DNA of 64,000 nt from Prauserella flavalba (GTDB taxonomy: Bacteria; Actinomycetota; Actinomycetes; Mycobacteriales; Pseudonocardiaceae). Location of the stretch: the NCBI RefSeq assembly GCF_003202235.1, contig NZ_MASU01000009.1, forward strand, positions 188,501 through 252,500, in the 5' to 3' direction. Each line of letters opens with the position of its first letter. The first letter of the stretch is position 1. A program made the position numbers and the translations under genes. The notes beneath the pieces are model-generated. The model was not told the origin of the DNA. It searched no databases and saw nothing but the letters and a program-made list of their open reading frames with translations. Below are positions 1 to 64,000 of the stretch, in pieces.

Positions 1-717
1 ATCGGGGCTGCGATCGCCCGGCGGCTCGCGGCGGACGGCGAGTTCGTCGCGATCAACAGCTATCCCGACGAGGACATGATCGCCGCGGCGAAGAAGGTCG
101 CCGCGGACATCCACAGCGCCGGTGGCAAGGCGGCCGTGCTGCCGGCCGACATCAGCGATCCCTCCTCCGTGGACACGATGTTCACCCGGTGCGAGGCGGA
201 GCTCGGGCCGGTCGGTTCGCTGGTACTCAACGCGGCCGCGACCGGCCGGTCGACGTGGCACGAGATCACCGAGCACGAGTGGGACAGGATGGCCGACGTC
301 AACCTCAAGGGCCTATTCCTGTGCTGCAGGAGGGCTTTCGCCAGGTCCGGCCGGCCAGAGAACTCGGCGATCGTCACCGTCAGCAGCGTGCAGGCCAAGC
401 TCGGCGCACCCGACTCCCTGCACTACGCGACGACCAAGGCCGGCATCATCGGATTCACACGTTCCCTCGCCGGCGCGCTCGGGCCTCGCGGGATCCGCGT
501 CAACTGCGTGATGCCGGGCGCGATCCAGACCGAGGCGGAGATCGCGGCGTTCCCCGACCAGGAGCAGGTCGCTCAGATCATGTTCGCCAGCCAGATGCTG
601 CAGCGCAGGGGAAAACCGGAGGACGTCGCGAGCGTCGTGAGCTTCCTTCTCGGCCCCGACAGTTCCTTCATGACAGGACAGACGGTCTGCGTCGACGGCG
701 GCTGGGTCCTGCTGTGA
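1..717 (+). CDS. SDR family oxidoreductase (5' end outside window)
   Basis: A short-chain dehydrogenase/reductase that would reduce a carbonyl or oxidise an alcohol with NAD(P)H. The reading frame is open from base 1, and the first residues (IGAAIARRLAADG) are the end of the Gly-rich TGxxxGIG dinucleotide-binding motif, so only about 15-20 N-terminal residues are missing. The NNAG-type position reads LNAAA. The catalytic Ser is in VSSVQ and the Tyr-Lys pair in YATTK. It ends with the usual SDR C-terminus (FMTGQTVCVDGGW). The whole is FabG-like and lacks any extra domain. It stops just before the A+T-richer block, and the next gene is on the opposite strand. The substrate cannot be told from sequence. 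Confidence 0.9.
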   Translation: MGAAIARRLAADGEFVAINSYPDEDMIAAAKKVAADIHSAGGKAAVLPADISDPSSVDTMFTRCEAELGPVGSLVLNAAATGRSTWHEITEHEWDRMADVNLKGLFLCCRRAFARSGRPENSAIVTVSSVQAKLGAPDSLHYATTKAGIIGFTRSLAGALGPRGIRVNCVMPGAIQTEAEIAAFPDQEQVAQIMFASQMLQRRGKPEDVASVVSFLLGPDSSFMTGQTVCVDGGWVLL

Positions 718-739
718 GCTTGAAGAAGCCCCTTCCCAT

Positions 740-1264
740 TCAAGACAGCTCCGGAACGCGGCTCGACCAACCGACGCCAAGTTCCGACTCGATATAGTCA
801 TTCAGATTGGAGATTATCCTAATTCGGGTTATCAGCCCGTCTGTGAAATCCATGATGACGGCGTTCCAGTTATTACGTACCGTCTTCGCGGTTTTTTTAA
901 TGAAATATCTCTCCTCGTTGATCATCACAACTCGGTCCCCAGTAGCCAAGAACTCTAATGGCTTTACTACCGGGTCCTCAAGATCAACATCGACAATGAC
1001 GCCTTGCTCCCATGAGAGCATTTCCACCAAAGCCTGCTTGCCCCGAACTTCACCAGGATAAGTCGGCAAATCAGGGCACTTGGGGCCTTCATGAGACCAG
1101 ATCACATCTTCTGCCAAGAGCTCAAAGAGGACCTCGTCACCGTTACCAGGGGCACGAAAAGCCGAGTTTATATAGAAGAACGACCATGCCCGTAGCGCAA
1201 GCCCGATATTAAGCTGCTCACGAGTCCACCCACCGTTGCAGTTTTTCAAACCGATACCCTCCAC
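740..1264 (-). CDS. SnoaL/NTF2-like protein (downstream copy)
   Basis: A small single-domain protein of 174 residues with an NTF2/SnoaL-type pattern: an N-terminal helix, a segment FELLAEDVIW, a GKQALVEML stretch, and a C-terminal sheet with MINEERYF and VIMDFTDGLITRIRII. Relatives include polyketide cyclases, ketosteroid isomerases and limonene-epoxide hydrolase-like enzymes, but many have no known activity. It is the last gene of the reverse-strand peptide-transporter operon, 15 bases after a second SnoaL-like gene. The GTG start has no good ribosome binding site, so the start is uncertain. Codon use is more A+T-rich than in the bulk of the window. A role in modifying the transported or secreted compound is only inference. 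Confidence 0.75.
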   Translation of the reverse strand: MEGIGLKNCNGGWTREQLNIGLALRAWSFFYINSAFRAPGNGDEVLFELLAEDVIWSHEGPKCPDLPTYPGEVRGKQALVEMLSWEQGVIVDVDLEDPVVKPLEFLATGDRVVMINEERYFIKKTAKTVRNNWNAVIMDFTDGLITRIRIISNLNDYIESELGVGWSSRVPELS

Positions 1265-1279
1265 TACGCCGTCAAAGAA

Positions 1280-1723
1280 TCATTTTCCTTCAGATAAGGC
1301 CCTGTGAGCATCTACGAACTCCATCATCTCCTTAATACGCCTATCCCGAACCAATAGGCCATCTGCGAACTCCAGGATTACGGCGAACGCCTTACCTTCG
1401 ACACGGTGACCATTCGCCCTAATGCGGTAACTTTCGCGCCCCAAGATTGCAACCTTGTCTCGTCCACCCACAAACTCCACGCTTCCGTCAACGCGCAGTT
1501 CTTCAAACAGTTCGTGCAAACCGGAAACAAAAAATTCTTCGACGGCAGCTTTACCGCGGATAGATCGCTGCAAAGGAGTCCCAGAAGGAATACCGAACTC
1601 TAACGATATGTCCGGCGCCAACAGATCCAGGTACGGGGCGTAAAAGTCTGACTCGCAGCCTCGCTGAAAACCAGTATTCTCAAGAGTGCAAAGCGCTCGC
1701 TCTGCCAGAAAATGTCCGCTCAT
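1280..1723 (-). CDS. SnoaL/NTF2-like protein (upstream copy)
   Basis: A second SnoaL/NTF2-like protein. The frame stays open upstream to 1918, but that would overlap the ATPase gene. The ATG at 1723 has a GGGAAG ribosome binding site and gives 147 residues, the normal size for this fold. Visible landmarks are FYAPYLDLLAPDISLEF, RGKAAVEEFF, VAILGRESYRI and FAVILEFADGLLVRDRRI. The last matches the corresponding segment of the downstream neighbour (VIMDFTDGLITRIRI), so the two are probably divergent paralogues. It follows the ABC ATPase by about 100 bases on the same strand. Other possible starts are 1753 and 1801, both without a clear binding site. Enzymatic function is unknown. Confidence 0.7.
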   Translation of the reverse strand: MSGHFLAERALCTLENTGFQRGCESDFYAPYLDLLAPDISLEFGIPSGTPLQRSIRGKAAVEEFFVSGLHELFEELRVDGSVEFVGGRDKVAILGRESYRIRANGHRVEGKAFAVILEFADGLLVRDRRIKEMMEFVDAHRALSEGK

Positions 1724-1824
1724 ACTCACTTCCCAGATCCGCTTTTCTCGCATCGAGACATCGTCGCGCCCACGTACAACTGGACAGACGGAATCTATCA
1801 TCGCGCAGCCATCAAGCCCAGGGC

Positions 1825-2793
1825 CTAATTTCGCCCGCTCGAGGCCAATCTCACGTGGGGGTGATAGCAGGCAAAACCGCGACTTGCGTGCTCTTCGAGT
1901 ATCGGACGCACGGAACATCTCTCAGTAACCCGCTCACACCGATCCCGAAATCTGCAACCTTCCAAAAACGATTCGGGCCGACGAACCTGCCCAGGAATCG
2001 ACTTCAACTCCTCGGCCCCTTTCTCCAAACTGACACTTGCCGCAACAAGTCCTGCCGTATATGGATGACGAGGGTCTTGTAGCACTTCGGACGTCGGCCC
2101 CGTCTCTACGATCTGACCTGCGTACATTATCGCAATCCTCTGTGTGAACTCCGAAACCAAAGCCAGATCGTGGCTAATAAATAAAAGAGCGAACCGCAAG
2201 TTGCTTTGCAAGTTCAGCAACAGTTCCATTATCTGCGCCTGTACAGTCACATCGAGCGCGGTAGTCGGTTCGTCGGCGACGACAAGTCGCGGATTACGCG
2301 CCAGCGCCAGCGCAATGAGCACTCTTTGCCTCTGCCCACCTGACAATTGATAAGGTTTAGCCCGCAAAATACGTTGAGTATCGCTGAGCCGCACTGACTC
2401 CAATAGCTTCGCTGGCGTCGCTTCTGCGCCCGTGCGCTTGCAGACCTGCGACAATTGACTTCCGATGCTCATCCCGGGGTTCAGACTTGTCATCGCATCC
2501 TGATATATTATTCCTATCCCTCGTCCGCGTATCCCCCTACGCTGACTCTTCTTCATCGACCTAACATCTCTCCCCAAGAAATCGATGCAGCCATCTGAAA
2601 CCGCGGCAGAAGGAAGCAGGTCCGATACGGCCAAGCCCAGAATTGACTTTCCACAGCCGGATTCGCCGACGATCGCTAGACGCTCGCCTGAACCGATCGA
2701 AAGGTTGACGTTATCCAACACTGAAACTTGCCCGTAACTACGAGGAAACCGTACCGACAAATTCTGTATTCTAAGTATGTCCTTTTCGTTCAT
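1825..2793 (-). CDS. Peptide-type ABC transporter ATP-binding protein (DppD/OppD-like)
   Basis: One of the two ATPases expected for a peptide/nickel (PepT) type ABC importer. Walker A is GESGCGKS, the signature is LSGGQRQR, Walker B is LVVADEP and the switch His is in FISHD. The C-terminal oligopeptide-transporter extension is present, with the Cys-rich GCRFRDRCERVTERC followed by FACYHP. At 322 residues it is normal length. Its ATG overlaps the stop of the upstream permease by 4 bases (ATGA), so it is translationally coupled. The partner ATPase (DppF-like) is not in this operon but at 8407 on the other strand. Substrate could be a di- or oligopeptide or another polar solute. Confidence 0.92.
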   Translation of the reverse strand: MNEKDILRIQNLSVRFPRSYGQVSVLDNVNLSIGSGERLAIVGESGCGKSILGLAVSDLLPSAAVSDGCIDFLGRDVRSMKKSQRRGIRGRGIGIIYQDAMTSLNPGMSIGSQLSQVCKRTGAEATPAKLLESVRLSDTQRILRAKPYQLSGGQRQRVLIALALARNPRLVVADEPTTALDVTVQAQIMELLLNLQSNLRFALLFISHDLALVSEFTQRIAIMYAGQIVETGPTSEVLQDPRHPYTAGLVAASVSLEKGAEELKSIPGQVRRPESFLEGCRFRDRCERVTERCSVRPILEEHASRGFACYHPHVRLASSGRN

Positions 2794-3665
2794 CGGGACC
2801 TCAACCGCCTGCCGATCGCGTCGGAAAACCTATTCAGGATCATTACAGTCAGGACTATCGCCACACCGGGAAATAGCGAAACCCACCAGGCACCTGATTC
2901 CAGAACCTCCTGCCCGTCGCGGATCATGTTTCCCCACGAGGGCGCCGGCTGCCTAGTTCCCGCACCAATGAACGATAGTGCAGCTTCAGCGACTATGGCG
3001 TCCGCCATTACAAGGGTCGTATAGACGAGAACCGGCACTCCAGCGTTAATGCCAACATGATAGCCAACCAGCCTCACCGGACGGGTGCCTATGAGCCGTG
3101 CGGCGGTGACGTAGTCTTCGCCGTACTCACTGAAGACTGCTGCGCGAACCACGCGCGCCATAGGCGGAGTGTAGATAATAGCTAGCACGATTATCGTTGT
3201 CGACATGCTAGGACCAATGGCCGACGCAAGCACGATCGCTAGCAAAATCCCGGGGAAAGCCAATGCTATCTCAGTGATACGCATTACTAAATTCCCGATC
3301 CATTTTGGCCCGGTGGCTGCGATTGCTCCGAGAAAACCGCCTGCGATTAGCGCAGCCACTGCGGACGTTAGTGCAACAAAAAGACTGATTCTCGCCCCAT
3401 AAAGCACTCGCGTTGCAACGTCGCGACCCGTTTGGTCTGTCCCAAATATGTTGTCCCTGCTGGGACGTAACAGTGGCTGTTCAGTACCGAGCTCTGTCGG
3501 TGACGTCGACACCAAAGCCGGCAGTACAAGCAGCACCAGCACCGCTCCCAGTACCATCATCGCGGACCAGAACGGTAATGAATTGAAGTGCTTAGGCCGC
3601 CGCATGTAAAAGTATCGAAGGCTTCGGCTGTCGCGGGTGCCGCTCTGCGGCAGTTTAAGGCTCAT
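2790..3665 (-). CDS. Peptide-type ABC transporter permease (DppC-like)
   Basis: Inner-membrane permease of 291 residues with an N-terminal cytoplasmic tail, a first helix around residues 33-52, a periplasmic segment containing the DppC-typical FGTDQTGRDVATRVLYGARISL, and a block of about five helices. The EAA-type loop reads EAALSFIGAG, followed by PSWGNMI, a strong DppC/OppC hallmark. Start and stop both overlap their neighbours by 4 bases (ATGA), placing it firmly in the binding protein-DppB-DppC-DppD operon. It would pair with the DppB-like protein to form the channel. Confidence 0.92.
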   Translation of the reverse strand: MSLKLPQSGTRDSRSLRYFYMRRPKHFNSLPFWSAMMVLGAVLVLLVLPALVSTSPTELGTEQPLLRPSRDNIFGTDQTGRDVATRVLYGARISLFVALTSAVAALIAGGFLGAIAATGPKWIGNLVMRITEIALAFPGILLAIVLASAIGPSMSTTIIVLAIIYTPPMARVVRAAVFSEYGEDYVTAARLIGTRPVRLVGYHVGINAGVPVLVYTTLVMADAIVAEAALSFIGAGTRQPAPSWGNMIRDGQEVLESGAWWVSLFPGVAIVLTVMILNRFSDAIGRRLRSR

Positions 3666-4711
3666 TCTGCTCCCGCCTCCGCCGCACGAGGATTCAAAAG
3701 TATGTAGAATAAATCTACCACCAGATTAACCAGCACAAACACGAACGCCGACACAATGGCTACCCCACGTACAACCCCGAGGTCTCCTTGATCCGCGCCC
3801 GAAACAAGTAGCGTGCCCATGCCGGGGAGGTTGAATACCGACTCAACCACGATTGCACCGGACATCAAGCCGCCAATATAGAGCCCGAGGACCGTAACGG
3901 GCGATATCAACGAGTTACGCAACACATTTCTCACCATGATCGTCGACCACGGAATTCCCGCGCCTTTCGCTGTCCGCACGTAATCTTTAGCCAGCTCGTC
4001 GGCGACCGAAGCCCTAACGATACGAGTCATCGCGGCCGTAAAAGGGAGCGCCAAAACCGTAGCTGGCCCGATGATAGACGAGAACCAATACCTGACTCCG
4101 TCACCAATGGGAAAATATCCACCGGATGGCAAGACGCCCAATGCCACAGCAAACAACTGAATAAACATGAGGCCAACCCAGAACGGCGGCGCCGCCTGAA
4201 AAAGGGCAGCCAGACCGCCGATCGTTCTATCGACCAGGCGACCGTCGGTCTGAGCCGCCAGTACCCCCAGAAGCAGCGATAAAAAGACCGCTATCACTGT
4301 GGCGAGTAGCATCAACTGCAACGTGACGGGAAAAGCCGCGCCGATCAGATGCGCCACCGGCTCGGGTCTGACGACGGAGCTTCCAAGATCCAAATGCAAG
4401 AGATTGACGATGAAGCGCCAGAATCGTACCCAGACTGGATCGTCGAGCCCATTCGCCGCAGCGAACCTCTCTCGAGCCTCCTCCGAAGCAAACAGACCCA
4501 GGCTGGCCCTGGCAGGGTCGTTCGGTGAAAGGTCAACGATGAGGAAAACAAGTAGGATGACACCAAAGAGCACAATAGGCGCGGTTACAATCCGCCGTGC
4601 GACAAATCGCCATACGGGTGCCTTCTGATACTTCCTGGTCGGTCGCACGCCCGGCTCATCATCGGCCGATGTACGTCGGGACCCGGAAATGTAATCCTTT
4701 GTCAAAGGCAT
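3662..4711 (-). CDS. Peptide-type ABC transporter permease (DppB-like)
   Basis: Inner-membrane permease of 349 residues with six predicted helices. It is somewhat longer than usual because of a charged N-terminal tail of about 35 residues before the first helix (IVTAPIVLFGVILLVFLIVDL). Family marks are LSPNDPARASLG after helix 1, the conserved DDPVWVRFWRFI segment, and the EAA-type loop KDYVRTAKGAGIP followed by VRNVLRNSLISPVTVLGL. A strong GGGGAGGG ribosome binding site sits about 7 bases before the ATG. It is 18 bases downstream of the binding-protein gene and overlaps DppC by 4 bases. Confidence 0.92.
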   Translation of the reverse strand: MPLTKDYISGSRRTSADDEPGVRPTRKYQKAPVWRFVARRIVTAPIVLFGVILLVFLIVDLSPNDPARASLGLFASEEARERFAAANGLDDPVWVRFWRFIVNLLHLDLGSSVVRPEPVAHLIGAAFPVTLQLMLLATVIAVFLSLLLGVLAAQTDGRLVDRTIGGLAALFQAAPPFWVGLMFIQLFAVALGVLPSGGYFPIGDGVRYWFSSIIGPATVLALPFTAAMTRIVRASVADELAKDYVRTAKGAGIPWSTIMVRNVLRNSLISPVTVLGLYIGGLMSGAIVVESVFNLPGMGTLLVSGADQGDLGVVRGVAIVSAFVFVLVNLVVDLFYILLNPRAAEAGAE

Positions 4712-4729
4712 CTTATGCCCTCCCCGGAA

Positions 4730-6346
4730 CTACCCACTAACGCCGTCAGGCAGGAACCCAGGTCCGGGAAGTGCCCGAAACCCACTCAACTCGCTACGCC
4801 AGGCCGTCAGTTGCTTGACCCGATGCAATGCCGCGATCGGCACCTCGTTTTGAACGATACTTTGCGCTTCAGCCCATCGTTCGCGGCGTTGTGTTCCGTT
4901 ATTCATCTCGATTGCCTCGTCTAAGAGCGTCTCTATGCGCGTCAACGCTGGCGAGTCCCAATGCGCAAACTGCCTAGGCAGAGGGCCATAGAAGTGGAAC
5001 CTCAGCAAGAAGTCGACATCAGGCGATCCGGTCGACGCGTCCGAGTACCCAAGGAGCGCACCAAACCGACCTTCTGGAACCCGCGCATAGAGACCCAATC
5101 CTCCGGGAACCATGTTCGGAAGGAATCCGACGTCTCGAAGATTTTGTTCGATGATTGGCTGCTGAGATATTACGTAGCTCTCATTGAAGATCAGGAAATC
5201 GATCGGAACAGGATCGGAGCCATATCCGGCTTCCCTAATCAACTGACGAGCGCGCGTCGGCGAAAACTTGTAGACCACCTCAGGCTGCACGTATTCTGGA
5301 TGCTCCTCTGGTATCCAGCCTCCCCAACAAGGTTGAGCCAAGCCAAAGAAGCTCGTGCGAGTTATTGCATCGCGGTCGAGCGCGTAACATACAGCTCGCC
5401 GCATGCGCGCATCGTTGAAAGGTGGCTTTCCACAGTTAAAGATCAACGTAGTCGACCGATAGCTATCGACAGCGGCTTCTTTGACTCCATCGTCGCCTTT
5501 TAGCGCCTGGTATGCCGCCGGGGGAACTTGTTCGATCACATCGAACTTGGCTGTCCGAAGCCCAGATATCCGGGCATTTCCATCTTCAACGATACTGATA
5601 TCGAGAACTTCGTAACTTTGATTGCGCCGACCCTTGTACTCTTCGAATTTTTCGAGTCGAACACTTTTCTCCGATACGGCCGAAGTCACGCGGTATGGTC
5701 CAGAACCAATCGGCCTCAACTTTAATTGCTCGGAAGGAACAGACTTCGGCAGTACTGGAAACGCTGAAAGACGCTCGACCATCAAGGAAATTGGGACGCG
5801 AAGCTTGAACTCAACCTCATATCGACCTACCGCTCGCACCTGTTCAAAGAGTTCAAAAAAACGAGCTAGGTCAATATTCTCAGCTGGATCTTTTATCCGG
5901 TTCAGCGTGTGCACTACATCGCTGGCATCGAGATCAATTCCGTTGTGAAACTTCCGATTCTCTTCCAAACGGACCCGGTAGACACCTGGCGAGGTTTCCA
6001 GCGGCATTCCCTTCGCCAGCTCCCGCGAAAGCTGGGCACGTGGCGGGAATGGATCGACACGATACAGTCGCTCCGACCAAAGGTTGGCAATCGACTGCGT
6101 AGCCTCAAACTGGCCCGCAAGGGGGTCCAAGCTCGGAAACGCGTTGAACAGCGATACCGTAAGGGTTCCGCTGGATGAGTTGCCCGCCTGCGGTGGCGCC
6201 TCAGCTGTGCAGCCCGACAGGAGCAGGCCACTCGAGCCGACTGCGGCAGCTCCGGCGCCGAGGCTTATTGTATGCAACAGGTTTCGACGCGTGAGGAGCC
6301 TTGGCCAGATGGCCGCGAATCCGTCGTCTTCAGCCGTTGTGACCAT
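4730..6346 (-). CDS. ABC transporter substrate-binding lipoprotein, family 5
   Basis: Extracellular solute-binding protein family 5 (DppA/OppA type), 538 residues. The N-terminus has a twin Arg (LTRRNLL), a hydrophobic stretch and a lipobox GLLLSGC, so it is probably an exported, Cys-anchored lipoprotein and perhaps a Tat substrate. The body has the family pattern: LFNAFPSLDPL, VRLEENRKFHNGIDLDASDVVHTLNRI, RPIGSGPYRV, and MRRAVCYALDRDAI near the middle. GGGAAGG lies 8 bases before the ATG. It is the first gene of the reverse-strand importer operon. Upstream lies a decayed insertion sequence, so the operon promoter may have been affected by it. Ligand unknown. Confidence 0.92.
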   Translation of the reverse strand: MVTTAEDDGFAAIWPRLLTRRNLLHTISLGAGAAAVGSSGLLLSGCTAEAPPQAGNSSSGTLTVSLFNAFPSLDPLAGQFEATQSIANLWSERLYRVDPFPPRAQLSRELAKGMPLETSPGVYRVRLEENRKFHNGIDLDASDVVHTLNRIKDPAENIDLARFFELFEQVRAVGRYEVEFKLRVPISLMVERLSAFPVLPKSVPSEQLKLRPIGSGPYRVTSAVSEKSVRLEKFEEYKGRRNQSYEVLDISIVEDGNARISGLRTAKFDVIEQVPPAAYQALKGDDGVKEAAVDSYRSTTLIFNCGKPPFNDARMRRAVCYALDRDAITRTSFFGLAQPCWGGWIPEEHPEYVQPEVVYKFSPTRARQLIREAGYGSDPVPIDFLIFNESYVISQQPIIEQNLRDVGFLPNMVPGGLGLYARVPEGRFGALLGYSDASTGSPDVDFLLRFHFYGPLPRQFAHWDSPALTRIETLLDEAIEMNNGTQRRERWAEAQSIVQNEVPIAALHRVKQLTAWRSELSGFRALPGPGFLPDGVSG

Positions 6347-6543
6347 GGCGAGACCTTCCCGAAGCGGAGCGTCGCACTGATTGAAATAGAAGTTTCAGAG
6401 GAAGATAGCCGTCTGCTCCCGACACGGTCAATACCAGCGGCCGCCGACCGTGTTGCTACGGGCCTAGCCGCGCTGCCGAGGCAGGTCGCGCAGGCTGGTG
6501 GCAAGATCCATGGGCATCTCGCGGAACACGGTGCAGTGCCGCG

Positions 6544-7378
6544 TTGGCCTCGGACTCGCCGCGAAATATGTGCGGAAGTGCTGACCATGGTGACCGGCTA
6601 TGCGCTGTGCTCTTGGCGGTGCTGATCCCGTCGCGGCGGGCCGAGGATCTGTTCGCCGGCTGGTGGCAGCTGATCGGTGCGTTGGGCGCGGTGCCGCGGG
6701 TGCTGGTCTGGGAGGTGAGGGCGCGATCGGCCGCTGGCGCGGTGGGCGCAGCGAGCTGACCGGTGATTGCCAGGCGTTCCGGGTAACTTTGGGCGGCGAA
6801 AGTGATCATCTGCCGCCCGGCTGATCCGGAGTCCAAGGGGTTGATCGAGCGGGCGCCTGACTACTTGGAACGGTCGTTCTTGCCGGGCCGGGACTTCGGC
6901 TCGCCGGCCGAGTTCAACGGCCAGATGGCGGAGTGGCTGGCCGTGGTGAACGCCCGCCCGCGGCGGGTGCTGGGATTGCGCACCGACCGAGCGGATCACC
7001 GCGGACAAGCAGGCGATGCTGACGTTGCCGCCGGTCGCCCGGCGACGGCGTGGCGCTGCTCGACCCGGTTGCCGCGTGATCACTACATTCGCTTGGGCTC
7101 CAACGACTATTCGGTGCACCCCACGGTTATCGGGCGTCGGGTGGAGATCATCGCGGACCTGGCTCGGGTGCGGGTGGTCTGTGACGGCAAGACCGTCGCG
7201 GATCACGAGCGGGCGTGGGCATGGCATCAGACGATCTCTGATCGCGAGCAGGTTGCTGCGGCGAAGGTGTTGCGGCGCAAGCGCATCGGGGTGGTTCGGC
7301 CCGCGCCTGAGCCCGACGTGGAGCAGCGGTGCCTGCCTGACTATGACACCGCGCTCGGACTGAACGGCGATCGCGCAG
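6544..7378 (+). pseudogene. istA: istA transposase remnant (IS21 family)
   Basis: Homology to the C-terminal half of IS21 transposases, reconstructed across frames: AEVLTMVTGYAL in frame 2, VLIPSRRAEDLFAGWWQLIG in frame 1, EGAIGRWRGGRSELTGDCQAF in frame 3, ICRPADPESKGLIERAPDYLERS in frame 1, a short return to frame 2 around 6980-7040, then RLPRDHYIRLGSNDYSVHPTVIGRRVEI in frame 1 up to VEQRCLPDYDTALGL. At least five frame changes and the absence of the N-terminal half show that it is dead. Its last frame runs into istB sequence without a stop, so a naive call gives a false fusion protein. Confidence 0.75.
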
Positions 7379-7724
7379 ATGGTGGGTGGCCTGATGCCCG
7401 CCACCCGCGCCACCCGAACAAACCTGCCGCTGCCCGCGACCTGGCCGCAGAGATCGTGTTCCTGACCCGGGCCTTGAAAGCACCCACGCTGCGCGAGTCG
7501 GTCGCGCGACTGGCCGAGCGCGCACGAGCGAAGTCCTGGTCGCACGAGGAGTTCCTCGTTGCCTGCCTGCATCGGGAAGTGTCCGCCCGGGAGTCCCATG
7601 GCGGTGAGGGACGTATCCGGGCCGCCGGTTCCACGCCGAAGTGATCGCCCTCAAGGGCGACAGCTACCAGCTCAAGGACCGCGACCTCGGCCGCGTCCCC
7701 GCCGCCAGCACAACCGAAGAGTAA
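7379..7724 (+). pseudogene. istB: istB helper ATPase remnant with internal deletion
   Basis: The N-terminal IstB segment (GGLMPATRATRTN, then after a frame change ARDLAAEIVFLTRALKAPTLRESVARL, KSWSHEEFLVACLHREVSARESHGGEGRIRAA) is joined directly to an IstB C-terminus (RFHAEVIALKGDSYQLKDRDLGRV, stop at 7722-7724). The family is about 250-260 residues, so roughly 150 codons including the Walker motifs are missing at the join near 7625. The product could not be a working ATPase. Confidence 0.7.
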
Positions 7725-7796
7725 ACATCAACACACCGGGCAGAGGGGTCAGCATTCAGACGCCGAGAAGTGTTCAGTGTCCACGCGCCGTTGACA

Positions 7797-8265
7797 GCTC
7801 GCCCTGCGGCAGTTGCGAACTTGCTGACTGCTGGACGACCAACCCCAGCCGGTCAGGGTCTAACGGGCGGTCGGTCTGTTGGACGGAGCATGCGCTCGCG
7901 CGCGCTGCGTCGACCAAGCGGCGACTCCCTGATGTCTCTCTCGCCATCGAGCGACCTCATATCACCTGGCCGACGGACACCGTGTACGACCGGACGCCGG
8001 GCCGATACCGCGTCCCGCAGCATCAAAGAAGTGAGTCGCGAGTCTGAAACCAGAAGCGACGCCGCAGAAGGACACGGACCCGACGGGGCCGGTCCGTCTC
8101 CCGCACAGCACCGATCACAACAAGGTGGACGTTCCGGACAAGGACAGCACAGTCGACGTACGCGCCTCGACCGTATACCTCTATGCGAATTGCTGATTGC
8201 ACGACGGGGTCCTCCACCTCGCTGCAGTGCTGCTGCCTCACTGTTGACGGCGCCCGCCTGTACGT
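7797..8265. other. Intergenic stretch without a recognisable gene
   Basis: Between the right end of the IS21 remnant and the regulatory palindrome before the ATPase gene I see no convincing coding region on either strand. Open frames here have mixed composition, no ribosome binding sites and no family resemblance. The sequence is less G+C-rich than the core of the window and may be further debris from the rearrangement that separated the two halves of the peptide transporter. Confidence 0.5.
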
Positions 8266-8286
8266 TTAGTGTTTTTGAAACGCTAA
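8266..8286. promoter_or_regulatory. 21-bp imperfect palindrome, candidate repressor operator
   Basis: Arms TTAGTGTTT and AAACGCTAA flank a 3-base centre TTG, with a single mismatch between the arms. Size, A+T-rich arms and position about 120 bases before the ATPase start resemble a TetR-type operator. No TetR-type gene is visible in the window, so the cognate regulator is unknown. A second short hairpin (AACCAG, loop TCTC, CTGGTT) follows at 8292-8307. Confidence 0.4.
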
Positions 8287-8406
8287 TTTCGAACCAGTCT
8301 CCTGGTTGTGTAAGTCTGATGCGAGGAGCCGGTGAGCTCAGGTGCGAAGGGCACTAGCCCGGCCACGACGCCACCTCGACTCCCGTTGAACGGAGGTTCG
8401 GGCGGT

Positions 8407-9294
8407 ATGACCGGATACATCACAGCGACGCAGACTAGCCCTACACTCACTCCAGCGGTGCCGGAGCCTTCTGCCTCGGTTGTTCAAGCTGCGGATAGTT
8501 TGGTATCCGCCGACCACGTAACGATGGACTACACATCTCGCGGACGGCGCGTTCGAGCGCTCGACGACGTGACGCTCAGCATCGCACCGGGTGAGGCAGT
8601 CGGACTCATTGGAGAATCGGGTTCGGGGAAGACGACTTTGTCGCGCGCCCTCGTCGGACTGATACAACCAACTCGGGGCAACGTACGGTATCGAGGCCGA
8701 GACATCTACTCCTTGAAGGCAGGCGCCCGGCACCGTTTACTAGGCGGCGACATCGCTCTCATATTCCAAGATCCGCGCAGCTCATTGAATCCAAGGCTTT
8801 CAGTCGGCGCCGTTATACGAGATCCTCTGCGGGTACGGCGCATTGGCTCTCGGCAGGATCACGAAGCACGAGTCAACCTGCTCCTACGGGATGTCGGGCT
8901 CCCCACGGAACTGGTATACAGACCTGTACGGGAACTTTCAGGCGGCCAACTGCAGCGAGTTGCGATTGCACGAGCACTTGCGGTCGAGCCAAGCCTAATC
9001 ATTGCAGACGAGCCTACATCCGCCCTGGACGTCTCGATCCAAGCCCAAATTCTAAACCTTCTCAATAACCTGAAAAGATCGCGTGGAATCGCGCTGCTGA
9101 TCGTCTCGCATGACATTCGTGCTATCCGGTTCCTATGCGACCGTACTGCCGTGATGAATAGGGGAGAGATAATTGAGTCCGCATCCACTGACTCCATCTT
9201 GGATCACCCAGAGAATCCTTACACAAAGCAGCTTATGAAAGCCGCTCCCCGGCTGGCCGATAAGAGAAAATTCAACAAGGATGAACCACGCTGA
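8407..9294 (+). CDS. Peptide-type ABC transporter ATP-binding protein (DppF/OppF-like)
   Basis: Second ATPase of a peptide-type importer. Walker A is GESGSGKT, the Q-loop reads FQDPRSSLNPRLSVG (typical for DppF), the signature LSGGQLQR, Walker B LIIADEP and the switch IVSHD. The ATG at 8407 has GGAGG ten bases upstream and gives 295 residues. A GTG at 8332 would add 25 residues without family similarity. The C-terminal Cys-containing extension typical of the group is short or absent, ending after NPYTKQLMKAAPRL. It most likely completes the reverse-strand importer at 1825-6346, from which it is separated and inverted. It converges on the efflux pump gene, with 20 bases between stops. Confidence 0.88.
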   Translation: MTGYITATQTSPTLTPAVPEPSASVVQAADSLVSADHVTMDYTSRGRRVRALDDVTLSIAPGEAVGLIGESGSGKTTLSRALVGLIQPTRGNVRYRGRDIYSLKAGARHRLLGGDIALIFQDPRSSLNPRLSVGAVIRDPLRVRRIGSRQDHEARVNLLLRDVGLPTELVYRPVRELSGGQLQRVAIARALAVEPSLIIADEPTSALDVSIQAQILNLLNNLKRSRGIALLIVSHDIRAIRFLCDRTAVMNRGEIIESASTDSILDHPENPYTKQLMKAAPRLADKRKFNKDEPR

Positions 9295-9314
9295 CTGTCA
9301 TCGAATTGGACGAT

Positions 9315-10487
9315 TCAAGCTGTTGAGTGAACCCGTTTATTCTTAGCCCGGTCGTCGATCGCTGCGGCGAGAACCGCGACAAAAGCGACGGAACCGCAGG
9401 CAACACTTACCCATGCCGCACTAGTGTAACTCTCCCATGCATTGATGGCTCTTCCGCTAATCCATGGGGCCAGAGCTATACCGACATTGAATGCGGTTAC
9501 ACAGGTTGCACCTGCGAGCGTGGGAGCACTGCCAGCCAACGCAAATATGCGAATATTGAGCGCTGGATTGGTAACGAACCCAAGAAAACCCATAAAGAAA
9601 ACCAAGATTATCGAGGAGTGCATGTCGCTGGCTCTTATTGCCAATAGCGCGCAGACGAGGATCAGCGCCGCAAGAGCACTGGCGATCGTAAGAATCGGCT
9701 TCAGGTCGGCGAGTTTCCCACCTATGTAAACGCCAACCAGGGAACCAAGGCCAAAAAGCGAAAGAACCCCTGGAAGCCAACCCTCGGGGAGCCCGGACAC
9801 CTCCGTAAGTATCGGAGATAAATAGCTAAAGGTCGCGACAGTGGTCGCGGCCGCTAGTACGATAGTTGCGATAGCAAGCCAAAGCCTTGGATTTCGATAA
9901 ACATTCAATTCCGCTCCCAACCGGACCGTCGTATTCGACTTCCCCGAGCCAGGAACGAGTATGATCACACCGACAAGCGCTAGCACTGACAACAGTCCGA
10001 CAGATAGGAAAGTCAAACGCCATCCACCATGTCCACCCACGAAAGTGCCTGCAGGGACGCCCAATACGTTCGCGGTCGTGAGCCCACCGACGATGGTAGC
10101 CATAGCCCTGCCTCGATGATGAGGCGGGACCAGCATGATCGCCGAAGCAGCTGCAACAGCCCAGAACCCGGCACAACCTAGAGCGCTAAGCACTCGAGTC
10201 ACGAAGAGTATTTCGTATGTCGGCGCGAGTGCTCCAACTAAGTGGCTAGCCGAAAAAATCGCCAACATGACTATCATGATGGACTTGCGAGATGCCCTGA
10301 ATGCTGTTACGGCAACCAGCGGAGCGCTTACGAGCATGCCTACCGCGAACGCGGAAACCAGTAGTCCGGCTTCCGCAATAGTCACGCCAAGATCATCAGA
10401 TATCATCTTCAAAAGGCCAGCGACCATGAACTCGGACGTGCCGAGGGAAAACACGCTCAAGCCCAGAACGTATACAGCCAAGGGCAC
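9315..10487 (-). CDS. MFS transporter, DHA1 (AraJ/YdhP-like) efflux family
   Basis: A 12-helix major facilitator of 390 residues. The first helix region reads VFSLGTSEFMVAGLL, the hallmark of the AraJ/YdhP/sugar-efflux group, followed by AGLLVSAFAVGMLVSAPLVA and the loop HHRGRAMA. The inner loop between helices 6 and 7 is short. The GTG start has GGGAGGAAAG just upstream. The gene follows the P450 on the same strand (72 bases between) and converges with the ATPase gene. An exporter next to a P450 suggests export of a small, possibly modified compound, but the substrate is not determined. Codon use is more A+T-rich than in the P450. Confidence 0.88.
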   Translation of the reverse strand: MPLAVYVLGLSVFSLGTSEFMVAGLLKMISDDLGVTIAEAGLLVSAFAVGMLVSAPLVAVTAFRASRKSIMIVMLAIFSASHLVGALAPTYEILFVTRVLSALGCAGFWAVAAASAIMLVPPHHRGRAMATIVGGLTTANVLGVPAGTFVGGHGGWRLTFLSVGLLSVLALVGVIILVPGSGKSNTTVRLGAELNVYRNPRLWLAIATIVLAAATTVATFSYLSPILTEVSGLPEGWLPGVLSLFGLGSLVGVYIGGKLADLKPILTIASALAALILVCALLAIRASDMHSSIILVFFMGFLGFVTNPALNIRIFALAGSAPTLAGATCVTAFNVGIALAPWISGRAINAWESYTSAAWVSVACGSVAFVAVLAAAIDDRAKNKRVHSTA

Positions 10488-10559
10488 CGGAACTTTCCTC
10501 CCAGCTCTCTTCCCGCTACCGACACTGACATCGCGTTGACCTAAATCGCGGACCGGTTC

Positions 10560-11747
10560 TCACCAACGGACTGGTAGACGCTCTACCCCGTAGATCATGT
10601 GCTGGCGCCTCAACGGGATTTCGGCAAGTGGGACGGCGAGTTCCAAGGTCGGGAAGCGGCGAAGTAGCATCGAAAATGCGATTTGCATCTCCAACCGCGC
10701 CAGATGCTGGCCCAGGCATTGATGCAAGCCGTATCCGAAACCGAGATGTCCAGGGGTGGTCCTCGATAGATCGACCTGGTCGGGCTCGGGAAAGCGAGTG
10801 GAGTCTCGATTCGCCGCAGGTAAAGAGACGGTCACCGTCTCGCCTGCCCTGATGAGCTCGCCAGCGAGCTCGACATCTTCCACCGCTGTCCTGGGAAGTC
10901 CGTACTGAACGATCGTCAGGTACCGGAGCATTTCCTCGACGGCGCGTTCCGCGGACGCCTCACCCTCTCGCAGCGCCTCCGCATGCTCCGGGTGAAGCAG
11001 GAAGACCAGCGTACCGAGCGCTAGCATGCTGGCCGTCGTGTCGTGTCCGGCGACGAGGATGAGCATGGCTATTCCAGCAGTCTGATCCTCGCTGAGATCG
11101 TCTTCTCGCGCGAGCGCGCTCAGCAGGTCGTCCGAAGGCCGTCGACGTCTTTGTCCGATCAGTCCCTTCAGGCAATCTGACATCGCGGTCATGCCGCTTT
11201 TGATCTCAGCCGCGTCCACCTCAAGGCTATTGAGCAGCGACCCATACCGTTCGAACACCCCGCGCTCGTCGGCAGGAACCCCTAACAGCGCACAGATCGC
11301 GAGCGATGGCACCGGCAGTGCGAAACTCGGTACGAGATCGGCTGGCGGTCCGGTTTCCGCGAGAACCTGCAACCGGCTCTCGACGATCTGTTCGATGGTC
11401 GGCCGCAGCGCATTCATGCGACGGACAGTGAAGTGGCCCGTAAGCAGTCGTCGGTACTTGGTGTGTTCAGGTGGGTCCATGATGGCGAAGAACCCCGCGG
11501 GCGCGCTCTCTCCCCGCTCGACCTCGGCGATGCGCGTCGGATGCACTGCCGAGCGAAGCAACTCGGAACGCGAGCTGAAACGCTGATCGCCCAGCACGCA
11601 CCGGGCCAGCTCATAGCTCGTCACAACCCAGCCAACGTGACCGTCGGGATAGAGGAGCCGACACAACGGCTCCTCGGCACTGAGCCGCCGCAGTTCGGTT
11701 GGTGGATCAAGCGGATGGTCTCGCGCTGTAGGCAACGCCTCCAACAT
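10560..11747 (-). CDS. Cytochrome P450
   Basis: Bacterial class I P450 of 395 residues, a haem monooxygenase needing an external ferredoxin and reductase (none in the window). Motifs seen: oxygen-activating I-helix AGHDTT near residue 232, the ExxR in EEMLRY near 279, and the haem loop FGYGLHQCLGQ with the axial Cys at about residue 344. The N-terminal part has the usual DPPEHTKYRRLL. It belongs to the CYP105/107-like group common in actinomycete secondary metabolism. An AAAGGA ribosome binding site precedes the ATG. Its G+C is closer to the chromosome than the transporter genes to its left. Substrate unknown. Confidence 0.93.
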   Translation of the reverse strand: MLEALPTARDHPLDPPTELRRLSAEEPLCRLLYPDGHVGWVVTSYELARCVLGDQRFSSRSELLRSAVHPTRIAEVERGESAPAGFFAIMDPPEHTKYRRLLTGHFTVRRMNALRPTIEQIVESRLQVLAETGPPADLVPSFALPVPSLAICALLGVPADERGVFERYGSLLNSLEVDAAEIKSGMTAMSDCLKGLIGQRRRRPSDDLLSALAREDDLSEDQTAGIAMLILVAGHDTTASMLALGTLVFLLHPEHAEALREGEASAERAVEEMLRYLTIVQYGLPRTAVEDVELAGELIRAGETVTVSLPAANRDSTRFPEPDQVDLSRTTPGHLGFGYGLHQCLGQHLARLEMQIAFSMLLRRFPTLELAVPLAEIPLRRQHMIYGVERLPVRW

Positions 11748-11984
11748 GTGGTCGTTCCTTTCTCACGTACCTGCCCGGGTGTGAGCGATCGGTGTCCACC
11801 TGCGCCGGTCCTCAACGGCAGCGGCCATCGTCTTGCTTCATCCTGGGCCCTCGTGTTCACGACTGGGCAGGTGACGAGTTCCGCCGGGCAGGGTCCGGCG
11901 CGGCGGGCGGAAGCTGGCCTCTGGGAACCCCGCTCACTCGGCGAGGATCGTGAGTAACCTCTCTCACCCCGAGAAAGGAGCCGT

Positions 11985-13217
11985 ATGCGCAGGGTGTGTG
12001 TCTTCACCGGTTCCCGGTCCGACTACGGGCCGATGCAGTCCGTCATCGAGGCGCTTCACGCGGAGCCCGGCATCGACCTGCGGCTACTGGCCACCGGGGG
12101 TCACCTCGTCGGCGAGCAGGGCTACACCGTCCGCCAGATCGAGGCCGACGGGTTCACCGTCGACGAGCGCGTGGAGATGGTGCTGGCCGGCGACTCGCCC
12201 ACCGCCGTCGCGAAGTCGTTCGGGCTGGGGGTCATCGGCTACGCCGACGCGCTCGACCGCATCGGCCCCGACATCCTCGTGCTGCCCGGCGACCGGTACG
12301 AGGCGCTCGCCGCCGCCGTCGCGGCCGCGTTACGCCTGCTGCCCATCGCCCACGTCGGCGGCGGGGAGGCGACGAGCGGGGCCACCGACGAGTCCGTGCG
12401 GCACGCGATCACCAAGCTCGCCCACCTGCATTTCACGTCCACCGAGCGCTTTCGCGACAACGTGGTCCAGTTGGGCGAGAACCCGTCTCACGTGCACCTC
12501 ACGGGCACCCCGGGGCTCGACACCATCCGCACCGCGACCCGGCTCGACCGATCGGCGCTGGCGGCCGAACTGGGCGTCGAACTGCGCACCCCGACGATCG
12601 GGGTGACCTACCACCCGGCGACCGCCGATCCCGGCGGCAGCACGAGCGGTATCGCCGGGCTCCTCACCGCGCTGGACGCGTTCCCCGAGGCCACGGTGGT
12701 GTTCACGGGCACCAACGTCGACCAGACGAGGAGCGGCGTCGCCACGGCCATCCACGCCTGCGCCGCCCGCAGGCCGGGGCCGACCGCCGTGCTGCCCTCA
12801 CTCGGGCAGGTCCGCTACCTGAGCCTCGTCCACCACGCGGACGTCGTGGTCGGCAACTCCTCCAGTGGTGTCATCGAGGTGCCCGCGATGCACACGCCGA
12901 CCGTCAACATCGGCACCAGGCAGGACGGGCGGCCTCGCGCCAAGTCGGTGCTCGACTGCGGCGAGGACCCCGGCCAGATCGAGCGGGCGATCCGCCACGC
13001 GCTGACGCCAGGGCACCAGCGCGTGGCGGCCGAGGCCCGCTCCCCCTACGGCGACGGGCATGCCGCCGAACGCATCGTCGCCGTGCTCAGGACCGTCGAG
13101 CTCGCGACGCTACCCCGCAAGCGCTTCTTCAGCTACCCGCTCGCCGGCACGGACCGGGCGGGCGACTCGCTCAACGCGGTCGTCAGCATCCCGTCGAAGT
13201 CCCACTTCGGCGCGTAG
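11985..13217 (+). CDS. UDP/GDP-sugar 2-epimerase (hydrolysing), NeuC/LegG-like
   Basis: Removes the nucleotide from a nucleotide-activated N-acetyl hexosamine and inverts C2 to give a free ManNAc-type sugar, the step before nonulosonic acid condensation. The protein (410 residues) starts with FTGSRSDYGPM, then shows VLPGDRYEALAAA, PIAHVGGGEATSGATDESVRHAITKLAHLHF and a C-terminal VGNSSSGVIEVPAMHTPTVNIG, all diagnostic of the NeuC branch. The ATG has AAAGGAG four bases upstream. A candidate -10 (TAACCT) is at 11955-11960. The conserved domain ends near residue 385 (LPRKRFFSY), and the last residues read through into the convergent epimerase gene, overlapping it by 85 bases. It is the leftmost gene of the amino-sugar cluster. 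Confidence 0.92.
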   Translation: MRRVCVFTGSRSDYGPMQSVIEALHAEPGIDLRLLATGGHLVGEQGYTVRQIEADGFTVDERVEMVLAGDSPTAVAKSFGLGVIGYADALDRIGPDILVLPGDRYEALAAAVAAALRLLPIAHVGGGEATSGATDESVRHAITKLAHLHFTSTERFRDNVVQLGENPSHVHLTGTPGLDTIRTATRLDRSALAAELGVELRTPTIGVTYHPATADPGGSTSGIAGLLTALDAFPEATVVFTGTNVDQTRSGVATAIHACAARRPGPTAVLPSLGQVRYLSLVHHADVVVGNSSSGVIEVPAMHTPTVNIGTRQDGRPRAKSVLDCGEDPGQIERAIRHALTPGHQRVAAEARSPYGDGHAAERIVAVLRTVELATLPRKRFFSYPLAGTDRAGDSLNAVVSIPSKSHFGA

Positions 13218-14164
13218 CCCAGCACGCGCCGGGCCTTGTCCGTCGACAGCTCGAAGGCCAGCTTCACCGGCAGCCGCGCGACGACGGTGCCGGTGCCGAA
13301 GTGCCTGTTCAGCACTTCCGCGGCGGCCGTGAACGTCGTCGTGCCCGGACCGCCGATGTTGAACGCCTCGCCCGCCGCGCCGGGATGCTCCATCGCGAGC
13401 AGCGTCCCGGCGACCACGTCCCGGACGTCGGTCAGGTGGATCGCCCACGGCTCGCGGTCCGGGCCGGTCAGCACGACGGCCGGATTGTCGTCGCGCTGCC
13501 CGGTCGCCTCGTCGAGCGCGCCGACGGGGTCGTCGCCCGGCGAGAGGAGCCCGCACAGGTTGCTCCGTTTGCCCGCCACGACGTGCCCGGTGAGGAACGC
13601 CCGCACCCACTCCAGCCGGAACAGGCCGACGGTCTCGTGCGGAGCCACGACGGAGCCGTACCGCAGGATCGTGAAGGGCAGGCCGTACAGGCGCTGGTAG
13701 TTGCGCACGAGCGTCTCGCCCAGCAACTTGGACGTTCCGTAGTAGTCGCCGGGGACCTGCGGATGCTTCTCGGTGATGGGGTTGGCCGCCGGCCTCGCCG
13801 GGCCGTAGGTGTTGTCGGTGCTCGCGTAGACGAACCTGCGCACCGGCGACGCCTGGCCCGCCGTGGCCTCGAGCAGGCGCAGGGTGCCGAGGACGTTCGT
13901 GTCGTAGTACTCGTCGACGGGGCTGTCGCCGATCACGATCTGCGCGGCGAGATGCACCACCGTGTCCACCCCGCGCAGGGCCTTCTCGATCGCGGCCGTG
14001 TCGCCGAGCGACGCCTCGACGAGCTCCACCTTGCGCGCCAGCGCGTCGTCCGGTGCCCGTCCACCGGGGCGCACCATGCCCCGGACGTCGTAGCCCGCGC
14101 GGGTCAGCTCATCCGCGAGCAGGGAGCCGACCCTTCCGGCCACACCGGTCACCAATACGGTCAT
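13133..14164 (-). CDS. NAD-dependent epimerase/dehydratase family protein
   Basis: Extended SDR acting on a nucleotide sugar or related substrate, 343 residues. The dinucleotide motif is TGVAGRVG and the catalytic pair sits in YYGTSK, preceded by YASTDNTYG. C-terminal substrate-domain marks are HLTDVRDVV and FNIGGPGTTTF. It is third in the reverse-strand set dehydratase-aminotransferase-epimerase, 19 bases after the aminotransferase. Such a gene is not among the standard legionaminic acid steps, so it may provide a branch such as reduction or C-4/C-5 change. Its 3' end overlaps the convergent 2-epimerase gene. Specific reaction unknown. Confidence 0.88.
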   Translation of the reverse strand: MTVLVTGVAGRVGSLLADELTRAGYDVRGMVRPGGRAPDDALARKVELVEASLGDTAAIEKALRGVDTVVHLAAQIVIGDSPVDEYYDTNVLGTLRLLEATAGQASPVRRFVYASTDNTYGPARPAANPITEKHPQVPGDYYGTSKLLGETLVRNYQRLYGLPFTILRYGSVVAPHETVGLFRLEWVRAFLTGHVVAGKRSNLCGLLSPGDDPVGALDEATGQRDDNPAVVLTGPDREPWAIHLTDVRDVVAGTLLAMEHPGAAGEAFNIGGPGTTTFTAAAEVLNRHFGTGTVVARLPVKLAFELSTDKARRVLGYAPKWDFDGMLTTALSESPARSVPASG

Positions 14165-14183
14165 GTCTGTTCACCATCCGCTC

Positions 14184-15305
14184 TCACGGCGCGGTGGGCA
14201 GGATCCGGTGAAGCCGGTCGCACACCACGCGCTGGTCACTCTCTGGCAGTCCGGCGGAGCTCGGCAGGGAGAGCCCGCGCCGGTAGAGGTCGTCGGCCAC
14301 GTGCCCGCCGAGACGCTCCGTGTGGACATAGGGTTTCTGCCGGTGCAGCGGCGGCCACACCCTGCGGGCCTGCACCCCCGCCACCGACGCGGCGTCCACA
14401 ATGGAGTCCAGGTCCACGGCTGCGCTCAGCAGGATCGAGTACAGCCAGTACGACGGCCTGGCCCATTCGGCGCACGGCGCCGGAGTGACGGCGAGGCCGG
14501 CGAGCCAGCGTTCGTACCGCTGCGCGATGAGGCGTTTGGCGCGCATGATGTCGCCGATCCGTTCGATCTGCGCCACCCCGAGCGCCGCCCCGACGTTCGC
14601 GAGCCGGTAGTTGTAGCCGATCGTGTCGTGCAGGTACTGGTCGTCGCTGAGCTTCGCCTGGTTGATCAGGTGCCGCGCCCGCTCGGCCAGCGCACGCTCG
14701 CCGGTGACGATCATGCCGCCGCCACCGGTGGTCACGAGCTTGTTGCCGTTGAAGGAGAAACAGCCGATGTCACCCACCGTGCCGACCTGGGGGCCCGGCT
14801 TCCACGACGCGCCCAGCGACTCGGCGGCATCCTCCACGATCGGGATGCCGAAGCGGTTCCGCAGCTCCAGCAACGGTTCCACGTCCGCGGGGTGGCCGAG
14901 CACGTGCACGATCTCGATGACGTCCGGCAGGCGCCCGCCATTCCTCGCCCTGCGGACCACCTCGTCGTGCAGCAGCTCCGTGTCCATGTTCCACGTGCGC
15001 GGCTCGCTGTCGACGAGCAGCATGTCGGCGCCCGTGTAGCTGATGGCGTTGGCCGAGGCGATGAACGTGAAGTCCGAGACCGCGACGAGCTTGCCGGGGC
15101 CCGCGCCCAGCAGGCGCAGCGCCACGTGCAGCGCCGCGGTGCCGCTCGCGCACGCCACCGCGTGCTCCGCGCCGAGCTGGGCCGCGAACTCCCGCTCGAA
15201 CCGGCCGACGAACGGGCCCGCCGACGACACGTACCCGCTCGTGACACATTCCTGGAGGTACCGGGCCTCGTTGCCGGCCAGCTCCGGTACCACGAGGGGG
15301 ATCAC
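14184..15305 (-). CDS. PLP aminotransferase, DegT/DnrJ family, LegC-like
   Basis: Sugar aminotransferase that would put an amino group on C4 of the 4-keto-6-deoxy intermediate made by the neighbouring dehydratase, with PLP and an amino-acid donor. The start is the GTG at 15305, which overlaps the dehydratase stop (GTGA) and gives 373 residues. The N-terminus IPLVVPELAGNEARYLQEC, with GYVSSAGPFV, matches the LegC-type branch. Asp159 in VEDAAESLG should pair with the PLP ring nitrogen and Lys189 in FSFNGNKLVTTGGGG should form the Schiff base. The frame is open further upstream, but that part is antisense-like and lacks family similarity. Confidence 0.9.
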   Translation of the reverse strand: MIPLVVPELAGNEARYLQECVTSGYVSSAGPFVGRFEREFAAQLGAEHAVACASGTAALHVALRLLGAGPGKLVAVSDFTFIASANAISYTGADMLLVDSEPRTWNMDTELLHDEVVRRARNGGRLPDVIEIVHVLGHPADVEPLLELRNRFGIPIVEDAAESLGASWKPGPQVGTVGDIGCFSFNGNKLVTTGGGGMIVTGERALAERARHLINQAKLSDDQYLHDTIGYNYRLANVGAALGVAQIERIGDIMRAKRLIAQRYERWLAGLAVTPAPCAEWARPSYWLYSILLSAAVDLDSIVDAASVAGVQARRVWPPLHRQKPYVHTERLGGHVADDLYRRGLSLPSSAGLPESDQRVVCDRLHRILPTAP

Positions 15306-16297
15306 CTGTGGTACCTGCCCGCGCGTGCGGCGTCGACGCGCGGCGCCAGCCAGCGCGCCGTCTCGGCGAGCCCGTCGGCCAGGGACTTCGTCGCCTGCCA
15401 GTCGAGCTTCTCCTTGGCCAGGCTCGGTTCCGACAGCAGCACCTGCACCTCGCTGGCGTCGGGACGCACGCGCTCCCGGTCGGTGACCACCTCGGCGGCC
15501 ACGCCGGTGACCTCGCAACACAGCTGGAACAGCTCGCCGATCGACGCCGTCTGGCCGGTGCCGAGCTGCACCAGCGAGCCGGGCGGGAGGTCAGTGCAGC
15601 CCATGCGCACGAAGCCGTCGACGGTGTCGGTGACGAACGTCAGGTCGCGCCTCGGCGCGAGGCTGCCCAGCCTGACCGAGGTCGCGCCGGCCAGCAGCTG
15701 CCCGAGGATCGTCGGGATCACGGCACGCATCGACTGTCTCGGCCCGTAGGTGTTGAACGGCCGCAGGGTCACCACCGGCGCCTCGAACGAGCGCGCATAC
15801 GCCTCGCACAGCTGGTCGGCCGCGATCTTCGAAGCGGCGTACGGGGACTGTCCGCGCAGCGGGTGGGTCTCCCTGATGGGCACCGACTCCGGCGTCCCGT
15901 AGACCTCGCTGGTGGAGGTGTTGACCATGCGCACCCCGCCTGCGTCGCGGACGGCCTCCAGCACGTTGAGCGTCCCCGTGATATTGGTGTCCACAAAGGA
16001 CTCGGGAGCTTGGTAGCTGTACGGGATGGCGATCAGGGCGGCGAGATGGAACACGACGTCCACGTCGGTGACGGCCCTGCGCACGGACCGGCCGTCCCGG
16101 ATGTCGCCGAGCTGCACGTCGATGTCGGCGATCCGGTCGGTGCCGAGCTCGTCGAGCCAGCCGTAGGAGCCGTTCGAGTTGTAGACGCAGAACGCGCGTA
16201 CGTCGGCTCCCTCCGCCATCAGCCGTTCGACGAGGTGACTGCCGATGAACCCGTCGGCGCCCGTCACCAGAACCTTCTTGCCAGCGAATCTGCTCAC
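15302..16297 (-). CDS. NAD-dependent 4,6-dehydratase, LegB-like
   Basis: Extended SDR of 331 residues that would convert a nucleotide-activated N-acetylglucosamine into its 4-keto-6-deoxy form. The N-terminus KKVLVTGADGFIGSHLVERL, followed by YNSNGSYGWLDEL, is characteristic of the LegB branch. Also seen are NTSTSEVYGTPE, catalytic YAASK, and LRPFNTYGPRQSMRAVIPTI. The GTG start has GGTGGAG nearby, and its stop overlaps the aminotransferase start. It is divergent from the NeuD-type gene, with 153 bases between that must hold both promoters. It is the first gene of the reverse-strand sugar operon. Confidence 0.92.
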   Translation of the reverse strand: MSRFAGKKVLVTGADGFIGSHLVERLMAEGADVRAFCVYNSNGSYGWLDELGTDRIADIDVQLGDIRDGRSVRRAVTDVDVVFHLAALIAIPYSYQAPESFVDTNITGTLNVLEAVRDAGGVRMVNTSTSEVYGTPESVPIRETHPLRGQSPYAASKIAADQLCEAYARSFEAPVVTLRPFNTYGPRQSMRAVIPTILGQLLAGATSVRLGSLAPRRDLTFVTDTVDGFVRMGCTDLPPGSLVQLGTGQTASIGELFQLCCEVTGVAAEVVTDRERVRPDASEVQVLLSEPSLAKEKLDWQATKSLADGLAETARWLAPRVDAARAGRYHR

Positions 16298-16450
16298 GAC
16301 ACTCCACCCATGAGAAAGCCTGTGTCTGCGCGGACACCCCAGTCTCACGACACCCGCCCGCATGCCCCAGGAGTCGGCTTCCACTCCCGTCCCCGGCGTG
16401 TGAATTCGCCGTCTCCCGCTCCCTCCCACTCGCCGGGAAGGCTCCTCGTC

Positions 16451-17077
16451 GTGCGTCAACTCGTGATATTGGGAGCCGGGGAGCTCGCGCGGCAGATCGC
16501 CGGGCTCGTCGAGGACATCAACGAAAACACCGAAACCTGCACACTGGTCGGCGTGCTCGACCGGAACGCCGACGCGGCGTCGGCCGCACTGCCCGTGCTC
16601 GGCGGCGACGAACTGCTCGCCAGGCTCGACGCGGAGTACGTCCTCGGCGTCGGCGCGCCGGAGCTGCGCCGCAGGGTCGGCGAGAAGGCCGACCGCCTCG
16701 GCGCCACGGCGGCGAGCCTCGTCCATCCGCTCGCCCGCATCGGGCGGGGCGCGACCGTGGGGCCAGGCGCGCTGCTGCTGGAGGGCACCCACGTGCTCTA
16801 CGGCGCCACCGTGGGCAGGCACGTGCTCGTGAACGTCAACTCCATCATCGGGCACGACTCCCGCGTCGGTGACCACGTCACGCTGGCGACGAGTGCCACC
16901 GTGGGCGCCCGCGCGACGATCGGCGACGAGGTGATGCTCGGCATGGGCGCGATCGTCATGAACGACGCGAAGGTCGGCGACCGGTCCGTGGTGGGCGCCG
17001 GCGCCGTCGTGACGCGCGACGTCCCGCCGGACACGTGCGTGGCCGGAGTCCCCGCACGTCCGCTGCCCACCCGGTGA
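16451..17077 (+). CDS. NeuD/PglD-like sugar N- or O-acyltransferase
   Basis: Left-handed beta-helix acyltransferase of 208 residues. The N-terminal Rossmann-like part (LVILGAGELARQIAGLV) binds the sugar nucleotide in PglD-type enzymes. From about residue 95 the sequence shows hexapeptide repeats (IGRGATVGPGALLLEGTHV and on), with the putative catalytic His in IIGHDSRVGDHV and the ending GVPARPL. It would acylate the 4-amino group made by the aminotransferase. The family normally uses acetyl-CoA, but the nearby KAS III and acyl-CoA dehydrogenase raise the option of another acyl group. GTG start with GGGAAGG ten bases upstream. An SDR gene follows 19 bases later. Confidence 0.9.
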   Translation: MRQLVILGAGELARQIAGLVEDINENTETCTLVGVLDRNADAASAALPVLGGDELLARLDAEYVLGVGAPELRRRVGEKADRLGATAASLVHPLARIGRGATVGPGALLLEGTHVLYGATVGRHVLVNVNSIIGHDSRVGDHVTLATSATVGARATIGDEVMLGMGAIVMNDAKVGDRSVVGAGAVVTRDVPPDTCVAGVPARPLPTR

Positions 17078-17096
17078 CAAGACTGAGGAGACACCG

Positions 17097-17840
17097 ATGA
17101 GCCAACGGTTGCTCGGCAAGACGGCGTTCGTGACCGGTGCCGCGGGCACGCTCGGGTCCGCCATCGCGCGGGCGTTCGCCGGCGAGGGGGTCCGCGCGCT
17201 TGTGCTGGCCGACCTGCGGGAGGACGGCCTGGACATCGTCGCCAAGGAGCTCGGCATCGAGACCGTGACGGCCACGCTCGACGTCACCGACGGGGACGCG
17301 TTCGACGGCGCCGTCGCCGACGCGGTCGAGCGGTTCGGCACCCTCGACGTCCTCGTCAACAACGCGGGCAACGTCTCGCCCAACGCGCGCGTGCACAATC
17401 TGTCGACAAAGGACTTCGACGACTGCGTCGCGGTGAACCTGACCGGAACGTTCCACGGCGTGCGCGCGGGCGTGCGGGCGATGCGCGGGCGCGGCAGGCT
17501 GTCCATCGTCAACACCGCGTCGGTCGCCGGGCTCACGGCGTGGCCCTACTGCGCCCCCTACAGCGCGGCGAAGGCCGCCGTCATCCACTTCAGCAGGGTC
17601 GCCGCGCTCGAGTACGTCAAGGAGGACATCCGCGTCAACTGCGTATGCCCCGGCGCCTTCCCCTCCACGCTGACCAACGGCCTTCCCGACGGCGCGCTGG
17701 ACGTTCTCGCCAGCCGGCACCCCGGCGGGTTCGGCACGGCCGAGGACCTGGTCGGCGCCGTCGTCTACCTCGCGAGCGACGAGTCGAGGTGGACCACCGG
17801 GCACGCGCTCGTGGTCGACGGCGGCTACTCCCTCCCGTAG
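17097..17840 (+). CDS. SDR family oxidoreductase in the sugar cluster
   Basis: Classical SDR of 247 residues. Cofactor motif TGAAGTLGSAIA (the second Gly is followed by TLG rather than GIG), NNAGNVS, catalytic Ser in NTASVAG, and YSAAK. C-terminus TTGHALVVDGGYSLP. ATG preceded by a GAGGAG-type binding site. It is paired with the NeuD-type gene and converges on the acyl-CoA dehydrogenase gene, sharing a strong terminator hairpin. FabG-like and PtmA-like roles are both open: it could reduce a 3-oxoacyl thioester made by the KAS III, or act on a sugar ketone. Nothing in the sequence decides this. Confidence 0.88.
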   Translation: MSQRLLGKTAFVTGAAGTLGSAIARAFAGEGVRALVLADLREDGLDIVAKELGIETVTATLDVTDGDAFDGAVADAVERFGTLDVLVNNAGNVSPNARVHNLSTKDFDDCVAVNLTGTFHGVRAGVRAMRGRGRLSIVNTASVAGLTAWPYCAPYSAAKAAVIHFSRVAALEYVKEDIRVNCVCPGAFPSTLTNGLPDGALDVLASRHPGGFGTAEDLVGAVVYLASDESRWTTGHALVVDGGYSLP

Positions 17841-17852
17841 GGAGCAGCCGCC
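17820..17852. terminator. Bidirectional hairpin terminator spanning an SDR stop codon
   Basis: Arms GGCGGCTACTCCC (17820-17832) and GGGAGCAGCCGCC (17840-17852) pair over 12 of 13 positions around a 7-base loop that contains the TAG stop of the SDR gene. It lies in the 26-base gap between convergent genes, so it can terminate both transcripts. There is no U-tract, as is common in high-GC actinomycetes. Confidence 0.7.
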
Positions 17853-17866
17853 GTCGGCGCCGGGCG

Positions 17867-19033
17867 CTACGGCCGGTACCCGCCGAGCAGCTCCCGCGCG
17901 GTCACCATGTACTGGATGGTCGGCGGGCCCTCCTCCAGCCAGTTGAGCCGTGCGTCGCGGTAGAGCCGCTCCACCGGCAGCTTGCGCGTGTACCCGATGC
18001 CGCCGTGCACCAGCAGGGCGCGGTCGGTGACCCTGCCGACGGCCTCCAGCCCGAACTGCTTGACCATCGACGACTCCGCCGGGATGCGCTCGCCCGCGTC
18101 CCACTTCGCCGCCGCGTCGGCGAGCATGCCGCGCAGCGCGTACACGTCGATCGCCATCTCGGCCAGGTAGCGCTGCACCGCCTGCCGGTGCGCGATCGGC
18201 TTGCCGAAGGTGACGCGCGACTCGGCGTGGGCGATCGAGAGCTCCAGCGCCCGCTCCGCGGTGCCGAGCGAGCTCGCCGCGATGAACACCCTGCTGATCT
18301 CCAGTGCCCTTTCCAGGTGGTCCTGTCCCTCGCCCTCGGCGCCGACCAGCGCCGAGCGCGGCACCGGCACGTTGTCGAACGTCAGCAGGCCGTGCTGGCC
18401 GCCCTTGCAGCCCATCGTCTCCGGCAGCGGCTCGATGGTCAGTCCCGGCGCGTCGCGTTCCACGAGCAGCGCCGACACCGCACCCGGGTCCGTCTTGGCG
18501 AACACGAGGAAATGGCTCGCCAGATCGGAGTTGGTGATGAGCCACTTCCTCCCGTCGAGCACGTACCCCGAGCCGTGCGCCTTGGCCGTGGTGCCGAGAT
18601 CCGCGCCCGTGCCGTGATCCGGTTCGGTCAGCGCGAACGCCACGGAACGGTCTCCCGTGGCCGCGCCGGGCAGGATCGCCCTGCGCTGCTCCTCGTCACC
18701 GATCTCGGACAGGGCATGGGCGAACGAGTTGTGCACGTGGACGATCACCCTGATGCCACCCTGGATCTTGGCGAACTCGCCGATGATCGGCAGGTACTGC
18801 GCGATCGACAGGCCGCTGCCGCCGTAGGACCTCGGCACCAGCAGGCCGAACGCGCCGGTCTCCCGCAGGATCGGCAGCACCGTCTCGTACGGGATGCGCT
18901 CCTCGTTCTCGATCTGCTCCTCGAGTGGGTCGAGGCGATCCCAGATCGCCGTGGTGATGTCCTTCCACAATGCCGCGTACTCGTCTGCCGCCAGGCCTTC
19001 CGCCACGGTGTGTCTCCCCATCCCCTTCGTCAC
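17867..19033 (-). CDS. Acyl-CoA dehydrogenase family protein
   Basis: FAD flavoenzyme of 388 residues that would introduce an alpha-beta double bond into an acyl thioester. The fold shows the helical N-domain (EERIPYETVLPILRETGAFG, then PRSYGGSGL), the flavin-binding FALTEPDHGTGAD, NVPVPRSALVG, ESRVTFGKPIAHRQAVQ and the C-terminal YRDARLNWLEEGPPTIQYMV, where the Glu before Gly is in the usual catalytic-base position. Its GTG overlaps the KAS III stop by 4 bases (GTGA). It is the last gene of the operon nucleotidyltransferase-KAS III-dehydrogenase. In a sugar cluster this is unexpected; it may act on a carrier-bound acyl group used for sugar acylation. Confidence 0.9.
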   Translation of the reverse strand: MTKGMGRHTVAEGLAADEYAALWKDITTAIWDRLDPLEEQIENEERIPYETVLPILRETGAFGLLVPRSYGGSGLSIAQYLPIIGEFAKIQGGIRVIVHVHNSFAHALSEIGDEEQRRAILPGAATGDRSVAFALTEPDHGTGADLGTTAKAHGSGYVLDGRKWLITNSDLASHFLVFAKTDPGAVSALLVERDAPGLTIEPLPETMGCKGGQHGLLTFDNVPVPRSALVGAEGEGQDHLERALEISRVFIAASSLGTAERALELSIAHAESRVTFGKPIAHRQAVQRYLAEMAIDVYALRGMLADAAAKWDAGERIPAESSMVKQFGLEAVGRVTDRALLVHGGIGYTRKLPVERLYRDARLNWLEEGPPTIQYMVTARELLGGYRP

Positions 19034-20034
19034 GGTCGCTCCGGGGACCCGGGCAGCCAGCGGATCGCCGTGCCACCCCAGGTCATGCCGCCGCCGAACG
19101 CCAGCAGCAGCGCGATGTCGCCGGGCGAGAGCCGCCCCGCGCGCACGGCGTCGTCCAGCGTGATCGGCACCGAGGCCGCGCCGGTGTTGCCGTACCTGTC
19201 AACGGTCAGGTGCAGCTGCCCCGGCGCGAGCCGCAGCGACTCCGCCCACTCGGCGAGCATCACGCCGTTGGCCTGGTGCGGGACGAGCAGCTCGACGTCC
19301 TCGAGCGTGAGGTCCGCGGCCTTGAGCAGTTCGGCGACCACCTCGGGCAGCACCTCGGCGGCGAGGCTGCGCACCTCGCGGCCGATCATGGTGAAGTAGT
19401 GCTCCTTGCCCGCCACCGTCTCGAAGCTCGGCGGTCTCCTGCTGCCCCCGCCCGGGATCTGCACGAGGTGCGCGAGCGTGCCGTCGGAACCGATCGTGCT
19501 CGTGATGATCCCCTGGTGCTCGCCGCTCTTGGCGAGCACCACCGCACCGGCGCCGTCGCCGAGCAGGCACGACGTGCGCCGGTCGTCGTAGTCGAGGAAC
19601 CGCGAGTAGAGGTCGGCGCCGATCACCACGGCCACCCGCCGCTCGGGGTCGGCGGTCAGCATCGCGTTGGCGGTCACGAGCCCGTAGACGAACCCGGTGC
19701 ACACCGCGTCGATGTCGAACGCGGCCGCGCGGTGGGCGCCGATCTTCGCCTGCACCTGGCACGCGGTGGCCGGCATCGGCTGGTCCTTCGTGGACGTCGC
19801 GAGCACGATCAGGTCGACGTCGGCGGCGGGGATTCCCGCGGCTTCCAGCGCCCGTTCGGCGGCGTGGCTGCCCAGGTCGGAGGTCGCCTCGTGCGCGGCG
19901 GCCACGCGCCGCTGGCGGATCCCGGTCTTGCGGAGTACCCACTCCTCGCCCACCCCGAGCCGGGCCCCGAGCTCCGCACTGGTGAGTACCCCATCCGGTA
20001 GGTAGGAACCGGTGCCCAGGATGGCGGTGTTCAT
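19030..20034 (-). CDS. 3-oxoacyl-ACP synthase III family protein (KAS III, FabH-like)
   Basis: Thiolase-fold condensing enzyme of 334 residues. The triad is complete: Cys112 in FDIDAVCTGFVYGL, His253 in VPHQANGVML and Asn283 in DRYGNTGAASVP. The LLGDGAGAVVL and GLT-type C-terminal glycines are present. An active KAS III condenses an acyl-CoA starter with malonyl-ACP; some relatives transfer acyl groups to O, N or S instead. It is second in its operon, 42 bases after the nucleotidyltransferase. There is no ACP, malonyl transferase or other fatty acid gene nearby, so it probably serves a dedicated purpose and is not the housekeeping FabH. That purpose is inferred from context only. Confidence 0.92.
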   Translation of the reverse strand: MNTAILGTGSYLPDGVLTSAELGARLGVGEEWVLRKTGIRQRRVAAAHEATSDLGSHAAERALEAAGIPAADVDLIVLATSTKDQPMPATACQVQAKIGAHRAAAFDIDAVCTGFVYGLVTANAMLTADPERRVAVVIGADLYSRFLDYDDRRTSCLLGDGAGAVVLAKSGEHQGIITSTIGSDGTLAHLVQIPGGGSRRPPSFETVAGKEHYFTMIGREVRSLAAEVLPEVVAELLKAADLTLEDVELLVPHQANGVMLAEWAESLRLAPGQLHLTVDRYGNTGAASVPITLDDAVRAGRLSPGDIALLLAFGGGMTWGGTAIRWLPGSPERP

Positions 20035-20076
20035 CGGTGATCGTGTTCCCTTCGTCGGTGTGTGCGCTTCGGTTCT

Positions 20077-21123
20077 TCACAGCTGGCCACGGGCGTGGGC
20101 GAGTTCGTTCGGGCGCCCGACGTCCTGCCAGGACTCGTGCATGGGCCACAGGGCGACGGACCAGCCGGAGGCGAGGCAGTCGTCGAACAGCGCGGTGATC
20201 GGGAAGAGCTTGCCGCGCGGGATGCGGGTGATCAGTTTCGGCTCCAGCACGTAGATCCCGGCGTTGACCGCCCACGACGACAGCGGCTTCTCCACCATCC
20301 GCACCAGCCTGCCCGAGGAGGACTCCAGCACCCCGAACGGAACCTGGTGCTGGTACTCGGTGGCCGCGATGGTCGCGACGGCGGCACTGTCCACATGCGC
20401 GTCGATCAGGTCGGTGACGGAGAACTCGGTGACGAGGTCTCCGTTCATCACCAGGAACGGATCGGTCGGTTCGTAACCGAGGTCGTCGAGCAGCCGAAGT
20501 GAACCGCCGGTGCCGAGTGGCACTTCCGGATCCTCGCGCAGGTACTCGATCTCGCAACCGAACTGCGTTCCGTCGCCGAAATGTTCCTCGATCATCTTCC
20601 CGAGGTAGTTCACTGAGATGAATATTCGATTTATCCCGGAGCCGACGAGATGCAAAACCAGCCTTTCCAGAATGGGCCTTCCAGCTACCGGAAGCATGGG
20701 CTTCGGAATGTTGTCGGTGAGCGGCGCCAAGCGCGTTCCGCGACCCCCGGCCATGATGACGGCCCAGTTCTTCAGCCGGGTGGTCCCGACCAGCTCGCGC
20801 TCGCGGTGCACGCCCACGACGCACCCCTGTTCGTCGACGACGGGGATCTCCGACAGCCGAAGAGCGCGCATCAGGTCGAGCACTTCCGCCCTTCCCGCAC
20901 CAGGTTTCGTGGTCACGACCGGCTTGTGGATGAGCGGGTAGGCGGGCGCGCCGAGCCCGGCCCCCTCGAGCAGGGCGCGGCGGATGTCCGCCTCATCGAT
21001 GGAGCCGATGAGCCGGCCCCTGCCATCCACGACGAACGCCTGCCGGGCGCGCTGCTTGTCAATTGTGAAAAGCGCTGATCTGATCGACGCTTCCCTGCGG
21101 ATCAGCAGGTCGGCAAATGGCAT
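20077..21123 (-). CDS. CBS-domain plus nucleotidyltransferase protein (PtmE-like)
   Basis: Two-part protein of 348 residues. Residues 1-120 form a CBS pair (KQRARQAFVVDGRGRLIGSI; LSEIPVVDEQGCVVGV), a ligand-binding regulatory module. Residues 130-348 form a sugar-1-phosphate nucleotidyltransferase with MAGGRGTRLAPLTDNIPKPM, LGTGGSLRLL and the metal-binding MNGDLV. The same architecture occurs in PtmE, which makes GDP-glucosamine in the Campylobacter legionaminic acid route, so GDP activation of an amino sugar is plausible but unproven. The ATG at 21123 has GGAGGAG 6-7 bases upstream. It is the first gene of its operon and diverges from the regulator gene. Confidence 0.88.
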   Translation of the reverse strand: MPFADLLIRREASIRSALFTIDKQRARQAFVVDGRGRLIGSIDEADIRRALLEGAGLGAPAYPLIHKPVVTTKPGAGRAEVLDLMRALRLSEIPVVDEQGCVVGVHRERELVGTTRLKNWAVIMAGGRGTRLAPLTDNIPKPMLPVAGRPILERLVLHLVGSGINRIFISVNYLGKMIEEHFGDGTQFGCEIEYLREDPEVPLGTGGSLRLLDDLGYEPTDPFLVMNGDLVTEFSVTDLIDAHVDSAAVATIAATEYQHQVPFGVLESSSGRLVRMVEKPLSSWAVNAGIYVLEPKLITRIPRGKLFPITALFDDCLASGWSVALWPMHESWQDVGRPNELAHARGQL

Positions 21124-21367
21124 GTTTTTCTCCTCCACCCTGGAAACATCGGCAGACCGCCCCGTCACCCAGCGTTGCGATCGATCGACTGGAGCGGCCA
21201 GGGGACGACTTCAGGCCAATGGCGTCTTGACATTCGTGAAGAATTCAGGGGGCCACAATCCGCAGGTTCGCGAAATCGCCTTCAACCGGTCGCGAAACGG
21301 ACAGACGGCGGGCCGGGAAGCGGCTAGCGTCGAGTTGTCCCGAACCCCGAAGGAGCGGATCACGACC

Positions 21368-22753
21368 ATGGAACACGTGTCCGACGAACCGATCTCACAG
21401 CTCATCCGGTCTGCCCGCAGGCACCGTCAGCTCAGCCAGTACACGCTCGCCCGCGAACTGGCGACGGTGGCGGGCAAGCCGACGGTGACGCGCGATCTGG
21501 TCGCTCGCTGGGAGCGCGGGCACCAGATTCCCCGGCACGGCTCGCGACAGTGGCTCTCGGTGGTCCTGCACATCCCGCAGGACCGGCTCGACGCCGCGGC
21601 CGCCGCGTCCCGCAGGCGCGCCAGGCTCGGACACGCCGTCGTGACGAACAACGCGCCCGTCAAACCCGGCCCGACGCGCCGCGCACAGGGCACGCCCGCC
21701 CTGCTGCCGGTATTCCGTTCACGTGTGCAGGCAGGCATTCTGGCCGCGACGCTGCTCAACCCCCACCGCTCGTTCAGCCTCTCCGAGCTCGCCGAGCACG
21801 CGGGCGGCTCGCTCGCGTCGGTGGACAAGGAGAGCCGGATGCTGGAGGTCGCGGGCATCCTCACCAACCGCGTCGACGGCACGATCCGGCTCATGCGCGC
21901 CGCCGACGGCAACCCGATGATCGCCCCGCTGACCGAGCTCATCAAGGCGACCTATGGGGTGCCCCAGATCGTCGGCGAGGAGTTCGGCCGGATCCCCGGC
22001 GTGGCGAGGATCGTGCTCGGCGGCACCTGGGCGGAGCGGTTCGCGGGAATTCCCGGTGCCCCGGCGGAAAGCCTCGAGATCCTGCTCGCGCTCGCCCCCG
22101 GCCAGCCCGAGGACCACGACCCGATCGACGTGGCCGCACGGCGCACGCAGACGCGGCTCAAGTGCCACGTGCACGTCGCGGCCCGGCCGCTGGAGGCCAG
22201 GCTCGACTACCTCCAGATCCCCCGGCAGCGGCGCGGTCAGCCCGTGGTCGAGGTGGCTCCCGTCCGGCCGCGGCAGCGGCCCGCGACCGGGATGCCGTGG
22301 CCGGACGGCCGCACGGTGCTCGCCAAGATGATCGACTCCGGGCAGCTCGACCTCGTGAGCGGTCCCGCCGCGAACAGCCGCCCCTTCATGGAACTGGCAG
22401 GCCGTCACCTCGATGCCGCCGAGCAACTGCTCGGCACCTCGCCGCCGTCGGCGTTCCTGTTGCTGTCCCACGCGGCCCAGCTCATCGCCTCGGGTCTGCT
22501 GGCACACCAGGGCCTGCGCACGGCGGTCGGCGCGAGCGACCACCTGGCGGGCGACGCGGTGACCGCGCAGTTCGGCCACCAGTTCTCGCAGGTCGAACTG
22601 CTGCGGCAGCGGTCGGCGGAGCTGAAGAACCCGACGAGCCGGGACAGCAGGGTCACCGACGACGAGGTCAAGACCTATCTCACGACCGTGCGATCACTGC
22701 TGTCGGTCGCGCACAACGTCACGAGCACTCTCGGGACCTTCATCCAGCGTTAG
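21368..22753 (+). CDS. Multidomain regulator: XRE HTH, winged helix, MNT-like and HEPN-like domains
   Basis: A 461-residue protein. Residues 10-75 are an XRE/Cro-type HTH (QLSQYTLARELA, then TRDLVARWERGHQIP). Residues 115-178 look like a winged helix (SFSLSELAEHAGGSLASVDKESRML). Residues 205-285 resemble an MNT-type nucleotidyltransferase fold (VARIVLGGTWAERFAGIPG, then LEILLAL), but the GS motif is GT and the DxD acids are missing. Residues 315-450 resemble a HEPN four-helix domain (ISSGQLD-like start, AAEQLLGTSPPSAFLLLSHAAQ, AHQGLR, AQFGHQF, LLRQRSAELKNPT), with the RxxxxH motif not intact. ATG with AAGGAG 12 bases upstream; candidate -10 TAGCGT at 21325-21330. It diverges from the nucleotidyltransferase operon and precedes an exporter. 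Likely DNA-binding sensor; domain calls 3 and 4 are by pattern only. Confidence 0.8.
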   Translation: MEHVSDEPISQLIRSARRHRQLSQYTLARELATVAGKPTVTRDLVARWERGHQIPRHGSRQWLSVVLHIPQDRLDAAAAASRRRARLGHAVVTNNAPVKPGPTRRAQGTPALLPVFRSRVQAGILAATLLNPHRSFSLSELAEHAGGSLASVDKESRMLEVAGILTNRVDGTIRLMRAADGNPMIAPLTELIKATYGVPQIVGEEFGRIPGVARIVLGGTWAERFAGIPGAPAESLEILLALAPGQPEDHDPIDVAARRTQTRLKCHVHVAARPLEARLDYLQIPRQRRGQPVVEVAPVRPRQRPATGMPWPDGRTVLAKMIDSGQLDLVSGPAANSRPFMELAGRHLDAAEQLLGTSPPSAFLLLSHAAQLIASGLLAHQGLRTAVGASDHLAGDAVTAQFGHQFSQVELLRQRSAELKNPTSRDSRVTDDEVKTYLTTVRSLLSVAHNVTSTLGTFIQR

Positions 22754-22842
22754 CCGATCGGACTCGTGAAGAGGGACGCTGCGTTGCCCGCACCACGCCA
22801 TCGACCGGGGCTCTCCGCCGTGCGATCACGACGGAGAGCCTC

Positions 22843-24270
22843 GTGACGACGGCGCCGAACGCGCCGGTTCCGGGACCCGGCCGCACCCAGCGCCGGTCGG
22901 CGGTACTGCTGATCATGTGCCTGGTGCAGTTCGTCGTGCTCGTCAACGCGATGTTCATGATCGTCACACTGCCCGCGATCCAGCACGACCTGCGGTTCGA
23001 GGGCGACAGCCTCACCTGGGTCGTCAACGCCTACACGCTGCCGCTCGGCGGTTTCCTGCTGCTCGGCGGCCGCAGCGCCGACCTGTTCGGGCGCAAGCGG
23101 GTGTTCGCGACAGGGCTCGGATTGTTCTCGGCGGCCTCGGCACTGTGCGGGCTCTCCACGACGCAGCCGGCGTTGCTCGCCTTCCGCGCGCTGCAGGGGC
23201 TCGGCGCCGCGCTGCTGGCTCCGGCGGCGCTGTCGATCCTCACCGCGACGTTCTCGGACGGCCCCGAGCGGCGCAAGGCGCTCGCCGTGTGGAGCGCCGT
23301 GAACGCCGGCTCGACCGGGGTGGGCCTGCTGATCGGCGGCGTGCTGACCGCGACGGTGTCCTGGCCTTTCGTCTTCCTGCTCAACGGAATCGCCGGCGTG
23401 GCCATCCTGCTGGTCTCCTCGCGCCTCGTCCCGGAGTCGCGGGCTCCCGGTGTCGCCGGGTTCGACCTCGGCGGCGCCGTCACGGTCACCTCGGGCCTGC
23501 TCGCCTTGGTCTACGCCGTGCTGCGCGGGCGGCAGCACGGGTGGGCCGACGCGGTCACCCTCGGCGCGTGTGGCGCCGCGATCGTGTTGCTCGCGGCCTT
23601 CGTGCTGATCCAGCGCATCCGGCGCGCACCGCTCGTGCGGCTGGACGTGTTCCGGTTGCGGACGCTGACCGCCGCCAACGCGACGATGTTCCTCGTGGCG
23701 GGCGCGCCGGCGACCGTGTTCTACGTGCTCACCATCCACCTGCAGGAGACGCTGGGCTACAGCGCGCTGACGACCGCACTCGCCCTGCTTCCCGCGGCCG
23801 CGACCGTCGCGCTCGGTTCCCTGATCGCCCCGCGCCTGCTGCCGCGGCACGACCCGAGGCTCGTGCTCGTGGTCGCGCTCGCGCTGGTGGCGCTCGGCGT
23901 GACGCTGCTGGCGAGGGTGGGCCCGGGCAGCGACTACCTCAGCGAGGTGCTGCCCGCGCTGTGCACGATGTTCCTCGGCTGCAGCTGCGCGATCCTCACC
24001 CTGTTCATGCTCGCGACGACGCGGCTACCCGAGTCCGACGCCGGGCTGGCCTCCGGGCTGATCAACACGACCCTCCAGGTGGGCAGCGGCCTGTGGCTGG
24101 CGGTGCTGTCCTCCGCGGCACTGCGTTCCGGGCTCACGCCGGGCGGCTACGCCGTGGCGTTGTGGGGCGTGGCCCTGCTGGCGGGGTCGGCGGCGCTCGT
24201 GGTGCTGGTCCTGTTGCGGCGCAGGCACGTCACGGCGGCCGACCTGTCCGATGCGGACCGTCATGGCTGA
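22843..24270 (+). CDS. MFS drug/metabolite exporter, DHA2 (EmrB/QacA) family
   Basis: A 475-residue, 14-helix proton-driven exporter. The first helix region reads CLVQFVVLVNAMFMIVTLPAIQHDL; motif A follows as GGRSADLFGRKRVF, then FRALQGLGAALLAPAAL (motif C region). The GTG at 22843 has GGAGAG just upstream; the frame continues open upstream but that is the antisense-like extension over the regulator gene. It lies 90 bases after the regulator on the same strand and is probably its target or part of its operon. It would export the product of the sugar cluster or protect against it; the substrate is unknown. Confidence 0.88.
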   Translation: MTTAPNAPVPGPGRTQRRSAVLLIMCLVQFVVLVNAMFMIVTLPAIQHDLRFEGDSLTWVVNAYTLPLGGFLLLGGRSADLFGRKRVFATGLGLFSAASALCGLSTTQPALLAFRALQGLGAALLAPAALSILTATFSDGPERRKALAVWSAVNAGSTGVGLLIGGVLTATVSWPFVFLLNGIAGVAILLVSSRLVPESRAPGVAGFDLGGAVTVTSGLLALVYAVLRGRQHGWADAVTLGACGAAIVLLAAFVLIQRIRRAPLVRLDVFRLRTLTAANATMFLVAGAPATVFYVLTIHLQETLGYSALTTALALLPAAATVALGSLIAPRLLPRHDPRLVLVVALALVALGVTLLARVGPGSDYLSEVLPALCTMFLGCSCAILTLFMLATTRLPESDAGLASGLINTTLQVGSGLWLAVLSSAALRSGLTPGGYAVALWGVALLAGSAALVVLVLLRRRHVTAADLSDADRHG

Positions 24271-24274
24271 GTGG

Positions 24275-24553
24275 TCAGCGCACCAGCCGGAACGGCGTCC
24301 TCGCGAGCTCCGCGACGTCACCGGCGAGCTCAGCGCCGGACCGCGGCGCCGGCGCCGCCGCCGTCGGGTAGTCGGCCCAGGCCTGGACACGACAGCGGAA
24401 GACCGCGCCGTCCTCGCCCTCGACCGTCAGCCGGACGATCGGCTCGGCGACTCCCCGCGTGATCAGCGGCCCTCTGGTCCGGACCTTCAGCCAGCGCAGG
24501 CCGTCCTCGGTGTAGACCACACCCGGTGCGAAGTCCCGTCCCAGCATCGGCAT
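24275..24553 (-). CDS. Hypothetical protein, 92 residues
   Basis: No family recognised. The gene is supported by a strong ribosome binding site (GAGGAGG five bases before the ATG), codon bias like the chromosome, and its neat fit between a convergent exporter gene (4 bases away) and a divergent small gene. The sequence contains VVYTEDGLRWLKVRTRGP, IVRLTVEGEDGAVFRCRVQAWAD and a Pro/Ala-rich tail ending in ARTPFRLVR, suggesting a small soluble beta-rich protein. No signal peptide or membrane segment. Confidence 0.6.
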   Translation of the reverse strand: MPMLGRDFAPGVVYTEDGLRWLKVRTRGPLITRGVAEPIVRLTVEGEDGAVFRCRVQAWADYPTAAAPAPRSGAELAGDVAELARTPFRLVR

Positions 24554-24693
24554 CGACCTCCTCGTCCGGCGTCACGGCGCGACGGTGCGGGCGTCTCACA
24601 GCGGACAGCCACACCGATTCGCGTTTTGTTGTATGAAACTACTACTTTGATTTTGCCGCAAGACCTTGTTGGCTTTCCGGCAGGTGAAACACC

Positions 24694-24951
24694 ATGAACC
24701 CAGAATCGCTCTCCGTCAGAGCAATGGCCATGCTGCGCGCGATCGCGGCCGGCCGCGCCGAGATGGCGTGCAGCTCGGAACCCGACCTCTTCTTCGACGG
24801 GCTCGCCTCGTGCGACCAGTCCACGGCCCACCTGCTCAGCCACTACGGCCTCATCCGCCCCGCCCGCCCTGGCCTGCTCGGCCAGCGCGTCCCGGTGCAG
24901 CTCACCGACGCCGGGCGCAGCCTCCTGGCACTGCCCGACTCGGCCGCCTGA
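24694..24951 (+). CDS. Small protein, 85 residues, winged-helix-like
   Basis: The first half has a helical pattern ([18 protein letters not shown]) and the second half reads [34 protein letters not shown]. This resembles the recognition helix and wing of small winged-helix proteins, where LTDAGRxLL is a common ending. AGGTGA precedes the ATG by 6-8 bases, and a short A+T-rich stretch (24625-24660) just upstream probably holds its promoter. It is followed directly by the 21-bp repeat array. A DNA-binding role is inferred from pattern only. Confidence 0.6.
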
Positions 24952-24986
24952 CCCGCGGGACCCCCTCCGGCCAGGCCGCCGCGAAC

Positions 24987-25080
24987 GCACGACTCGGCGT
25001 CGGGAACGCACGACTCGGGGTCCTGAGCGCACGACTCGGGGTCCTGAGCGCACGACTCGCGGCCGGGAACGCACGACTCG
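24987..25080 (+). repeat. Five-copy array of a 10-bp word at exact 21-bp spacing
   Basis: The word GCACGACTCG occurs at 24987, 25008, 25029, 25050 and 25071, always 21 bases apart, with partly conserved spacers (for example GGTCCTGAGC). It fills the gap between the 85-residue gene and the NUDIX gene, ending about 44 bases before the NUDIX start. The same word in the opposite orientation makes a second array at the right end of the window. Too regular for chance. The spacing of two DNA helical turns would place all copies on one face. Confidence 0.85.
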
Positions 25081-25111
25081 CGGTCAGCGGCCACCGGGCC
25101 GAGTGTGCCCG

Positions 25112-25117
25112 TACGAT
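25112..25117 (+). promoter_or_regulatory. Candidate -10 box for a leaderless NUDIX transcript
   Basis: TACGAT fits the actinobacterial TANNNT consensus and lies 6 bases before the ATG at 25124, the spacing expected when transcription starts at the start codon. No ribosome binding site is present before that ATG. Confidence 0.5.
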
Positions 25118-25123
25118 GGCCGG

Positions 25124-25726
25124 ATGCCGCAGGTTGCCCGCACCGATGTCGAAGGAGCCCTCACCGCGTTTCCGGCCGTCACCGAGCCCGCGAACGGCAG
25201 GCGGGCCGCCGCCGTCGCCATCACGCTCGTGGAGCGGGACGGCAGGCAGGGCATCTGGATCACCAGGCGGGTGCCGACACTGCGCGCGCACGCCGGGCAG
25301 TGGGCGCTGCCGGGCGGCAGGGTCGACGACGGCGAGGACGCACAGGCAGCCGCACTGCGGGAGCTGCACGAGGAACTGGGCGTGGAGCTGGGCCGCGACC
25401 GGGTGCTCGGCAGGCTCGACGACTACGTGACGCGCTCCGGCTACGTGATCGCCCCGGTCGTCGTGTGGGCGGGCGCCGAGCCGCCGGTGCGGCCCAACCC
25501 GGCCGAGGTCGCCCGGCTCGTCTTCCTGCCGCTGGCCGACCTGGACGTGGAACCCCGCTTCGTCCGCATCCCCGAGTCCGAACGGCCCGTGATCCAGCTG
25601 CCCGTGCTGGACACGCTCCTGCACGCCCCCACCGGCGCGGTGCTCCACCAGTTCCGCGAGGTCGTCCTGCACGGCAGGCCCACGCGCGTGGGCGGCTACG
25701 AGCAGCCCGTGTTCGCCTGGCGCTGA
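25124..25726 (+). CDS. NUDIX hydrolase
   Basis: Pyrophosphohydrolase of 200 residues. The NUDIX box is complete: [20 protein letters not shown] continuing into ELGVE, giving G-x5-E-x7-RE-x2-EE-x-G. It is preceded by [10 protein letters not shown], as in the CoA-pyrophosphatase/NudL-like branch; the substrate may be CoA or another nucleoside diphosphate derivative. The ATG at 25124 appears leaderless; a GTG at 25103 is the alternative and would add 7 residues. It stands alone between the repeat array and the DUF2237 gene. Confidence 0.88.
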
Positions 25727-25794
25727 GGCCAGGGGCATCACCGGGCCAGGCCAAAGCACTGCCGCCGCGGCGGCGCACGTGCGAGGCTGGGGCC

Positions 25795-26184
25795 ATGACC
25801 GATCGGAACGTGCTCGGCGGGAACCTGGAGCCCTGCGGCACCGACCCGCTCACCGGTTTCTACCGCGACGGGTGCTGTAACACCGGGCCCGCCGACCTGG
25901 GCAACCACACCGTCTGCGCGGTCGTGTCGGCGGAGTTCCTCGCCCACCAGAAGGCGACGGGCAACGACCTCGTCACGCCTCGTCCCGAATACGGCTTCCG
26001 CGGGCTGGTCCCCGGAGACCGCTGGTGCGTGTGCGCCGCGCGGTGGCTCGAGTCCTACGAGGAGGGGCACGCCCCGCCCGTGGTGCTGGCCTCCACCCAC
26101 GAGCGGGCGATCGAGGTGATCCCCCTCGACGCGCTGCAGGAGCACGCCGTCGACGTACCGGCCGATCCCAGCGGGCTGTTGTGA
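25795..26184 (+). CDS. DUF2237 family protein
   Basis: A 129-residue member of a widespread family of unknown function. Family marks are NVLGGNLEPC, DPLTGFYRDGCCNTG, DLGNHTVCAVV, FLAHQKATGNDL and PGDRWCVCAARW. The conserved Cys residues could bind a metal, but this is not established. ATG with GAGG eight bases upstream. Its stop overlaps the GTG of the AI-2E family transporter (GTGA), so the two are translationally coupled. Confidence 0.9.
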   Translation: MTDRNVLGGNLEPCGTDPLTGFYRDGCCNTGPADLGNHTVCAVVSAEFLAHQKATGNDLVTPRPEYGFRGLVPGDRWCVCAARWLESYEEGHAPPVVLASTHERAIEVIPLDALQEHAVDVPADPSGLL

Positions 26185-27293
26185 CGGAGCCGGCGAGCCC
26201 GGGGCGGGCGGACCTGCCGCTGCCCCGCGGCCTCGTCGTGCTCGTGGGCGCGGCCGCGCTGGTGGTCGTGGTGGCGGGGGTCCGCAGCCTCGGCGGCATC
26301 CTGGGCCCGGTCTTCCTCGCGCTGATCCTCACGATCGCGGTCAGCCCTATCGCCGCGTGGCTCCGCCGCCGGGGCGTGCCGGTGTGGCTCGCGTCCGTGG
26401 CCGGCATCCTCACGGCCTTTCTCCTGCTCGCGGCGCTGGCCGGGTCGCTGGCGTTCGCCATCAGCGAGCTCGTCACACAGTTGCCCGCCTACAGCGATCA
26501 GTTCAACGCGCTGGTCGGCGAGGTCACGTCGCTGCTGGGGCGCCTCGGCGTGGAGCAGGCGCAGATCCAGGACGCGCTGCGCCAGCTCGACCTCGGCAGT
26601 GTGGTGGGGGTCCTGCAGAACGTCCTCGGCCAGGTCGCCGGCGTCGCCTCCGACCTGCTGCTGATCGTGCTCGTGATCCTGTTCATGGGCATGGACGCGG
26701 TGAACTTCCGCAGCAGGCTCGCCGCGATCTCGGGCGAGCGCGGCGACGTGGTGACGGCACTGACCTCGTTCGCGGCGGGCACGCGCCGATTCCTCTGGGT
26801 CACCACGGCTTTCGGGCTCGTCACCGCCATCCTCGACACGATCCTGCTGCTGGTGATGGGCATCCCGCTGGCGTTCGTGTGGGGTTTGCTCGCGTTCATC
26901 ACCAACTTCGTGCCCAACATTGGTTTCGTGCTGGGCCTCGTCCCGCCCGCGCTGCTCGCGCTGCTCGAGGGCGGCCCCGGGACGATGCTGCTGGTGATCG
27001 TGCTCTACATCGCCATCAACTTCGTGGTGGAGAGCCTGGTGCTGCCGAAGGTGGTCGGCGATGCCGTCGGGATCAGCGTGACGTTGTCGTTCCTCGCGCT
27101 GGTGTTCTGGGCGTGGGCGATCGGGCCGCTCGGCGCGCTGCTGGCGATCCCGCTGACGCTGATGACGAAGGCGCTGCTCGTGGACGTGGACCCCGCCAAC
27201 CGCTGGATCAACGTCCTGATCGCCGCGCGCCCGCCGAGACCGCCGGAGGCCGCGAGGGACGAAGAGTCCTCAGTGGACTCGGCGGACGACTAG
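26181..27293 (+). CDS. AI-2E family transporter (PerM/TqsA-like)
   Basis: Membrane protein of 370 residues with about eight helices in the family order: two or three N-terminal helices (LVVLVGAAALVVVVAGV; GPVFLALILTIAVSPIAAWL), a soluble middle segment (LPAYSDQFNALVGEV to VLGQVAGVASDL), and a C-terminal block including FVWGLLAFITNFVPNIGFVLG and ESLVLPKVVGDAVGISVTLSFLALVF split over two helices. Members include exporters of signalling molecules and Na+/H+ antiporters, so the substrate is open. GTG start overlapping the DUF2237 stop. Confidence 0.88.
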   Translation: MTEPASPGRADLPLPRGLVVLVGAAALVVVVAGVRSLGGILGPVFLALILTIAVSPIAAWLRRRGVPVWLASVAGILTAFLLLAALAGSLAFAISELVTQLPAYSDQFNALVGEVTSLLGRLGVEQAQIQDALRQLDLGSVVGVLQNVLGQVAGVASDLLLIVLVILFMGMDAVNFRSRLAAISGERGDVVTALTSFAAGTRRFLWVTTAFGLVTAILDTILLLVMGIPLAFVWGLLAFITNFVPNIGFVLGLVPPALLALLEGGPGTMLLVIVLYIAINFVVESLVLPKVVGDAVGISVTLSFLALVFWAWAIGPLGALLAIPLTLMTKALLVDVDPANRWINVLIAARPPRPPEAARDEESSVDSADD

Positions 27294-27445
27294 CTTGGGC
27301 CCGAGGCCGCCCAGCGGTCTTCCCTCGCCGACCTCCCACGTGATCAGCCCTGCCGCGTCAGCCTCCGCCGGCCCAGCGACGGCCCGCCCGAACACCGCAG
27401 CCGGCAGCAACGCCTCCAGCACCGCCCACGCCTTGCCTGGCCCGG

Positions 27446-27853
27446 TCAGGCGGACACGATCATGATGAGGTTGCCGCACGTGTCGTCGAAGACGGCGCTG
27501 GTCACCTCGCCCGTGCTCGTCGGCTCGCCCGGGAACCGCACCCCGAGTGCGGACAGGCGCTCGTACTCCTCGTGCACGTCGTCGACCGTGAACGTGGTCC
27601 ACGGGATGCCGGCGTCGTAGAGGGCCTTCTTGTACACCTGCGCGGCCGGCCTGCCGTCGATCACGACGGCGGGGTTGGCGTCCGGTTCGAGGAGCAGCTC
27701 CACGTCGTCGGGGCCGTCGGGGGCGATCACGGTGAGCCACTTCGCCCCGCCCGCGGGGAACTCGTTCTTCTTCACGAAACCCAGCACGTCGGTGTAGAAG
27801 GCCAGCGCCTTGTCCTGGTCGTCGACGAGCACGCTGGTGAGACTGATCTTCAC
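27446..27853 (-). CDS. VOC family protein (glyoxalase/bleomycin-resistance fold)
   Basis: A 135-residue VOC protein made of two beta-alpha-beta-beta-beta modules. It starts ISLTSVLVDDQDKALAFYTDVLGF and ends VFDDTCGNLIMIVS, the usual first- and last-strand motifs. Possible metal ligands cannot be fixed by eye. It might be a glyoxalase-like lyase, a dioxygenase-type enzyme or a binding protein. Its GTG overlaps the stop of the HTH regulator gene (GTGA), so the pair forms an operon. A 152-base stretch after its stop (27294-27445) up to the convergent transporter gene has no visible gene. Confidence 0.88.
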   Translation of the reverse strand: MKISLTSVLVDDQDKALAFYTDVLGFVKKNEFPAGGAKWLTVIAPDGPDDVELLLEPDANPAVVIDGRPAAQVYKKALYDAGIPWTTFTVDDVHEEYERLSALGVRFPGEPTSTGEVTSAVFDDTCGNLIMIVSA

Positions 27854-28458
27854 GACGGCTCCTTCCCCGTTGCCTTGTCCGGGTTCGCGTACGGGTGCAC
27901 GGCGACGACGACGCGGTGGTCGCGCCCGCCGGGCGCGGACTCGTCGTGGTACTTCGACACGAGGCCCGCGACGGCGGTGGCGAGCTCGTCGGCGAACGCG
28001 GCCCGGTCGGAGGCGGAGGCGAACCGGACCTTGCCGTCGACGGCGAAGGTCGCCAAGCGCTTGCGGGCCTGCGTCGCGCCGGTGATCAGCTCGCCCAGCT
28101 CGCGCACCATGCGCGACGCGAGCGCCAGCAGCCAGCGCGCCGACAGCCGGTCCGGCGAGTCCTCCGGGTCCGGCTGCACGTCGCCGAGGACGTTCGGCGA
28201 GATCACGTACGACGACGCCGTCGCCCGCAGCACCCGCTCGTTGACGTTGCCCTTGCGGCGTTCCTCGACCAGCTCCACGAGCCCGTGCCGCTCCAGTGCA
28301 CGCAGGTGATAGTTGACCTTCTGCCTCGGCAGGCCGATCCGCTGGGCCAGCGAGCTGGCGGAGCCGGGCTGGGCCAGCTCGGCGAGCAGCCGGGCCCGCA
28401 CGGGGTCCAGGGAGACTTCGGCCGCCCCCGGATCGTCGATCACCGCGACTTCGTGCAT
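27850..28458 (-). CDS. ArsR-like winged-helix transcriptional regulator
   Basis: A 202-residue regulator. The N-terminal winged helix reads DPVRARLLAELAQPGSASSLAQRIGLPRQKVNYHLRALERHGLV, the LxxHLxxLxxxGLV-like ArsR pattern with NYHL in the recognition helix, then a charged wing VEERRKGNVNERV. The C-terminal 120 residues form a helical domain that may bind a ligand. It is coupled to the VOC gene by a 4-base overlap. A perfect 7-bp-arm palindrome 17 bases upstream of its ATG suggests autoregulation. Cys pairs typical of arsenic sensing are absent. Confidence 0.88.
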   Translation of the reverse strand: MHEVAVIDDPGAAEVSLDPVRARLLAELAQPGSASSLAQRIGLPRQKVNYHLRALERHGLVELVEERRKGNVNERVLRATASSYVISPNVLGDVQPDPEDSPDRLSARWLLALASRMVRELGELITGATQARKRLATFAVDGKVRFASASDRAAFADELATAVAGLVSKYHDESAPGGRDHRVVVAVHPYANPDKATGKEPS

Positions 28459-28475
28459 GGCCTCACCGTGACACC

Positions 28476-28491
28476 GACAATAAGTATTGTC
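28476..28491. promoter_or_regulatory. Perfect palindrome before the ArsR-like gene, candidate operator
   Basis: Arms GACAATA (28476-28482) and TATTGTC (28485-28491) around a 2-base centre. On the reverse strand the element contains TATTGT, a plausible -10 box for the regulator/VOC operon, and TTGACA overlaps its far edge. Position and symmetry fit an autoregulatory site for the winged-helix protein. Confidence 0.6.
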
Positions 28492-28512
28492 AAGACACGC
28501 TCAGTTGTCGGT

Positions 28513-29256
28513 TCACGCGCGTTTGGTCGCCAGCGCATGCAACACGAACGCGGCCTGCCGCGTGTGCACGGTGTCCGCGCCCGCGTCGTGGAGGCCGTCT
28601 GCCAGTTCCTCCGCGCCCAGCAGCACCAGGCCGGCGGGCGAGTCCGTGATGAGCTTGCCGACGCGCGTGGCCAGCCTGCCGCGCGGGCTCGGCACCATGA
28701 TCGCGAGCCTGCCCCCCGGCGCGAGCACCCTGACCAGCTCGGCGACCACGTCGAGCGGGCGCGGGACGAGCTGCAGCACGGCCAGGCACGTGACGGCGGC
28801 GAACGTGCCGTCGTGGAACGGCAGCCGCGTCGCGTCGGCGCGCACGAACCCGACGTTCGGCGCACCGTGGTCGCGCACCGCGCGTTCCAGCATCGACTCC
28901 GAGATGTCGGCTCCGAGGGCCAGTCCGCGCGGTCCGGCGGCGCGGCCCAGCTCCGCCGTGATGTCGCCGGGACCGGAACCGACGTCGAGCGTGAGCCCGC
29001 CGTCAGGCATCCGCAGCACCGACAGCGGCGGCCGCAGCGAGAGGAACACCTTGCGGGTGAGCCGCTGCGCGGTGTCGTAGACCGCGGCGCCCGCGGTGGA
29101 CTCCCACGCCGCCTGGATCGGGCCCGGCGGCTCGCGGTTTACCGGACCGAGCAGGTCGAGGTAGCCGCGGGTGGTGTCGGGCTCGTCCGGCGGGTCCTTC
29201 AACAGCGGCAGCGTGCGGCTGATGGCTTCCGGTACCACGTGCTCCAGGCGATCCAT
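28513..29256 (-). CDS. Class I SAM-dependent methyltransferase
   Basis: A 247-residue methyltransferase. Motif I is LTLDVGSGPGDITAELG, followed by the acidic loop ADISESMLERAV and a motif II/III region FVRADATRLPFHDGTFAAVTCLAVLQLV, as in UbiE/Methyltransf_11 enzymes. An N-terminal helical region of about 80 residues precedes it. The ATG at 29256 was chosen because the frame further upstream overlaps the divergent CYTH gene. On the reverse strand TACTGT lies 8 bases before the ATG, so the mRNA may be nearly leaderless. Substrate unknown. Confidence 0.88.
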   Translation of the reverse strand: MDRLEHVVPEAISRTLPLLKDPPDEPDTTRGYLDLLGPVNREPPGPIQAAWESTAGAAVYDTAQRLTRKVFLSLRPPLSVLRMPDGGLTLDVGSGPGDITAELGRAAGPRGLALGADISESMLERAVRDHGAPNVGFVRADATRLPFHDGTFAAVTCLAVLQLVPRPLDVVAELVRVLAPGGRLAIMVPSPRGRLATRVGKLITDSPAGLVLLGAEELADGLHDAGADTVHTRQAAFVLHALATKRA

Positions 29257-29311
29257 GCCAGCAGACAGTAACGTCGAGGGCATGGCCGAGCACAGCGAGG
29301 AGAGGCGACCC

Positions 29312-29917
29312 ATGATCGAACGAGAGGTCAAGTTCGAACTGGACCTGGACGTTCCGGTGCCGCGTCTCGACGGCGTGGGTCCCGTGGCCAGGCAGGCCGA
29401 TCCGGTGAAGTCGGTACTCGAGGCCACCTACTACGACGCGCGGGACTACCGCCTGCTCGGCTCCGGCGTCACCCTGCGCAGGCGCACCGGCGGGAGCGAC
29501 GCCGGCTGGCACCTCAAGCTGCCGCGCCAGGACGGGCATCGCGAGGAGATCACCGAGCCGCTCGGTGGCCCGGCCAGCGCGGTGCCGCCGGCACTCGCGG
29601 AGCGCGTGCGCGACCGGCTGGGCGACGAGATACTCGTGCCGGTCGCGCGCATCACCACCACGCGGTACTCCTACTCGCTCCTCGACGCCGACGACCATCC
29701 ACTCGCGACACTCGTCGACGACCACGTGACGGCGGAGGTCGCGGGCGAGGGTACGGGCCTGGACAGCTGGCGGGAGCTGGAGGTGGAGCTCACCGACCAG
29801 GCCGAGGAGGGCCTGCTCGGTCTGGTCACCGAAGCGCTGGCGACGGTCGGCGTCCGGCCTTCGCGGTGGCCGTCGAAGCTGCGCCGCGTGCTGGGCGACC
29901 GGCTACCGCCCGGCTGA
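29312..29917 (+). CDS. CYTH domain protein (class IV adenylate cyclase/thiamine triphosphatase fold)
   Basis: A 201-residue CYTH protein. The signature ExExK is EREVK at residues 3-7, followed by the alternating charged strands of the tunnel fold (TYYDARDYRLLGSGVTLRRRTGG, WHLKLPR, ITTTRYSYSLLD, WRELEVEL). Such proteins hydrolyse inorganic triphosphate or related substrates with a divalent metal; here there is no C-terminal CHAD domain. The ATG at 29312 has GAGGAGAGG upstream. An earlier in-frame ATG at 29282 lies 7 bases after TAACGT and could be a leaderless start, adding ten residues. Its last 15 bases overlap the convergent hydrolase gene. Confidence 0.85.
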   Translation: MIEREVKFELDLDVPVPRLDGVGPVARQADPVKSVLEATYYDARDYRLLGSGVTLRRRTGGSDAGWHLKLPRQDGHREEITEPLGGPASAVPPALAERVRDRLGDEILVPVARITTTRYSYSLLDADDHPLATLVDDHVTAEVAGEGTGLDSWRELEVELTDQAEEGLLGLVTEALATVGVRPSRWPSKLRRVLGDRLPPG

Positions 29918-30730
29918 CAGGAACTCCGTCAGCGCACCGGTGAGCCGGGCGGGCGCGTCCTCCTGCGCGAGGTGCCCCGCGCCGTCGAGCAGGGTGAGCC
30001 GCGCGCCGGGGATCCGGGAGGCCAGGTCCTTGCCGCGCTCGGGCGGCAGCCACGAGTCGGCCGCGCCCCAGCACACGAGCACGGGCAGGTCCAGCTCATC
30101 GAGGCGCGGCTCGATCTCGTCGGTGTAGCGCTGGTCGGCTTGCGCGATCTGCCGGTAGAACGCCGCCTGCCCCTGCTCACCGAGCCACGGCCCGGCGAGC
30201 GCGTCCAGCGTCGCGGGGTGCAGGCCGGGCCCGCTGGCCGTGCCCACGTACTCGCGCACGAGCGCCCGGTGCAGGTGGGGCGGGAGCTGCTCGAAGACTC
30301 GTGCGTGCTCGGCGACCAGCCGGAAGAACGGCGAGCCCCACGGGGCCAGCGCGACGACGTCGACGAGCGCGAGCCGCGCGTAGGCGGCGCCGTGCAGCAG
30401 CCGCGCCCGGAGCGAGACGGCGCCGCCGAAGTCGTGGGCCACCACCGACGGCTCACGAAGGCCCCAGTGCTCCAGCAGCGCGGCGAAGATCTCCGCCTGG
30501 GCGCGCAGCGAGACGTCCTGACCCTCGCGCATCTCGGAGCGCCCGTAGCCCAGCATGTCCCACACGTAGACCTCGTGGTGCGCGGCGAGCGCGCGGCCCA
30601 CGTCGCGCCAGACGTAGGACGAGAACGGCGTGCCGTGCAGCAGCACCACCGGCGGCCCCTCGCCGAATCGCGCCCACCGGACGGTGCCGCCCGCAGTCTC
30701 GTACCGCTCCGGCAGTTCCCAGTCCGTCAT
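29903..30730 (-). CDS. Alpha/beta hydrolase with Asp nucleophile (dehalogenase/epoxide-hydrolase-like)
   Basis: A 275-residue alpha/beta hydrolase. The oxyanion-hole motif is LLHGTPFSSYVW. The nucleophile elbow reads VVAHDFGGAVSL, with Asp rather than Ser, the arrangement of haloalkane dehalogenases, fluoroacetate dehalogenases and epoxide hydrolases. The catalytic His is in DGAGHLAQED. It would open an ester-enzyme intermediate with water, releasing an alcohol or diol. GGAGGAGG precedes the ATG. It is divergent from the CGNR gene, with a palindrome between the two. Substrate not predictable; a Ser-type esterase is excluded by the elbow. Confidence 0.85.
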   Translation of the reverse strand: MTDWELPERYETAGGTVRWARFGEGPPVVLLHGTPFSSYVWRDVGRALAAHHEVYVWDMLGYGRSEMREGQDVSLRAQAEIFAALLEHWGLREPSVVAHDFGGAVSLRARLLHGAAYARLALVDVVALAPWGSPFFRLVAEHARVFEQLPPHLHRALVREYVGTASGPGLHPATLDALAGPWLGEQGQAAFYRQIAQADQRYTDEIEPRLDELDLPVLVCWGAADSWLPPERGKDLASRIPGARLTLLDGAGHLAQEDAPARLTGALTEFLSAGR

Positions 30731-30745
30731 GCCCCTCCTCCGTCC

Positions 30746-30776
30746 TGTTACCGGCTTAGCCGCTTTGACGGTAACA
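30746..30776. promoter_or_regulatory. Inverted repeat between divergent hydrolase and CGNR genes
   Basis: TGTTACCG (30746-30753) and CGGTAACA (30769-30776) are exact inverses, 23 bp apart. The right arm overlaps the box TAACAT (30772-30777) that lies 7 bases before the CGNR ATG, and the left arm is 15 bases from the hydrolase ATG. A bound dimer could repress both genes; the CGNR protein is the obvious candidate. Confidence 0.6.
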
Positions 30777-30784
30777 TCACGGGC

Positions 30785-31324
30785 ATGGTCCACGCACGCT
30801 CCGGTGCGCCGGGAGAGCTGGGCGCGCTCGAAGCCCTCTGCAACTCGGCGCGCCTGCTCGACACCGAGGACGCGCTGCTCACCCCCGCCAGCACGGCGGC
30901 CTGGCTGCGCGAGCACGGGCTCGAGCTCGGGGAACCGAACCGCAAGGAGCACGAGCTCCTGCTCGCGTTCCGCGAGACCGTGCGCGAGCACCTCGCCGGC
31001 ACGGACCCGGCCGCGAGCGCCGCGGCGCTGAACCGGTTCGCCAAGTCCACTGTGGCCGGTGTGCGATGGTCGGCGGCGGGCGAGCCGGTGGTACCGCCGA
31101 AGCGCGAGGGCGGCGTCGAGGGCTATGTCGCGTCGCTGCTCGGCATCCTGTTCACCGCCGGGCTGCTGGGCGAGCTGGAGCGGCTGAAGGTGTGCCGCAA
31201 CCCCGACTGCCGCTACGTGTTCTACGACCGCTCCCCCGGCCGCAACAGCGTGTGGTGCAGCATGGACAGCTGCGGCGCCCGGCACAAGATGCGTGCCTAC
31301 CGCTCACGGCACGCACACCGCTGA
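30785..31324 (+). CDS. CGNR zinc finger transcriptional regulator (ABATE domain)
   Basis: A 179-residue protein with an N-terminal helical stress-sensing (ABATE-like) domain and a C-terminal CGNR zinc finger, CRNPDCRYVFYDRSPGRNSVWC followed by the second Cys pair partner SMDSCGARHKMRAYRSR. The signature Asn-Arg is kept in GRNSVWC. These are thought to be DNA-binding regulators. The ATG seems leaderless (TAACAT 7 bases upstream, no Shine-Dalgarno). Divergent from the alpha/beta hydrolase gene, which is its likely target. Confidence 0.88.
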   Translation: MVHARSGAPGELGALEALCNSARLLDTEDALLTPASTAAWLREHGLELGEPNRKEHELLLAFRETVREHLAGTDPAASAAALNRFAKSTVAGVRWSAAGEPVVPPKREGGVEGYVASLLGILFTAGLLGELERLKVCRNPDCRYVFYDRSPGRNSVWCSMDSCGARHKMRAYRSRHAHR

Positions 31325-31354
31325 CTCGTCAGCCGCGGGCCGGCCGGCGGCGGG

Positions 31355-32251
31355 TCAGGCGTGGGCCGGCCGCCGCGGCTTCGCCGGTGCCGACCTCGCC
31401 AGGAAGACGCCGATCAGCACCAGCACGGCGCCGCCGAGGGTGTTCCAGCCGATGCCCTCGCCGAGCAGCACCACGCCGATGCCCGTGGACCACAGCGGGG
31501 TCACGTAGGTGACGGTGGAGGCGACCGTGGGCCCCGCCGTGCGGATCACCCTGAGGTTGAGCACGTAGGCGACGCCGGTGGCCCCCGCGCCGAGCACCAC
31601 GAGCGCGAGCGCGGGGCCCGCGCCCGGCCACACCGGTGCGCCCTCGGCCAGCGGCGTGACGAGCAGCAGCTGCACCGTGGCGGCACCGATCTGGGTCGCC
31701 GACAGCGCCGTCGCCGACTCGTGCCGGTGCGAGAAGAACCTTCTGGTGTAGGCGAAACCGGCGCCGTAGCACGTCGTGGCCGCCACACACGCGAGGCTGC
31801 CCGCGAGCACGCCCCCGCTCGTGCCCTGCCAGACGCCCAGCAGCACGAGCACCCCGGCGAAGCCGGTGAGCAGGCCGGCGACCCGCCCTGGCGTTGGCCG
31901 CTCCGACGGCACCAGCGCGAGTGCGAACAACAGCGTCGTGAGCGGCGTCGTCGCGTTGATCACCCCGGCGAGCACGGAGCTGACGTGCGTCTGGCCGTAG
32001 GCGACGAGCGTGAACGGCACCGCGTTGAGCAGCGCGGCGACGACGGCGGCGTGACCCCAGGTCCGCGGGTCCCTCGGCAACGGCGTGCGCAGCACGGCGC
32101 ACAGCGCGAGCAGGGTGAGCGCCCCGAACAGGCAGCGCCAGAACGCCACCCAGAGCGGCGCGACGCCCGCGTCGACGGCGATCTTGATCAGCGAGAAGCT
32201 CGCCCCCCACATCGCCGAGACCAGCACGAAGCCCGGCAGCCAACGGATCAT
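31355..32251 (-). CDS. EamA/DMT family transporter
   Basis: A 298-residue membrane protein with ten helices in two EamA repeats. The first helix reads GFVLVSAMWGASFSLIKIAV and the second repeat begins SLACVAATTCYGAGFAYTRRFF. End-of-repeat motifs are TPLTTLLFALALVPSERPT and VTPLWSTGIGVVLLGEGIGWNTLGGA. Such proteins export amino acids, purines or other metabolites. The start ATG at 32251 has AAGGTGGGG upstream. It is divergent from a LysR gene 114 bases away, which is the expected regulator arrangement. Confidence 0.88.
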   Translation of the reverse strand: MIRWLPGFVLVSAMWGASFSLIKIAVDAGVAPLWVAFWRCLFGALTLLALCAVLRTPLPRDPRTWGHAAVVAALLNAVPFTLVAYGQTHVSSVLAGVINATTPLTTLLFALALVPSERPTPGRVAGLLTGFAGVLVLLGVWQGTSGGVLAGSLACVAATTCYGAGFAYTRRFFSHRHESATALSATQIGAATVQLLLVTPLAEGAPVWPGAGPALALVVLGAGATGVAYVLNLRVIRTAGPTVASTVTYVTPLWSTGIGVVLLGEGIGWNTLGGAVLVLIGVFLARSAPAKPRRPAHA

Positions 32252-32365
32252 GTCCCCACCTTCGCGTCTCGCCGCCCCCGGTACCGGCGGTTTCCGGTCA
32301 CGACCTTGCCCGCCGGGCGATAATGAGTCCAACAAGTCGTTCCGGCAAAGCTATGAGGCTTGCTC

Positions 32366-33229
32366 ATGACATTGAACCTCGCGCAGCTGCGCGCCTTCGT
32401 CGCGGTGGCCGACGAGGGCGGCTTCAGCGCGGCGGCGGACTCACTGGGGATCAGCCAGTCCGCGGTCTCGCACGCGGTGGCGGCCCTCGAGAAGACGGTC
32501 GGCCTCCCGGTGCTGTCCCGGGACCGGGGGCCGAGGCCGACGGCGTTCGGCGAGGGAATCCTGGTGCACGCGAGGGCCGCGCTGTCGGCGGCGGCCGCGA
32601 TCACCACGCTCGCCGCCGAGCACACCGGAGCCGCGAAGGGCACCGTTCGCCTCGCCGCGCCGCCGAGCGTCTGCCAGGGGTTGCTGCCCGGGCTCTTGGA
32701 GCACTGGGCCGCCGAGCTGCCGCACGTCTCGGTGCAGCTGTTCGAGGGCGAGGACGACGAGGTGGCCGAGTGGCTCGGCAACGGCACGGCCGACGCCGCG
32801 GTGCTGGTGGATCCCGGGCGCGACACCGGGGTCGTGGTCGGCGAGGACGTCTTCCACGCGGTGGTGCGCCGCGATCACCCGCTGGCCGGCGAGGCCGCGA
32901 TCTCGGTGGCCGAGCTCGCCGACGACCCGCTGCTGCTCTCGGCCGGCGGCTGTGAGGCGCACGTCCGGCGCCTCTTCCGCGCGGCGCGCACCCCGCTCAA
33001 GCCGACCCACCACGTGCGCGAGCTGGGGACGCTGCTGGCGATGGTGACGCACGGCGTCGGCGTGTCCGTGGTGCCGGGGCTGGTGTCCGCGTTGCTCGGC
33101 CGGGAGCTCGTGCTCGTGCCGCTGCGGGAGCAGGTGGGGCGCCGCCTGGTGCTGACCGGACCGCGGCACCAGCCGTGGCAGCCCGCGACCACCGCGCTGG
33201 TCACGTCGGCGTGCCGCCGGAGGACCTGA
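32366..33229 (+). CDS. LysR family transcriptional regulator
   Basis: A 287-residue LysR protein. N-terminal HTH: LNLAQLRAFVAVADEGGFSAAADSLGISQSAVSHAVAALE. The ligand domain starts at GTVRLAAPPSVCQGLLPGLL. GAGG lies 7 bases before the ATG. It is transcribed away from the EamA exporter gene and most likely controls it. Stop codons of this gene and the convergent STAS gene are 10 bases apart. Confidence 0.9.
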   Translation: MTLNLAQLRAFVAVADEGGFSAAADSLGISQSAVSHAVAALEKTVGLPVLSRDRGPRPTAFGEGILVHARAALSAAAAITTLAAEHTGAAKGTVRLAAPPSVCQGLLPGLLEHWAAELPHVSVQLFEGEDDEVAEWLGNGTADAAVLVDPGRDTGVVVGEDVFHAVVRRDHPLAGEAAISVAELADDPLLLSAGGCEAHVRRLFRAARTPLKPTHHVRELGTLLAMVTHGVGVSVVPGLVSALLGRELVLVPLREQVGRRLVLTGPRHQPWQPATTALVTSACRRRT

Positions 33230-33239
33230 CTAGATCGAT

Positions 33240-33620
33240 TCAGTGGACGCGGGCGCCCGCGTCGGCGCGCTCGCTCACGGCGGCGATCGCCTCGCCGAGA
33301 TCGGCGTAGACCGGCAGCGACCGGTCGAGCCCCGTCACGGCCAGCGGGCGCAGCACCGGCTGGCGGCCCGTCAACGCCCAGGGGACCGCGCGCTGCCTCG
33401 CCGCGGCCGACAGCCGCACGAGCAGCGACAAGCCCGCCGCTCCGAAGAAGCTGGCCTCGGTCAGGTCGAGCACGAGGGAGTTCGCCGCCCCCAGCTGCTC
33501 GTCGACACAGTCGCGCAACGGGGGCACGGCGACGATGTCGACCTCGCCCGCCACGTGCGTCACCACGAGCCCGGCTCTGCGGGGCTCGACTCTGATGTCG
33601 ATGGTCCTGACGTTATCCAC
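33240..33620 (-). CDS. STAS domain protein (anti-sigma factor antagonist-like), Ser replaced by Ala
   Basis: A 126-residue STAS protein of the SpoIIAA/RsbV type, which normally binds an anti-sigma kinase in its unphosphorylated form. Core motifs: VVTHVAGEVDIVAVPPLRDCV and LVLDLTEASFFGAAGLSLLV. The phosphorylation site FMDSSGL reads FFGAAGL, so the regulatory Ser is Ala61. GTG start at 33620 with GGAAGG about ten bases upstream. Located close to a sigma factor gene of the SigF type on the other strand, but no anti-sigma kinase is in the window. It may be a constitutively active antagonist. Confidence 0.85.
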   Translation of the reverse strand: MDNVRTIDIRVEPRRAGLVVTHVAGEVDIVAVPPLRDCVDEQLGAANSLVLDLTEASFFGAAGLSLLVRLSAAARQRAVPWALTGRQPVLRPLAVTGLDRSLPVYADLGEAIAAVSERADAGARVH

Positions 33621-33830
33621 GGGGTCGCCGCCTTCCGGTTGCTCGCGGTTTCGCGGGGAGCCGGCTGGGACAGGGGTGCGACAGCTCAACCACCAGTTGC
33701 GACCGTACGCGTACCGCGCGTCGGCACGCAAGACCGGTCACCGTCCGAGCAACGTCCATTATGGACTGTTTTGCGCTCGGCGCGGTCCGGGTAACCGGCG
33801 GTCGCCACGAAGCGAGTGAAGGAGCTGACG

Positions 33831-34367
33831 ATGTCCGAACCGCGTGCGGAGGGACCCGCCCTGGTGTGGGCCGGCGAGAACGGCGCGCCCGTCGTGCTCG
33901 TGCTGGACCCGCTGGGGGAGGCCAAGCACGAGGAGATTCCGCCCACGTGGAACGAGATCGCCGGCGATCGGCACGTCTGCTGGTGCCGGCTGCCCGTGGA
34001 GGGAGGACTCACCGAAGCCGAGGAACTGCTGGCGGATCCCGCCGCGCTCGGCTCACCGGTGGACCTCGTCGTGAGCGGACCGAACGCCTTCGAGGGCCTC
34101 GACATGGCCGCGCGGCACACCGGCACGGTGCGCTCGGTACTCCTCGTCGACCCGGAATCCCACAGCCTCCACGACGGCGAGAACCGAATGTCCACACGGA
34201 GGAGTGAACTGGAGGACGCCGGGATCATGGTCGCCGTGGTCGCGCGCACCTTCGAGGGCGACCGCGACCGGATCGGTCCGCCGTTGCCACTGGGCCATCC
34301 CGATGTCGTGAAGGAAGTCCACAGCTCGCTGATCGCATTGGACGCCCCCAGCCGTGGCGGTGTGTGA
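33831..34367 (+). CDS. Hypothetical protein, 178 residues
   Basis: No family recognised with confidence. The pattern of strands (PVVLVLDPL, VDLVVSG, SVLLVDPES, IMVAVVAR) separated by helices suggests a small alpha/beta fold, perhaps a trimmed alpha/beta hydrolase-like protein, but no catalytic Ser elbow is visible. AAGGAG six bases before the ATG supports the start. Its end overlaps or nearly abuts the SigF-type sigma factor gene, so the two are probably co-transcribed, hinting at a stress-related role. Confidence 0.7.
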   Translation: MSEPRAEGPALVWAGENGAPVVLVLDPLGEAKHEEIPPTWNEIAGDRHVCWCRLPVEGGLTEAEELLADPAALGSPVDLVVSGPNAFEGLDMAARHTGTVRSVLLVDPESHSLHDGENRMSTRRSELEDAGIMVAVVARTFEGDRDRIGPPLPLGHPDVVKEVHSSLIALDAPSRGGV

Positions 34368-34395
34368 CCCGCAGCGGAGCGGGGTAGCCGTTCCC

Positions 34396-35187
34396 GTGAC
34401 GTCCGAGCAGCAGCCTCAGCCGGAGGTGCCGGAGCAAGGACGCGGGTACGAGGACGTGGCGCCCCTTCTCACCGAGCTCGCCACGCTCCCCAGGGGAGAC
34501 CCCCGGCACACCGCCTTGCGCGAGGAGGTCATCACCCGGTGCCTCCCGCTCGCCGAGCACATCGCACGCCGGTTCTCCGGGCGCGGCGAGTCCCGCGACG
34601 ACCTGCTCCAGGTGGCCAGGCTCGGGCTGCTCAACGCGATCGACCGGTTCGACACGAGCCGGGGCACGGAGTTCGTCGCGTTCGCCGTGCCGACCATCAT
34701 GGGCGAGGTCCGCAGGCATTTCCGCGACGCGAGCTGGGCCGTGCGCGTTCCGCGCAGGCTGAAGGAACTGCACCTCGCGCTCAGCCAGACCAGCGGCAGG
34801 CTCGCCCAACGTCTCGGCAGGGCGCCAACACCGAGCGAGCTCGCCGCCGAGCTCGACCTCGATCCCCAGGACGTCTGGGAGGGCCTGCTCGCCGGCAACG
34901 CCTACCAGTCGGTGTCGATGGACGCCGCGCACAACGAGGACGGCACCCTGCCACTGGCCGAGACGGTCGGCGAGGACGACGCCGAGCTGGAGAACGTGGA
35001 GTACCACGAGTCCCTGCAGCCGCTGCTGGCCCAGCTGCCCGAGCGCGAGCGGCGCGTGCTGATCCTGCGCTTCTACGGCAACATGACGCAGACCCAGATC
35101 GCCGAGCGCGTGGGGATCTCGCAGATGCACGTCTCCCGGCTGCTGGCGCGGACGCTCGCGTTCCTGCGCTCCAGGCTCACGGAATAG
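34396..35187 (+). CDS. RNA polymerase sigma factor, SigB/SigF/SigG type
   Basis: A group 3 sigma factor of about 263 residues. Region 2: LAEHIARRFSGRGESRDDLLQVARLGLLNAIDRFD, continuing to FVAFAVPTIMGEVRRHFRD with VRVPRRLKEL. Region 3: AQRLGRAPTPSELAAEL. Region 4: LPERERRVLILRFYGNMTQTQIAERVGISQMHVSRLL. These are typical of SigF-like stress or development sigma factors. The GTG at 34396 is preferred; a GTG at 34354 would overlap the previous gene by 14 bases and neither has a strong binding site. Control would normally be by an anti-sigma kinase and a STAS antagonist such as the one at 33240. Confidence 0.9.
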   Translation: MTSEQQPQPEVPEQGRGYEDVAPLLTELATLPRGDPRHTALREEVITRCLPLAEHIARRFSGRGESRDDLLQVARLGLLNAIDRFDTSRGTEFVAFAVPTIMGEVRRHFRDASWAVRVPRRLKELHLALSQTSGRLAQRLGRAPTPSELAAELDLDPQDVWEGLLAGNAYQSVSMDAAHNEDGTLPLAETVGEDDAELENVEYHESLQPLLAQLPERERRVLILRFYGNMTQTQIAERVGISQMHVSRLLARTLAFLRSRLTE

Positions 35188-35308
35188 CCCGTTTGGCCGT
35201 CCGGCGTGAAGGGTACTTGCGAGGGCATGGTGAGCATCGGCTACGCCTCCGCCAGCCGGCCCCCGTGGGTCCCCGGGAACGTGCCGCCGAACGTGCCCCG
35301 GGACTGAC

Positions 35309-35839
35309 ATGGTGAACACCGAGTCCGAGATCACCCTGCTCGTCGACGGCGCGCCCCGCCGGCTCACCGTCGACAACCGCGTGACCCTGCTCGACGCGCT
35401 GCGCGACCGGCTCGGCGTGACCTCGCCCAAGAAGGGCTGCGACCACGGTCAGTGCGGCGCGTGCACGGTGCTGCTCGACGGGCGGCGTGTCACCACGTGC
35501 CTCACGTTCGCGGTCGCCTGCGACGGCGCGGAGGTCACCACGAGCGCGGGCCTCGCCGTCGACGGGCGGTTGCATCCGCTGCACCAGGCGTTCCTCGACC
35601 ACGACGGGTTCCAGTGCGGCTACTGCACTCCCGGCCAGATCTGCTCGGCCGCGGGCGTGCTCGACGAGGCCAGGGCGGGCTGGCCGAGCGCGGTCACCGC
35701 CGACGTGCGCACGACGCCGTCACTGGGCGAGGAGGAGATCCGCGAGCGGATGAGCGGCAACCTCTGCCGGTGCGGCGCCTACGTCAACATCGTCGCCGCG
35801 ATCTCCGAGGTTGCCGGGAAGGGAGAGGCGGGGCCGTGA
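35309..35839 (+). CDS. Molybdenum aldehyde oxidase, 2Fe-2S subunit (PaoA/YagT-like)
   Basis: A 176-residue iron-sulphur subunit of the xanthine oxidase family. The N-terminal plant-type ferredoxin cluster ligands are GCDHGQCGACTVLLDGRRVTTC (split: Cys in GCDHGQCGAC and later TTC). The C-terminal helical domain has the second cluster, QCGYCTPGQI and NLCRCGAYVNI. It passes electrons from the Mo site to the FAD subunit. The ATG at 35309 is followed by a typical start. Unlike E. coli PaoA no Tat signal is present, so it is probably cytoplasmic. Overlaps the next gene by GTGA. Confidence 0.92.
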   Translation: MVNTESEITLLVDGAPRRLTVDNRVTLLDALRDRLGVTSPKKGCDHGQCGACTVLLDGRRVTTCLTFAVACDGAEVTTSAGLAVDGRLHPLHQAFLDHDGFQCGYCTPGQICSAAGVLDEARAGWPSAVTADVRTTPSLGEEEIRERMSGNLCRCGAYVNIVAAISEVAGKGEAGP

Positions 35840-36828
35840 TCCCCTTCGACTACCGCCGCGCCGACGACGTGGACAGCGCCGTCGCCACGGTGACGGGCAA
35901 CCCGGCGGCCGCGTTCCTCGGCGGCGGCACCAACCTCGTCGACCACATGAAGCTCGGGATCGCCGGGCCGGAGCTGCTCGTCGACGTCACCCACCTGCCG
36001 TTCGACCGCGTCGAGGAACTCCCGGACGGCGGTCTGCGGATCGGGGCGAACGTGCGCAACAGCGACCTCGCCGCCCACCCGCTCGTGCGCGAGCGGTACC
36101 CGGCGCTCGCGCAGGCCGTGCTCGCGGGCGCGTCCGGGCAGCTGCGCAACCTCGCCACCACGGGCGGGAACCTGTTGCAGCGCACGCGGTGCGTGTACTT
36201 CCAGGACGTGACGACGCCGTGCAACAAGCGCACCCCCGGCGAGGGCTGCGCCGCGCTGCACGGCTACACGCGCTACCACGCCGTGCTCGGCGCGTCCCGG
36301 CACTGCGTGGCCGTGCACCCCTCCGACCTGGCCGTGGCGCTGACCGCGCTCGACGCCGTGGTGCGGGTGCGGAGGGCCGACGGCGAGCGCACCGTGCGCG
36401 CCTCGGCGCTGCACCGCCTTCCCGGCGCCCACCCGGAGCGGGACACCGTGCTCGAACACGGCGAGCTGATCACCGCCGTCGACCTGCCCCCGCTGCCGCT
36501 CGCGGCGAACTCGCGCTACCGCAAGGTCAGGGACCGGGCGTCGTACGCCTTCGCACTGGTGTCGGTGGCCGCGGCGCTCGACGTGGCCGACGGGCGGGTC
36601 CGTGACGTGCGGCTCGCGCTCGGCGGCGTGGCCCACAAGCCGTGGCACGCCACGCTCGCCGAGCACGTCCTGCGCGGCGGACCGACCACTGTGGACGCCT
36701 TCAACGCCGCCGCCGACGCCGAGCTGGCCGAGGCGCAGCCGTTGCCCGACAACGGGTTCAAGCTCAAACTGGCCCGCAACCTGATCGTGTCGGTGTTGCG
36801 CGCGCTGGCCGGGGAGGACACGCGATGA
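35836..36828 (+). CDS. Molybdenum aldehyde oxidase, FAD subunit (PaoB/YagS-like)
   Basis: A 330-residue FAD subunit. FAD motifs: FLGGGTNLVDHMKLGI near the N-terminus and LRNLATTGGNLLQRTRC. The insertion from RCVYFQDVTTPCNKR through GEGCAALHGY to SRHCVAVHPSD carries four Cys that in PaoB and 4-hydroxybenzoyl-CoA reductase hold an extra 4Fe-4S cluster. C-terminal NGFKLKLARNLI is typical. GTG start overlapping the previous stop and ATGA overlap with the next gene make a tight three-gene operon. Confidence 0.92.
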   Translation: MIPFDYRRADDVDSAVATVTGNPAAAFLGGGTNLVDHMKLGIAGPELLVDVTHLPFDRVEELPDGGLRIGANVRNSDLAAHPLVRERYPALAQAVLAGASGQLRNLATTGGNLLQRTRCVYFQDVTTPCNKRTPGEGCAALHGYTRYHAVLGASRHCVAVHPSDLAVALTALDAVVRVRRADGERTVRASALHRLPGAHPERDTVLEHGELITAVDLPPLPLAANSRYRKVRDRASYAFALVSVAAALDVADGRVRDVRLALGGVAHKPWHATLAEHVLRGGPTTVDAFNAAADAELAEAQPLPDNGFKLKLARNLIVSVLRALAGEDTR

Positions 36829-38909
36829 CGGGCCTGCTGGAACCACGGTCGGTCGGCGCGGACCGGGAGCGGGTCGACGGGGCCGCGAAGGTCACCGGCA
36901 CCGCCCCGTACGCCTACGAGCAGCCTGTGCCGAACCCCGCGTACCTGCATCCCGTGCAGGCCACCATCGCCCGCGGCGAGGTCACGGACGTGCGCACCGG
37001 GGACGCCACCGCGCTCGACGGCGTGCTGGCCGTGCTTACGCCGTTCGACGCGCCGAGGCTGGAGACCGGGCGGGACGCCGAGCTGGAGATCCTCCAGTCC
37101 CCCGAGGTGCACTTCCGCGGCCAGCTCATCGGTGCCGTGGTGGCCGAGACACCCGAGATCGCCAGGCAGGCCGCCGACCTGGTGCGCGTGAGCTACGCGC
37201 GGTCCGACCACGACGTGTCGCTGTCGGCCGACCACCCCGGCCTCTACCGCCCCGACGAGGTCAACGCCGGCGGGGAGACCGACACGCGGCAGGGCGATCC
37301 GGATGGCGCGTTCGCCGGTGCGGCCAGGACCGTCGAGGCGACCTACACGACGCCGATGTACCACAACAACCCCCTGGAGCCGCACACGACGGTCGCGTCG
37401 TGGGACTCGTCGGGGCTGACGATCTACGACTCGACGCAGGGCGTGCACTCGATGCGGCAGGTGGTCGCCTCGACGTTCGGCATCGACGAGAGCGGCATCC
37501 GCGTGGTCGCGCCGTACGTGGGTGGCGGCTTCGGCTCCAAGGGGACCCCGCACGCCAACATCGTGCTCACGGTGCTCGCGGCCAAGCGCATGGCGGGCAG
37601 GCCGGTGAAGTACGCGCTCACGCGGCAGCAGATGTTCTCGTTCGTCGGCTACCGGACGCCGACCATCCAGCGGGTCCGCCTCGGCGCCGACGAGCACGGC
37701 AGGCTCGTGTCGCTCAGCAACGACGTGGTCGAGCAGACCTCGCGGATCAAGGAGTACGCCGAGCAGAGCGGTGAGCCGGCCAGGAAGCTGTACGCCGCGC
37801 CGAACCGGAGGACCACCCACCGCCTCGCGCCGCTCGACGTGCCGGTGCCCTCGTGGATGCGGGCGCCCGGCGAGTGCCCCGGCATGTTCGCACCCGAGGT
37901 CGCGATGGACGAGCTGGCGCAGGCGTGCGGCCTCGACCCGATCGAGCTGCGCGTGCGCAACGAGCCGGAGACCGACCCCGGCTCGGGGCTGCCGTTCTCC
38001 AGCCGCAACCTCGTCGCGTGCCTGCGTGAGGGCGCGCGGCGGTTCGGCTGGGACACACGACCCAGGCCGGCACGCTCCACCCTGGAGGACGGCTGGTGGG
38101 TCGGCACGGGCGTGGCGAGCTCGGCCTACCCGGTGCACCAGTCGCCCGGCTCCTCCACCGCGACCGTCCGGTTCACCGCCGCCCGGCGCTACGAGGTGCG
38201 CATCGGGGCGGTCGACATCGGCACCGGCGCGTGGACGGCGCTGACACAGATCGCGGCCGACGCCCTCGACGTGCCGTTCGAGGACGTCGACCTGCGTATC
38301 GGCGACACCGGCCTGCCCGCCGCGGCCGTGGCGGGCGGCTCGTCGGGCATCACGAACTGGGGCTGGGCGATCGTCGAGGCGGCCAGGGTGTTCCGTGAGA
38401 AGTTCGGCGCCGACCCGAGCCCCGGCGACGAGCGGACGGCGACCCAGCCGGAGAACCCCAACACCGAGCGGTACGCCATGAGCGCCTACGGCGCGCAGTT
38501 CGCCGAGGTGCGGGTCGACGCCTACACCGGCGAGATCAGGGTCCCGCGCCTGCTCGGCGTGTTCGCTGCGGGGCGGATCGTCAACCCCCGCACCGCGCGC
38601 TCGCAGCTCGTCGGCGGCATGACGATGGGGCTGTCGATGGCGCTGCACGAGGAGAGCGTGACCGACGAGCGGTTCGGTTTCGTCGTCAACCACGACCTCG
38701 CCGAGTATCACATCGCGGCGTGCGCTGACGTGCGGCGGATCGAGGCGCACTGGCTCGACGAGCACGATCCGTACGTCAACCCGATGGGCACCAAGGGAAT
38801 CGGCGAGATCGGCATCGTCGGCACGGCCGCCGCCATCGCCAACGCCGCCTACCACGCCACCGGCGTGCGAGTGCGGGACCTGCCGATCACGGCCGACAAG
38901 TTCCTGTGA
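36825..38909 (+). CDS. Molybdenum aldehyde oxidase, molybdopterin subunit (PaoC/YagR-like)
   Basis: A 694-residue Mo-binding catalytic subunit of the xanthine oxidase family. Start RERVDGAAKVTGTAPYAYE is typical. Cofactor loops are seen at VGGGFGSKG and AVDIGTGAWTALTQIAADAL, and the catalytic base Glu is in GTKGIGEIGIVG near the C-terminus. Would hydroxylate an aldehyde to an acid using water. With the 4Fe-4S-bearing FAD subunit this points to the PaoABC group active on aromatic and other aldehydes. No maturation chaperone (PaoD-like) or MoCo genes are close by. Confidence 0.92.
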   Translation: MTGLLEPRSVGADRERVDGAAKVTGTAPYAYEQPVPNPAYLHPVQATIARGEVTDVRTGDATALDGVLAVLTPFDAPRLETGRDAELEILQSPEVHFRGQLIGAVVAETPEIARQAADLVRVSYARSDHDVSLSADHPGLYRPDEVNAGGETDTRQGDPDGAFAGAARTVEATYTTPMYHNNPLEPHTTVASWDSSGLTIYDSTQGVHSMRQVVASTFGIDESGIRVVAPYVGGGFGSKGTPHANIVLTVLAAKRMAGRPVKYALTRQQMFSFVGYRTPTIQRVRLGADEHGRLVSLSNDVVEQTSRIKEYAEQSGEPARKLYAAPNRRTTHRLAPLDVPVPSWMRAPGECPGMFAPEVAMDELAQACGLDPIELRVRNEPETDPGSGLPFSSRNLVACLREGARRFGWDTRPRPARSTLEDGWWVGTGVASSAYPVHQSPGSSTATVRFTAARRYEVRIGAVDIGTGAWTALTQIAADALDVPFEDVDLRIGDTGLPAAAVAGGSSGITNWGWAIVEAARVFREKFGADPSPGDERTATQPENPNTERYAMSAYGAQFAEVRVDAYTGEIRVPRLLGVFAAGRIVNPRTARSQLVGGMTMGLSMALHEESVTDERFGFVVNHDLAEYHIAACADVRRIEAHWLDEHDPYVNPMGTKGIGEIGIVGTAAAIANAAYHATGVRVRDLPITADKFL

Positions 38910-38933
38910 GCACACCGACGTCGAGGAGGGACC

Positions 38934-39779
38934 ATGAGCCAGCCGGCGCAGAGCCAGCAGCCGCCCGGCGAGACCGGGCCGATGGAGCCGCGGCCACGCG
39001 ACGAGATGGCCGATTACGTTGGCCGCGACCTGCTCAAGGGCAGGCGGGCCTTGATCACCGGAGGCGACTCCGGCATCGGGCGCGCCGTGGCCGTCGCCTT
39101 CGCGAAGGAGGGCGCGGACGTGGCGATCGCCTACCTGAGCGAGGACGCCGACGCCGAGCACACGAAGAAGCTCGTCGAGGCGCAGGGCAGGCGGTGCGTG
39201 CTGCTGCGCGGCGACCTCGCCGAGGCCCGCCAGTGCACCCACGTGGTCGAGGAGACCGTCCGCGAGCTGGGCGGGCTCGACCTGCTCGTCAACAACGTCG
39301 CGACGCAGCGGGAACTGGAGTCGGTCGACGAGCTGACCGACGAGCAGTGGACGCACACGTTCGACGTCAACATGCACAGCTACTTCCGCGTCACCGCGGC
39401 GGCGCTCGAGCACCTGCCCCAGGGCGGCGCGATCGTCAACACGGGCTCGGTGAACGGCCTGCGCGGCAACAAGAAGCTCATCGACTACTCCGCGACGAAG
39501 GGCGCCATCCACGCGTGGACGATGGCGATGGCGCAGGCACTGGCGCCGCGCGGGATCCGGATCAACTGCGTCGCCCCGGGTCCGGTGTGGACACCGCTCA
39601 TCCCGTCGACGATGTCCGAGGAGCACGTGGAGAAGTTCGGCGGCAACGTCCCGCTCGGCCGCCCCGCGGACCCGGACGAGCTGGCGCCGTCGTTCGTCTT
39701 CCTCGCGGCCCCGCGGCTGTCGTCCTACTACACCGGCGAGGTCATCGCGGCGCTCGGCGGCGAGACCATGCCGGGCTGA
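38934..39779 (+). CDS. SDR family oxidoreductase (YghA/YhdF-like)
   Basis: A 281-residue SDR with the N-terminal extension typical of the YghA/general-stress group (about 45 residues ending DYVGRDLLKGRRA). Cofactor motif TGGDSGIGRAVA, NNVATQ, catalytic Ser in NTGSVNG, YSATK, and C-terminal YYTGEVIAALGG. GAGGAGGG precedes the ATG. It follows the aldehyde oxidase genes by 24 bases and precedes a DUF3140 gene by 15, so the five genes may be one transcription unit. Substrate unknown; stress-linked alcohol or aldehyde metabolism is plausible. Confidence 0.9.
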   Translation: MSQPAQSQQPPGETGPMEPRPRDEMADYVGRDLLKGRRALITGGDSGIGRAVAVAFAKEGADVAIAYLSEDADAEHTKKLVEAQGRRCVLLRGDLAEARQCTHVVEETVRELGGLDLLVNNVATQRELESVDELTDEQWTHTFDVNMHSYFRVTAAALEHLPQGGAIVNTGSVNGLRGNKKLIDYSATKGAIHAWTMAMAQALAPRGIRINCVAPGPVWTPLIPSTMSEEHVEKFGGNVPLGRPADPDELAPSFVFLAAPRLSSYYTGEVIAALGGETMPG

Positions 39780-39794
39780 CGGAAGGAGGAACCC

Positions 39795-40127
39795 ATGGCG
39801 GATCAGCAGACCGACGAGCTGTGGACCGAGTTCCACCGGGTCGTCAACATGACGTCGCGTGAACTGGCGGAATGGCTGCGCACGGAGGCCGCGTCGCCGG
39901 TGGACGAGGAGCTGCCGGACCACGCGGGCCCGCACCTGGGCCAGCGGGTGTTGGAGATACTGGGCAAGCGCAAGACGGACCTGGACACCGACGACCGGAA
40001 GGTGATGCAAAAGGTGGTGGACAAGGTCCACGCCCAGCGCCGCGACGACCTGGAACCGACGGCAGGCCAGGCCCACTGGCGGCACAAGCTGATGTCACTA
40101 GGCCACGATCCGCTCAAGCCGGTCTAG
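39795..40127 (+). CDS. DUF3140 family protein
   Basis: A 110-residue small protein matching the DUF3140 pattern: LWTEFHRVVNMTSRELAEWLRT, then GQRVLEILGKRKTDLDTDDRKVMQKVVDKVHAQ and a C-terminal WRHKLMSLGHDP. Highly charged and helical; the family is of unknown function. GGAAGGAGG precedes the ATG. An IS481-family element is inserted one base after the TAG stop, and because the 6-bp target duplication contains the stop codon, the gene is unaltered. Confidence 0.88.
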   Translation: MADQQTDELWTEFHRVVNMTSRELAEWLRTEAASPVDEELPDHAGPHLGQRVLEILGKRKTDLDTDDRKVMQKVVDKVHAQRRDDLEPTAGQAHWRHKLMSLGHDPLKPV

Positions 40128-40128
40128 G
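40123..40128. repeat. Target site duplication, left copy
   Basis: TCTAGG directly before the left terminal inverted repeat; the same six bases follow the right terminal repeat at 41224-41229. It includes the DUF3140 stop codon TAG. Confidence 0.85.
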
Positions 40129-41223
40129 TGTCGTGACCTGACACGTTGTTGTCAGGCGGCGAGCCTGCTGATGGGTGGTCGGCCGCCGAGGGCGGAGTGG
40201 CCGCGTTGAGTGTTGTAGTGGTGGAGGAATCGGTCAAGGCCGCGACGGCGGGACGTGTTGCTGGTCCAGGGTCGGGCGTAGGCCCATTCGTTGAGCAGGG
40301 TGCGGTTGAAGCGTTCGGCTTTGCCGTTGGTCCAGGGGCAGCCGGGTTTGGTGAAGCGGCGTTTGATGCTCCAGGCCGTGCAGACCCAGCCCCAGTCGGT
40401 GCCGCGCCGGTAGACCAGGGCGTTGTCGGTCAGGACGCGGCGCACGCGGATGTTGTGGGCGGCGAACCAGGCCAGCGCGCGGTGCAGGAAGGCCGCACAG
40501 GTGTGGTCTTTCTCGTCGGCGAGGACCTCGCTGTAGGCCAGGCGGGTGTGGTCATCGATCGCGGTGTGGACGTAGTCGTAGCCGATCTTGGTCTTCTTGT
40601 GGCGGTTCGCGACCGATACCTTCGCCTCGCGCCCGTGCAGTCGCCACCCGCCACCGGCCGGGATCCGGCCCAGTTTCTTCACGTCCACGTGGATCATTGA
40701 CCCGGGTGTGCGGTGTTCATAGCGGTGGGGGCTGCACCGCGAACCGCGTACCGGCTCGCCGGTAATCGGGTCGATCGCGGCCAGGTGCGGCACGGCGTGG
40801 CGGGCCAGGATCCGTCCGACCGTCGACGGGTTGAGACCGAGCTCGGAGGCGAGCGCGACCGCGCCGCGACGGCGGCGTCGCCGCGCGGCCAACACCCGCT
40901 GCTCGACCCATTTCGGGGTGCGAGTGGGCATCCGCCGCGGCCGCGACGAACGATCACCCAACGCGGCGTCGCCACCCTCGGCGTAACGGCGCACCCACTT
41001 GTACACCGTCGCGCGCGACACCCCCAGCTGCTCGGCCACGTGCGCGGCCGGCCACCCGGCAGCGACACGCTCAACGATCAGGCGACGAGCGAACACATTG
41101 GTACGGGCATTAGCGTGAGCCATCGAGGACCTCCTGCGGGTGAATGCCAGACACATCCACTCCGCCAGGAGGTCCTCCCACGTTCAAGCAGGCGCGCCGT
41201 CAACAACCTCCCGGGTCACGACA
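40129..41223 (-). mobile_element. IS481-family insertion sequence, intact, 1095 bp
   Basis: The left end TGTCGTGACC (40129-40138) and right end GGTCACGACA (41214-41223) are perfect 10-bp inverses. A further shared block GTTGTTG follows 6 bases further in on each side. The element is flanked by the direct duplication TCTAGG. It carries a single complete transposase gene on the reverse strand. Intact ends, gene and target duplication indicate a recent and possibly still active insertion. Confidence 0.9.
40152..41123 (-). CDS. IS481 family transposase
   Basis: DDE transposase of 323 residues. N-terminal HTH: LIVERVAAGWPAAHVAEQLGVSRATVYKWVRRY, then a second helical region up to LNPSTVGRILAR. The catalytic acids are in MIHVDVKKLG, RRVLTDNALVY and NGKAERFNRTLLNEWAY, followed by the family ending HHYNTQRGHSALGGRPPISRL. 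The ATG at 41123 begins the conserved part; an upstream start at 41156 is possible. No frameshift or stop is seen. Confidence 0.93.
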   Translation of the reverse strand: MAHANARTNVFARRLIVERVAAGWPAAHVAEQLGVSRATVYKWVRRYAEGGDAALGDRSSRPRRMPTRTPKWVEQRVLAARRRRRRGAVALASELGLNPSTVGRILARHAVPHLAAIDPITGEPVRGSRCSPHRYEHRTPGSMIHVDVKKLGRIPAGGGWRLHGREAKVSVANRHKKTKIGYDYVHTAIDDHTRLAYSEVLADEKDHTCAAFLHRALAWFAAHNIRVRRVLTDNALVYRRGTDWGWVCTAWSIKRRFTKPGCPWTNGKAERFNRTLLNEWAYARPWTSNTSRRRGLDRFLHHYNTQRGHSALGGRPPISRLAA

Positions 41224-41229
41224 TCTAGG
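41224..41229. repeat. Target site duplication, right copy
   Basis: TCTAGG immediately after the right terminal inverted repeat, matching the copy at 40123-40128. The original uninterrupted sequence would have run from the DUF3140 stop into the promoter region of the PIG-L deacetylase gene. Confidence 0.85.
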
Positions 41230-41263
41230 CGCCGCCAGGTTCGCCTCCGGCGGGGACGGCGGT

Positions 41264-41269
41264 TAGCCT
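41264..41269 (+). promoter_or_regulatory. Candidate -10 box for leaderless PIG-L deacetylase gene
   Basis: TAGCCT matches TANNNT and lies 6 bases before the ATG at 41276, with no Shine-Dalgarno between. The right end of the IS481 element is only 40 bases upstream, so the -35 region lies just outside or at the edge of the element. Confidence 0.45.
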
Positions 41270-41275
41270 CGCGGC

Positions 41276-42064
41276 ATGGCGACTCTGGTTACCTTTCACG
41301 CCCACCCCGACGACGAGTGCATCGGTTGCGGCGGCATCATGCGCAAGGCCCACGAGGAGGGGCACCGGGTCGTGCTCGTGGTGGCCACCCGGGGTGAGCA
41401 CGGGGAGGTTCCCGACGGTTTCCTCGCCGAGGGTGAGCCGCTCTGGGAGCGCCGCGTCGCCGAGACCCACGCCTCCGCCGGCATCCTCGGCGCCCAGCGC
41501 GTCGAGTTCCTCGGCTACGCCGACTCCGGGATGATGGGCACCCCCACCAACGACGCGCCCGGCTCGTTCTGGACGACGCCCGTCGAGGACGCCGCCCACA
41601 AGCTCGCCGCCATTCTGCGCGAGGAGTCCGCCGACGTGCTCACGTGCTACGACGACAACGGCGGGTACGGCCATCCCGACCACATCATGGTCCACCGCGT
41701 CGGCATGCGTGCCGCCGAACTGGCCGGCACGCCGCGCGTCTACCAGAACACCATCAACCGCGACCACATGCTGCGCGGCAGGCAGGCGCTGGCGAACGTT
41801 CCCGAGCTCGCCGGGATCGACATGCAAGAGCCGGACGAGAGCTTCGGCAAGCCCGAGTCGGTCATCACCGCCGCCGTGGACGTCACCCCCTTCCTCGGGC
41901 ACAAGCGGCACGCCATGCGCGCGCACGCGAGCCAGATCAGCGAGCAGTCGTTCTTCCTCGCGATGCCCGACGAGGCGTTCGCCTACGCCTTCGGCACCGA
42001 GTGGTTCATCCGCGAGGGACAGGGCCCCGGCATCACCGAGACCGACCTCCTCGCGGGGCTGTGA
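41276..42064 (+). CDS. PIG-L family deacetylase
   Basis: A 262-residue zinc amidase or deacetylase of the PIG-L/LmbE family. The zinc and base motif is AHPDDE near residue 10, followed by GGIMRKA, the second region RGEHGE and the third ligand motif GYGHPDHIMVHRVG. Relatives remove acetyl from GlcNAc-inositol (MshB), cleave mycothiol conjugates (Mca) or deacetylate other amino sugars or antibiotics. Its length and HPDH spacing fit the general group; which substrate applies is open. Followed by about 250 bases without a recognisable gene (42065-42314). Confidence 0.88.
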   Translation: MATLVTFHAHPDDECIGCGGIMRKAHEEGHRVVLVVATRGEHGEVPDGFLAEGEPLWERRVAETHASAGILGAQRVEFLGYADSGMMGTPTNDAPGSFWTTPVEDAAHKLAAILREESADVLTCYDDNGGYGHPDHIMVHRVGMRAAELAGTPRVYQNTINRDHMLRGRQALANVPELAGIDMQEPDESFGKPESVITAAVDVTPFLGHKRHAMRAHASQISEQSFFLAMPDEAFAYAFGTEWFIREGQGPGITETDLLAGL

Positions 42065-42314
42065 CCGCGGCCGTGTCCGTCTCCATCGCACTGTTCACCC
42101 GTGATCCGCGCGGGCGGCGCACGTCGCCGCCGACGTCAGCACCTGCCCGCACCGGCGGGAAACGGCGGTGCGGCAACGACTTCGCGAGAGCAGGCGCGAG
42201 CTGCGGGTGCACGATGCCGTGACCCCGCCGCTGGTCGGCCGAGCGCAAGCGCCCGGTGCTCGGCCCGCCGGGCATGATCGCCCCGCCCCGGCTGAGGGCT
42301 GGGAACTCCACGGC

Positions 42315-43166
42315 TCAGGGTGCCGGGGCGCCGACCGGGTTCGGAAACGGCACGACCTCCGCCGCGAGCGTCCGCGCCGCGGGCCGCAGAAACGCCGCCA
42401 GGCTCGTCAGCTCGGTCTCCCGCACCACCCCGTACGGCGGCGCGGCCAGCACGTCGGTGCGCCGCTCGATGTGCTCACGCAGCGCGCGGCCGCTCTCGCT
42501 CAACGACCCCGGAGCGCTCAGCAGCCCGCGCTCGCGCAGGCGCTCGGCCGCCTCGGCCCACTCCTGTTCCGTCCAGCCGCGGGCGGGCTCGGTGACGGCC
42601 CTGCTGCCGTCGGCGGCGTCGCGCAGCACGTGGGCCTCCACGCCGTCGATGCCCTCCGAGACGAGCACGGCGACGTGGCCGTCGCCCCGGTGCTCCCGCA
42701 GGGTCGTCGCGGCTTGCCAGAGCGCGGCCAGCGGCTCGTCGGGCCAGTCGAGCGCGGCATTGGCGGCGGCCAGCGGGCGGCCGGACCACGAGACGGCGCC
42801 GACGATCCGGTGCAGCACCTCCACGCTCACGGAGAGCCGGGAGTCCTGGCGCAGCGACGGCACGTACGCGTCGAGCGCGGCGACGGCGCCGTCGCCGCGC
42901 GCGGCGAGCGCCTGCGCCGGGGCGGCCATCTCCCACACGGCGGGAATGGAGCGGGCGAGGAAGGCCGGCGCGAAGTTGTGGAACACGGCCGTCACGGTGC
43001 CCAGGCCCACCACGCCGAGCGGAGCGGCCCGCGTGGCGACGTAGCCGCGCCAGAAGCCGCGCAGGCCCACGGCCTCGTGCGCGGCCCGTGCCTGCGGGGC
43101 GAAATACGTGACGTCGTGCACCGGCTCCAGCAGGACCCATAGCGAACGCGCGGCTTCGGGGCTCAC
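42315..43166 (-). CDS. SCO6745 (SalK-like) family protein
   Basis: A 283-residue soluble protein with the family pattern: LEPVHDVTYFAPQARAAHEAVGLRGFWRGYVATRAAPLG at the N-terminus, the conserved FHNFAPAF, IPAVWEMA, and a C-terminal helical part with GWTEQEWAEAAERLRERGLL resembling a winged-helix segment. The family is common in actinomycetes; its function is not established. GTG start. It diverges from the metal-sensor-like regulator gene, with 49 bases between. Confidence 0.82.
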   Translation of the reverse strand: MSPEAARSLWVLLEPVHDVTYFAPQARAAHEAVGLRGFWRGYVATRAAPLGVVGLGTVTAVFHNFAPAFLARSIPAVWEMAAPAQALAARGDGAVAALDAYVPSLRQDSRLSVSVEVLHRIVGAVSWSGRPLAAANAALDWPDEPLAALWQAATTLREHRGDGHVAVLVSEGIDGVEAHVLRDAADGSRAVTEPARGWTEQEWAEAAERLRERGLLSAPGSLSESGRALREHIERRTDVLAAPPYGVVRETELTSLAAFLRPAARTLAAEVVPFPNPVGAPAP

Positions 43167-43215
43167 CGGCTCAGTATGCCGGAGCCGCGAGGGCCGACCG
43201 TGGGATCATGGCCAC

Positions 43216-43569
43216 GTGCCGAGCGCCTCCGACCGCCGCCTGATCGACCCGCCGAGGGTGGAAGCCGCCCTGGCCGGGCTCGGCGACCGCGAGACCGTGC
43301 AGGAGTGGGCGGGGCGGTTCTCCGTGCTGGCCGACCCGTCGCGGCTGACGCTGCTCGTGTGCATCCACTACGCGCGGGAGATCTGCGTGTCCGACCTGGC
43401 CGTGGCGGCGGGTATGAGCGACACGGCGGTCTCCCAGGCGCTGCGGCTGCTGCGGGCGCACGGGCTGGTGACCGCCCACCGCAGCGGTCGGGTCGTCTAC
43501 TACCGCCTCGCCGACGAGACGATGCACGAGCTGATCCACCACGTGCGGCCGCACACTACGGCCGAGTAG
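43216..43569 (+). CDS. ArsR-family metal sensor-like regulator (KmtR/NmtR-like)
   Basis: A 117-residue ArsR/SmtB repressor. HTH core: LADPSRLTLLVCIHYAREICVSDLAVAAGMSDTAVSQALRLLRAHGLVTAHRSGRVVYYRLAD. The C-terminal helix has MHELIHHVRPHTTAE, a His-rich end similar to the alpha-5 and tail ligands of the Ni/Co sensors NmtR and KmtR. GTG start at 43216; an earlier ATG at 43108 would overlap the divergent gene. Directly upstream of a nickel-enzyme maturation protease and next to a CbiMNQO transporter, so nickel or cobalt sensing is a consistent inference. Confidence 0.85.
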   Translation: MPSASDRRLIDPPRVEAALAGLGDRETVQEWAGRFSVLADPSRLTLLVCIHYAREICVSDLAVAAGMSDTAVSQALRLLRAHGLVTAHRSGRVVYYRLADETMHELIHHVRPHTTAE

Positions 43570-43613
43570 CTTCTCCCGTTGTGCGGCCCCTGCCGCGGTT
43601 CTACCGTGGAGAC

Positions 43614-44144
43614 ATGAGGCCCCGGGTTCTCCTCGCCGGCGTCGGCAACGTGTTGCTCGGCGACGACGGCTTCGGCGTCGAAGTGGTCCAGCGGCTCGAG
43701 GAGGCGGTGCTGCCGAGCTGGGTCCAGATCGCGGACTACGGCATCGGCTGCGGGCGGCTCGACCGCCTGCTCGGCGGGTACGACACCACGATCCTCATCG
43801 ACGCGACACCACGCGGGGGCCGTCCCGGCGAGGTGTACGTGATGGAGGCCGAGCTCGACGAGCACCCCTCGCGCATTCCAGAGCTGCTCGACCCGCACGG
43901 CATCCGCCCGGAGGGCGCGCTGCGGCTGCTGCAGGTGCTCGGCGGTGACGCGGGCCGCGTGCTCGTGGTGGGCTGCGAGCCGGTGAAGCGGACGGGCATC
44001 GGGCTGAGCACACCGGTCGCGGCGGCGGTGGCCGAGGCCGTGCGGGTGGTCACCGACCTCGTGTGGGGCACGGACCCGCGCCGCCCGGTGACGTCAGTCC
44101 AGCCGGAAGCCCCACGGCAGCTCGAGGCGATGGGCGGCGAGTAG
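43614..44144 (+). CDS. Hydrogenase maturation protease family protein (HycI/HyaD-like)
   Basis: A 176-residue peptidase M52 family protein. The N-terminal metal-recognition motif is LAGVGNVLLGDDGFGVEVV, then VQIADYGIGCGRLDRLL and VVGCEP. These enzymes cut the C-terminal tail of [NiFe]-hydrogenase large subunits after nickel insertion. No hydrogenase gene is present in the window, so the substrate must be elsewhere or the protein has another role. GGAG close to the ATG. Its last 51 bases overlap the convergent CbiO gene. Confidence 0.88.
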   Translation: MRPRVLLAGVGNVLLGDDGFGVEVVQRLEEAVLPSWVQIADYGIGCGRLDRLLGGYDTTILIDATPRGGRPGEVYVMEAELDEHPSRIPELLDPHGIRPEGALRLLQVLGGDAGRVLVVGCEPVKRTGIGLSTPVAAAVAEAVRVVTDLVWGTDPRRPVTSVQPEAPRQLEAMGGE

Positions 44145-44825
44145 CCCCCGGTCGGCGAGCAGGTCGCGGGTGGCCCGGTCGGCCACCACGACGCCGTCGT
44201 CGATCAGCACGCTGCGCGGGCACAGCTGCAACGCGTACGGCAGGTCGTGGCTGACCATGAGCATCGTGCGGCCCAGCCCGAGCAGCAGCTCAGCGAGTTC
44301 GCGGCGGGCCACGGGCTCCAGGTTCGACGACGGCTCGTCCAGCACGAGGATGTCGGGGTCGCACGCGAGCACGGTGGCGAGCGCGACGCGGCGCCGCTGC
44401 CCGCCGGAGAGGTGCATCGGCGAACGGTCGGCGTGCGCCGCCATGCCGACGGCCGCGAGCGCCTCGTGCACGCGCGCGGGCACGTCGGCCTCGGGGACGC
44501 CGAAGTTGCGGGGCCCGAACGCGACGTCCTCGGCGACGGTGGGCATGAACAACTGGTCGTCGGGGTCCTGGAAGACCACGCCGACACGGCGCCGGATCTC
44601 CTTGAGCGTGCGCTTGCGCACGGGCACACCGGCCACCTCCACGTGCCCGCGCGTGGCGGACAGGACGCCGTTGAGGTGCAGCACGAGCGTCGTCTTGCCC
44701 GCCCCGTTGGGGCCCAGCACGGCGACCCGCTCCCCCGGCTCGACGCGCAGGTCGATCCCGGCGAGCGCGCGATGCCCGTCGGGATAGCTGAACTCGAGGT
44801 CCTTGACCAGCAGTGCGGCGGTCAC
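44094..44825 (-). CDS. cbiO: Energy-coupling factor transporter ATPase (CbiO)
   Basis: A 243-residue ATPase of an ECF-type cobalt/nickel importer. Walker A LGPNGAGKTT, Q-loop VVFQDPDDQLFMPTVAEDVAFGP (typical of CbiO), signature LSGGQRRR, Walker B ILVLDEPSSNLEP, switch MVSHDL. GTG start overlapping the CbiQ stop by 4 bases. Last gene of the reverse-strand CbiM-N-Q-O operon and overlapping the convergent protease gene. Confidence 0.93.
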   Translation of the reverse strand: MTAALLVKDLEFSYPDGHRALAGIDLRVEPGERVAVLGPNGAGKTTLVLHLNGVLSATRGHVEVAGVPVRKRTLKEIRRRVGVVFQDPDDQLFMPTVAEDVAFGPRNFGVPEADVPARVHEALAAVGMAAHADRSPMHLSGGQRRRVALATVLACDPDILVLDEPSSNLEPVARRELAELLLGLGRTMLMVSHDLPYALQLCPRSVLIDDGVVVADRATRDLLADRGLLAAHRLELPWGFRLD

Positions 44826-45577
44826 GTCGTCCACAGTGCCGTCCCGCAGACGAGCGCGGCCAGCAGGGCCGGGGTGAGGCCGGCGAGCCAGCGCCGCGGG
44901 CCCGCTCCCGGCGACGGCGGCACCGGCAGGGCACCGGTCCAGCCGCGGGCGAGCATCGCGAGGTGCACGCGCTCGCCGCGTTCGTAGCTGCGCAGGAACA
45001 GCATGCCGATGCCGCGAGCCGTGGCGGCCGCCTGCCACAGGAAACGCGGGTCGTGACCCCGGCAGACGCGGGCGGTGCGCATGCGCCGGGCCTCGGCGGC
45101 GATCACCTCGGCGTAGCGGAGCATGAGGCTCGCGATGGTGGTGAGCAGCCGGGGCGCGCGCAGGCGCTGCAAGCCGGCGACGAGGTCGCGCGGATGGGTC
45201 GTGGCAGCCAGGGTGAGCGAGACGAGCACGCCGAGCGTGCCCTTGGCGAGGATGTTCCACCCGGCGAGCGCCCCGTCGACCGACACGGACACGCCGAGCA
45301 CGTCGGTGCGCGGCCCGCCGCCCGTGAACGGCAGCACGAACGCCAGCAGCACGAACGGCACCTCGATGAGCGCCCTGCGCGCGTACCAGCCCGGGGGCAC
45401 GCGCACCACGGCCCACACGGCGAGCAGCACCAGCAGGTGCAGGCCGAACGCCCAGAACGCCGCGCGCGGCGTCGCGACGACGCACAGCACGGCGGCGAAC
45501 GCGCACACCACCTTCACCTCGGGCGGCAGCCGGTGCACCGGCGAGTCGCCGGGCCGGTGCAGCACCGTGGCGCTCAC
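44822..45577 (-). CDS. cbiQ: Energy-coupling factor transmembrane protein (CbiQ)
   Basis: A 251-residue membrane protein with about five helices. The start VHRLPPEVKVVCAFAAVLCVVATP is typical. The two coupling helices with Ala-Arg-Gly-type motifs appear in LVAGLQRLRAPRLL and GERVHLAMLARGW. Couples ATP hydrolysis by CbiO to the substrate-specific CbiM. GTG start overlapping the CbiN stop by 4 bases (GTGA). The frame is open upstream but that overlaps cbiN. Confidence 0.92.
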   Translation of the reverse strand: MSATVLHRPGDSPVHRLPPEVKVVCAFAAVLCVVATPRAAFWAFGLHLLVLLAVWAVVRVPPGWYARRALIEVPFVLLAFVLPFTGGGPRTDVLGVSVSVDGALAGWNILAKGTLGVLVSLTLAATTHPRDLVAGLQRLRAPRLLTTIASLMLRYAEVIAAEARRMRTARVCRGHDPRFLWQAAATARGIGMLFLRSYERGERVHLAMLARGWTGALPVPPSPGAGPRRWLAGLTPALLAALVCGTALWTT

Positions 45578-45930
45578 GGCCCCGGCGAGCCGTCCCGCCC
45601 GGAGCGGGACCGGGTGCGCAGCAACCAGAACAGCCCGCCGGACACCACCAACGTCGCCAGCACCCCCAGTACGCCGGCGAGGCCGGTGAGCCCGTCGTCG
45701 CCGCCGACCGCGTAGTCGGCGAGCGGCGAGTCCGCGAGCGCGTGGTCCTCGGCGTGCGCCGCCGGGCACGCGCCCTGAAGCTGCCCCGCGACCTCCGTGC
45801 AGCCCCGCGTGGTCACGTGATCGAGACCGTCGGGGTCGCCGTCGGCGAAGTACGACACCACCCCGGCCAGCACCAGTGCCACCACGGCGAACGCCGCGAA
45901 GAACCACGCTCCCCGTTTCCGGGCGCTCAC
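45574..45930 (-). CDS. cbiN: CbiN-like (PDGLE domain) ECF transport accessory protein
   Basis: A 118-residue protein with two helices: FFAAFAVVALVLAGVVSYFA near the N-terminus and LAGVLGVLATLVVSGGLFWLL near the C-terminus, joined by an extracytoplasmic loop. The segment DGDPDGLDHV matches the PDGLE motif of CbiN/NikN. CbiN helps load the metal into CbiM. GTG start overlapping the CbiM stop; GTGA overlap with CbiQ. Confidence 0.88.
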   Translation of the reverse strand: MSARKRGAWFFAAFAVVALVLAGVVSYFADGDPDGLDHVTTRGCTEVAGQLQGACPAAHAEDHALADSPLADYAVGGDDGLTGLAGVLGVLATLVVSGGLFWLLRTRSRSGRDGSPGP

Positions 45931-46613
45931 GACGCCGCCTCCCTCGCCACCGGTGCCCCGCGCAGCAGGTGCACCAGGTCAGGCCGCGCCGAGGCGACCG
46001 CACCCACCGTCAGGGCCGTGATGACGCCCTCGCCTATCCCGATCAGCACGTGCACGCCGAGCAGCGCGGCGGCGAAGCCGCCGAGGGACACCGCACCCTG
46101 CCCGCCGATGGCGTACTCGAGGACGAACCCGGCCGACGCGACGACGGTGTTGACGAGCGCGGCCGTGAAGGCGACCGCGAGCAGGCCCGGCCTCGACCGC
46201 GTCGCGAACCGGCGCAGTGCCACCGCGACGACGTACCCGGCGGCGGTGCCGAGCAGGGCCATGTTGGTGATGTTCGCGCCGAGCGCGGTGAGCCCGCCGT
46301 CGGCGAACAGCAGCGCCTGCACCACGAGCACCACGCTCACGCACAGCGCGCCGGTCCACGGTCCGACGAGGATCGCGGCGAGCGCGCCGCCGAGCAGATG
46401 ACCGCTCACACCGGGCAGCACGGGGAAGTTGAGCATCTGCACGGCGAAAACGAACGCCGCCACGAGCCCGGCGAGCGGCGCGGTGCGGTCGTCGAGCTCG
46501 CGCCGCGCCTTGCCGGTCGCGACGGCGAGGCCCGCGACGGCCACCGCCCCGAACAACAGCGAGGTCGGCGCGTTGAGCAGTCCATCACTGGCGTGCATCG
46601 CGAGCGTGCTCAT
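45927..46613 (-). CDS. cbiM: Energy-coupling factor transporter S component (CbiM)
   Basis: A 228-residue substrate-binding membrane protein for Co2+ or Ni2+, with about seven helices. The metal-binding N-terminus of the family, MHIPDG, here reads MHASDGLL but is preceded by five residues (MSTLA), because the ribosome binding site GGAGG fits the ATG at 46613 and not the one at 46598. Other marks are GVSGHLLGGALAAILVGPWTGALCV and GIGEGVITAL, both typical. First gene of the CbiMNQO operon. A palindrome over its probable -10 region suggests metal-responsive control. Confidence 0.92.
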   Translation of the reverse strand: MSTLAMHASDGLLNAPTSLLFGAVAVAGLAVATGKARRELDDRTAPLAGLVAAFVFAVQMLNFPVLPGVSGHLLGGALAAILVGPWTGALCVSVVLVVQALLFADGGLTALGANITNMALLGTAAGYVVAVALRRFATRSRPGLLAVAFTAALVNTVVASAGFVLEYAIGGQGAVSLGGFAAALLGVHVLIGIGEGVITALTVGAVASARPDLVHLLRGAPVAREAAS

Positions 46614-46648
46614 CGATGCCTCCGAGGGTGCTCGTCTCATCATCTTTT

Positions 46649-46678
46649 CAGCCGCTCAGATGTTAGACGTGGCGGCTG
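46649..46678. promoter_or_regulatory. Inverted repeat over the cbiM promoter, candidate metal-regulator operator
   Basis: CAGCCGC (46649-46655) and GCGGCTG (46672-46678) are exact inverses around 16 bases. On the reverse strand the spacer contains TAACAT (46660-46665), a good -10 box for the cbi operon. A bound repressor would block it; the KmtR/NmtR-like protein at 43216 is a candidate. Confidence 0.5.
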
Positions 46679-46705
46679 TCGAAAACCACCACTAGCGTGA
46701 ACCGC

Positions 46706-47440
46706 ATGATCGGGTTACCCAGCACGATCACGGCGTGCCTCTTCGATCTGGACGGCGTGCTGACCAGCACCGCGGCCCTGCACCGGCAGGCGTGGAAGCA
46801 GACCTTCGACGACTTTCTGAAACGGCGCGACGCGACGCACTTCACACCGTTCACCGAACGTGACTACGCGTCCTACGTGGACGGCAGGCCCCGGCTCGAC
46901 GGCGTCCGCACGTTTCTCGCCTCGCGCGGGATCGACCTGCCGGAAGGCAGCCCCGGAGACCCGCCGGACGCCCAGACCGTGCACGCCGTGGGCAACCGGA
47001 AGAACGACCTCGTACTGCGCATCATCGACGAGCAGGGCGTGCGGCCCTACCCCGGCTCGGTCCGCTACCTCGAGGCCGTCGAGCGCGCCGGGCTGGCGAT
47101 CGGGGTGGTGACGTCGTCGGCCAACGCCGTGAGCGTGCTCGCCGCCGCCGGGCTCGACCGGTTCGTGCGCAGCCGCATCGACGGCGTCGTGATCACCAGG
47201 GACCGGCTGCGTGGCAAGCCGGCGCCCGACTCGTTCCTGGCCGGCGCCAGGGAGCTCGGCACGGAGCCGGAGCACGCCGCCGTGTTCGAGGATGCGCTCG
47301 CCGGTGTGGAGGCGGGCAGGGCGGGCCGGTTCGGCTACGTGGTGGGGGTGAACAGGGCCGATCAGGCGGACGCGCTGCGGGAACGCGGCGCCGATGTGGT
47401 GGTGGACGATCTCTCCGAGCTGCTGGGGGTTTCCGCGTGA
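46706..47440 (+). CDS. HAD-superfamily beta-phosphoglucomutase
   Basis: A 244-residue HAD phosphatase-fold mutase. Catalytic loop CLFDLDGVLTST supplies the nucleophile and acid Asp pair; cap domain follows; motif II is VVTSSANA and motif III/IV GKPAPDSFLAG with VFEDALAGVEAG. It would turn beta-glucose-1-phosphate into glucose-6-phosphate. The ATG at 46706 lies 7 bases after TAGCGT and looks leaderless. The next gene, a GH65 phosphorylase, overlaps by 4 bases; together they release and use beta-glucose-1-phosphate. Confidence 0.9.
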   Translation: MIGLPSTITACLFDLDGVLTSTAALHRQAWKQTFDDFLKRRDATHFTPFTERDYASYVDGRPRLDGVRTFLASRGIDLPEGSPGDPPDAQTVHAVGNRKNDLVLRIIDEQGVRPYPGSVRYLEAVERAGLAIGVVTSSANAVSVLAAAGLDRFVRSRIDGVVITRDRLRGKPAPDSFLAGARELGTEPEHAAVFEDALAGVEAGRAGRFGYVVGVNRADQADALRERGADVVVDDLSELLGVSA

Positions 47441-49839
47441 CCGACGCCGCACGTGGCTACGAGTGCTCGCCGTGGGAGCTGCGCTGGCGAGGGCTGGCGG
47501 TCGACCAGCTGCAGCGCACGGAGTCCACTTTCGCCCTGTCCAATGGGCACATCGGCATGCGCGGCACGCTCGAGGAGGCGGAGCCGCGCGGCCTGCCCGG
47601 CACGTACCTCAACGGCTTCTACGAGGAGCACGGCCTGCCCTACGCCGAGGCGGGCTACGGCTATCCCGAGGCGGGCCAGACGGTCGTGAACGTCACCGAC
47701 GGCAAGATCATCCGCCTGCTGGTGGAGGACGAGCCGCTCGACATGCGCTACGGCCACGCGACCGCCCACCACCGCGTGCTCGACTTCCGCTCGGGAACTC
47801 TGCGCAGGGTCACGGACTGGACATCGCCGACGGGTCGCAGGGTGCGCGTGCGCACCGAGCGGCTGGTGTCGTTCACCCAGCGCGCCGTGGCGGCCATCCG
47901 CTACGAGGTCGAGCCGCTCGACGACGAGGTGCAGCTGGTGGTGCAGTCCGATCTGCTCGCCAACGAGCCGATCGAGTCGGACACCAGCGACCCGAGGGTC
48001 GCGGCCGCGCTGGAGGCGCCGCTGCAGGCCGAGTACATGAAGGCCGAGGACTACCGCGCGGTGCTCGTGCACCGCACGAAACGCTCGGGGCTGCGCATGG
48101 CGGCGGCGATGGACCACCAGGTCGATACCAACGACGGGCTGCGCACCGACATCAGCGTCGAGGAGGACCTCGCGCGGCTGACGATCGCGGTCGACGTCCC
48201 GCTCGGGCACACGCTGCGGCTGACGAAGTTCCTCGGCTACGGCTGGTCGGCGCAGCGCTCGATCCCCGCGCTGCGCGCGCAGGTCGACGCCGCGCTGGCC
48301 GGCGCGCTGCAGACCGGCTGGGAGGGGCTGCTCGCCGAGCAGCGCGAGTTCCTCGACCAGTTCTGGCGGACCGCCGACGTCGAGCTCGATGGCGATCCCG
48401 AGCTGCAGCAGGCGATCCGCTTCGCGTTGTTCCATGTACTGCAGGCCGGGGCCCGTGGCGAGAGCCGCGCGATTCCCGGCAAGGGCCTCACCGGACCCGG
48501 CTACGACGGGCACGCCTTCTGGGACACCGAGAGCTTCGTGCTGCCCGTGCTCACCTACACGCTGCCGGACGCGGCACGCGACGCGCTGCGCTGGCGGCAC
48601 TCCACACTGGACAAAGCGAAGGACAGGGCCGCACAGCTCGGGCTGCGCGGCGCCGCGTTCCCCTGGCGCTCCATCACCGGCGCCGAGTGCTCGGCGTACT
48701 GGCCGGCGGGCACGGCGGCGTTCCACGTCAACGCCGACATCGCCGACGCCGTCGCCCGCTACCTCGCGGCGACCGGCGACACCGAGTTCGAACGGCAGCA
48801 CGGCACCGAGCTGCTGCTGGAGACCGCGCGGCTGTGGATGTCGCTCGGGCACCACGATCCGCACGGCGGCTTCCGCATCGACGGCGTCACCGGGCCCGAC
48901 GAGTACTCGGCCGTGGCGGACAACAACGTCTACACGAACCTGATGGCGCAGCGGAACATGCGCGAGGCGGCCGACTCGTGCGAGCGGCATCCGGACGTCG
49001 CCGAGTACTTCGGTGTCGACGAGGCCGAGATCGCGCGCTGGCGTGACGCGGCACGGAAGATGCTCGTGCCCTACGACGAGCTGCTGTCGGTGCATCCGCA
49101 GTCGGAGCGGTTCACCGAGCACGCGCGCTGGAACTTCGCGGCCACACCGCCCGGCAACTATCCGCTGCTGCTGAACTACCCGTACTTCGACCTGTACCGC
49201 AAGCAGGTGGTGAAGCAGGCCGACCTGGTGCTCGCCATGCACCTGCGCGGGGACGCCTTCTCGGCGGAGCAGAAGCGCCGCAACTTCGCCTACTACGAGG
49301 GCCTGACCGTGCGGGACTCGTCGCTGTCGGCGGGCACGCAGGCCGTGCTGGCCGCCGAGTGCGGGCACCTCGACCTGGCCTACGACTACCTCGCGGAGGC
49401 GGCGCTCACCGATCTGCACGACCTGCACAACAACGTCCGCAACGGACTGCACATGGCATCGCTCGCGGGGGCCTGGGTCGCCACCGTCGCCGGGTTCGGC
49501 GGGATGCGCGACCACGGCGGGAAGCTGACGTTCCGGCCCCGCCTGCCGTCCGCTTTGGACCGGATCGCGTTCCGGATGAACTTTCGCGGTTCACAGTTCG
49601 CCGTGGAGATCGAGCAGGACAAGGCGAGCTACCGCCTGGTGCACGGGGACCCGCTGACGATCACGCACTACGACACTCCCATCACGGTCACCGAGCAGAC
49701 CACGCCGCTGCCGGTGCCGGATCTGGAACCGGCCGAACGGCCGAGCCAGCCGGAGGGCAGGGCGCCCGCGCGCCGGGGCGACGACATCGCCCGCGAGGGC
49801 GACACCATCCAGCCCTGGTACGCCCGCGAGCCCCGCTGA
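47437..49839 (+). CDS. Glycoside hydrolase family 65 disaccharide phosphorylase
   Basis: An 800-residue GH65 enzyme that phosphorolyses an alpha-linked glucose disaccharide (trehalose, maltose or kojibiose type) into glucose and beta-glucose-1-phosphate. N-terminal beta-sandwich begins TESTFALSNGHIGMRGTLEE; the catalytic (alpha/alpha)6 barrel has FWDTESFVLPVL, and the general acid Glu489 is in DGVTGPDEYSAV, equivalent to the known maltose phosphorylase residue. KQADLVLAM and YEGLTVRDSSLS follow. A Pro/Arg-rich tail of about 40 residues is extra. Coupled to the phosphoglucomutase by a GTGA overlap. Confidence 0.92.
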   Translation: MTDAARGYECSPWELRWRGLAVDQLQRTESTFALSNGHIGMRGTLEEAEPRGLPGTYLNGFYEEHGLPYAEAGYGYPEAGQTVVNVTDGKIIRLLVEDEPLDMRYGHATAHHRVLDFRSGTLRRVTDWTSPTGRRVRVRTERLVSFTQRAVAAIRYEVEPLDDEVQLVVQSDLLANEPIESDTSDPRVAAALEAPLQAEYMKAEDYRAVLVHRTKRSGLRMAAAMDHQVDTNDGLRTDISVEEDLARLTIAVDVPLGHTLRLTKFLGYGWSAQRSIPALRAQVDAALAGALQTGWEGLLAEQREFLDQFWRTADVELDGDPELQQAIRFALFHVLQAGARGESRAIPGKGLTGPGYDGHAFWDTESFVLPVLTYTLPDAARDALRWRHSTLDKAKDRAAQLGLRGAAFPWRSITGAECSAYWPAGTAAFHVNADIADAVARYLAATGDTEFERQHGTELLLETARLWMSLGHHDPHGGFRIDGVTGPDEYSAVADNNVYTNLMAQRNMREAADSCERHPDVAEYFGVDEAEIARWRDAARKMLVPYDELLSVHPQSERFTEHARWNFAATPPGNYPLLLNYPYFDLYRKQVVKQADLVLAMHLRGDAFSAEQKRRNFAYYEGLTVRDSSLSAGTQAVLAAECGHLDLAYDYLAEAALTDLHDLHNNVRNGLHMASLAGAWVATVAGFGGMRDHGGKLTFRPRLPSALDRIAFRMNFRGSQFAVEIEQDKASYRLVHGDPLTITHYDTPITVTEQTTPLPVPDLEPAERPSQPEGRAPARRGDDIAREGDTIQPWYAREPR

Positions 49840-49860
49840 GGTCCACCGGGGAGCCCCACC

Positions 49861-49913
49861 GCAGTGAAGGTGGCCTTGCCTGCGTTCAACGCAGTGAAGG
49901 TGGCCTTCACTGC
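49861..49913. repeat. Two 30-bp-spaced copies of a palindromic intergenic element
   Basis: The word GCAGTGAAGGTGGCCTT starts at 49861 and again at 49891. The second copy is a perfect palindrome with 10-bp arms (GCAGTGAAGG and CCTTCACTGC) around TGG, 49891-49913; the first has lost the right arm. Located just after the GH65 stop, it could act as a terminator hairpin or be a dispersed repeat. Confidence 0.7.
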
Positions 49914-49933
49914 ACACAGGACTGCACACGGGC

Positions 49934-50116
49934 TCAGTCCGGGGGTTCCGTGGTGCCCGCCTCCGGGGTCACGTCGTCGTCGGGGCGGATCTCGTCCTTG
50001 TTCGGCGGTTCCGGCACGTCCTCGGTGCCGTGGTCGAAGTCGTGATGGGGCGGGGCCGGGACGTCCGGCGACAGCGGCCGCTCCGGTTCCCTGGGGTTCA
50101 CCTCGTCGTTCCGCAT
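49934..50116 (-). CDS. Small acidic Pro-rich protein, 60 residues
   Basis: A short frame with strongly biased composition: Pro, Asp and Glu make up about half the residues (for example ERPLSPDVPAPPHHDFDHG and NKDEIRPDDD). No family recognised and no signal peptide. It is placed 32 bases after the Nei/Fpg gene on the same strand, and codon positions fit the chromosome. The ATG has only a weak GAGG nearby. It could be a real disordered small protein or a chance frame. Confidence 0.45.
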   Translation of the reverse strand: MRNDEVNPREPERPLSPDVPAPPHHDFDHGTEDVPEPPNKDEIRPDDDVTPEAGTTEPPD

Positions 50117-50148
50117 GCCTCGATCTCTACTCCCCTCGACGCCGCTTG

Positions 50149-50934
50149 TCATTCCGGCTGGCAGCGCGGGCACCACACCGTTCCCCTGCCATCGACCCGG
50201 CCGTGGCTCAGCGTCGTGCCGCAGCGCGGGCAGCTGCCGGACGGTTCGTCCCTGCGCCCGGTGAGCCACGACGGCCTGGGCGGCACGCGGCCCGCCTCGA
50301 CCGACCGGCGCAGCACCGTGCCCATGCGCGCGTGCAGGCGGGCGACGTCGGCGCTCGACAGGTCCGTCGTCGAGCGTCGCGGGTGCAGCCTGGCGCGCCA
50401 CAGGATCTCGTCGGCCAGCAGGTTGCCCAGGCCCGCGAGCACGGACTGGTCGGTGAGCGCGGGCTTGAGGCGACGGCGCAGGCCGGAGAGCAGCCCGCCC
50501 AGTTCGGCCTTGGAGACGCTCAGCGCGTCGGGCCCGAGCCCGGCCAGCACCTCCTCCCGCTCGGACGCGTCGCGGGCGAGCCGCAGGCCGGTGAGCTTGC
50601 GCATGTCGCGGTAGCGCAGCTCGCCCGAGGGGAACGTGAAGACCACCCGGTCGTGCCGGTGCCTCGGCTCGCGGTCGCCGGCCCAGTCGAGCGAGCCCGT
50701 CATGCCGAAGTGCAGCAGCACGGCCTTCCCGGTTCCGCTCACCTCGCTGACGAGCCACTTCCCGTGGCGCGCCGGGTCGCCGAGCCGGTGTCCGCGCACG
50801 GCCTCACGGAACGTCTCCGCCCCGACGCCCTTCAGCACACCGGCGTCGAGCACCTCCACGTCGCGCACCCGCCTGCCGGCGGCGTGCCCGGCGAACACGC
50901 GCCGGAAGCCTTCCACGTCGGGCAGCTCGGGCAC
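50149..50934 (-). CDS. Fpg/Nei family DNA glycosylase
   Basis: A 261-residue base-excision repair glycosylase/AP lyase. The N-terminus is PELPDVEGFRRVF after Met removal, supplying the catalytic Pro and acid. The H2TH domain contains PALTDQSVLAGLGNLLADEILW. The C-terminal zinc finger is CPRCGTTLSHG with WCPRCQ. Lys in GKWL is the expected beta-clamp or minor groove contact. In actinomycetes such proteins act as Nei-type (oxidised pyrimidine) or Fpg-type glycosylases; the Asp in PELPDVE is seen in Nei2-like proteins. Four bases after the Ppx/GppA-like gene. Confidence 0.9.
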   Translation of the reverse strand: MPELPDVEGFRRVFAGHAAGRRVRDVEVLDAGVLKGVGAETFREAVRGHRLGDPARHGKWLVSEVSGTGKAVLLHFGMTGSLDWAGDREPRHRHDRVVFTFPSGELRYRDMRKLTGLRLARDASEREEVLAGLGPDALSVSKAELGGLLSGLRRRLKPALTDQSVLAGLGNLLADEILWRARLHPRRSTTDLSSADVARLHARMGTVLRRSVEAGRVPPRPSWLTGRRDEPSGSCPRCGTTLSHGRVDGRGTVWCPRCQPE

Positions 50935-50938
50935 GGCC

Positions 50939-51892
50939 TCACGCCACCGATCGGCGTGGTCCCCGCTGCTCGGTCCTGTCGAGCAGGGTCAGCAGCAGCC
51001 CCTGGGTGGTCGACCAGGGGCAGACGACGAGCGAGCCGCCCAGCACGGTCAGCAGCGCCTCCGCGACCACGGCCCCGCCGAGCGCCTGGTGGGCGCGCGA
51101 GCGGGAGATGCCGGGCAGGTCGGCCCTGCGGGCCGCGGGCATCACGGCGAGCCGGGGGATCCACGTGCGCAGGTCGTCGACGTGCAGTTCCGGCGACGTC
51201 GCGTCGCGGCCCGGCCGCGCGCCCGCGAGGCGCGCAAGCTGCCGCAGCACCTTCGAGCAGCCCACGGTGCGGTAGCCGCGCAGCGTCGGCTCGGCCTCGG
51301 CCAGCACGTCGCGGGCCCGTTCGAGCGCGAAGCCGCGCAGCGCCGCGATGCGTTCCTTCGGCGGGACGTCGGTCTGCAGCCAGGTCCGCGTGCTCTCGCG
51401 GGCGCCGAGCCGCAGCGACCGGGCGAACGACGCCTGCTCACCCTCCCCCGCGGCGAGCTCCACCGTGCCGCCGCCGATGTCGAGCACGGCCAGCGGTCCC
51501 GCCGACGCGCCGAACCAGCGGCGAGCGGCGAGGTAGGACAGCTCCGCCTCGCGCTGGCCGGAGAGGAACCGCAGCTCGGTGCCGGTCTCGCGGCGAACGC
51601 GCTCCACGACCTCGGTCGCGTTGGCGGCATCCCGGATCGACGACGTGGCCAGCGGGAACACGGAGTCCACGCCACGACGGGCGGCGATCTCGCCGGCCTT
51701 GCCGACGGCGGCGACGATCGAGTCGACGCCCTCGGGCCCGATGCGTCCCTCGCGGTCGAGTGCGCGGTCGAGGCGCAGCCGGGTCTTGTGGCTGCACACG
51801 GGGTCGAGCAGCGAACCACCGCGCTCGACCACCAGGAGCCTCGCGCTGAAGCACCCGACATCGAGCACGCCTACCGCTGTCGCCGTTCTCAC
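50939..51892 (-). CDS. Ppx/GppA family phosphatase
   Basis: A 317-residue exopolyphosphatase/guanosine pentaphosphate phosphatase family protein of the ASKHA fold. Phosphate-1 motif VGVLDVGCFSARLLVV, catalytic Glu in GQREAELSYLAA, phosphate-2 motif VLDIGGGTVEL. It would release phosphate from polyphosphate or pppGpp. GTG start. Precedes the glycosylase gene by 4 bases; divergent from the sortase-like gene with 250 bases between that contain no gene. Confidence 0.9.
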   Translation of the reverse strand: MRTATAVGVLDVGCFSARLLVVERGGSLLDPVCSHKTRLRLDRALDREGRIGPEGVDSIVAAVGKAGEIAARRGVDSVFPLATSSIRDAANATEVVERVRRETGTELRFLSGQREAELSYLAARRWFGASAGPLAVLDIGGGTVELAAGEGEQASFARSLRLGARESTRTWLQTDVPPKERIAALRGFALERARDVLAEAEPTLRGYRTVGCSKVLRQLARLAGARPGRDATSPELHVDDLRTWIPRLAVMPAARRADLPGISRSRAHQALGGAVVAEALLTVLGGSLVVCPWSTTQGLLLTLLDRTEQRGPRRSVA

Positions 51893-52142
51893 CCTCGACC
51901 TCCATGTCCGCCGCCGAATCGGACATTCCCACTAACCGGGGCGGATAACGAGTGGATAACCCGAATGAGTGACATTTAACCGTGTGACGGTCCGGCCCGT
52001 AACGACACATACCGCTCACGGCGATCAGCAGGCATCGACACGCAGACGGGGAAACACCGTGCGTGCAGGGTGGGAAACTCCTGGTAGAGGGGGCGGCCAT
52101 GAGCCGAACGCTGGCCGTGGGCCGAGGGGGCGGCGAATTCCG

Positions 52143-52814
52143 GTGGATGTGACCGTGAACACTCGGAGGGACGACACGGGCAGGCTCGGTGCCGTGGCGG
52201 CCGCCGTGGTGGTGACGCTGGCCGCCGTGCTGACCACGGTGACGCTGGTGCGCTCGCAGCCCGGTGACACGCTCGACCACACCACCCCGCTCGGCACCGG
52301 CACGCCGACCGGCACGGGTGAGGTGCTGAGCGGTCCGGTGCCCGAAGCACACGATCCACTGCCCGCCTCGGCACCCGAGTCGCTGCACGTTCCCGCGATC
52401 GGACTGGACACCGGGTCGCTGGCCGAGCTCGGCCGCACCCCGACCGGGGTCGTGGAGGTGCCCGGCAACGCCGCGACCGTGGGCTGGCTCGCCGAGACGG
52501 GCAGCCCCGGTGAACGCGGCGCCGCCGTGCTCACCGGTTTCGTCGACTTCGCCTACGAGCGCGGCGCGTTCTTCCCGCTGGACGACGTGCGGCCCGGCGC
52601 CGAGGTGAGCGTCGGCAGGGCCGACGGCAGCACCGCCGTCTTCACCGTCTACCGCGTGGGGACGCTGCCGAGGGCCGCGGCGCTCGCACAGGCCACCGCC
52701 CACAGCGACCACCCAGACCTGCGGCTGCTCAGCGTTTCGGGCGAGTTCGACTCGGCGGGCGCCGAGCCCGACGCCGTCGTGGTGTTCGCCCGCCTCACCG
52801 GAGTCGAGCGCTGA
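52143..52814 (+). CDS. Class F sortase-like membrane protein lacking catalytic His and Cys
   Basis: A 223-residue protein with a short cytoplasmic start, a membrane helix (residues 14-37), a Pro/Thr-rich linker and a sortase beta-barrel: LHVPAIGLDTGSLAELG, TGVVEVPGNAATVGWLAETG, AAVLTGFVDF, FFPLDDVRPGAEVSVGRADG and DLRLLSVSGEFD. In class F sortases the last two active-site segments read GHVD and LITCGG-FD; here His is Phe133 and Cys is Val198. It therefore cannot act as a transpeptidase. GTG start at 52143 with a GAGGGGGCGG binding site; two more GTG follow in frame. It overlaps the convergent DUF885 gene by 20 bases. Confidence 0.78.
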   Translation: MDVTVNTRRDDTGRLGAVAAAVVVTLAAVLTTVTLVRSQPGDTLDHTTPLGTGTPTGTGEVLSGPVPEAHDPLPASAPESLHVPAIGLDTGSLAELGRTPTGVVEVPGNAATVGWLAETGSPGERGAAVLTGFVDFAYERGAFFPLDDVRPGAEVSVGRADGSTAVFTVYRVGTLPRAAALAQATAHSDHPDLRLLSVSGEFDSAGAEPDAVVVFARLTGVER

Positions 52815-54456
52815 CCCAGTCCGCCACCGCGTCGGCGAGCACGGACATCGGCAGTGCACCGCTGCCGAGCACGAGGTCGTGGAAGGCCTTGATGTCGAAG
52901 CGGTCGCCGAGCGCCCGCTCCGCCTCGGCGCGCAGCCGCTGGATCTCCAGCCTGCCCACCATGTACGACAGCGCCTGACCCGGGTACGCGATGTAGCGGT
53001 CGACCTCGGCGACGATCTCCGTCTCGGTCATGGGCGTGTGCTCCAGCAGGAAGTCGATCGCCTGCTGCCTCGTCCAGCCCTTCGCGTGCAGGCCGGTGTC
53101 GACCACGAGCCTGCCCGCGCGCGTGGAGTCCAGGCTGAGCATCCCGAGCAGCGACACGTCGCCGGAGTACAGCCCCATCTCCTGGGCGAGCCGCTCCGAG
53201 TACAACCCCCAGCCCTCGGCGTAGGCGTTGAAGTCACCGAGCCTGCGCAGCAGCGGCAGGTCGGTGAGCCCGAGCGCGGTGCTGAGCTGGAAGTGGTGGC
53301 CGGGCACGGCCTCGTGGAAGGCCGTCACCTCGGCGGTGTGCCGCAGCCGCTCGGTGACCTGGTAGGTGTTGGCGAAGTAGGTGCCCTGCCGGGAGCCGTC
53401 CGCCGAGGGCATCAGGTAGTACGCGGCCACCGTGCCGGGCGCCTCCGCGGGCGGGACGGGCTCGACGGCGCACGACTGCTCCGGGATCCGGCCGAACCAC
53501 TCCGGCGCGGCGGCCTCGGCGCGGGTGATGGCGGCGCGGGCGGTGTCGAGCAGCTCGTCGGCGTCCTTCCAGCGCAGCGCGGGATCGGTGCGCAGCCGCC
53601 GGAAGATCTCGGGCACGTCACTCGTGCCGAACACCCGCCCGCCGATCTCGGCGTACTCCCGCGCGAGTTGCTCGATGAGCGCGAGGCCGGTGGCGTGCAG
53701 GTCGTCGGGGCCGCGGTCGGTCGTGGTGTGAACGCGGGCCAGTGCGGCGTACAGCGCGTCGCCGCCGGGCAGGTGGCACACGCCGGGGCGTTCGTCGGGC
53801 CGCCCGTGCGGGAGGATCTCGCGTTCGAGCACGTCGCGGTACGCGGCGAACGCCGGGCGCACCGTGTCCCGCAGCAACGCGGCCCTGCGCTCGGCGAAGT
53901 GCTCGTCCGGCGGCTCCTGGCGCAGCAGCGGGTCGGCGTCCGGCTCGGCGAGGTAGCGGTCGACGTGCTCGACGGAGGCTCGCACGAGCCGTGCCACCGG
54001 CACGCGCCCGCTCGCGACGCCGGTGCGGTGCCGCTGCGCCACCTGCTCCAGGTAGGCGGGGATCGCGGCGAGGCGGTCGAGGTGCGCCGCCCCCTGCGCG
54101 CTGTCGGAGACCGGCACCATCGGCAGGATGGTCAGCAGCATCGACGCCGGTGCCACGAACATCGGGCTGACCGTGAACTCGACCAGCCTGGCGTCGATCT
54201 GCTCGACCCGCGCCCGCGCCGAGGCGAGCAGCACGTCACGCGTGATCCGGTCCTGCGGCTCAAGCCCCGAGGGATCGAGCGCCTCGGCGCGCCCGATGAT
54301 CTCCCGCAGCGCACGCCGGTGCCGCTGCTCGGCCTCCTCACTGAGCTCCTCCAGCCCGGACCTCGGCGGCTTGAAGCCGAGCATCGCGGGCCACACGGGG
54401 TCCGCGTCGAACAGCAGGTCCATGTACTCGTCCGCGAGCGAGGCGACAGCGGTCAT
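52795..54456 (-). CDS. DUF885 family protein (putative metallopeptidase-like)
   Basis: A 553-residue helical protein of the DUF885 family. The HExxH-like motif is FHEAVPGHHFQLS, followed about 30 residues on by NAYAEGWGLYSERLAQEMG, which provides the third ligand region; YIAYPGQALSYMVGRLEI near the C-terminus is also conserved. The family is related to M3/M32-type zinc carboxypeptidases, but activity is not proven for most members. No signal peptide. The ATG at 54456 diverges from the AsnC-like gene, 45 bases apart. Confidence 0.88.
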   Translation of the reverse strand: MTAVASLADEYMDLLFDADPVWPAMLGFKPPRSGLEELSEEAEQRHRRALREIIGRAEALDPSGLEPQDRITRDVLLASARARVEQIDARLVEFTVSPMFVAPASMLLTILPMVPVSDSAQGAAHLDRLAAIPAYLEQVAQRHRTGVASGRVPVARLVRASVEHVDRYLAEPDADPLLRQEPPDEHFAERRAALLRDTVRPAFAAYRDVLEREILPHGRPDERPGVCHLPGGDALYAALARVHTTTDRGPDDLHATGLALIEQLAREYAEIGGRVFGTSDVPEIFRRLRTDPALRWKDADELLDTARAAITRAEAAAPEWFGRIPEQSCAVEPVPPAEAPGTVAAYYLMPSADGSRQGTYFANTYQVTERLRHTAEVTAFHEAVPGHHFQLSTALGLTDLPLLRRLGDFNAYAEGWGLYSERLAQEMGLYSGDVSLLGMLSLDSTRAGRLVVDTGLHAKGWTRQQAIDFLLEHTPMTETEIVAEVDRYIAYPGQALSYMVGRLEIQRLRAEAERALGDRFDIKAFHDLVLGSGALPMSVLADAVADWVSARLR

Positions 54457-54488
54457 GGCCGCAGCATACTGACGCGCACGCCGCCGAC

Positions 54489-54494
54489 TACGCT
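54489..54494 (+). promoter_or_regulatory. Candidate -10 box for leaderless AsnC-like fusion gene
   Basis: TACGCT fits TANNNT and lies 7 bases before the GTG at 54502; no ribosome binding site is seen. The 45-base gap to the divergent DUF885 gene leaves little room for a longer leader. Confidence 0.45.
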
Positions 54495-54501
54495 TCTCGG
54501 C

Positions 54502-55518
54502 GTGGCTGTGACCGACCCTCTCGACGCTCGCCTGCTCGCCGCGCTCGCGGAGCTGGGCAAGGCGGCGGTACACGAGGTCGCGGCCAAGGTCGGCATGGAT
54601 CCGCGCGACGTCGCCTACCGGCTCGTGAACCTCTCCGCGAGCGGCCTGCCCCTGCTCGTCGGTGTCGAAAGCGATCCGAACGGGCTGCGCGCCGCACTCG
54701 CGGGCGCGTGGGGCGCCCCGCAGCAACCGCCACCACCCCCTCAGCCCCCTCAGCCCCCACAGCCCCCACCACCCGCACAGCCACCGCAGGGCGTCCACGG
54801 CGCCCCGAGTGGCGCCTACCCGGTGCAGGGCGCGCCGAGCGGCGCGTACCCCGTGCACGGCGCACCCAGCGGGGCCTATCCCGTGCAGGGCGCGCCGAGC
54901 GGGGCGTATCCCGTGCAGGGCACCCCGTCCGGCCGGTACCAGCCACCGCCACCCCCGCCGCAGCAGCAGCGGCCGCCCCAGCCACCCCAGCCGCCGCCAC
55001 CCCCGGACCCGGTGATGAGCACGTGGGGCCCGCCGCAGAGCGCGCTGTGGGCCCGCGGCGACCAGCCCCCGTCGGGCGCGCGGGCTCCCGCGACGCCGAA
55101 GACGGGCCGCGCCGGCGACGTGCTGGAGACGCAGGGGCTGGAGGGCGAGCAGCTCGCGGTGCAGCTGCTGGAGGTGCAGGATCCGGCCGACTACCTCTTC
55201 GGCGCCGCGGGTTACCGGCTCGACGAGGGCGAGCGCGCCGTGGTGGTGCACACCGAGATCACCAACCGAGGGCGGATCCCGTTCGCGTCGCTGCCCGACA
55301 ACTACCTGGAGCTGATCACCAGCGACGGCGCCGCGATCGCCAAGGCGCCCGTGTCGCTGACCTCCCGGCCACCGCACAAGATCGGCGTGCAGCCCGGCGA
55401 GACGACGGGCGGGCACACGGTGTACGTGCTGCCGGAGGCCACCCGGATCGCGTCGGTGCGCTGGAGCCCGCGGCCGGAGCCGGACGAGCGCTCGCTGCTC
55501 TGGTCGATCGACGACTGA
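54502..55518 (+). CDS. AsnC-like HTH, Pro-rich repeat and C-terminal beta domain fusion protein
   Basis: A 338-residue protein in three parts. Residues 1-60 look like an AsnC/Lrp-type winged helix (DARLLAALAELGKAAVHEVAAKVGMDPRDVAYRLVNLSASGLP). Residues 70-170 are low complexity: polyproline blocks around four to five copies of a 10-residue unit (GAPSGAYPVQ or GAPSGAYPVH), encoded by a 30-bp repeat. Residues 200-338 are a beta-rich domain (VVVHTEITNRGRIPFASLPDNYLELIT, GETTGGHTVYVLPEATRI), like DUF4352-type Ig folds. No membrane helix. GTG start appears leaderless. Function unknown; a DNA-binding and protein-binding scaffold is possible. Confidence 0.8.
   Translation: MAVTDPLDARLLAALAELGKAAVHEVAAKVGMDPRDVAYRLVNLSASGLPLLVGVESDPNGLRAALAGAWGAPQQPPPPPQPPQPPQPPPPAQPPQGVHGAPSGAYPVQGAPSGAYPVHGAPSGAYPVQGAPSGAYPVQGTPSGRYQPPPPPPQQQRPPQPPQPPPPPDPVMSTWGPPQSALWARGDQPPSGARAPATPKTGRAGDVLETQGLEGEQLAVQLLEVQDPADYLFGAAGYRLDEGERAVVVHTEITNRGRIPFASLPDNYLELITSDGAAIAKAPVSLTSRPPHKIGVQPGETTGGHTVYVLPEATRIASVRWSPRPEPDERSLLWSIDD
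54801..54930 (+). repeat. In-frame 30-bp tandem repeat inside the AsnC-like fusion gene
   Basis: About four full and one partial unit of 30 bases encoding GAPSGAYPV plus Gln or His. Units differ mostly at silent third positions, so the amino-acid repeat is kept by selection or by limited age. Copy number could vary between strains. Confidence 0.8.
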
Positions 55519-55528
55519 ACGCTGAGTC

Positions 55529-56455
55529 CTAGGACTCGGCGCGCAGCACGTCGAGTGCGGCCGCGAGGTCGGCGGGGTACTCGCTGGTGAACTCCACGTG
55601 GCGGCCGTCGGCGGGGTGGGCGAAGCCGAGCGTGCGGGCGTGCAGCCACTGCCGGGAGAGGCTCAGCTTGCGCGCGAGCACCGGGTCGGCGCCGTAGGTG
55701 AGGTCGCCGACGCAGGGGTGCCGCAGCGCGGAGAAGTGCACGCGGATCTGGTGGGTGCGGCCGGTCTCCAGCTTCACGTCCACGAGGGACGCGGCGCGGA
55801 ACGCCTCGATCACCTCGTAGTGCGTCACCGAGGGCCGGCCGCCCGCGACGACCGCGAACTTGTAGTCGTGCCGGGGGTGCCGGTCGATCGGGGCGTCGAT
55901 CGTGCCGCGCGTCGGATCGGGGTGGCCCTGCACGAGCGCGTGGTAGCCCTTGTCCACGGTGCGTTCCTTGAACGCGCGCTTGAGCACCGTGTAGGCGTGC
56001 TCGCTCTTGGCCACCACCATCACGCCGGTGGTGCCCGCGTCGAGCCGGTGCACCACGCCCTGCCGCTCGGCGGCTCCGGAGGTAGAGATCCGCAGGCCCA
56101 TCGCGGCGAGCCCCGCCACCACGGTGGGCCCGGTCCAGCCGGGGCTCGGGTGCACGGCCACGCCGACGGGCTTGTCGACCACCACGATGTCGTCGTCGTC
56201 GTGGAGCACCTTCAGCCCGTCGACCGGCTCGGCCACGACCTCCAGCGGCGCGTCGGGCTCCGGCAGCGTCACCTCCAGCAGGCCGCCCGCGGTGAGGCGG
56301 TCGGATTTGCCGGCGGGCTTGCCGTCGAGCAGCACGTCGCCGGTCGCGGCCAGCTCGGCGACCACGGTGCGCGAGAGGCCGAGCAGCTTCGCGAGGCCGG
56401 CGTCGACCCGCATGCCGTCGAGCCCCTCGGGGACCGGGAGCATCCGCGCGCTCAC
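55529..56455 (-). CDS. RluD-type 23S rRNA pseudouridine synthase
   Basis: A 308-residue pseudouridine synthase. N-terminal S4 RNA-binding domain ([32 protein letters not shown]). Catalytic Asp in [18 protein letters not shown]. The RluD-family endings [24 protein letters not shown] are present. It isomerises uridines in large-subunit rRNA (helix 69 in RluD). GTG start overlapping the LspA stop by 4 bases, a pairing often seen in actinomycetes. Confidence 0.92.
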
Positions 56456-57054
56456 GCCGTGCCCTCTTCGGCGTCCTCGTCGGCCCGCTTCTTGGTCTTG
56501 GTGCTGGTGCCGTCGTAGTCCTTGCCGAGCAGCGAGAGCAGCACGATCAGCACGGCGCCGATGCTGATGGCGGAGTCGGCGGCGTTGAAGACGGGGAAGA
56601 AGTCGCCGTTGGGCTGGAACGCGGAGATGAAGTCGACGACGTGGCCGTGCAGCGGGCCGGGCGCGCGGAAGATGCGGTCGGTGAGGTTGCCGAGCGCACC
56701 GGCGAGGATGAGGCCGAGCCCCACCGCCCAGCCCGCGGAGCGCAGCCGCCGCGAGAACCAGATGATCGCGCCGACCACGAGCATGGCGACGATCGCGAGG
56801 ATCCAGGTGCCGCCGAAGTCCATGCCGAACGCCGCGTACGGATTGCGGACGAGCTGCAGGTAGACGGCGCCGCCGAGGATGCGGATGGGCTCCTCGCCCT
56901 CCAGCGTCGCCGTGACGATGATCTTGGTGACGAGGTCGACGGCGTAGGCGAGCACCGCGACCACGGCCAGCAGCCAGATCCGGCGCTTCGGGGGCGCGGC
57001 GGCGGGCGGCTCCGCTTCGCCGGTGGTCTGCTCGGGTTCCTGCTCGGTGCTCAC
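56452..57054 (-). CDS. lspA: Lipoprotein signal peptidase II (LspA)
   Basis: A 200-residue membrane aspartic protease that removes signal peptides from diacylglyceryl-modified lipoproteins. An unusually long acidic N-terminal tail (about 24 residues) precedes four helices. Motifs: [28 protein letters not shown] (first catalytic Asp) and [11 protein letters not shown] (second). The C-terminal tail is charged ([14 protein letters not shown]). GTG at 57054 chosen; another GTG at 57069 is possible. Would process lipoproteins such as the peptide-binding protein at 4730. Confidence 0.9.
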
Positions 57055-57071
57055 CGTTCCATTGTCCACGG

Positions 57072-57833
57072 CTACGCCGAGTGCCTCGCACGCAGCACCA
57101 GCGCCACCATCGCGCCGGCCAGCGACACCGCGGCGGGCACCACCAGCGCGGCCGGGTCGGCGGCGCTCACGGCGCCCCCGCTCAGCAGGAACAGGGCCGC
57201 GACCGCGCCGAGCAGCACGCTGCGGTGCACCCACGCCAGCAGGAACAGCCCGGCGCTCAGGACGATCACGGCGGCGGCCTCGTCGGCCGAAGGGAGCAGG
57301 ACCGAGCCGATCGCGACGCCCAGCAGCACCACGCCCAGCACGCCCGTGACGCGGCGCGCCGTGCCCTTCAGGAAGTAGGCGCCCGCCAGGGAGATCAACC
57401 CCAGCAACGCCAGCGGCAGGCTCAGCGCCGCGGCGAAGGCCTCGCCCGTGAGGCCCTTCGGGACGTTCAGCAGCCCGAGGTAGGCACCCTCGACGGCGAG
57501 CGCGCCCCCGGCCGCGACGACCACGATCCGCGGCGCCGGCCACGGCGTGCCCGCCTTCCGGGCGCGTGCCGCGTACCAGGCGACGCTCGCCAGGAACAGC
57601 GCGACGATCGCGACGTGCGCCTGCCAGCCGTAGGCGCCTCCGGCGACGACGTGGAACCCCGCCTCGACGTCGACCGACTCCGCGTAGCTGACGCTCGTCA
57701 GGTACTGCCGTTCACTCCCCGGCCGGTAGGCGAACCAGCCGACGTCGGCCGCCGGCCGCACCGTGACAGCACCCAGCAACCCGAACCCCAGTAGCGCCAG
57801 CGGAAACCAGTAGCCGTACCTCTCCGCACGCAT
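57072..57833 (-). CDS. Hypothetical multi-pass membrane protein, 253 residues
   Basis: About seven predicted helices (for example [17 protein letters not shown] at the start, [52 protein letters not shown] at the end) with one longer extracytoplasmic loop after the first helix (residues 27-68). No family recognised. GGGAG 8 bases before the ATG. It lies 5 bases after the antiporter gene and before lspA on the same strand, so it may belong to the antiporter transcription unit. Confidence 0.75.
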
Positions 57834-57838
57834 GGCGG

Positions 57839-59317
57839 TCAGTCTCCCAGCTCGCCCTTCCACTTCGCGAGCGGGCCCGCGCGGTCCACGGCCCTGATGC
57901 GGCGCTCCGCCGCGGACCTCGCGGCCTGTGTGGTGACCACCAGCAACTGGTCCAGCTCCTGCAGGCGCGTGGTGTCGGCGGGGGTGAAACCCTTGCCCTG
58001 CCGCACGACCAGGCTCACGCCGGAGCCGCTCGGCAGCCGCAGCTCCGCGAGGTACACGCCGTGCAGGCGCGAGCCCCGCTGGATGCGCACCTGCAGCAGC
58101 ACCGCGCCGAGCTCGTCGAGCGGGGCCGCGTCGACCTGGATCTCCTCCGGTTCGGCGTCCCTGGCGAGCCCCAGCCATCTCGCCAGCGGACCGAGCAGCG
58201 CGGCCTGCAGCAGCGTGAAGACGATCACGAGCACGAACACCGCGTCGAGCAGCCGCTGGGCACCGGGCAGGCCCTCGGCGAGCGGGATGGTGGCGAGCAC
58301 GATGGGCACGGCTCCGCGCAGCCCCGCCCACGACAGGAACACCTGTTCCCGCCAGGGCACGCGGAACGGCGCCGCCGACAGCACCACGGAGACCGGCCGG
58401 GCGAGCAGCAGCACCACCGCCCCGGCGACGAGGCCCGGCACGACGCTGTCCACGAGCCGCTCCGGCGAGGCGAACAACCCGAGCAGCACGAACAGGCCGA
58501 TCTGCGCGATCCAGCCGAGCCCCTCGGCGAAGGAGAGCGTGTCGGAGCGGTGCGGGAGCCGCGAGTTGCCCAGCACCACCCCCGCCACGTAGGTGGCCAG
58601 CAGCCCCGAGGCGTGCCCGGACTGCGCCGACGCGTACGCCACCACGCACACGGCGACCGTGGCGAGCGGGTAGAGACCGGTGGCGGGCAGCGCGGCCTTG
58701 CGCAGCGCCAGCGCCCCCGCCCAGCCCAGCAGGAACCCGATCAGCGCGCCTGCCACGAGCTCGTAGACCACCAGCAGCGGCAGGCTCCACGTCAGGGTCG
58801 CCCCCGTCGCGAGCAGCACCACCGCGATGTAGGCGGGCGCGTCGTTGAGGCCCGACTCCAGCTCGAGGGTTCCGGTGACCCTCCTGCCGATCCCCGACGA
58901 GCGCAGCACCGAGAACACCGCGGCCGCGTCGGTCGAGGACAGCACGGCGCCCCACAGCAGCGCCGTCCGCCAGTCGAGGCCCAGCAACAGGTGCAGCACC
59001 GAGCCGGTGACGAGGATGGTCACCAGAACGGCCACTGTGGACAGAGCGATGCCGGGTCCGAGCGAGGGCCGCACCGTGGACCAGCGCGTGGTGAGCCCGC
59101 CCTCGGTCAGGATCATCACGAGCGCGGCGAGGCCGAGACTCTGCGTGAGCTGCGGGTTGTCGAACTCGACCCCGAACCCGGCCTCGCCGATCAGAACGCC
59201 GATCCCGAGGTAGATCAGCAGCGAGGGCAGGCCGAGCCGGATCGAGAAGCGGACGGCGAGCACCGAGGCGAGCAGGACGATCGCGCCCGATCCGAGGATG
59301 ACCGGAAGATCGCCCAT
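57839..59317 (-). CDS. Potassium/proton antiporter (CPA1/NhaP2-like)
   Basis: A 492-residue transporter with about 12 helices and a cytosolic regulatory tail. Marks: LLIYLGIGVLIGEAGFG, LWGAVLSSTDAAAVFSVLR (helix 4 region), TLELESGLNDAPAYIAVVLL (the ion-binding Asn-Asp pair), and VFLSWAGLRGAVPIVLATIPL. The C-terminal 110 residues look like an RCK_C/TrkA-C ligand-binding domain (VRIQRGSRLHGVYLAELRLPSG). Exchanges K+ (or Na+) for H+ across the membrane. Follows the DUF167 gene by 12 bases. Confidence 0.9.
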   Translation of the reverse strand: MGDLPVILGSGAIVLLASVLAVRFSIRLGLPSLLIYLGIGVLIGEAGFGVEFDNPQLTQSLGLAALVMILTEGGLTTRWSTVRPSLGPGIALSTVAVLVTILVTGSVLHLLLGLDWRTALLWGAVLSSTDAAAVFSVLRSSGIGRRVTGTLELESGLNDAPAYIAVVLLATGATLTWSLPLLVVYELVAGALIGFLLGWAGALALRKAALPATGLYPLATVAVCVVAYASAQSGHASGLLATYVAGVVLGNSRLPHRSDTLSFAEGLGWIAQIGLFVLLGLFASPERLVDSVVPGLVAGAVVLLLARPVSVVLSAAPFRVPWREQVFLSWAGLRGAVPIVLATIPLAEGLPGAQRLLDAVFVLVIVFTLLQAALLGPLARWLGLARDAEPEEIQVDAAPLDELGAVLLQVRIQRGSRLHGVYLAELRLPSGSGVSLVVRQGKGFTPADTTRLQELDQLLVVTTQAARSAAERRIRAVDRAGPLAKWKGELGD

Positions 59318-59329
59318 GTCACCTCCCGT

Positions 59330-59650
59330 TCAGCCCGTTCGTGGAGTTTGTGGGCCCTCCACAATAGATCCACGCAGGGTCGCGAGCCGCCGCGCGGTGT
59401 GCGGCGGGGCGTCCGCGAGTTCCATCAGCTTGTCGCGAGAGCGTTGTCCCCGCACGACAAGGAGATCCCGGGCACGCACCGACAGCTCCGTGGCGAGCAC
59501 ACGGCACACCGCCTCGTTGGCCTTGCCGTCCACGGCGGGTGCCCGCACCGACACGACGAGTGCCTCACCGAGCGCGCCGTCCCACCGGCCCCCGACGGCG
59601 TCGCGCTTGGCCCCGGGCTTCACCCGGACGGCGAACCTCACGGCAGGCAT
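59330..59650 (-). CDS. DUF167 (YggU) family protein
   Basis: A 106-residue small alpha/beta protein of the DUF167/YggU family. Marks: FAVRVKPGAKRDAVGG, VSVRAPAVDGKANEAVCRVLA, and VVRGQRSRDKLMEL. Function unknown. The ATG at 59650 starts the conserved part; it lies 19 bases after the penicillin-binding protein frame and 12 bases before the antiporter gene. Confidence 0.9.
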   Translation of the reverse strand: MPAVRFAVRVKPGAKRDAVGGRWDGALGEALVVSVRAPAVDGKANEAVCRVLATELSVRARDLLVVRGQRSRDKLMELADAPPHTARRLATLRGSIVEGPQTPRTG

Positions 59651-59669
59651 GGGCCTCACCGTAGCCGGT

Positions 59670-61266
59670 TCAGCCCGGCAGCCCGCCCAGGAACGTCCCC
59701 GCCGCCCGCACCGCGGGCCCGGCGCTGCCCGCACGCTCGACCAGCACGGCGAACGCGACGTCGCCCCGGTACCCGGCGAACCAGCCGTGGGCCTGGGCCG
59801 GGTCGGCGAGCTGGGCGGTGCCGGTCTTGCCGCGGACGTCGCCGAGCCCGGCGAGCGCGGTCGCGGTACCTCCCGTGACGGCCTCGCGCATCATGCCGCG
59901 GACGTCGGCCAGCACCGCGGCGGGCGGTGGTTCGTACCCCGTGACGACCGTGGTGCCGAGGTCCCGCCACAGCTGCGGCGTCACGGCCCGCCCGCTCGCG
60001 ACGGTCGCCGTCATGAGCGCGAGACCGAACGGGCTCGCCTGCACCCTGCCCTGCCCGATGCCGTCCTCGAGCCGCTGCACGGGGTCGGCCGCGGGGTCGG
60101 CGCGGCCTGCCTCCGTGGTGAGGCCCGGGATCTCGAAGTCGGCGCCTGAGGCCCAGGCTGCTCGCCGCTGCCGAGAGGGCGTCCGAGGGCAGGCCCGCGG
60201 CGAGCCGGGCGAAGGTGGTGTTGCAGGAGTGGGCGAACGCCGTGCGCAGCGGCACGGCGCCGAGGTCGAACTCGCCGTCGTTGGGGATGGTCCTGGTGCC
60301 GATGCGGTCGCGGCCGGGACACGGCAGCACCGTTTCCGCCTCCGCCGCGCCGGTGCCGAGCACGGCCGTGGCGGTGGCGATCTTGAACGTCGAGCCGGGC
60401 GCGGAGAGCCCGTTGAGCGCCTTCGGCGCGTCCCCGGCGGCCGGGTTCTGTGCCACGGCGAGGATGCCGCCGGTGGAGGGCTGGATGGCCACGAGCAGCG
60501 CGGGCGCCGCCACCTCGTCGACCGCGGTCTGCGCGGCCCGCTGCACCGGACCGCTGAGCGTCGACACGAGCGGGCCCGCCCCGGCACCAGCGGGGGCGTG
60601 GACAGTGCTCACCTCGGCGCCCCCGGCGTCGACGATCACCACCGACCAGGCGGGCTTCAGGTGCCGGGCCGCGAGCCGCGACATCGCGGGCAGCAGAGTC
60701 CGCGCGCCCGCCACCTCCGCCGGTTCCCGTCCGCCCGCGCGCCGTTCGAGCAGCGGCGGCCCCTCGCGGTCGACCACGCCGGGCGAGCCTTCGCCGGTCC
60801 GCAACTCCAGTGCCTGCCCGTCCTTCAGGCGGGGGTGGATCAGGGCCGGCGTCCAGTCCACGCGACGGCCCTCGCCCGTCCGCACTACGCTCACGCGGTT
60901 GTCGTAGGCCCATGTGCGGCCTTCGCCGAGGGTCCACGTGACGCGGAAGTCGCGGAAGGTCTCGTCGCCCCTCGGCGGTACGGCCCTCGTCTCGGCACCG
61001 GTGACGCCGAGCCGCGTGGTGGCCCGCGACAGCGCCGCCTGGGCGGCGGCCGGGTCATCGGTCAGCGCCGCGGCCGCCGCGACGTCCCCTGCGGCGAACG
61101 CGTCGAGGAAGTCGAGCGCGACCTCGCCGGCACCGGCATCGTCATGGGGCCGCTGCGCGGTACCCCGGGTCGACTCGCCATACAGCACGAGCACGCCCGC
61201 CGTGACGATCGCGACCACGGCCAGCGCCGCGCCGCCCAGCACCCAGCGTCTCCTCCGAGCCTCCAC
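59670..61266 (-). pseudogene. Penicillin-binding protein (transpeptidase with NTF2-like domain), frameshifted
   Basis: A class B PBP-like protein: N-terminal membrane helix (VLGGAALAVVAIVTAGVLVL), an NTF2/MecA_N-like domain (FLDAFAAGDVAAAAALTDDPAAA), and a transpeptidase domain with APGSTFKIATATAVL (SxxK) and AHSCNTTFARL (SxN). The frame holding these runs off after LSAAASSLG near 60150, and the C-terminal part, including GADFEIPGLTTEAG and RGKTGTAQLAD (KTG), continues in another frame to a stop at 59670. Removing one base, the T at about 60147, restores a continuous protein of about 530 residues. Either a real frameshift, which would inactivate it, or a sequencing error. GTG start with GGGGGAG. 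Confidence 0.8.
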
Positions 61267-61291
61267 GCGGCTCCCCCAGTCTGTTCAGTTC

Positions 61292-62488
61292 TCAGTGTTC
61301 ACCCGCGTGAACCCTAGCGGTGGTGGCAAGCGCCGAGCCCACGAGAACGAGCCGCAGCGCGCGCTCGGTGGCATCGGCGACCAGGTCCTCCGCGTGCTCG
61401 ATGGCCTCCGCGAGCGCGATCGGTGCGGCGAGGATGCCCGCGTACGCGTCGATCCCGGCGTCGTGCGTGGTGCGGGCTCCCCTGCCGATCGTGCCTGCCA
61501 GCGCGATCACGGGCTTGCCGAACAGCTTGGCGCGTCTGGCGACCTCGGCGGGCACCTTGCCGCGCGGGGTCTGGAAGTCGATCGCGCCCTCGGCGGTGAT
61601 CACGAGGTCGGCCTCGGCGAGCCGGGCGTCCAGGCCGGTGTGGTCGAGCAGCACGTCGAACCGGGAGCGCAGCGTCGCGCCGAGCGCCCCGGCCAGCCCG
61701 GCGCCGAGACCGCCGGACGCGCCGCCGCCGGGCACCAGCCGCAGATCGGTCCCGCAGCGGTGCTCGATGAGTTTCGCCCACCGGGTCATGGCCGCCTCCA
61801 GCACCGCGACCTGCTCGGCGCTCGCACCCTTCTGCGGCCCGAAGACACGGGCGACGCCGGAAGGACCGGTGAGGACGTTGTGCGGATTGCAGGCAACGAG
61901 TATGTCCGTTCCCTCGAGCCGAGAGTCCATCCTGGACAGATCGAGTTCCACGGCGCCGGCGAGCGCGTACCCGCCGGGCTCGGCCTCCCCGCCGGAAGGG
62001 CCGAGCACACGGGCGCCGAGCGCCGTGAGCGCCCCGGCCCCGCCGTCGCACGTGCCCGAGTCTCCGCAGCCGACCACGATCCGGCGGCAGCCCTCGTCGA
62101 GAGCCGCGCGGATCAGCTCGCCGACGCCGCGCGTGGTCGTCAGCCCGGGGTCGCGCGCGCCGGGTGGCACGAGCCGCAGCCCCGCCGCGGCGGCCATCTC
62201 GACGAACGCCGTTCTGGGCCCGTCCCCGCCGAGCACGGCGAAGTGCGCGTCCACCGGGTCGCCGACGGGGCCCGTGACGGTGACGGGCACGAGCCTGCCG
62301 CCAGTCGCGGCGGCGAGGGTGCGTGCGGAGCCCTCACCGCCGTCGACGAGCGGCACGGTGTCGATGACGGCACCGGGCACCACGCGGCGCAGCCCGGCGG
62401 CGATCGCCCCGGCCACCACCTCGGCGGTGAGCGACTCCTTGAACCCGCTCGGTGCGACGACGAAACGCAGCGGCATGATCGCGGTCAT
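61292..62488 (-). CDS. Glycerate kinase, type 1 (GlxK/GarK family)
   Basis: A 398-residue kinase that phosphorylates D-glycerate to 2- or 3-phosphoglycerate. Marks: VVAPSGFKESLTAEVVA at the N-terminus, DTVPLVDGGEGSARTL, VVGCGDSGTCDGGAGAL, ACNPHNVLTGPSGVARVFGPQKGA, LVPGGGASGGLGAGL and LVITAEGAIDFQTPRGKVP. The ATG at 62488 has GGGAG eight bases upstream. It follows the SLC13-type permease gene by 23 bases, suggesting a uptake and phosphorylation pair for glycerate or a related acid. Confidence 0.92.
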   Translation of the reverse strand: MTAIMPLRFVVAPSGFKESLTAEVVAGAIAAGLRRVVPGAVIDTVPLVDGGEGSARTLAAATGGRLVPVTVTGPVGDPVDAHFAVLGGDGPRTAFVEMAAAAGLRLVPPGARDPGLTTTRGVGELIRAALDEGCRRIVVGCGDSGTCDGGAGALTALGARVLGPSGGEAEPGGYALAGAVELDLSRMDSRLEGTDILVACNPHNVLTGPSGVARVFGPQKGASAEQVAVLEAAMTRWAKLIEHRCGTDLRLVPGGGASGGLGAGLAGALGATLRSRFDVLLDHTGLDARLAEADLVITAEGAIDFQTPRGKVPAEVARRAKLFGKPVIALAGTIGRGARTTHDAGIDAYAGILAAPIALAEAIEHAEDLVADATERALRLVLVGSALATTARVHAGEH

Positions 62489-62511
62489 CTTCTTGTCTCC
62501 CTGGGGTTTTG

Positions 62512-63849
62512 TCAGCGCAACGGCAGGCCGAGCGCGGGCCAGACGGCCCATGCGAACGCGAGGACGAGCAGGATCGTGAGCGGGCCGAGCACGGCGGAGA
62601 GCCGCAGCAGGTCGGTGCGCCGGTACGTCGGTGCGCCCTCCACCGAGGCGAACAGCGCGACGGGTTTGGCCGACGAGGGCAGCGTGTGGCAGAAGCCGGC
62701 CGCCGCGGTGGAGGCGAACGCGACGGCCGCCGGGTTCAGTCCCGCCGCGGTCGCGAGCGGGATCAGCAGCGGCACCAGCACCGACGAGCGGGCCGAGCGC
62801 GACTGCAGCACGAGGTGTGCCGCCGCGCTGACGCCGACCACGACGGCGAGGAAGGTCAGCTCGTCGGCGGTGTCCCCCGGCAGCGCGCCGCCGAGCCACG
62901 CGGCCGCGCCCGACGACGTGAGCGCGATGCCGAGCACCGCCGTGGTGACCATGAACAGCAGCAGCGACCACGGCACCGAGGCGAGCGCGGCACCGAACCC
63001 GGTGGTGCCGAGGCCCGGCGCGGTGATCAGCACGGCCCCGGCGAGCGCGACCAGTGCGGGCGAGGCGCCGTGCAGGGTTTCCGTGCACCAGAGCGTCACC
63101 ACGAGAACGAGCACGGCGAGCGCGCGGCGCTGCGATGGCGTGAGCGGGCCGGTGACGGTCGTCCCGGCGAGCTCGGCGACGTGGGCGGGGTCGAGCTCGA
63201 GCGGGTGCCGCCGGTCGGCGCGGCGGGTCATCAGCAGGAGCACGACCTCGGCCGCGAGGTGGGAGCTCAGCACCGCGAAGGGGAAGCCGAGCAGCAGCCA
63301 GTGCGCGTAGCCGATGCCGGCACCGGTCGCGTCGGCGAGCAGCTGGCTGGTGATCACGTGGGCGCCCGCACCGGTGAGCGTGGCGACGGCCGAGAGCAGC
63401 ACGACGGTGGGGAACAGCAGGGCGAGCGCGCGGACGACCCGCTCGCGGCAGGCGAGCGCCGTCGCCAGCGCGAGGAAGACGGGCAGGGCGAGCGCCGCGC
63501 GTCCCGACGTGGCGGGGATCGCGAGCGCTGTCAGTACCAGTGCGGCGGTGACGCGGTGGGCGAGGCCGCGGACGGTGCGGGCGCGCCCGCACACCGCGAG
63601 CGCGACGCGCGTCGGCAACCCGGTGGCGGAGAGCCCGGCGGCGAGCACGAACGCGGCGATGAGGAGCCAGATCGCCTCGCCGCCGAGCGCGGCGAAGAGG
63701 TCCCCTTCCCGGAGAACGCCCGCGCCGACGAGCACGAGCACGGCCGCGAGCCCGACGAACGTGTCGTCAAGCCGGGTGACCATCCACAGGAGAACGGCGA
63801 CGCCGAACACCCCGAGGGTGACCCAGCCGTGCGCGGAAAGTCCAGCCAT
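62512..63849 (-). CDS. SLC13/DASS-type anion permease
   Basis: A 445-residue membrane protein with about 12 helices. Marks are LDDTFVGLAAVLVLVGAGVL, ALAIPATSGRAALALPVFLALATAL, VVLLSAVATLTGAGAHV (first half) and HLVLQSRSARSSVLVPLLIPLATAAG with FCHTLPSSAKPVALF (second half), resembling the SNT motifs of divalent anion:Na+ symporters. A C4-dicarboxylate or glycerate-like substrate fits the neighbouring glycerate kinase. Start uncertain: ATG at 63849 preferred, GTG at 63894 possible. Confidence 0.82.
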   Translation of the reverse strand: MAGLSAHGWVTLGVFGVAVLLWMVTRLDDTFVGLAAVLVLVGAGVLREGDLFAALGGEAIWLLIAAFVLAAGLSATGLPTRVALAVCGRARTVRGLAHRVTAALVLTALAIPATSGRAALALPVFLALATALACRERVVRALALLFPTVVLLSAVATLTGAGAHVITSQLLADATGAGIGYAHWLLLGFPFAVLSSHLAAEVVLLLMTRRADRRHPLELDPAHVAELAGTTVTGPLTPSQRRALAVLVLVVTLWCTETLHGASPALVALAGAVLITAPGLGTTGFGAALASVPWSLLLFMVTTAVLGIALTSSGAAAWLGGALPGDTADELTFLAVVVGVSAAAHLVLQSRSARSSVLVPLLIPLATAAGLNPAAVAFASTAAAGFCHTLPSSAKPVALFASVEGAPTYRRTDLLRLSAVLGPLTILLVLAFAWAVWPALGLPLR

Positions 63850-63916
63850 GGAAACCAGAATCGGTCGCACCGCTGAACCACGGGTGAAACCCACATGAGG
63901 CGATCTTCATGCGCCG

Positions 63917-63989
63917 CGAGTCGTGCACTCAGGTTCGCGAGTCGTACGTTCCGGGGCGCGAGTCGTGCACTCCGGCGCGCGAGTCGTGC
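63917..63989 (-). repeat. Four-copy array of the 10-bp word at 21-bp spacing, opposite orientation
   Basis: CGAGTCGTGC, the reverse complement of the word in the array near 25.0 kb, occurs at 63917, 63938 (one mismatch, GTAC end), 63959 and 63980, always 21 bases apart. Spacers share CCGG and GTTC/ACTC elements. The array may continue beyond the window. It lies upstream of the SLC13-type permease gene. Confidence 0.85.
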
Positions 63990-64000
63990 ATTCCGGACGG

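Follow-up and report, generated by a model that had tools for sequence, protein, structure and literature searches.

A legionaminic-type gene set in a conserved actinomycete island that may make and consume its own diamino sugar

The sugar genes studied here form the right arm of an island of approximately 40 kb that recurs among soil actinomycetes (Prauserella, Amycolatopsis, Haloechinothrix, Qaidamihabitans and Jiangellaceae), and whose left arm consists of an Opp-type importer and catabolic-looking genes. We give about an even chance to the reading that these genes form one side of a self-contained sugar economy, in which the cell would make, export, re-import and eat a free N-acylated diamino sugar or the corresponding aldonate. 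Such a sugar would be more like a private nutrient or signal that the cell produces for itself than like the sialic-acid-like coat sugar at first suggested by the genes. An earlier note on the right arm had proposed that it could yield a free or nucleotide-linked diamino-trideoxy sugar with an unusual acyl group and no nonulosonic acid; the absence of a nonulosonate and the free sugar remain supported, but the larger conserved unit had been missed, and its importer and catabolic-looking arm change the interpretation.

Features of the window (the whole 64,000-nucleotide stretch of Prauserella flavalba DNA that was analyzed) are collected in Table 1.

Table 1. Genes of the island within the window, with the basis of each assignment
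Feature	Position	Strand	Basis
SDR0 of left arm	1-717	+	start lies 56 bp upstream of position 1
Opp-type ABC importer: ATPase, two permeases, solute-binding protein	1825-6346	-	SBP_bac_5 for 4730-6346; oppB HMM for permease; remainder by ORF reading
Second Opp-type ABC ATPase	8332-9294	+	sequence reading
Cytochrome P450, accessory	10560-11747	-	PF00067
NeuC/LegG-like hydrolysing NDP-sugar 2-epimerase	11985-13217	+	TIGR03568, 401.5 bits (cut-off 235.9)
EPI, extended SDR: sugar dehydrogenase or epimerase	13133-14164	-	PF01370
LegC-like aminotransferase	14184-15305	-	best NCBIfam TIGR04181, 374.8 (under cut-off 420)
LegB-like 4,6-dehydratase	15302-16297	-	best NCBIfam TIGR04180, 418.2 (under cut-off 475)
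NeuD/PglD/VioB-type N-acyltransferase	16451-17077	+	TIGR03570, 176.7 (over cut-off 160.8)
FabG-like SDR, candidate acyl 3-keto reductase	17097-17840	+	PF13561
ACAD, short-chain-type acyl-CoA dehydrogenase	17867-19033	-	PF00441/02770/02771
KAS III	19030-20034	-	TIGR00747, over cut-off
PtmE-like CBS + NTP_transferase (sugar nucleotidyltransferase)	20077-21138	-	PF00571 + PF00483
REG, XRE-type regulator	21368-22753	+	gene maps; "XRE-type" from N-terminal sequence
MFS transporter, candidate exporter	22843-24270	+	PF07690

Profile searches confirmed the gene set first read from the sequence, namely PtmE-, LegB-, LegC-, NeuD- and NeuC-like enzymes with a KAS III, an ACAD and an SDR; the PtmE label was given solely on domain make-up. 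Because the set recurs in a second genome (G002) at 90-97% identity and, as diverged copies, in two orders, it is not a chance assembly. The Cys-His-Asn triad of KAS III is indeed intact (Cys112/His253/Asn283), here and in all eight copies aligned, and no glycosyltransferase was found among the listed genes, as covered by the ORFs read and the Pfam matches of those genes. The tail of EPI overlaps NeuC by 85 bp; its nearest relative by both sequence and fold is 4id9, described by superfamily alone as an SDR; its role, as a sugar dehydrogenase or an epimerase, is ambiguous, and the left arm holds a paralogue. The FabG-like SDR matches NCBIfam glucose-1-dehydrogenase and FabG models, all below cut-off, and the solved relatives of ACAD are acyl-CoA dehydrogenases, short-chain and butyryl-CoA types among them. 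Gene maps place REG divergent from PtmE in all 14 genomes having both; it matched no Pfam or NCBIfam family and its fold model was poor. The MFS family is present in five islands, the home island counted, and the P450 adjoins NeuC in G002 too.

The catabolic-looking genes lie at C9:170000-188500, outside the window, and encode a lactonase, a deacylase, a threonine-synthase/dehydratase-like enzyme (PALP), a transaminase (AT3), RidA and an FAH-type hydrolase, whose predicted chemistry fits a 2,4-diamino-6-deoxysugar. The best family of FAH is NF053535 (2,4-didehydro-3-deoxy-L-rhamnonate hydrolase; 270.9 bits, under the cut-off of 500) and its closest solved structure is 8gsr (209 bits), while AstE is closest to DoeB, with a DoeB model score under the curated cut-off. 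The catabolic reading was framed with both proteins known by Pfam family alone, and these likenesses emerged afterwards. FAH is not specific to the island, since homologues at E<=1e-70 occur in 246 of 390 genomes.

AT3, counted at 65% identity or above, was found in 20 of 390 genomes and NeuC in 17, with both in 16 (p=8e-24, a value that treats related genomes as independent, which they are not). Across 19 genomes of one Amycolatopsis group (g26), both genes were present in 11 and neither in 8, and no genome had one alone. The linkage extends to a second order: 10 of 13 Jiangellaceae genomes carry Leg, NeuC or PtmE genes approximately 20 kb or less from AT3, two of these having PtmE alone. Four genomes (G102, G256, G257 and G300) have AT3 with no NeuC match.

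CMP-legionaminic acid is made via GDP-sugars by PtmE, LegB, LegC, LegH/NeuD, LegG/NeuC, LegI and LegF in order, and the biosynthetic order proposed here follows that route, to which the island is similar in its PtmE-, LegB-, LegC-, NeuD- and NeuC-like enzymes. PtmE would supply NDP-GlcN(Ac), which LegB and LegC would convert to a 4-amino-4,6-dideoxy sugar; NeuD may then N-acylate C4, drawing, in islands that have one, on an acyl module of the KAS III or PapA type. NeuC would remove the nucleotide and invert C2 to give a free 2-acetamido-4-acylamino-2,4,6-trideoxyhexose, which the co-operonic EPI might oxidize at C1. The NeuB step is absent from this route: different from the legionaminic pathway, the genome lacks LegI, the contig lacks a cytidylyltransferase, and an importer and a catabolic-looking arm are found instead.

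The product might leave by the MFS transporter and return by Opp. Catabolism would start with oxidation at C1 (EPI/SDR) and opening of the lactone (SMP-30), followed by deacylation by the AstE/DoeB-like enzyme or an amidohydrolase; M81 may also take part in the deacylation. The 2-amino group would be lost via PALP and RidA, the class III transaminase would take off the 4-amino group, and FAH could split the resulting 2,4-diketo acid, yielding pyruvate plus lactate. The lactate could be oxidized by GlcD/GlcF, of which the home genome has a 177-aa GlcF remnant and, in the stretch read, no GlcD. Each reaction, the direction of transport and the action of both arms on one molecule are predicted from gene content.

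As partly described in PMC11199699, route 3 for L-fucose and L-rhamnose runs through a 1-dehydrogenase, lactonase, dehydratase and 4-dehydrogenase to a hydrolase that turns a 2,4-diketo-3-deoxy acid into pyruvate and L-lactate. The island FAH, closest to 8gsr, resembles this non-phosphorylating route; unlike it, PALP and AT3 would stand for the dehydratase and 4-dehydrogenase, presumably because two amino groups have to be removed.

A free N-acylated diamino sugar could instead have bioactivity as a natural product or act as an autoregulatory signal, with the linked arm serving self-protection, recycling or signal turnover and not nutrition. Prumycin is such a free acylated diamino sugar, and the acyl modules (KAS III or PapA-type), the P450, the MFS transporter and the XRE- and IclR-type regulators are all consistent with this. 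We consider it rather improbable though still a serious alternative: a whole importer and a route reading to central metabolites exceed what detoxification needs, and G102 keeps only the importer and catabolic arm. Under this reading too, the island would represent an uncharacterized class of free acylated diamino sugars.

That the KAS III, ACAD and SDR have an unrelated lipid or polyketide function and lie here by chance is unlikely. The expected linkage of KAS III and the dehydrogenase to the sugar genes gave a mixed picture. Of 14 PtmE-bearing genomes, five have KAS III beside PtmE (three of genus g1, two of g26), and in the other nine islands KAS III was not found; a 151-aa remnant lies beside PtmE in G300. 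This ACAD was found in the home genome and G002 alone. A different ACAD, 34% identical to the home one, occurs in the G003 and Jiangella loci. In Jiangella aurantiaca, genes for KAS III, HCDH, ACAD, a dehydratase-like protein, NeuD, LegB, LegC, SDR, EPI and NeuC are all in the same orientation, with KAS III and HCDH sharing ATGA; in the home genome, ACAD and KAS III overlap by 4 bp. The position of KAS III next to PtmE and, in Jiangella aurantiaca, within a coupled operon that includes NeuD, LegB, LegC and NeuC makes N-acyl tailoring of the sugar plausible. In a Pseudomonas syringae viosamine island, partly described in PMC3927599, VioS (KAS III), VioR (reductase) and VioB (acyltransferase) modify a 4-amino-6-deoxysugar. 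The home locus likewise groups a KAS III, a reductase and a PglD-type transferase, and its NeuD passes TIGR03570, a model named NeuD/PglB/VioB; the differences are that a free sugar is expected, not a glycan, and that ACAD is added.

The nonulosonate synthase that had appeared to be missing is absent from the set: the only PF03102 (NeuB) match in the whole genome, at C2:161132, is PseI (450.8 against a cut-off of 340.25). It lies outside the island in a separate pseudaminic-acid locus with PseB (over cut-off), PseC (417.0, narrowly short of 423.5), a cytidylyltransferase and ORFs that we label PseG- and PseH-like. A dedicated CMP-sugar synthetase is lacking as well, in that a genome search gave no CTP_transf_3 match on the window's contig. 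The one clear match is in the Pse locus (C2:166491, 81.9 bits; KdsB-type and PseF NCBIfam scores far under cut-offs), with others on C16 (22.6, at cut-off) and C23 (18.3, below it). No NeuB besides PseI is present in 15 of the 23 genomes with the set, which supports the reading of no nonulosonic acid: four have PseI only (home, G002, G003, G362), four gave no match (G228, G233, G235, G255), and G006 and six Jiangellales gave matches of just 23-28 bits, all three checked being DAHP synthases. A single scan of NeuC loci found NeuB in 0 of 15 loci of island genera versus 58 of 65 other loci; three of those 65 helped build the HMM. Since the closest solved relative of NeuC is a hydrolysing GDP/UDP-diNAcBac 2-epimerase (5zlr, 277.6 bits; 200.3 for 4zht, a UDP-GlcNAc 2-epimerase/ManNAc kinase), a free diamino-trideoxy sugar is the expected end-point.

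The carriers with no NeuB besides PseI make it distinctly unlikely that the pathway is a split legionaminic one, in which an unlinked NeuB/NeuA would turn the free sugar into a CMP-nonulosonate for the cell wall. No NeuB/NeuA pair always accompanies the set, and the association seen is weak and within one Amycolatopsis group: g26 NeuB occurs in 8 of 11 genomes with the island and 1 of 8 without (8/3/1/7, p=0.02), and stands with a cytidylyltransferase ORF at the galactan locus in the three loci read. However, G222 has this galactan-locus NeuB with no NeuC match, and the two cytidylyltransferase ORFs scanned, out of those three loci, are cytidylyltransferase-HAD fusions, which would suggest a 9-phosphate route not needing NeuC. 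A compatible solute or store, made under stress and broken down later, is very improbable: two carriers have halophile names (Haloechinothrix halophila and Phytoactinopolyspora halophila), but the Amycolatopsis carriers are not known as halophiles, making a sugar via nucleotide intermediates is costly, and an exchangeable importer and variable acyl modules would be unexpected.

Returning to the self-contained sugar economy, the close linkage of the two arms is a feature shared with rhizopine and opine systems. Going by its title, Murphy 1987 reportedly found rhizopine synthesis and catabolism genes to be linked. PMC3999197, in part, describes rhizopine mos/moc as genes for making a private compound placed beside genes for breaking it down. 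The island shares the linked make and eat arms, with roles here predicted from genes, and may be comparable; it differs in chemistry and enzymes, in having no known plant host and in its exchangeable specificity cassettes.

In Amycolatopsis, trees of NeuC (16 rows), OppB (12) and OppC (11) separate without exception according to deacylation module (AmHyd+GH20 versus AstE/PALP) with support 100, a result from four genomes of one genus. Eleven other families do not, the flanking marker, catabolic core and neighboring LegB/LegC among them. NeuC and OppB distances co-vary (r=0.56, p=0.0015), whereas those of NeuC with LegC (r=-0.18) and AT3 (r=-0.02) do not, although LegC is physically closer to NeuC than OppB is (median 1.9 versus 6.4 kb). 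Making, importing and opening of the sugar therefore look matched, which bears indirectly on whether both arms handle one compound available outside the cell. Against this, NeuC, Opp and the deacylase could be carried together in a single recombination block. KAS III falls outside the pattern, since the near relatives G233 and G235 have different deacylation types and share KAS III and SDR.

We tentatively propose, as possible but not probable, that a custom N-acyl diamino sugar is made, released, re-imported and eaten as a private good, with releaser, importer and deacylation genes as an exchangeable lock-and-key cassette in a conserved frame. Relatives whose cassettes differ could then not use one another's product, and carriers of the catabolic arm only, such as G102, would be consumers. 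If so, the island would be a self-contained bacterial analog of rhizopines, with linked make and eat genes for a private amino sugar and evolutionary exchange of matched cassettes; producers, consumers and cheaters could be predicted from genomes, and annotating the "legionaminic" genes of these actinomycetes as nonulosonic-acid pathways would be wrong. In G102, the 32 kb that were read contain no Leg genes and the genome gave no NeuC match, but the importer is there with AT3, RidA, PALP, EPI, M81, SMP-30 and SDR. Relatives of AT3 at 60-62% identity lie in loci without Leg genes in all four read, of 19 listed, and the catabolic arm may therefore have a wider substrate.

All genes that the earlier note had listed for the sugar cluster are present and in frame, and their strand pattern is as it described: NeuC (+); EPI, LegC and LegB (−); NeuD and SDR (+); ACAD, KAS III and PtmE (−); regulator and MFS protein (+). 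In NCBIfam, NeuC and NeuD score above the cut-offs of their families; LegB and LegC match the expected families best but fall below the cut-offs. The KAS III triad claimed to be intact is kept in full (Cys112, His253, and Asn283). By its fold, EPI, an extended SDR, may be either a dehydrogenase or an epimerase. The island of about 40 kb starts upstream of the window, and these genes form its right part; the left arm carries an importer and catabolic-looking genes (see table). GC content per kb is 52–68% in window 1–12 kb vs 65–73% in 12–23 kb. In the stretches covered, neither the home genome (G000) nor G002 yielded a GlcD gene, and lactate oxidation seems to be a decaying step in both. Wherever the regulator REG and PtmE occur together (14 genomes), the two genes are divergently oriented; the fold model of REG is poor (mean pLDDT 53.8). 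The radical SAM/tryptophanase-like border pair was seen in five genomes in one comparison and in more among later loci.

Features of the island and of related loci (C2 and C9, contigs of the home genome; L numbers, fetched loci)
Feature	Location	Content or remark
Left arm	C9:170000-188500 (L004) and window 1-11747	Tryptophanase-like gene, GlcF remnant, FAH (hydrolase), M81/MlrC, RidA, AT3 (class III transaminase), IclR regulators, second EPI, AstE/DoeB-like deacylase, PALP (threonine-synthase/dehydratase-like PLP enzyme), SMP-30 lactonase, SDR, Opp-type ABC importer, MFS protein, P450; two SnoaL-like ORFs (sequence reading)
Right arm	window 11985-22753	Predicted biosynthetic genes
Transposase-like ORF	window 6598-7644	Sequence reading; within importer region, itself in lower-GC stretch (about 1-12 kb)
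GlcF remnant	L004:3762-4295	177 aa vs 345-362 aa in relatives
B12-binding radical SAM protein and tryptophanase-like gene	G000:C9:168461-170179 (L067/L004); L065:3786-5495	Border the island in several genomes
REG	window 21368-22753	No Pfam or NCBIfam family
Short REG relative	L004:274-660	Adjoins radical SAM gene
803-807-aa protein	L072:792-3203 and G003	No Pfam match; inside acyl operon of Jiangella and G003
Pseudaminic-acid locus	G000:C2:148000-168200 (L002, L003)	Separate; adjoins galactan export and GlfT1 genes
NeuB and cytidylyltransferase ORF	L166-L168 (three Amycolatopsis)	Neighbourhood resembling home Pse/galactan locus
Hydrogenase-maturation-protease-like ORF	window 43581-46613	Sequence reading; adjoins apparent CbiMNQO cobalt/nickel transporter

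As the earlier note had stated, the island lacks a NeuB-type synthase. The only NeuB-family gene of the home genome, on contig C2, is a pseudaminic-acid PseI (450.8 bits, cut-off 340.25; NeuB_NnaB model 265.8, cut-off 399.65) neighboured by PseB- and PseC-type genes and the galactofuranosyltransferase GlfT1. NCBIfam does not place the cytidylyltransferase of that locus, whose KdsB-type and PseF scores lie far under the cut-offs, and the label PseF-like reflects only its position. In the family, 17 of 390 genomes have a NeuC match at E ≤ 1e-70. A scan with a single representative of each GTDB species gave 554 NeuC relatives, of which the best 80 were kept; 14 among the top 15, together with the lower-ranking L121, come from Prauserella, Amycolatopsis, Haloechinothrix, Qaidamihabitans, Jiangella or Phytoactinopolyspora. 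NeuB is absent from all 15 of these loci, some of which are short, and is found in 58 of the remaining 65 (57 at ≥250 bits and one partial at 81 bits) by an HMM built partly from three of those 65. Whole-genome searches of 23 island genomes identified a strong NeuB in 12, comprising four PseI (G000, G002, G003, and G362) and eight from the NCBI-named Amycolatopsis group g26. Four scanned g26 proteins are 288–289 aa long and below both NCBIfam cut-offs, and the remaining four show 39–40% identity to the home PseI. Seven of the 23 have only NeuB-model matches of 23–28 bits (the three checked are DAHP synthases), and four, including the only 89% complete G255, have no match; 15 of the 23 thus have no NeuB other than PseI.

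In Amycolatopsis, legionaminic acid might be made in trans through an unlinked NeuB, and this rival is retained because island and NeuB are associated across the 19 g26 genomes (8/3/1/7; Fisher p = 0.02), which speaks for a connection. However, G222 has NeuB without any NeuC match, and G228, G233, and G235 (99–100% complete) carry the island without a g26-type NeuB. The two genes lie about 107–132 kb apart in the six genomes with both on one contig. In three loci read, the g26 NeuB accompanies a cytidylyltransferase ORF in a galactan locus, and two scanned proteins are cytidylyltransferase–HAD fusions; comparison of home-type and Amycolatopsis neighbourhoods suggests that cell-wall nonulosonates may have been exchanged between them. 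For the home genome, synthesis of legionaminic acid in trans is ruled out because its only NeuB is a PseI within its own Pse locus, and ordinary nonulosonic-acid biosynthesis is unlikely there.

In the best-supported reading, the linked genes of the island would make, import, and catabolise one free diamino-sugar derivative, with food, signal, or antibiotic as candidate roles. Our search of the open-access literature, with limited terms and hence a weak negative, turned up no account of a comparable island from these genera. AT3 (≥65% identity) is present in 20 and NeuC in 17 of 390 genomes, 16 having both (p = 8e-24, related genomes not being independent); this count leaves out AT3 matches of 45–46% identity (G231 and G032). 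Within g26, the AT3 and NeuC sets are identical (11 of 19 genomes). Leg, NeuC, or PtmE genes lie within about 20 kb of AT3 in 10 of 13 Jiangellaceae with AT3 (≥66%), including G625 and G437 with PtmE alone; among the exceptions, G633 and G492 stop at contig edges and G642 does not. These 13 overlap the named loci of J. ureilytica, J. aurantiaca, J. muralis, and P. limicola, so the sets are not additive. In G518, a second AT3 locus (66%), left out of the 10 of 13, lacks Leg genes; its neighbours are REG and genes of TnaA-like and radical SAM type. The island of Haloechinothrix halophila is in two halves, each mixing sugar and catabolic genes (LegB–LegC with AT3; NeuC with PALP, AstE, SDR, and SMP-30).

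AT3 occurs without a NeuC match in G102, G256, G257, and G300. G102 encodes the importer, IclR, EPI, M81, PALP, SDR, SMP-30, RidA, and AT3; the 32 kb read there are free of Leg genes, and the whole genome gave no match to NeuC. Judged from its gene content, it appears to be a catabolism-only version. G300 has AT3, RidA, M81, FAH, and GlcD/GlcF together with PtmE, regulator, MFS, and a 151-aa KAS III remnant, and over 39 kb its locus shows no Leg genes. A sample of 394 genomes of the class, short of full coverage, gave 19 AT3 loci of lower identity; the four examined (G616, G570, G766, and G521; 60–62%) have PALP, AstE, M81, or SDR companions, and none has Leg genes.

The proposed catabolic route is modelled on non-phosphorylating fucose/rhamnose route 3, whose last step splits a 2,4-diketo-3-deoxy acid hydrolytically into pyruvate and lactate (PMC11199699). 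This intermediate would also arise from a 2,4-diamino-6-deoxy aldonate if the PLP enzyme took off the 2-amino group and the transaminase the 4-amino group. The idea was set down while FAH and AstE were known by Pfam family only. The best NCBIfam family of FAH is 2,4-didehydro-3-deoxy-L-rhamnonate hydrolase (270.9 bits, cut-off of 500 not reached) and its nearest solved relative is 8gsr. This match is only suggestive of 2,4-diketo acid chemistry because 246 of 390 genomes have FAH homologues, a spread that also rules out FAH as an island-specific marker. The deacylase best matches DoeB (90.6 bits, cut-off of 402.7 not reached); solved relatives of PALP are threonine synthases, and those of AT3 mostly glutamate-1-semialdehyde aminomutases.

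Deacylation genes differ between islands. Four g26 islands with NeuC (G221, G225, G232, and G233) encode an amidohydrolase (AmHyd) and a GH20-like protein, both Pfam matches barely above cut-off, without AstE and PALP; other NeuC islands showing a deacylation module have PALP and/or AstE without AmHyd/GH20, absences referring to fetched stretches. Presence was scored here by HMM searches over all ORFs, and genes were called with a self-trained caller. With this split defined ahead of tree building, the NeuC tree (16 rows) requires one label change (support 100; 0 of 500 shuffles as low), and OppB (12 rows) and OppC (11 rows) show the same split (0–4 of 500 shuffles as low). A 28-row NeuC tree with Jiangellaceae and outgroup, the only careful one among mostly quick LG+G4 trees, unites the four AmHyd/GH20 rows (100/99); Phal, Plim, Jasi, and G540, with neither module in the stretch read, were labelled "other." NeuC trees omit G255 (truncated NeuC), and the trees lack a number of low-GC genes, among them the Opp genes of the home genome. 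Label changes number 4 for LegC, 3 for LegB, 4 for AT3 (3 at 12 rows), 3 for M81, 4 for RidA, 2 for FAH (only two AmHyd/GH20 rows), 3 for PtmE, 4 for REG, 4 for IclR, 2 for EPI, and 4 for the flank marker f14, a single gene and not a full species tree. AU tests of f14, LegC, PtmE, REG, and LegB all reject the four AmHyd/GH20 genomes as one clade. In Mantel comparisons (9–11 genomes, 21 pairs), NeuC follows OppB (0.56, p = 0.0015) and OppC (0.52, p = 0.0025) and does not follow AT3, LegB, LegC, M81, RidA, REG, or PtmE; AT3 follows f14, PtmE, REG, and M81 (0.72–0.77). Proximity alone does not explain the NeuC–Opp match because the median distance to NeuC is 1.9 kb for LegC (11 genomes) and 6.4 kb for OppB (9 genomes). 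Block exchange with later replacement of LegBC is a possible alternative at this small n.

The linkage of KAS III with the sugar genes proposed earlier holds in part: KAS III directly adjoins PtmE in G000, G002, G003, G233, and G235, only five of 14 PtmE-bearing islands. Its identity is 62–97% among G000, G002, G233, and G235, 49–51% to G003, and 36–42% to the two other home-genome copies. In Jiangella aurantiaca, one strand encodes KAS III, 3-hydroxyacyl-CoA dehydrogenase, an 803-aa protein, ACAD, a dehydratase-like protein, a small ORF, NeuD, LegB, LegC, SDR, EPI, and NeuC; KAS III and dehydrogenase overlap at ATGA, the domain of the latter having been verified in its G003 counterpart. In Pseudomonas syringae, KAS III VioS and reductase VioR are assigned to N-(3-hydroxybutanoyl) viosamine (PMC3927599). 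Because of the PtmE adjacency, the J. aurantiaca operon, and this precedent, an N-acyl tailoring role of the KAS III module, separate from the NeuC/Opp cassette, is reasonable, though unproven. KAS III was ruled out as the partner variable of the catabolic arm, being common to G233 and G235 despite their different deacylation type. Other islands contain PapA-type acyltransferases together with acetyl-CoA hydrolase-like and CoA-transferase genes.
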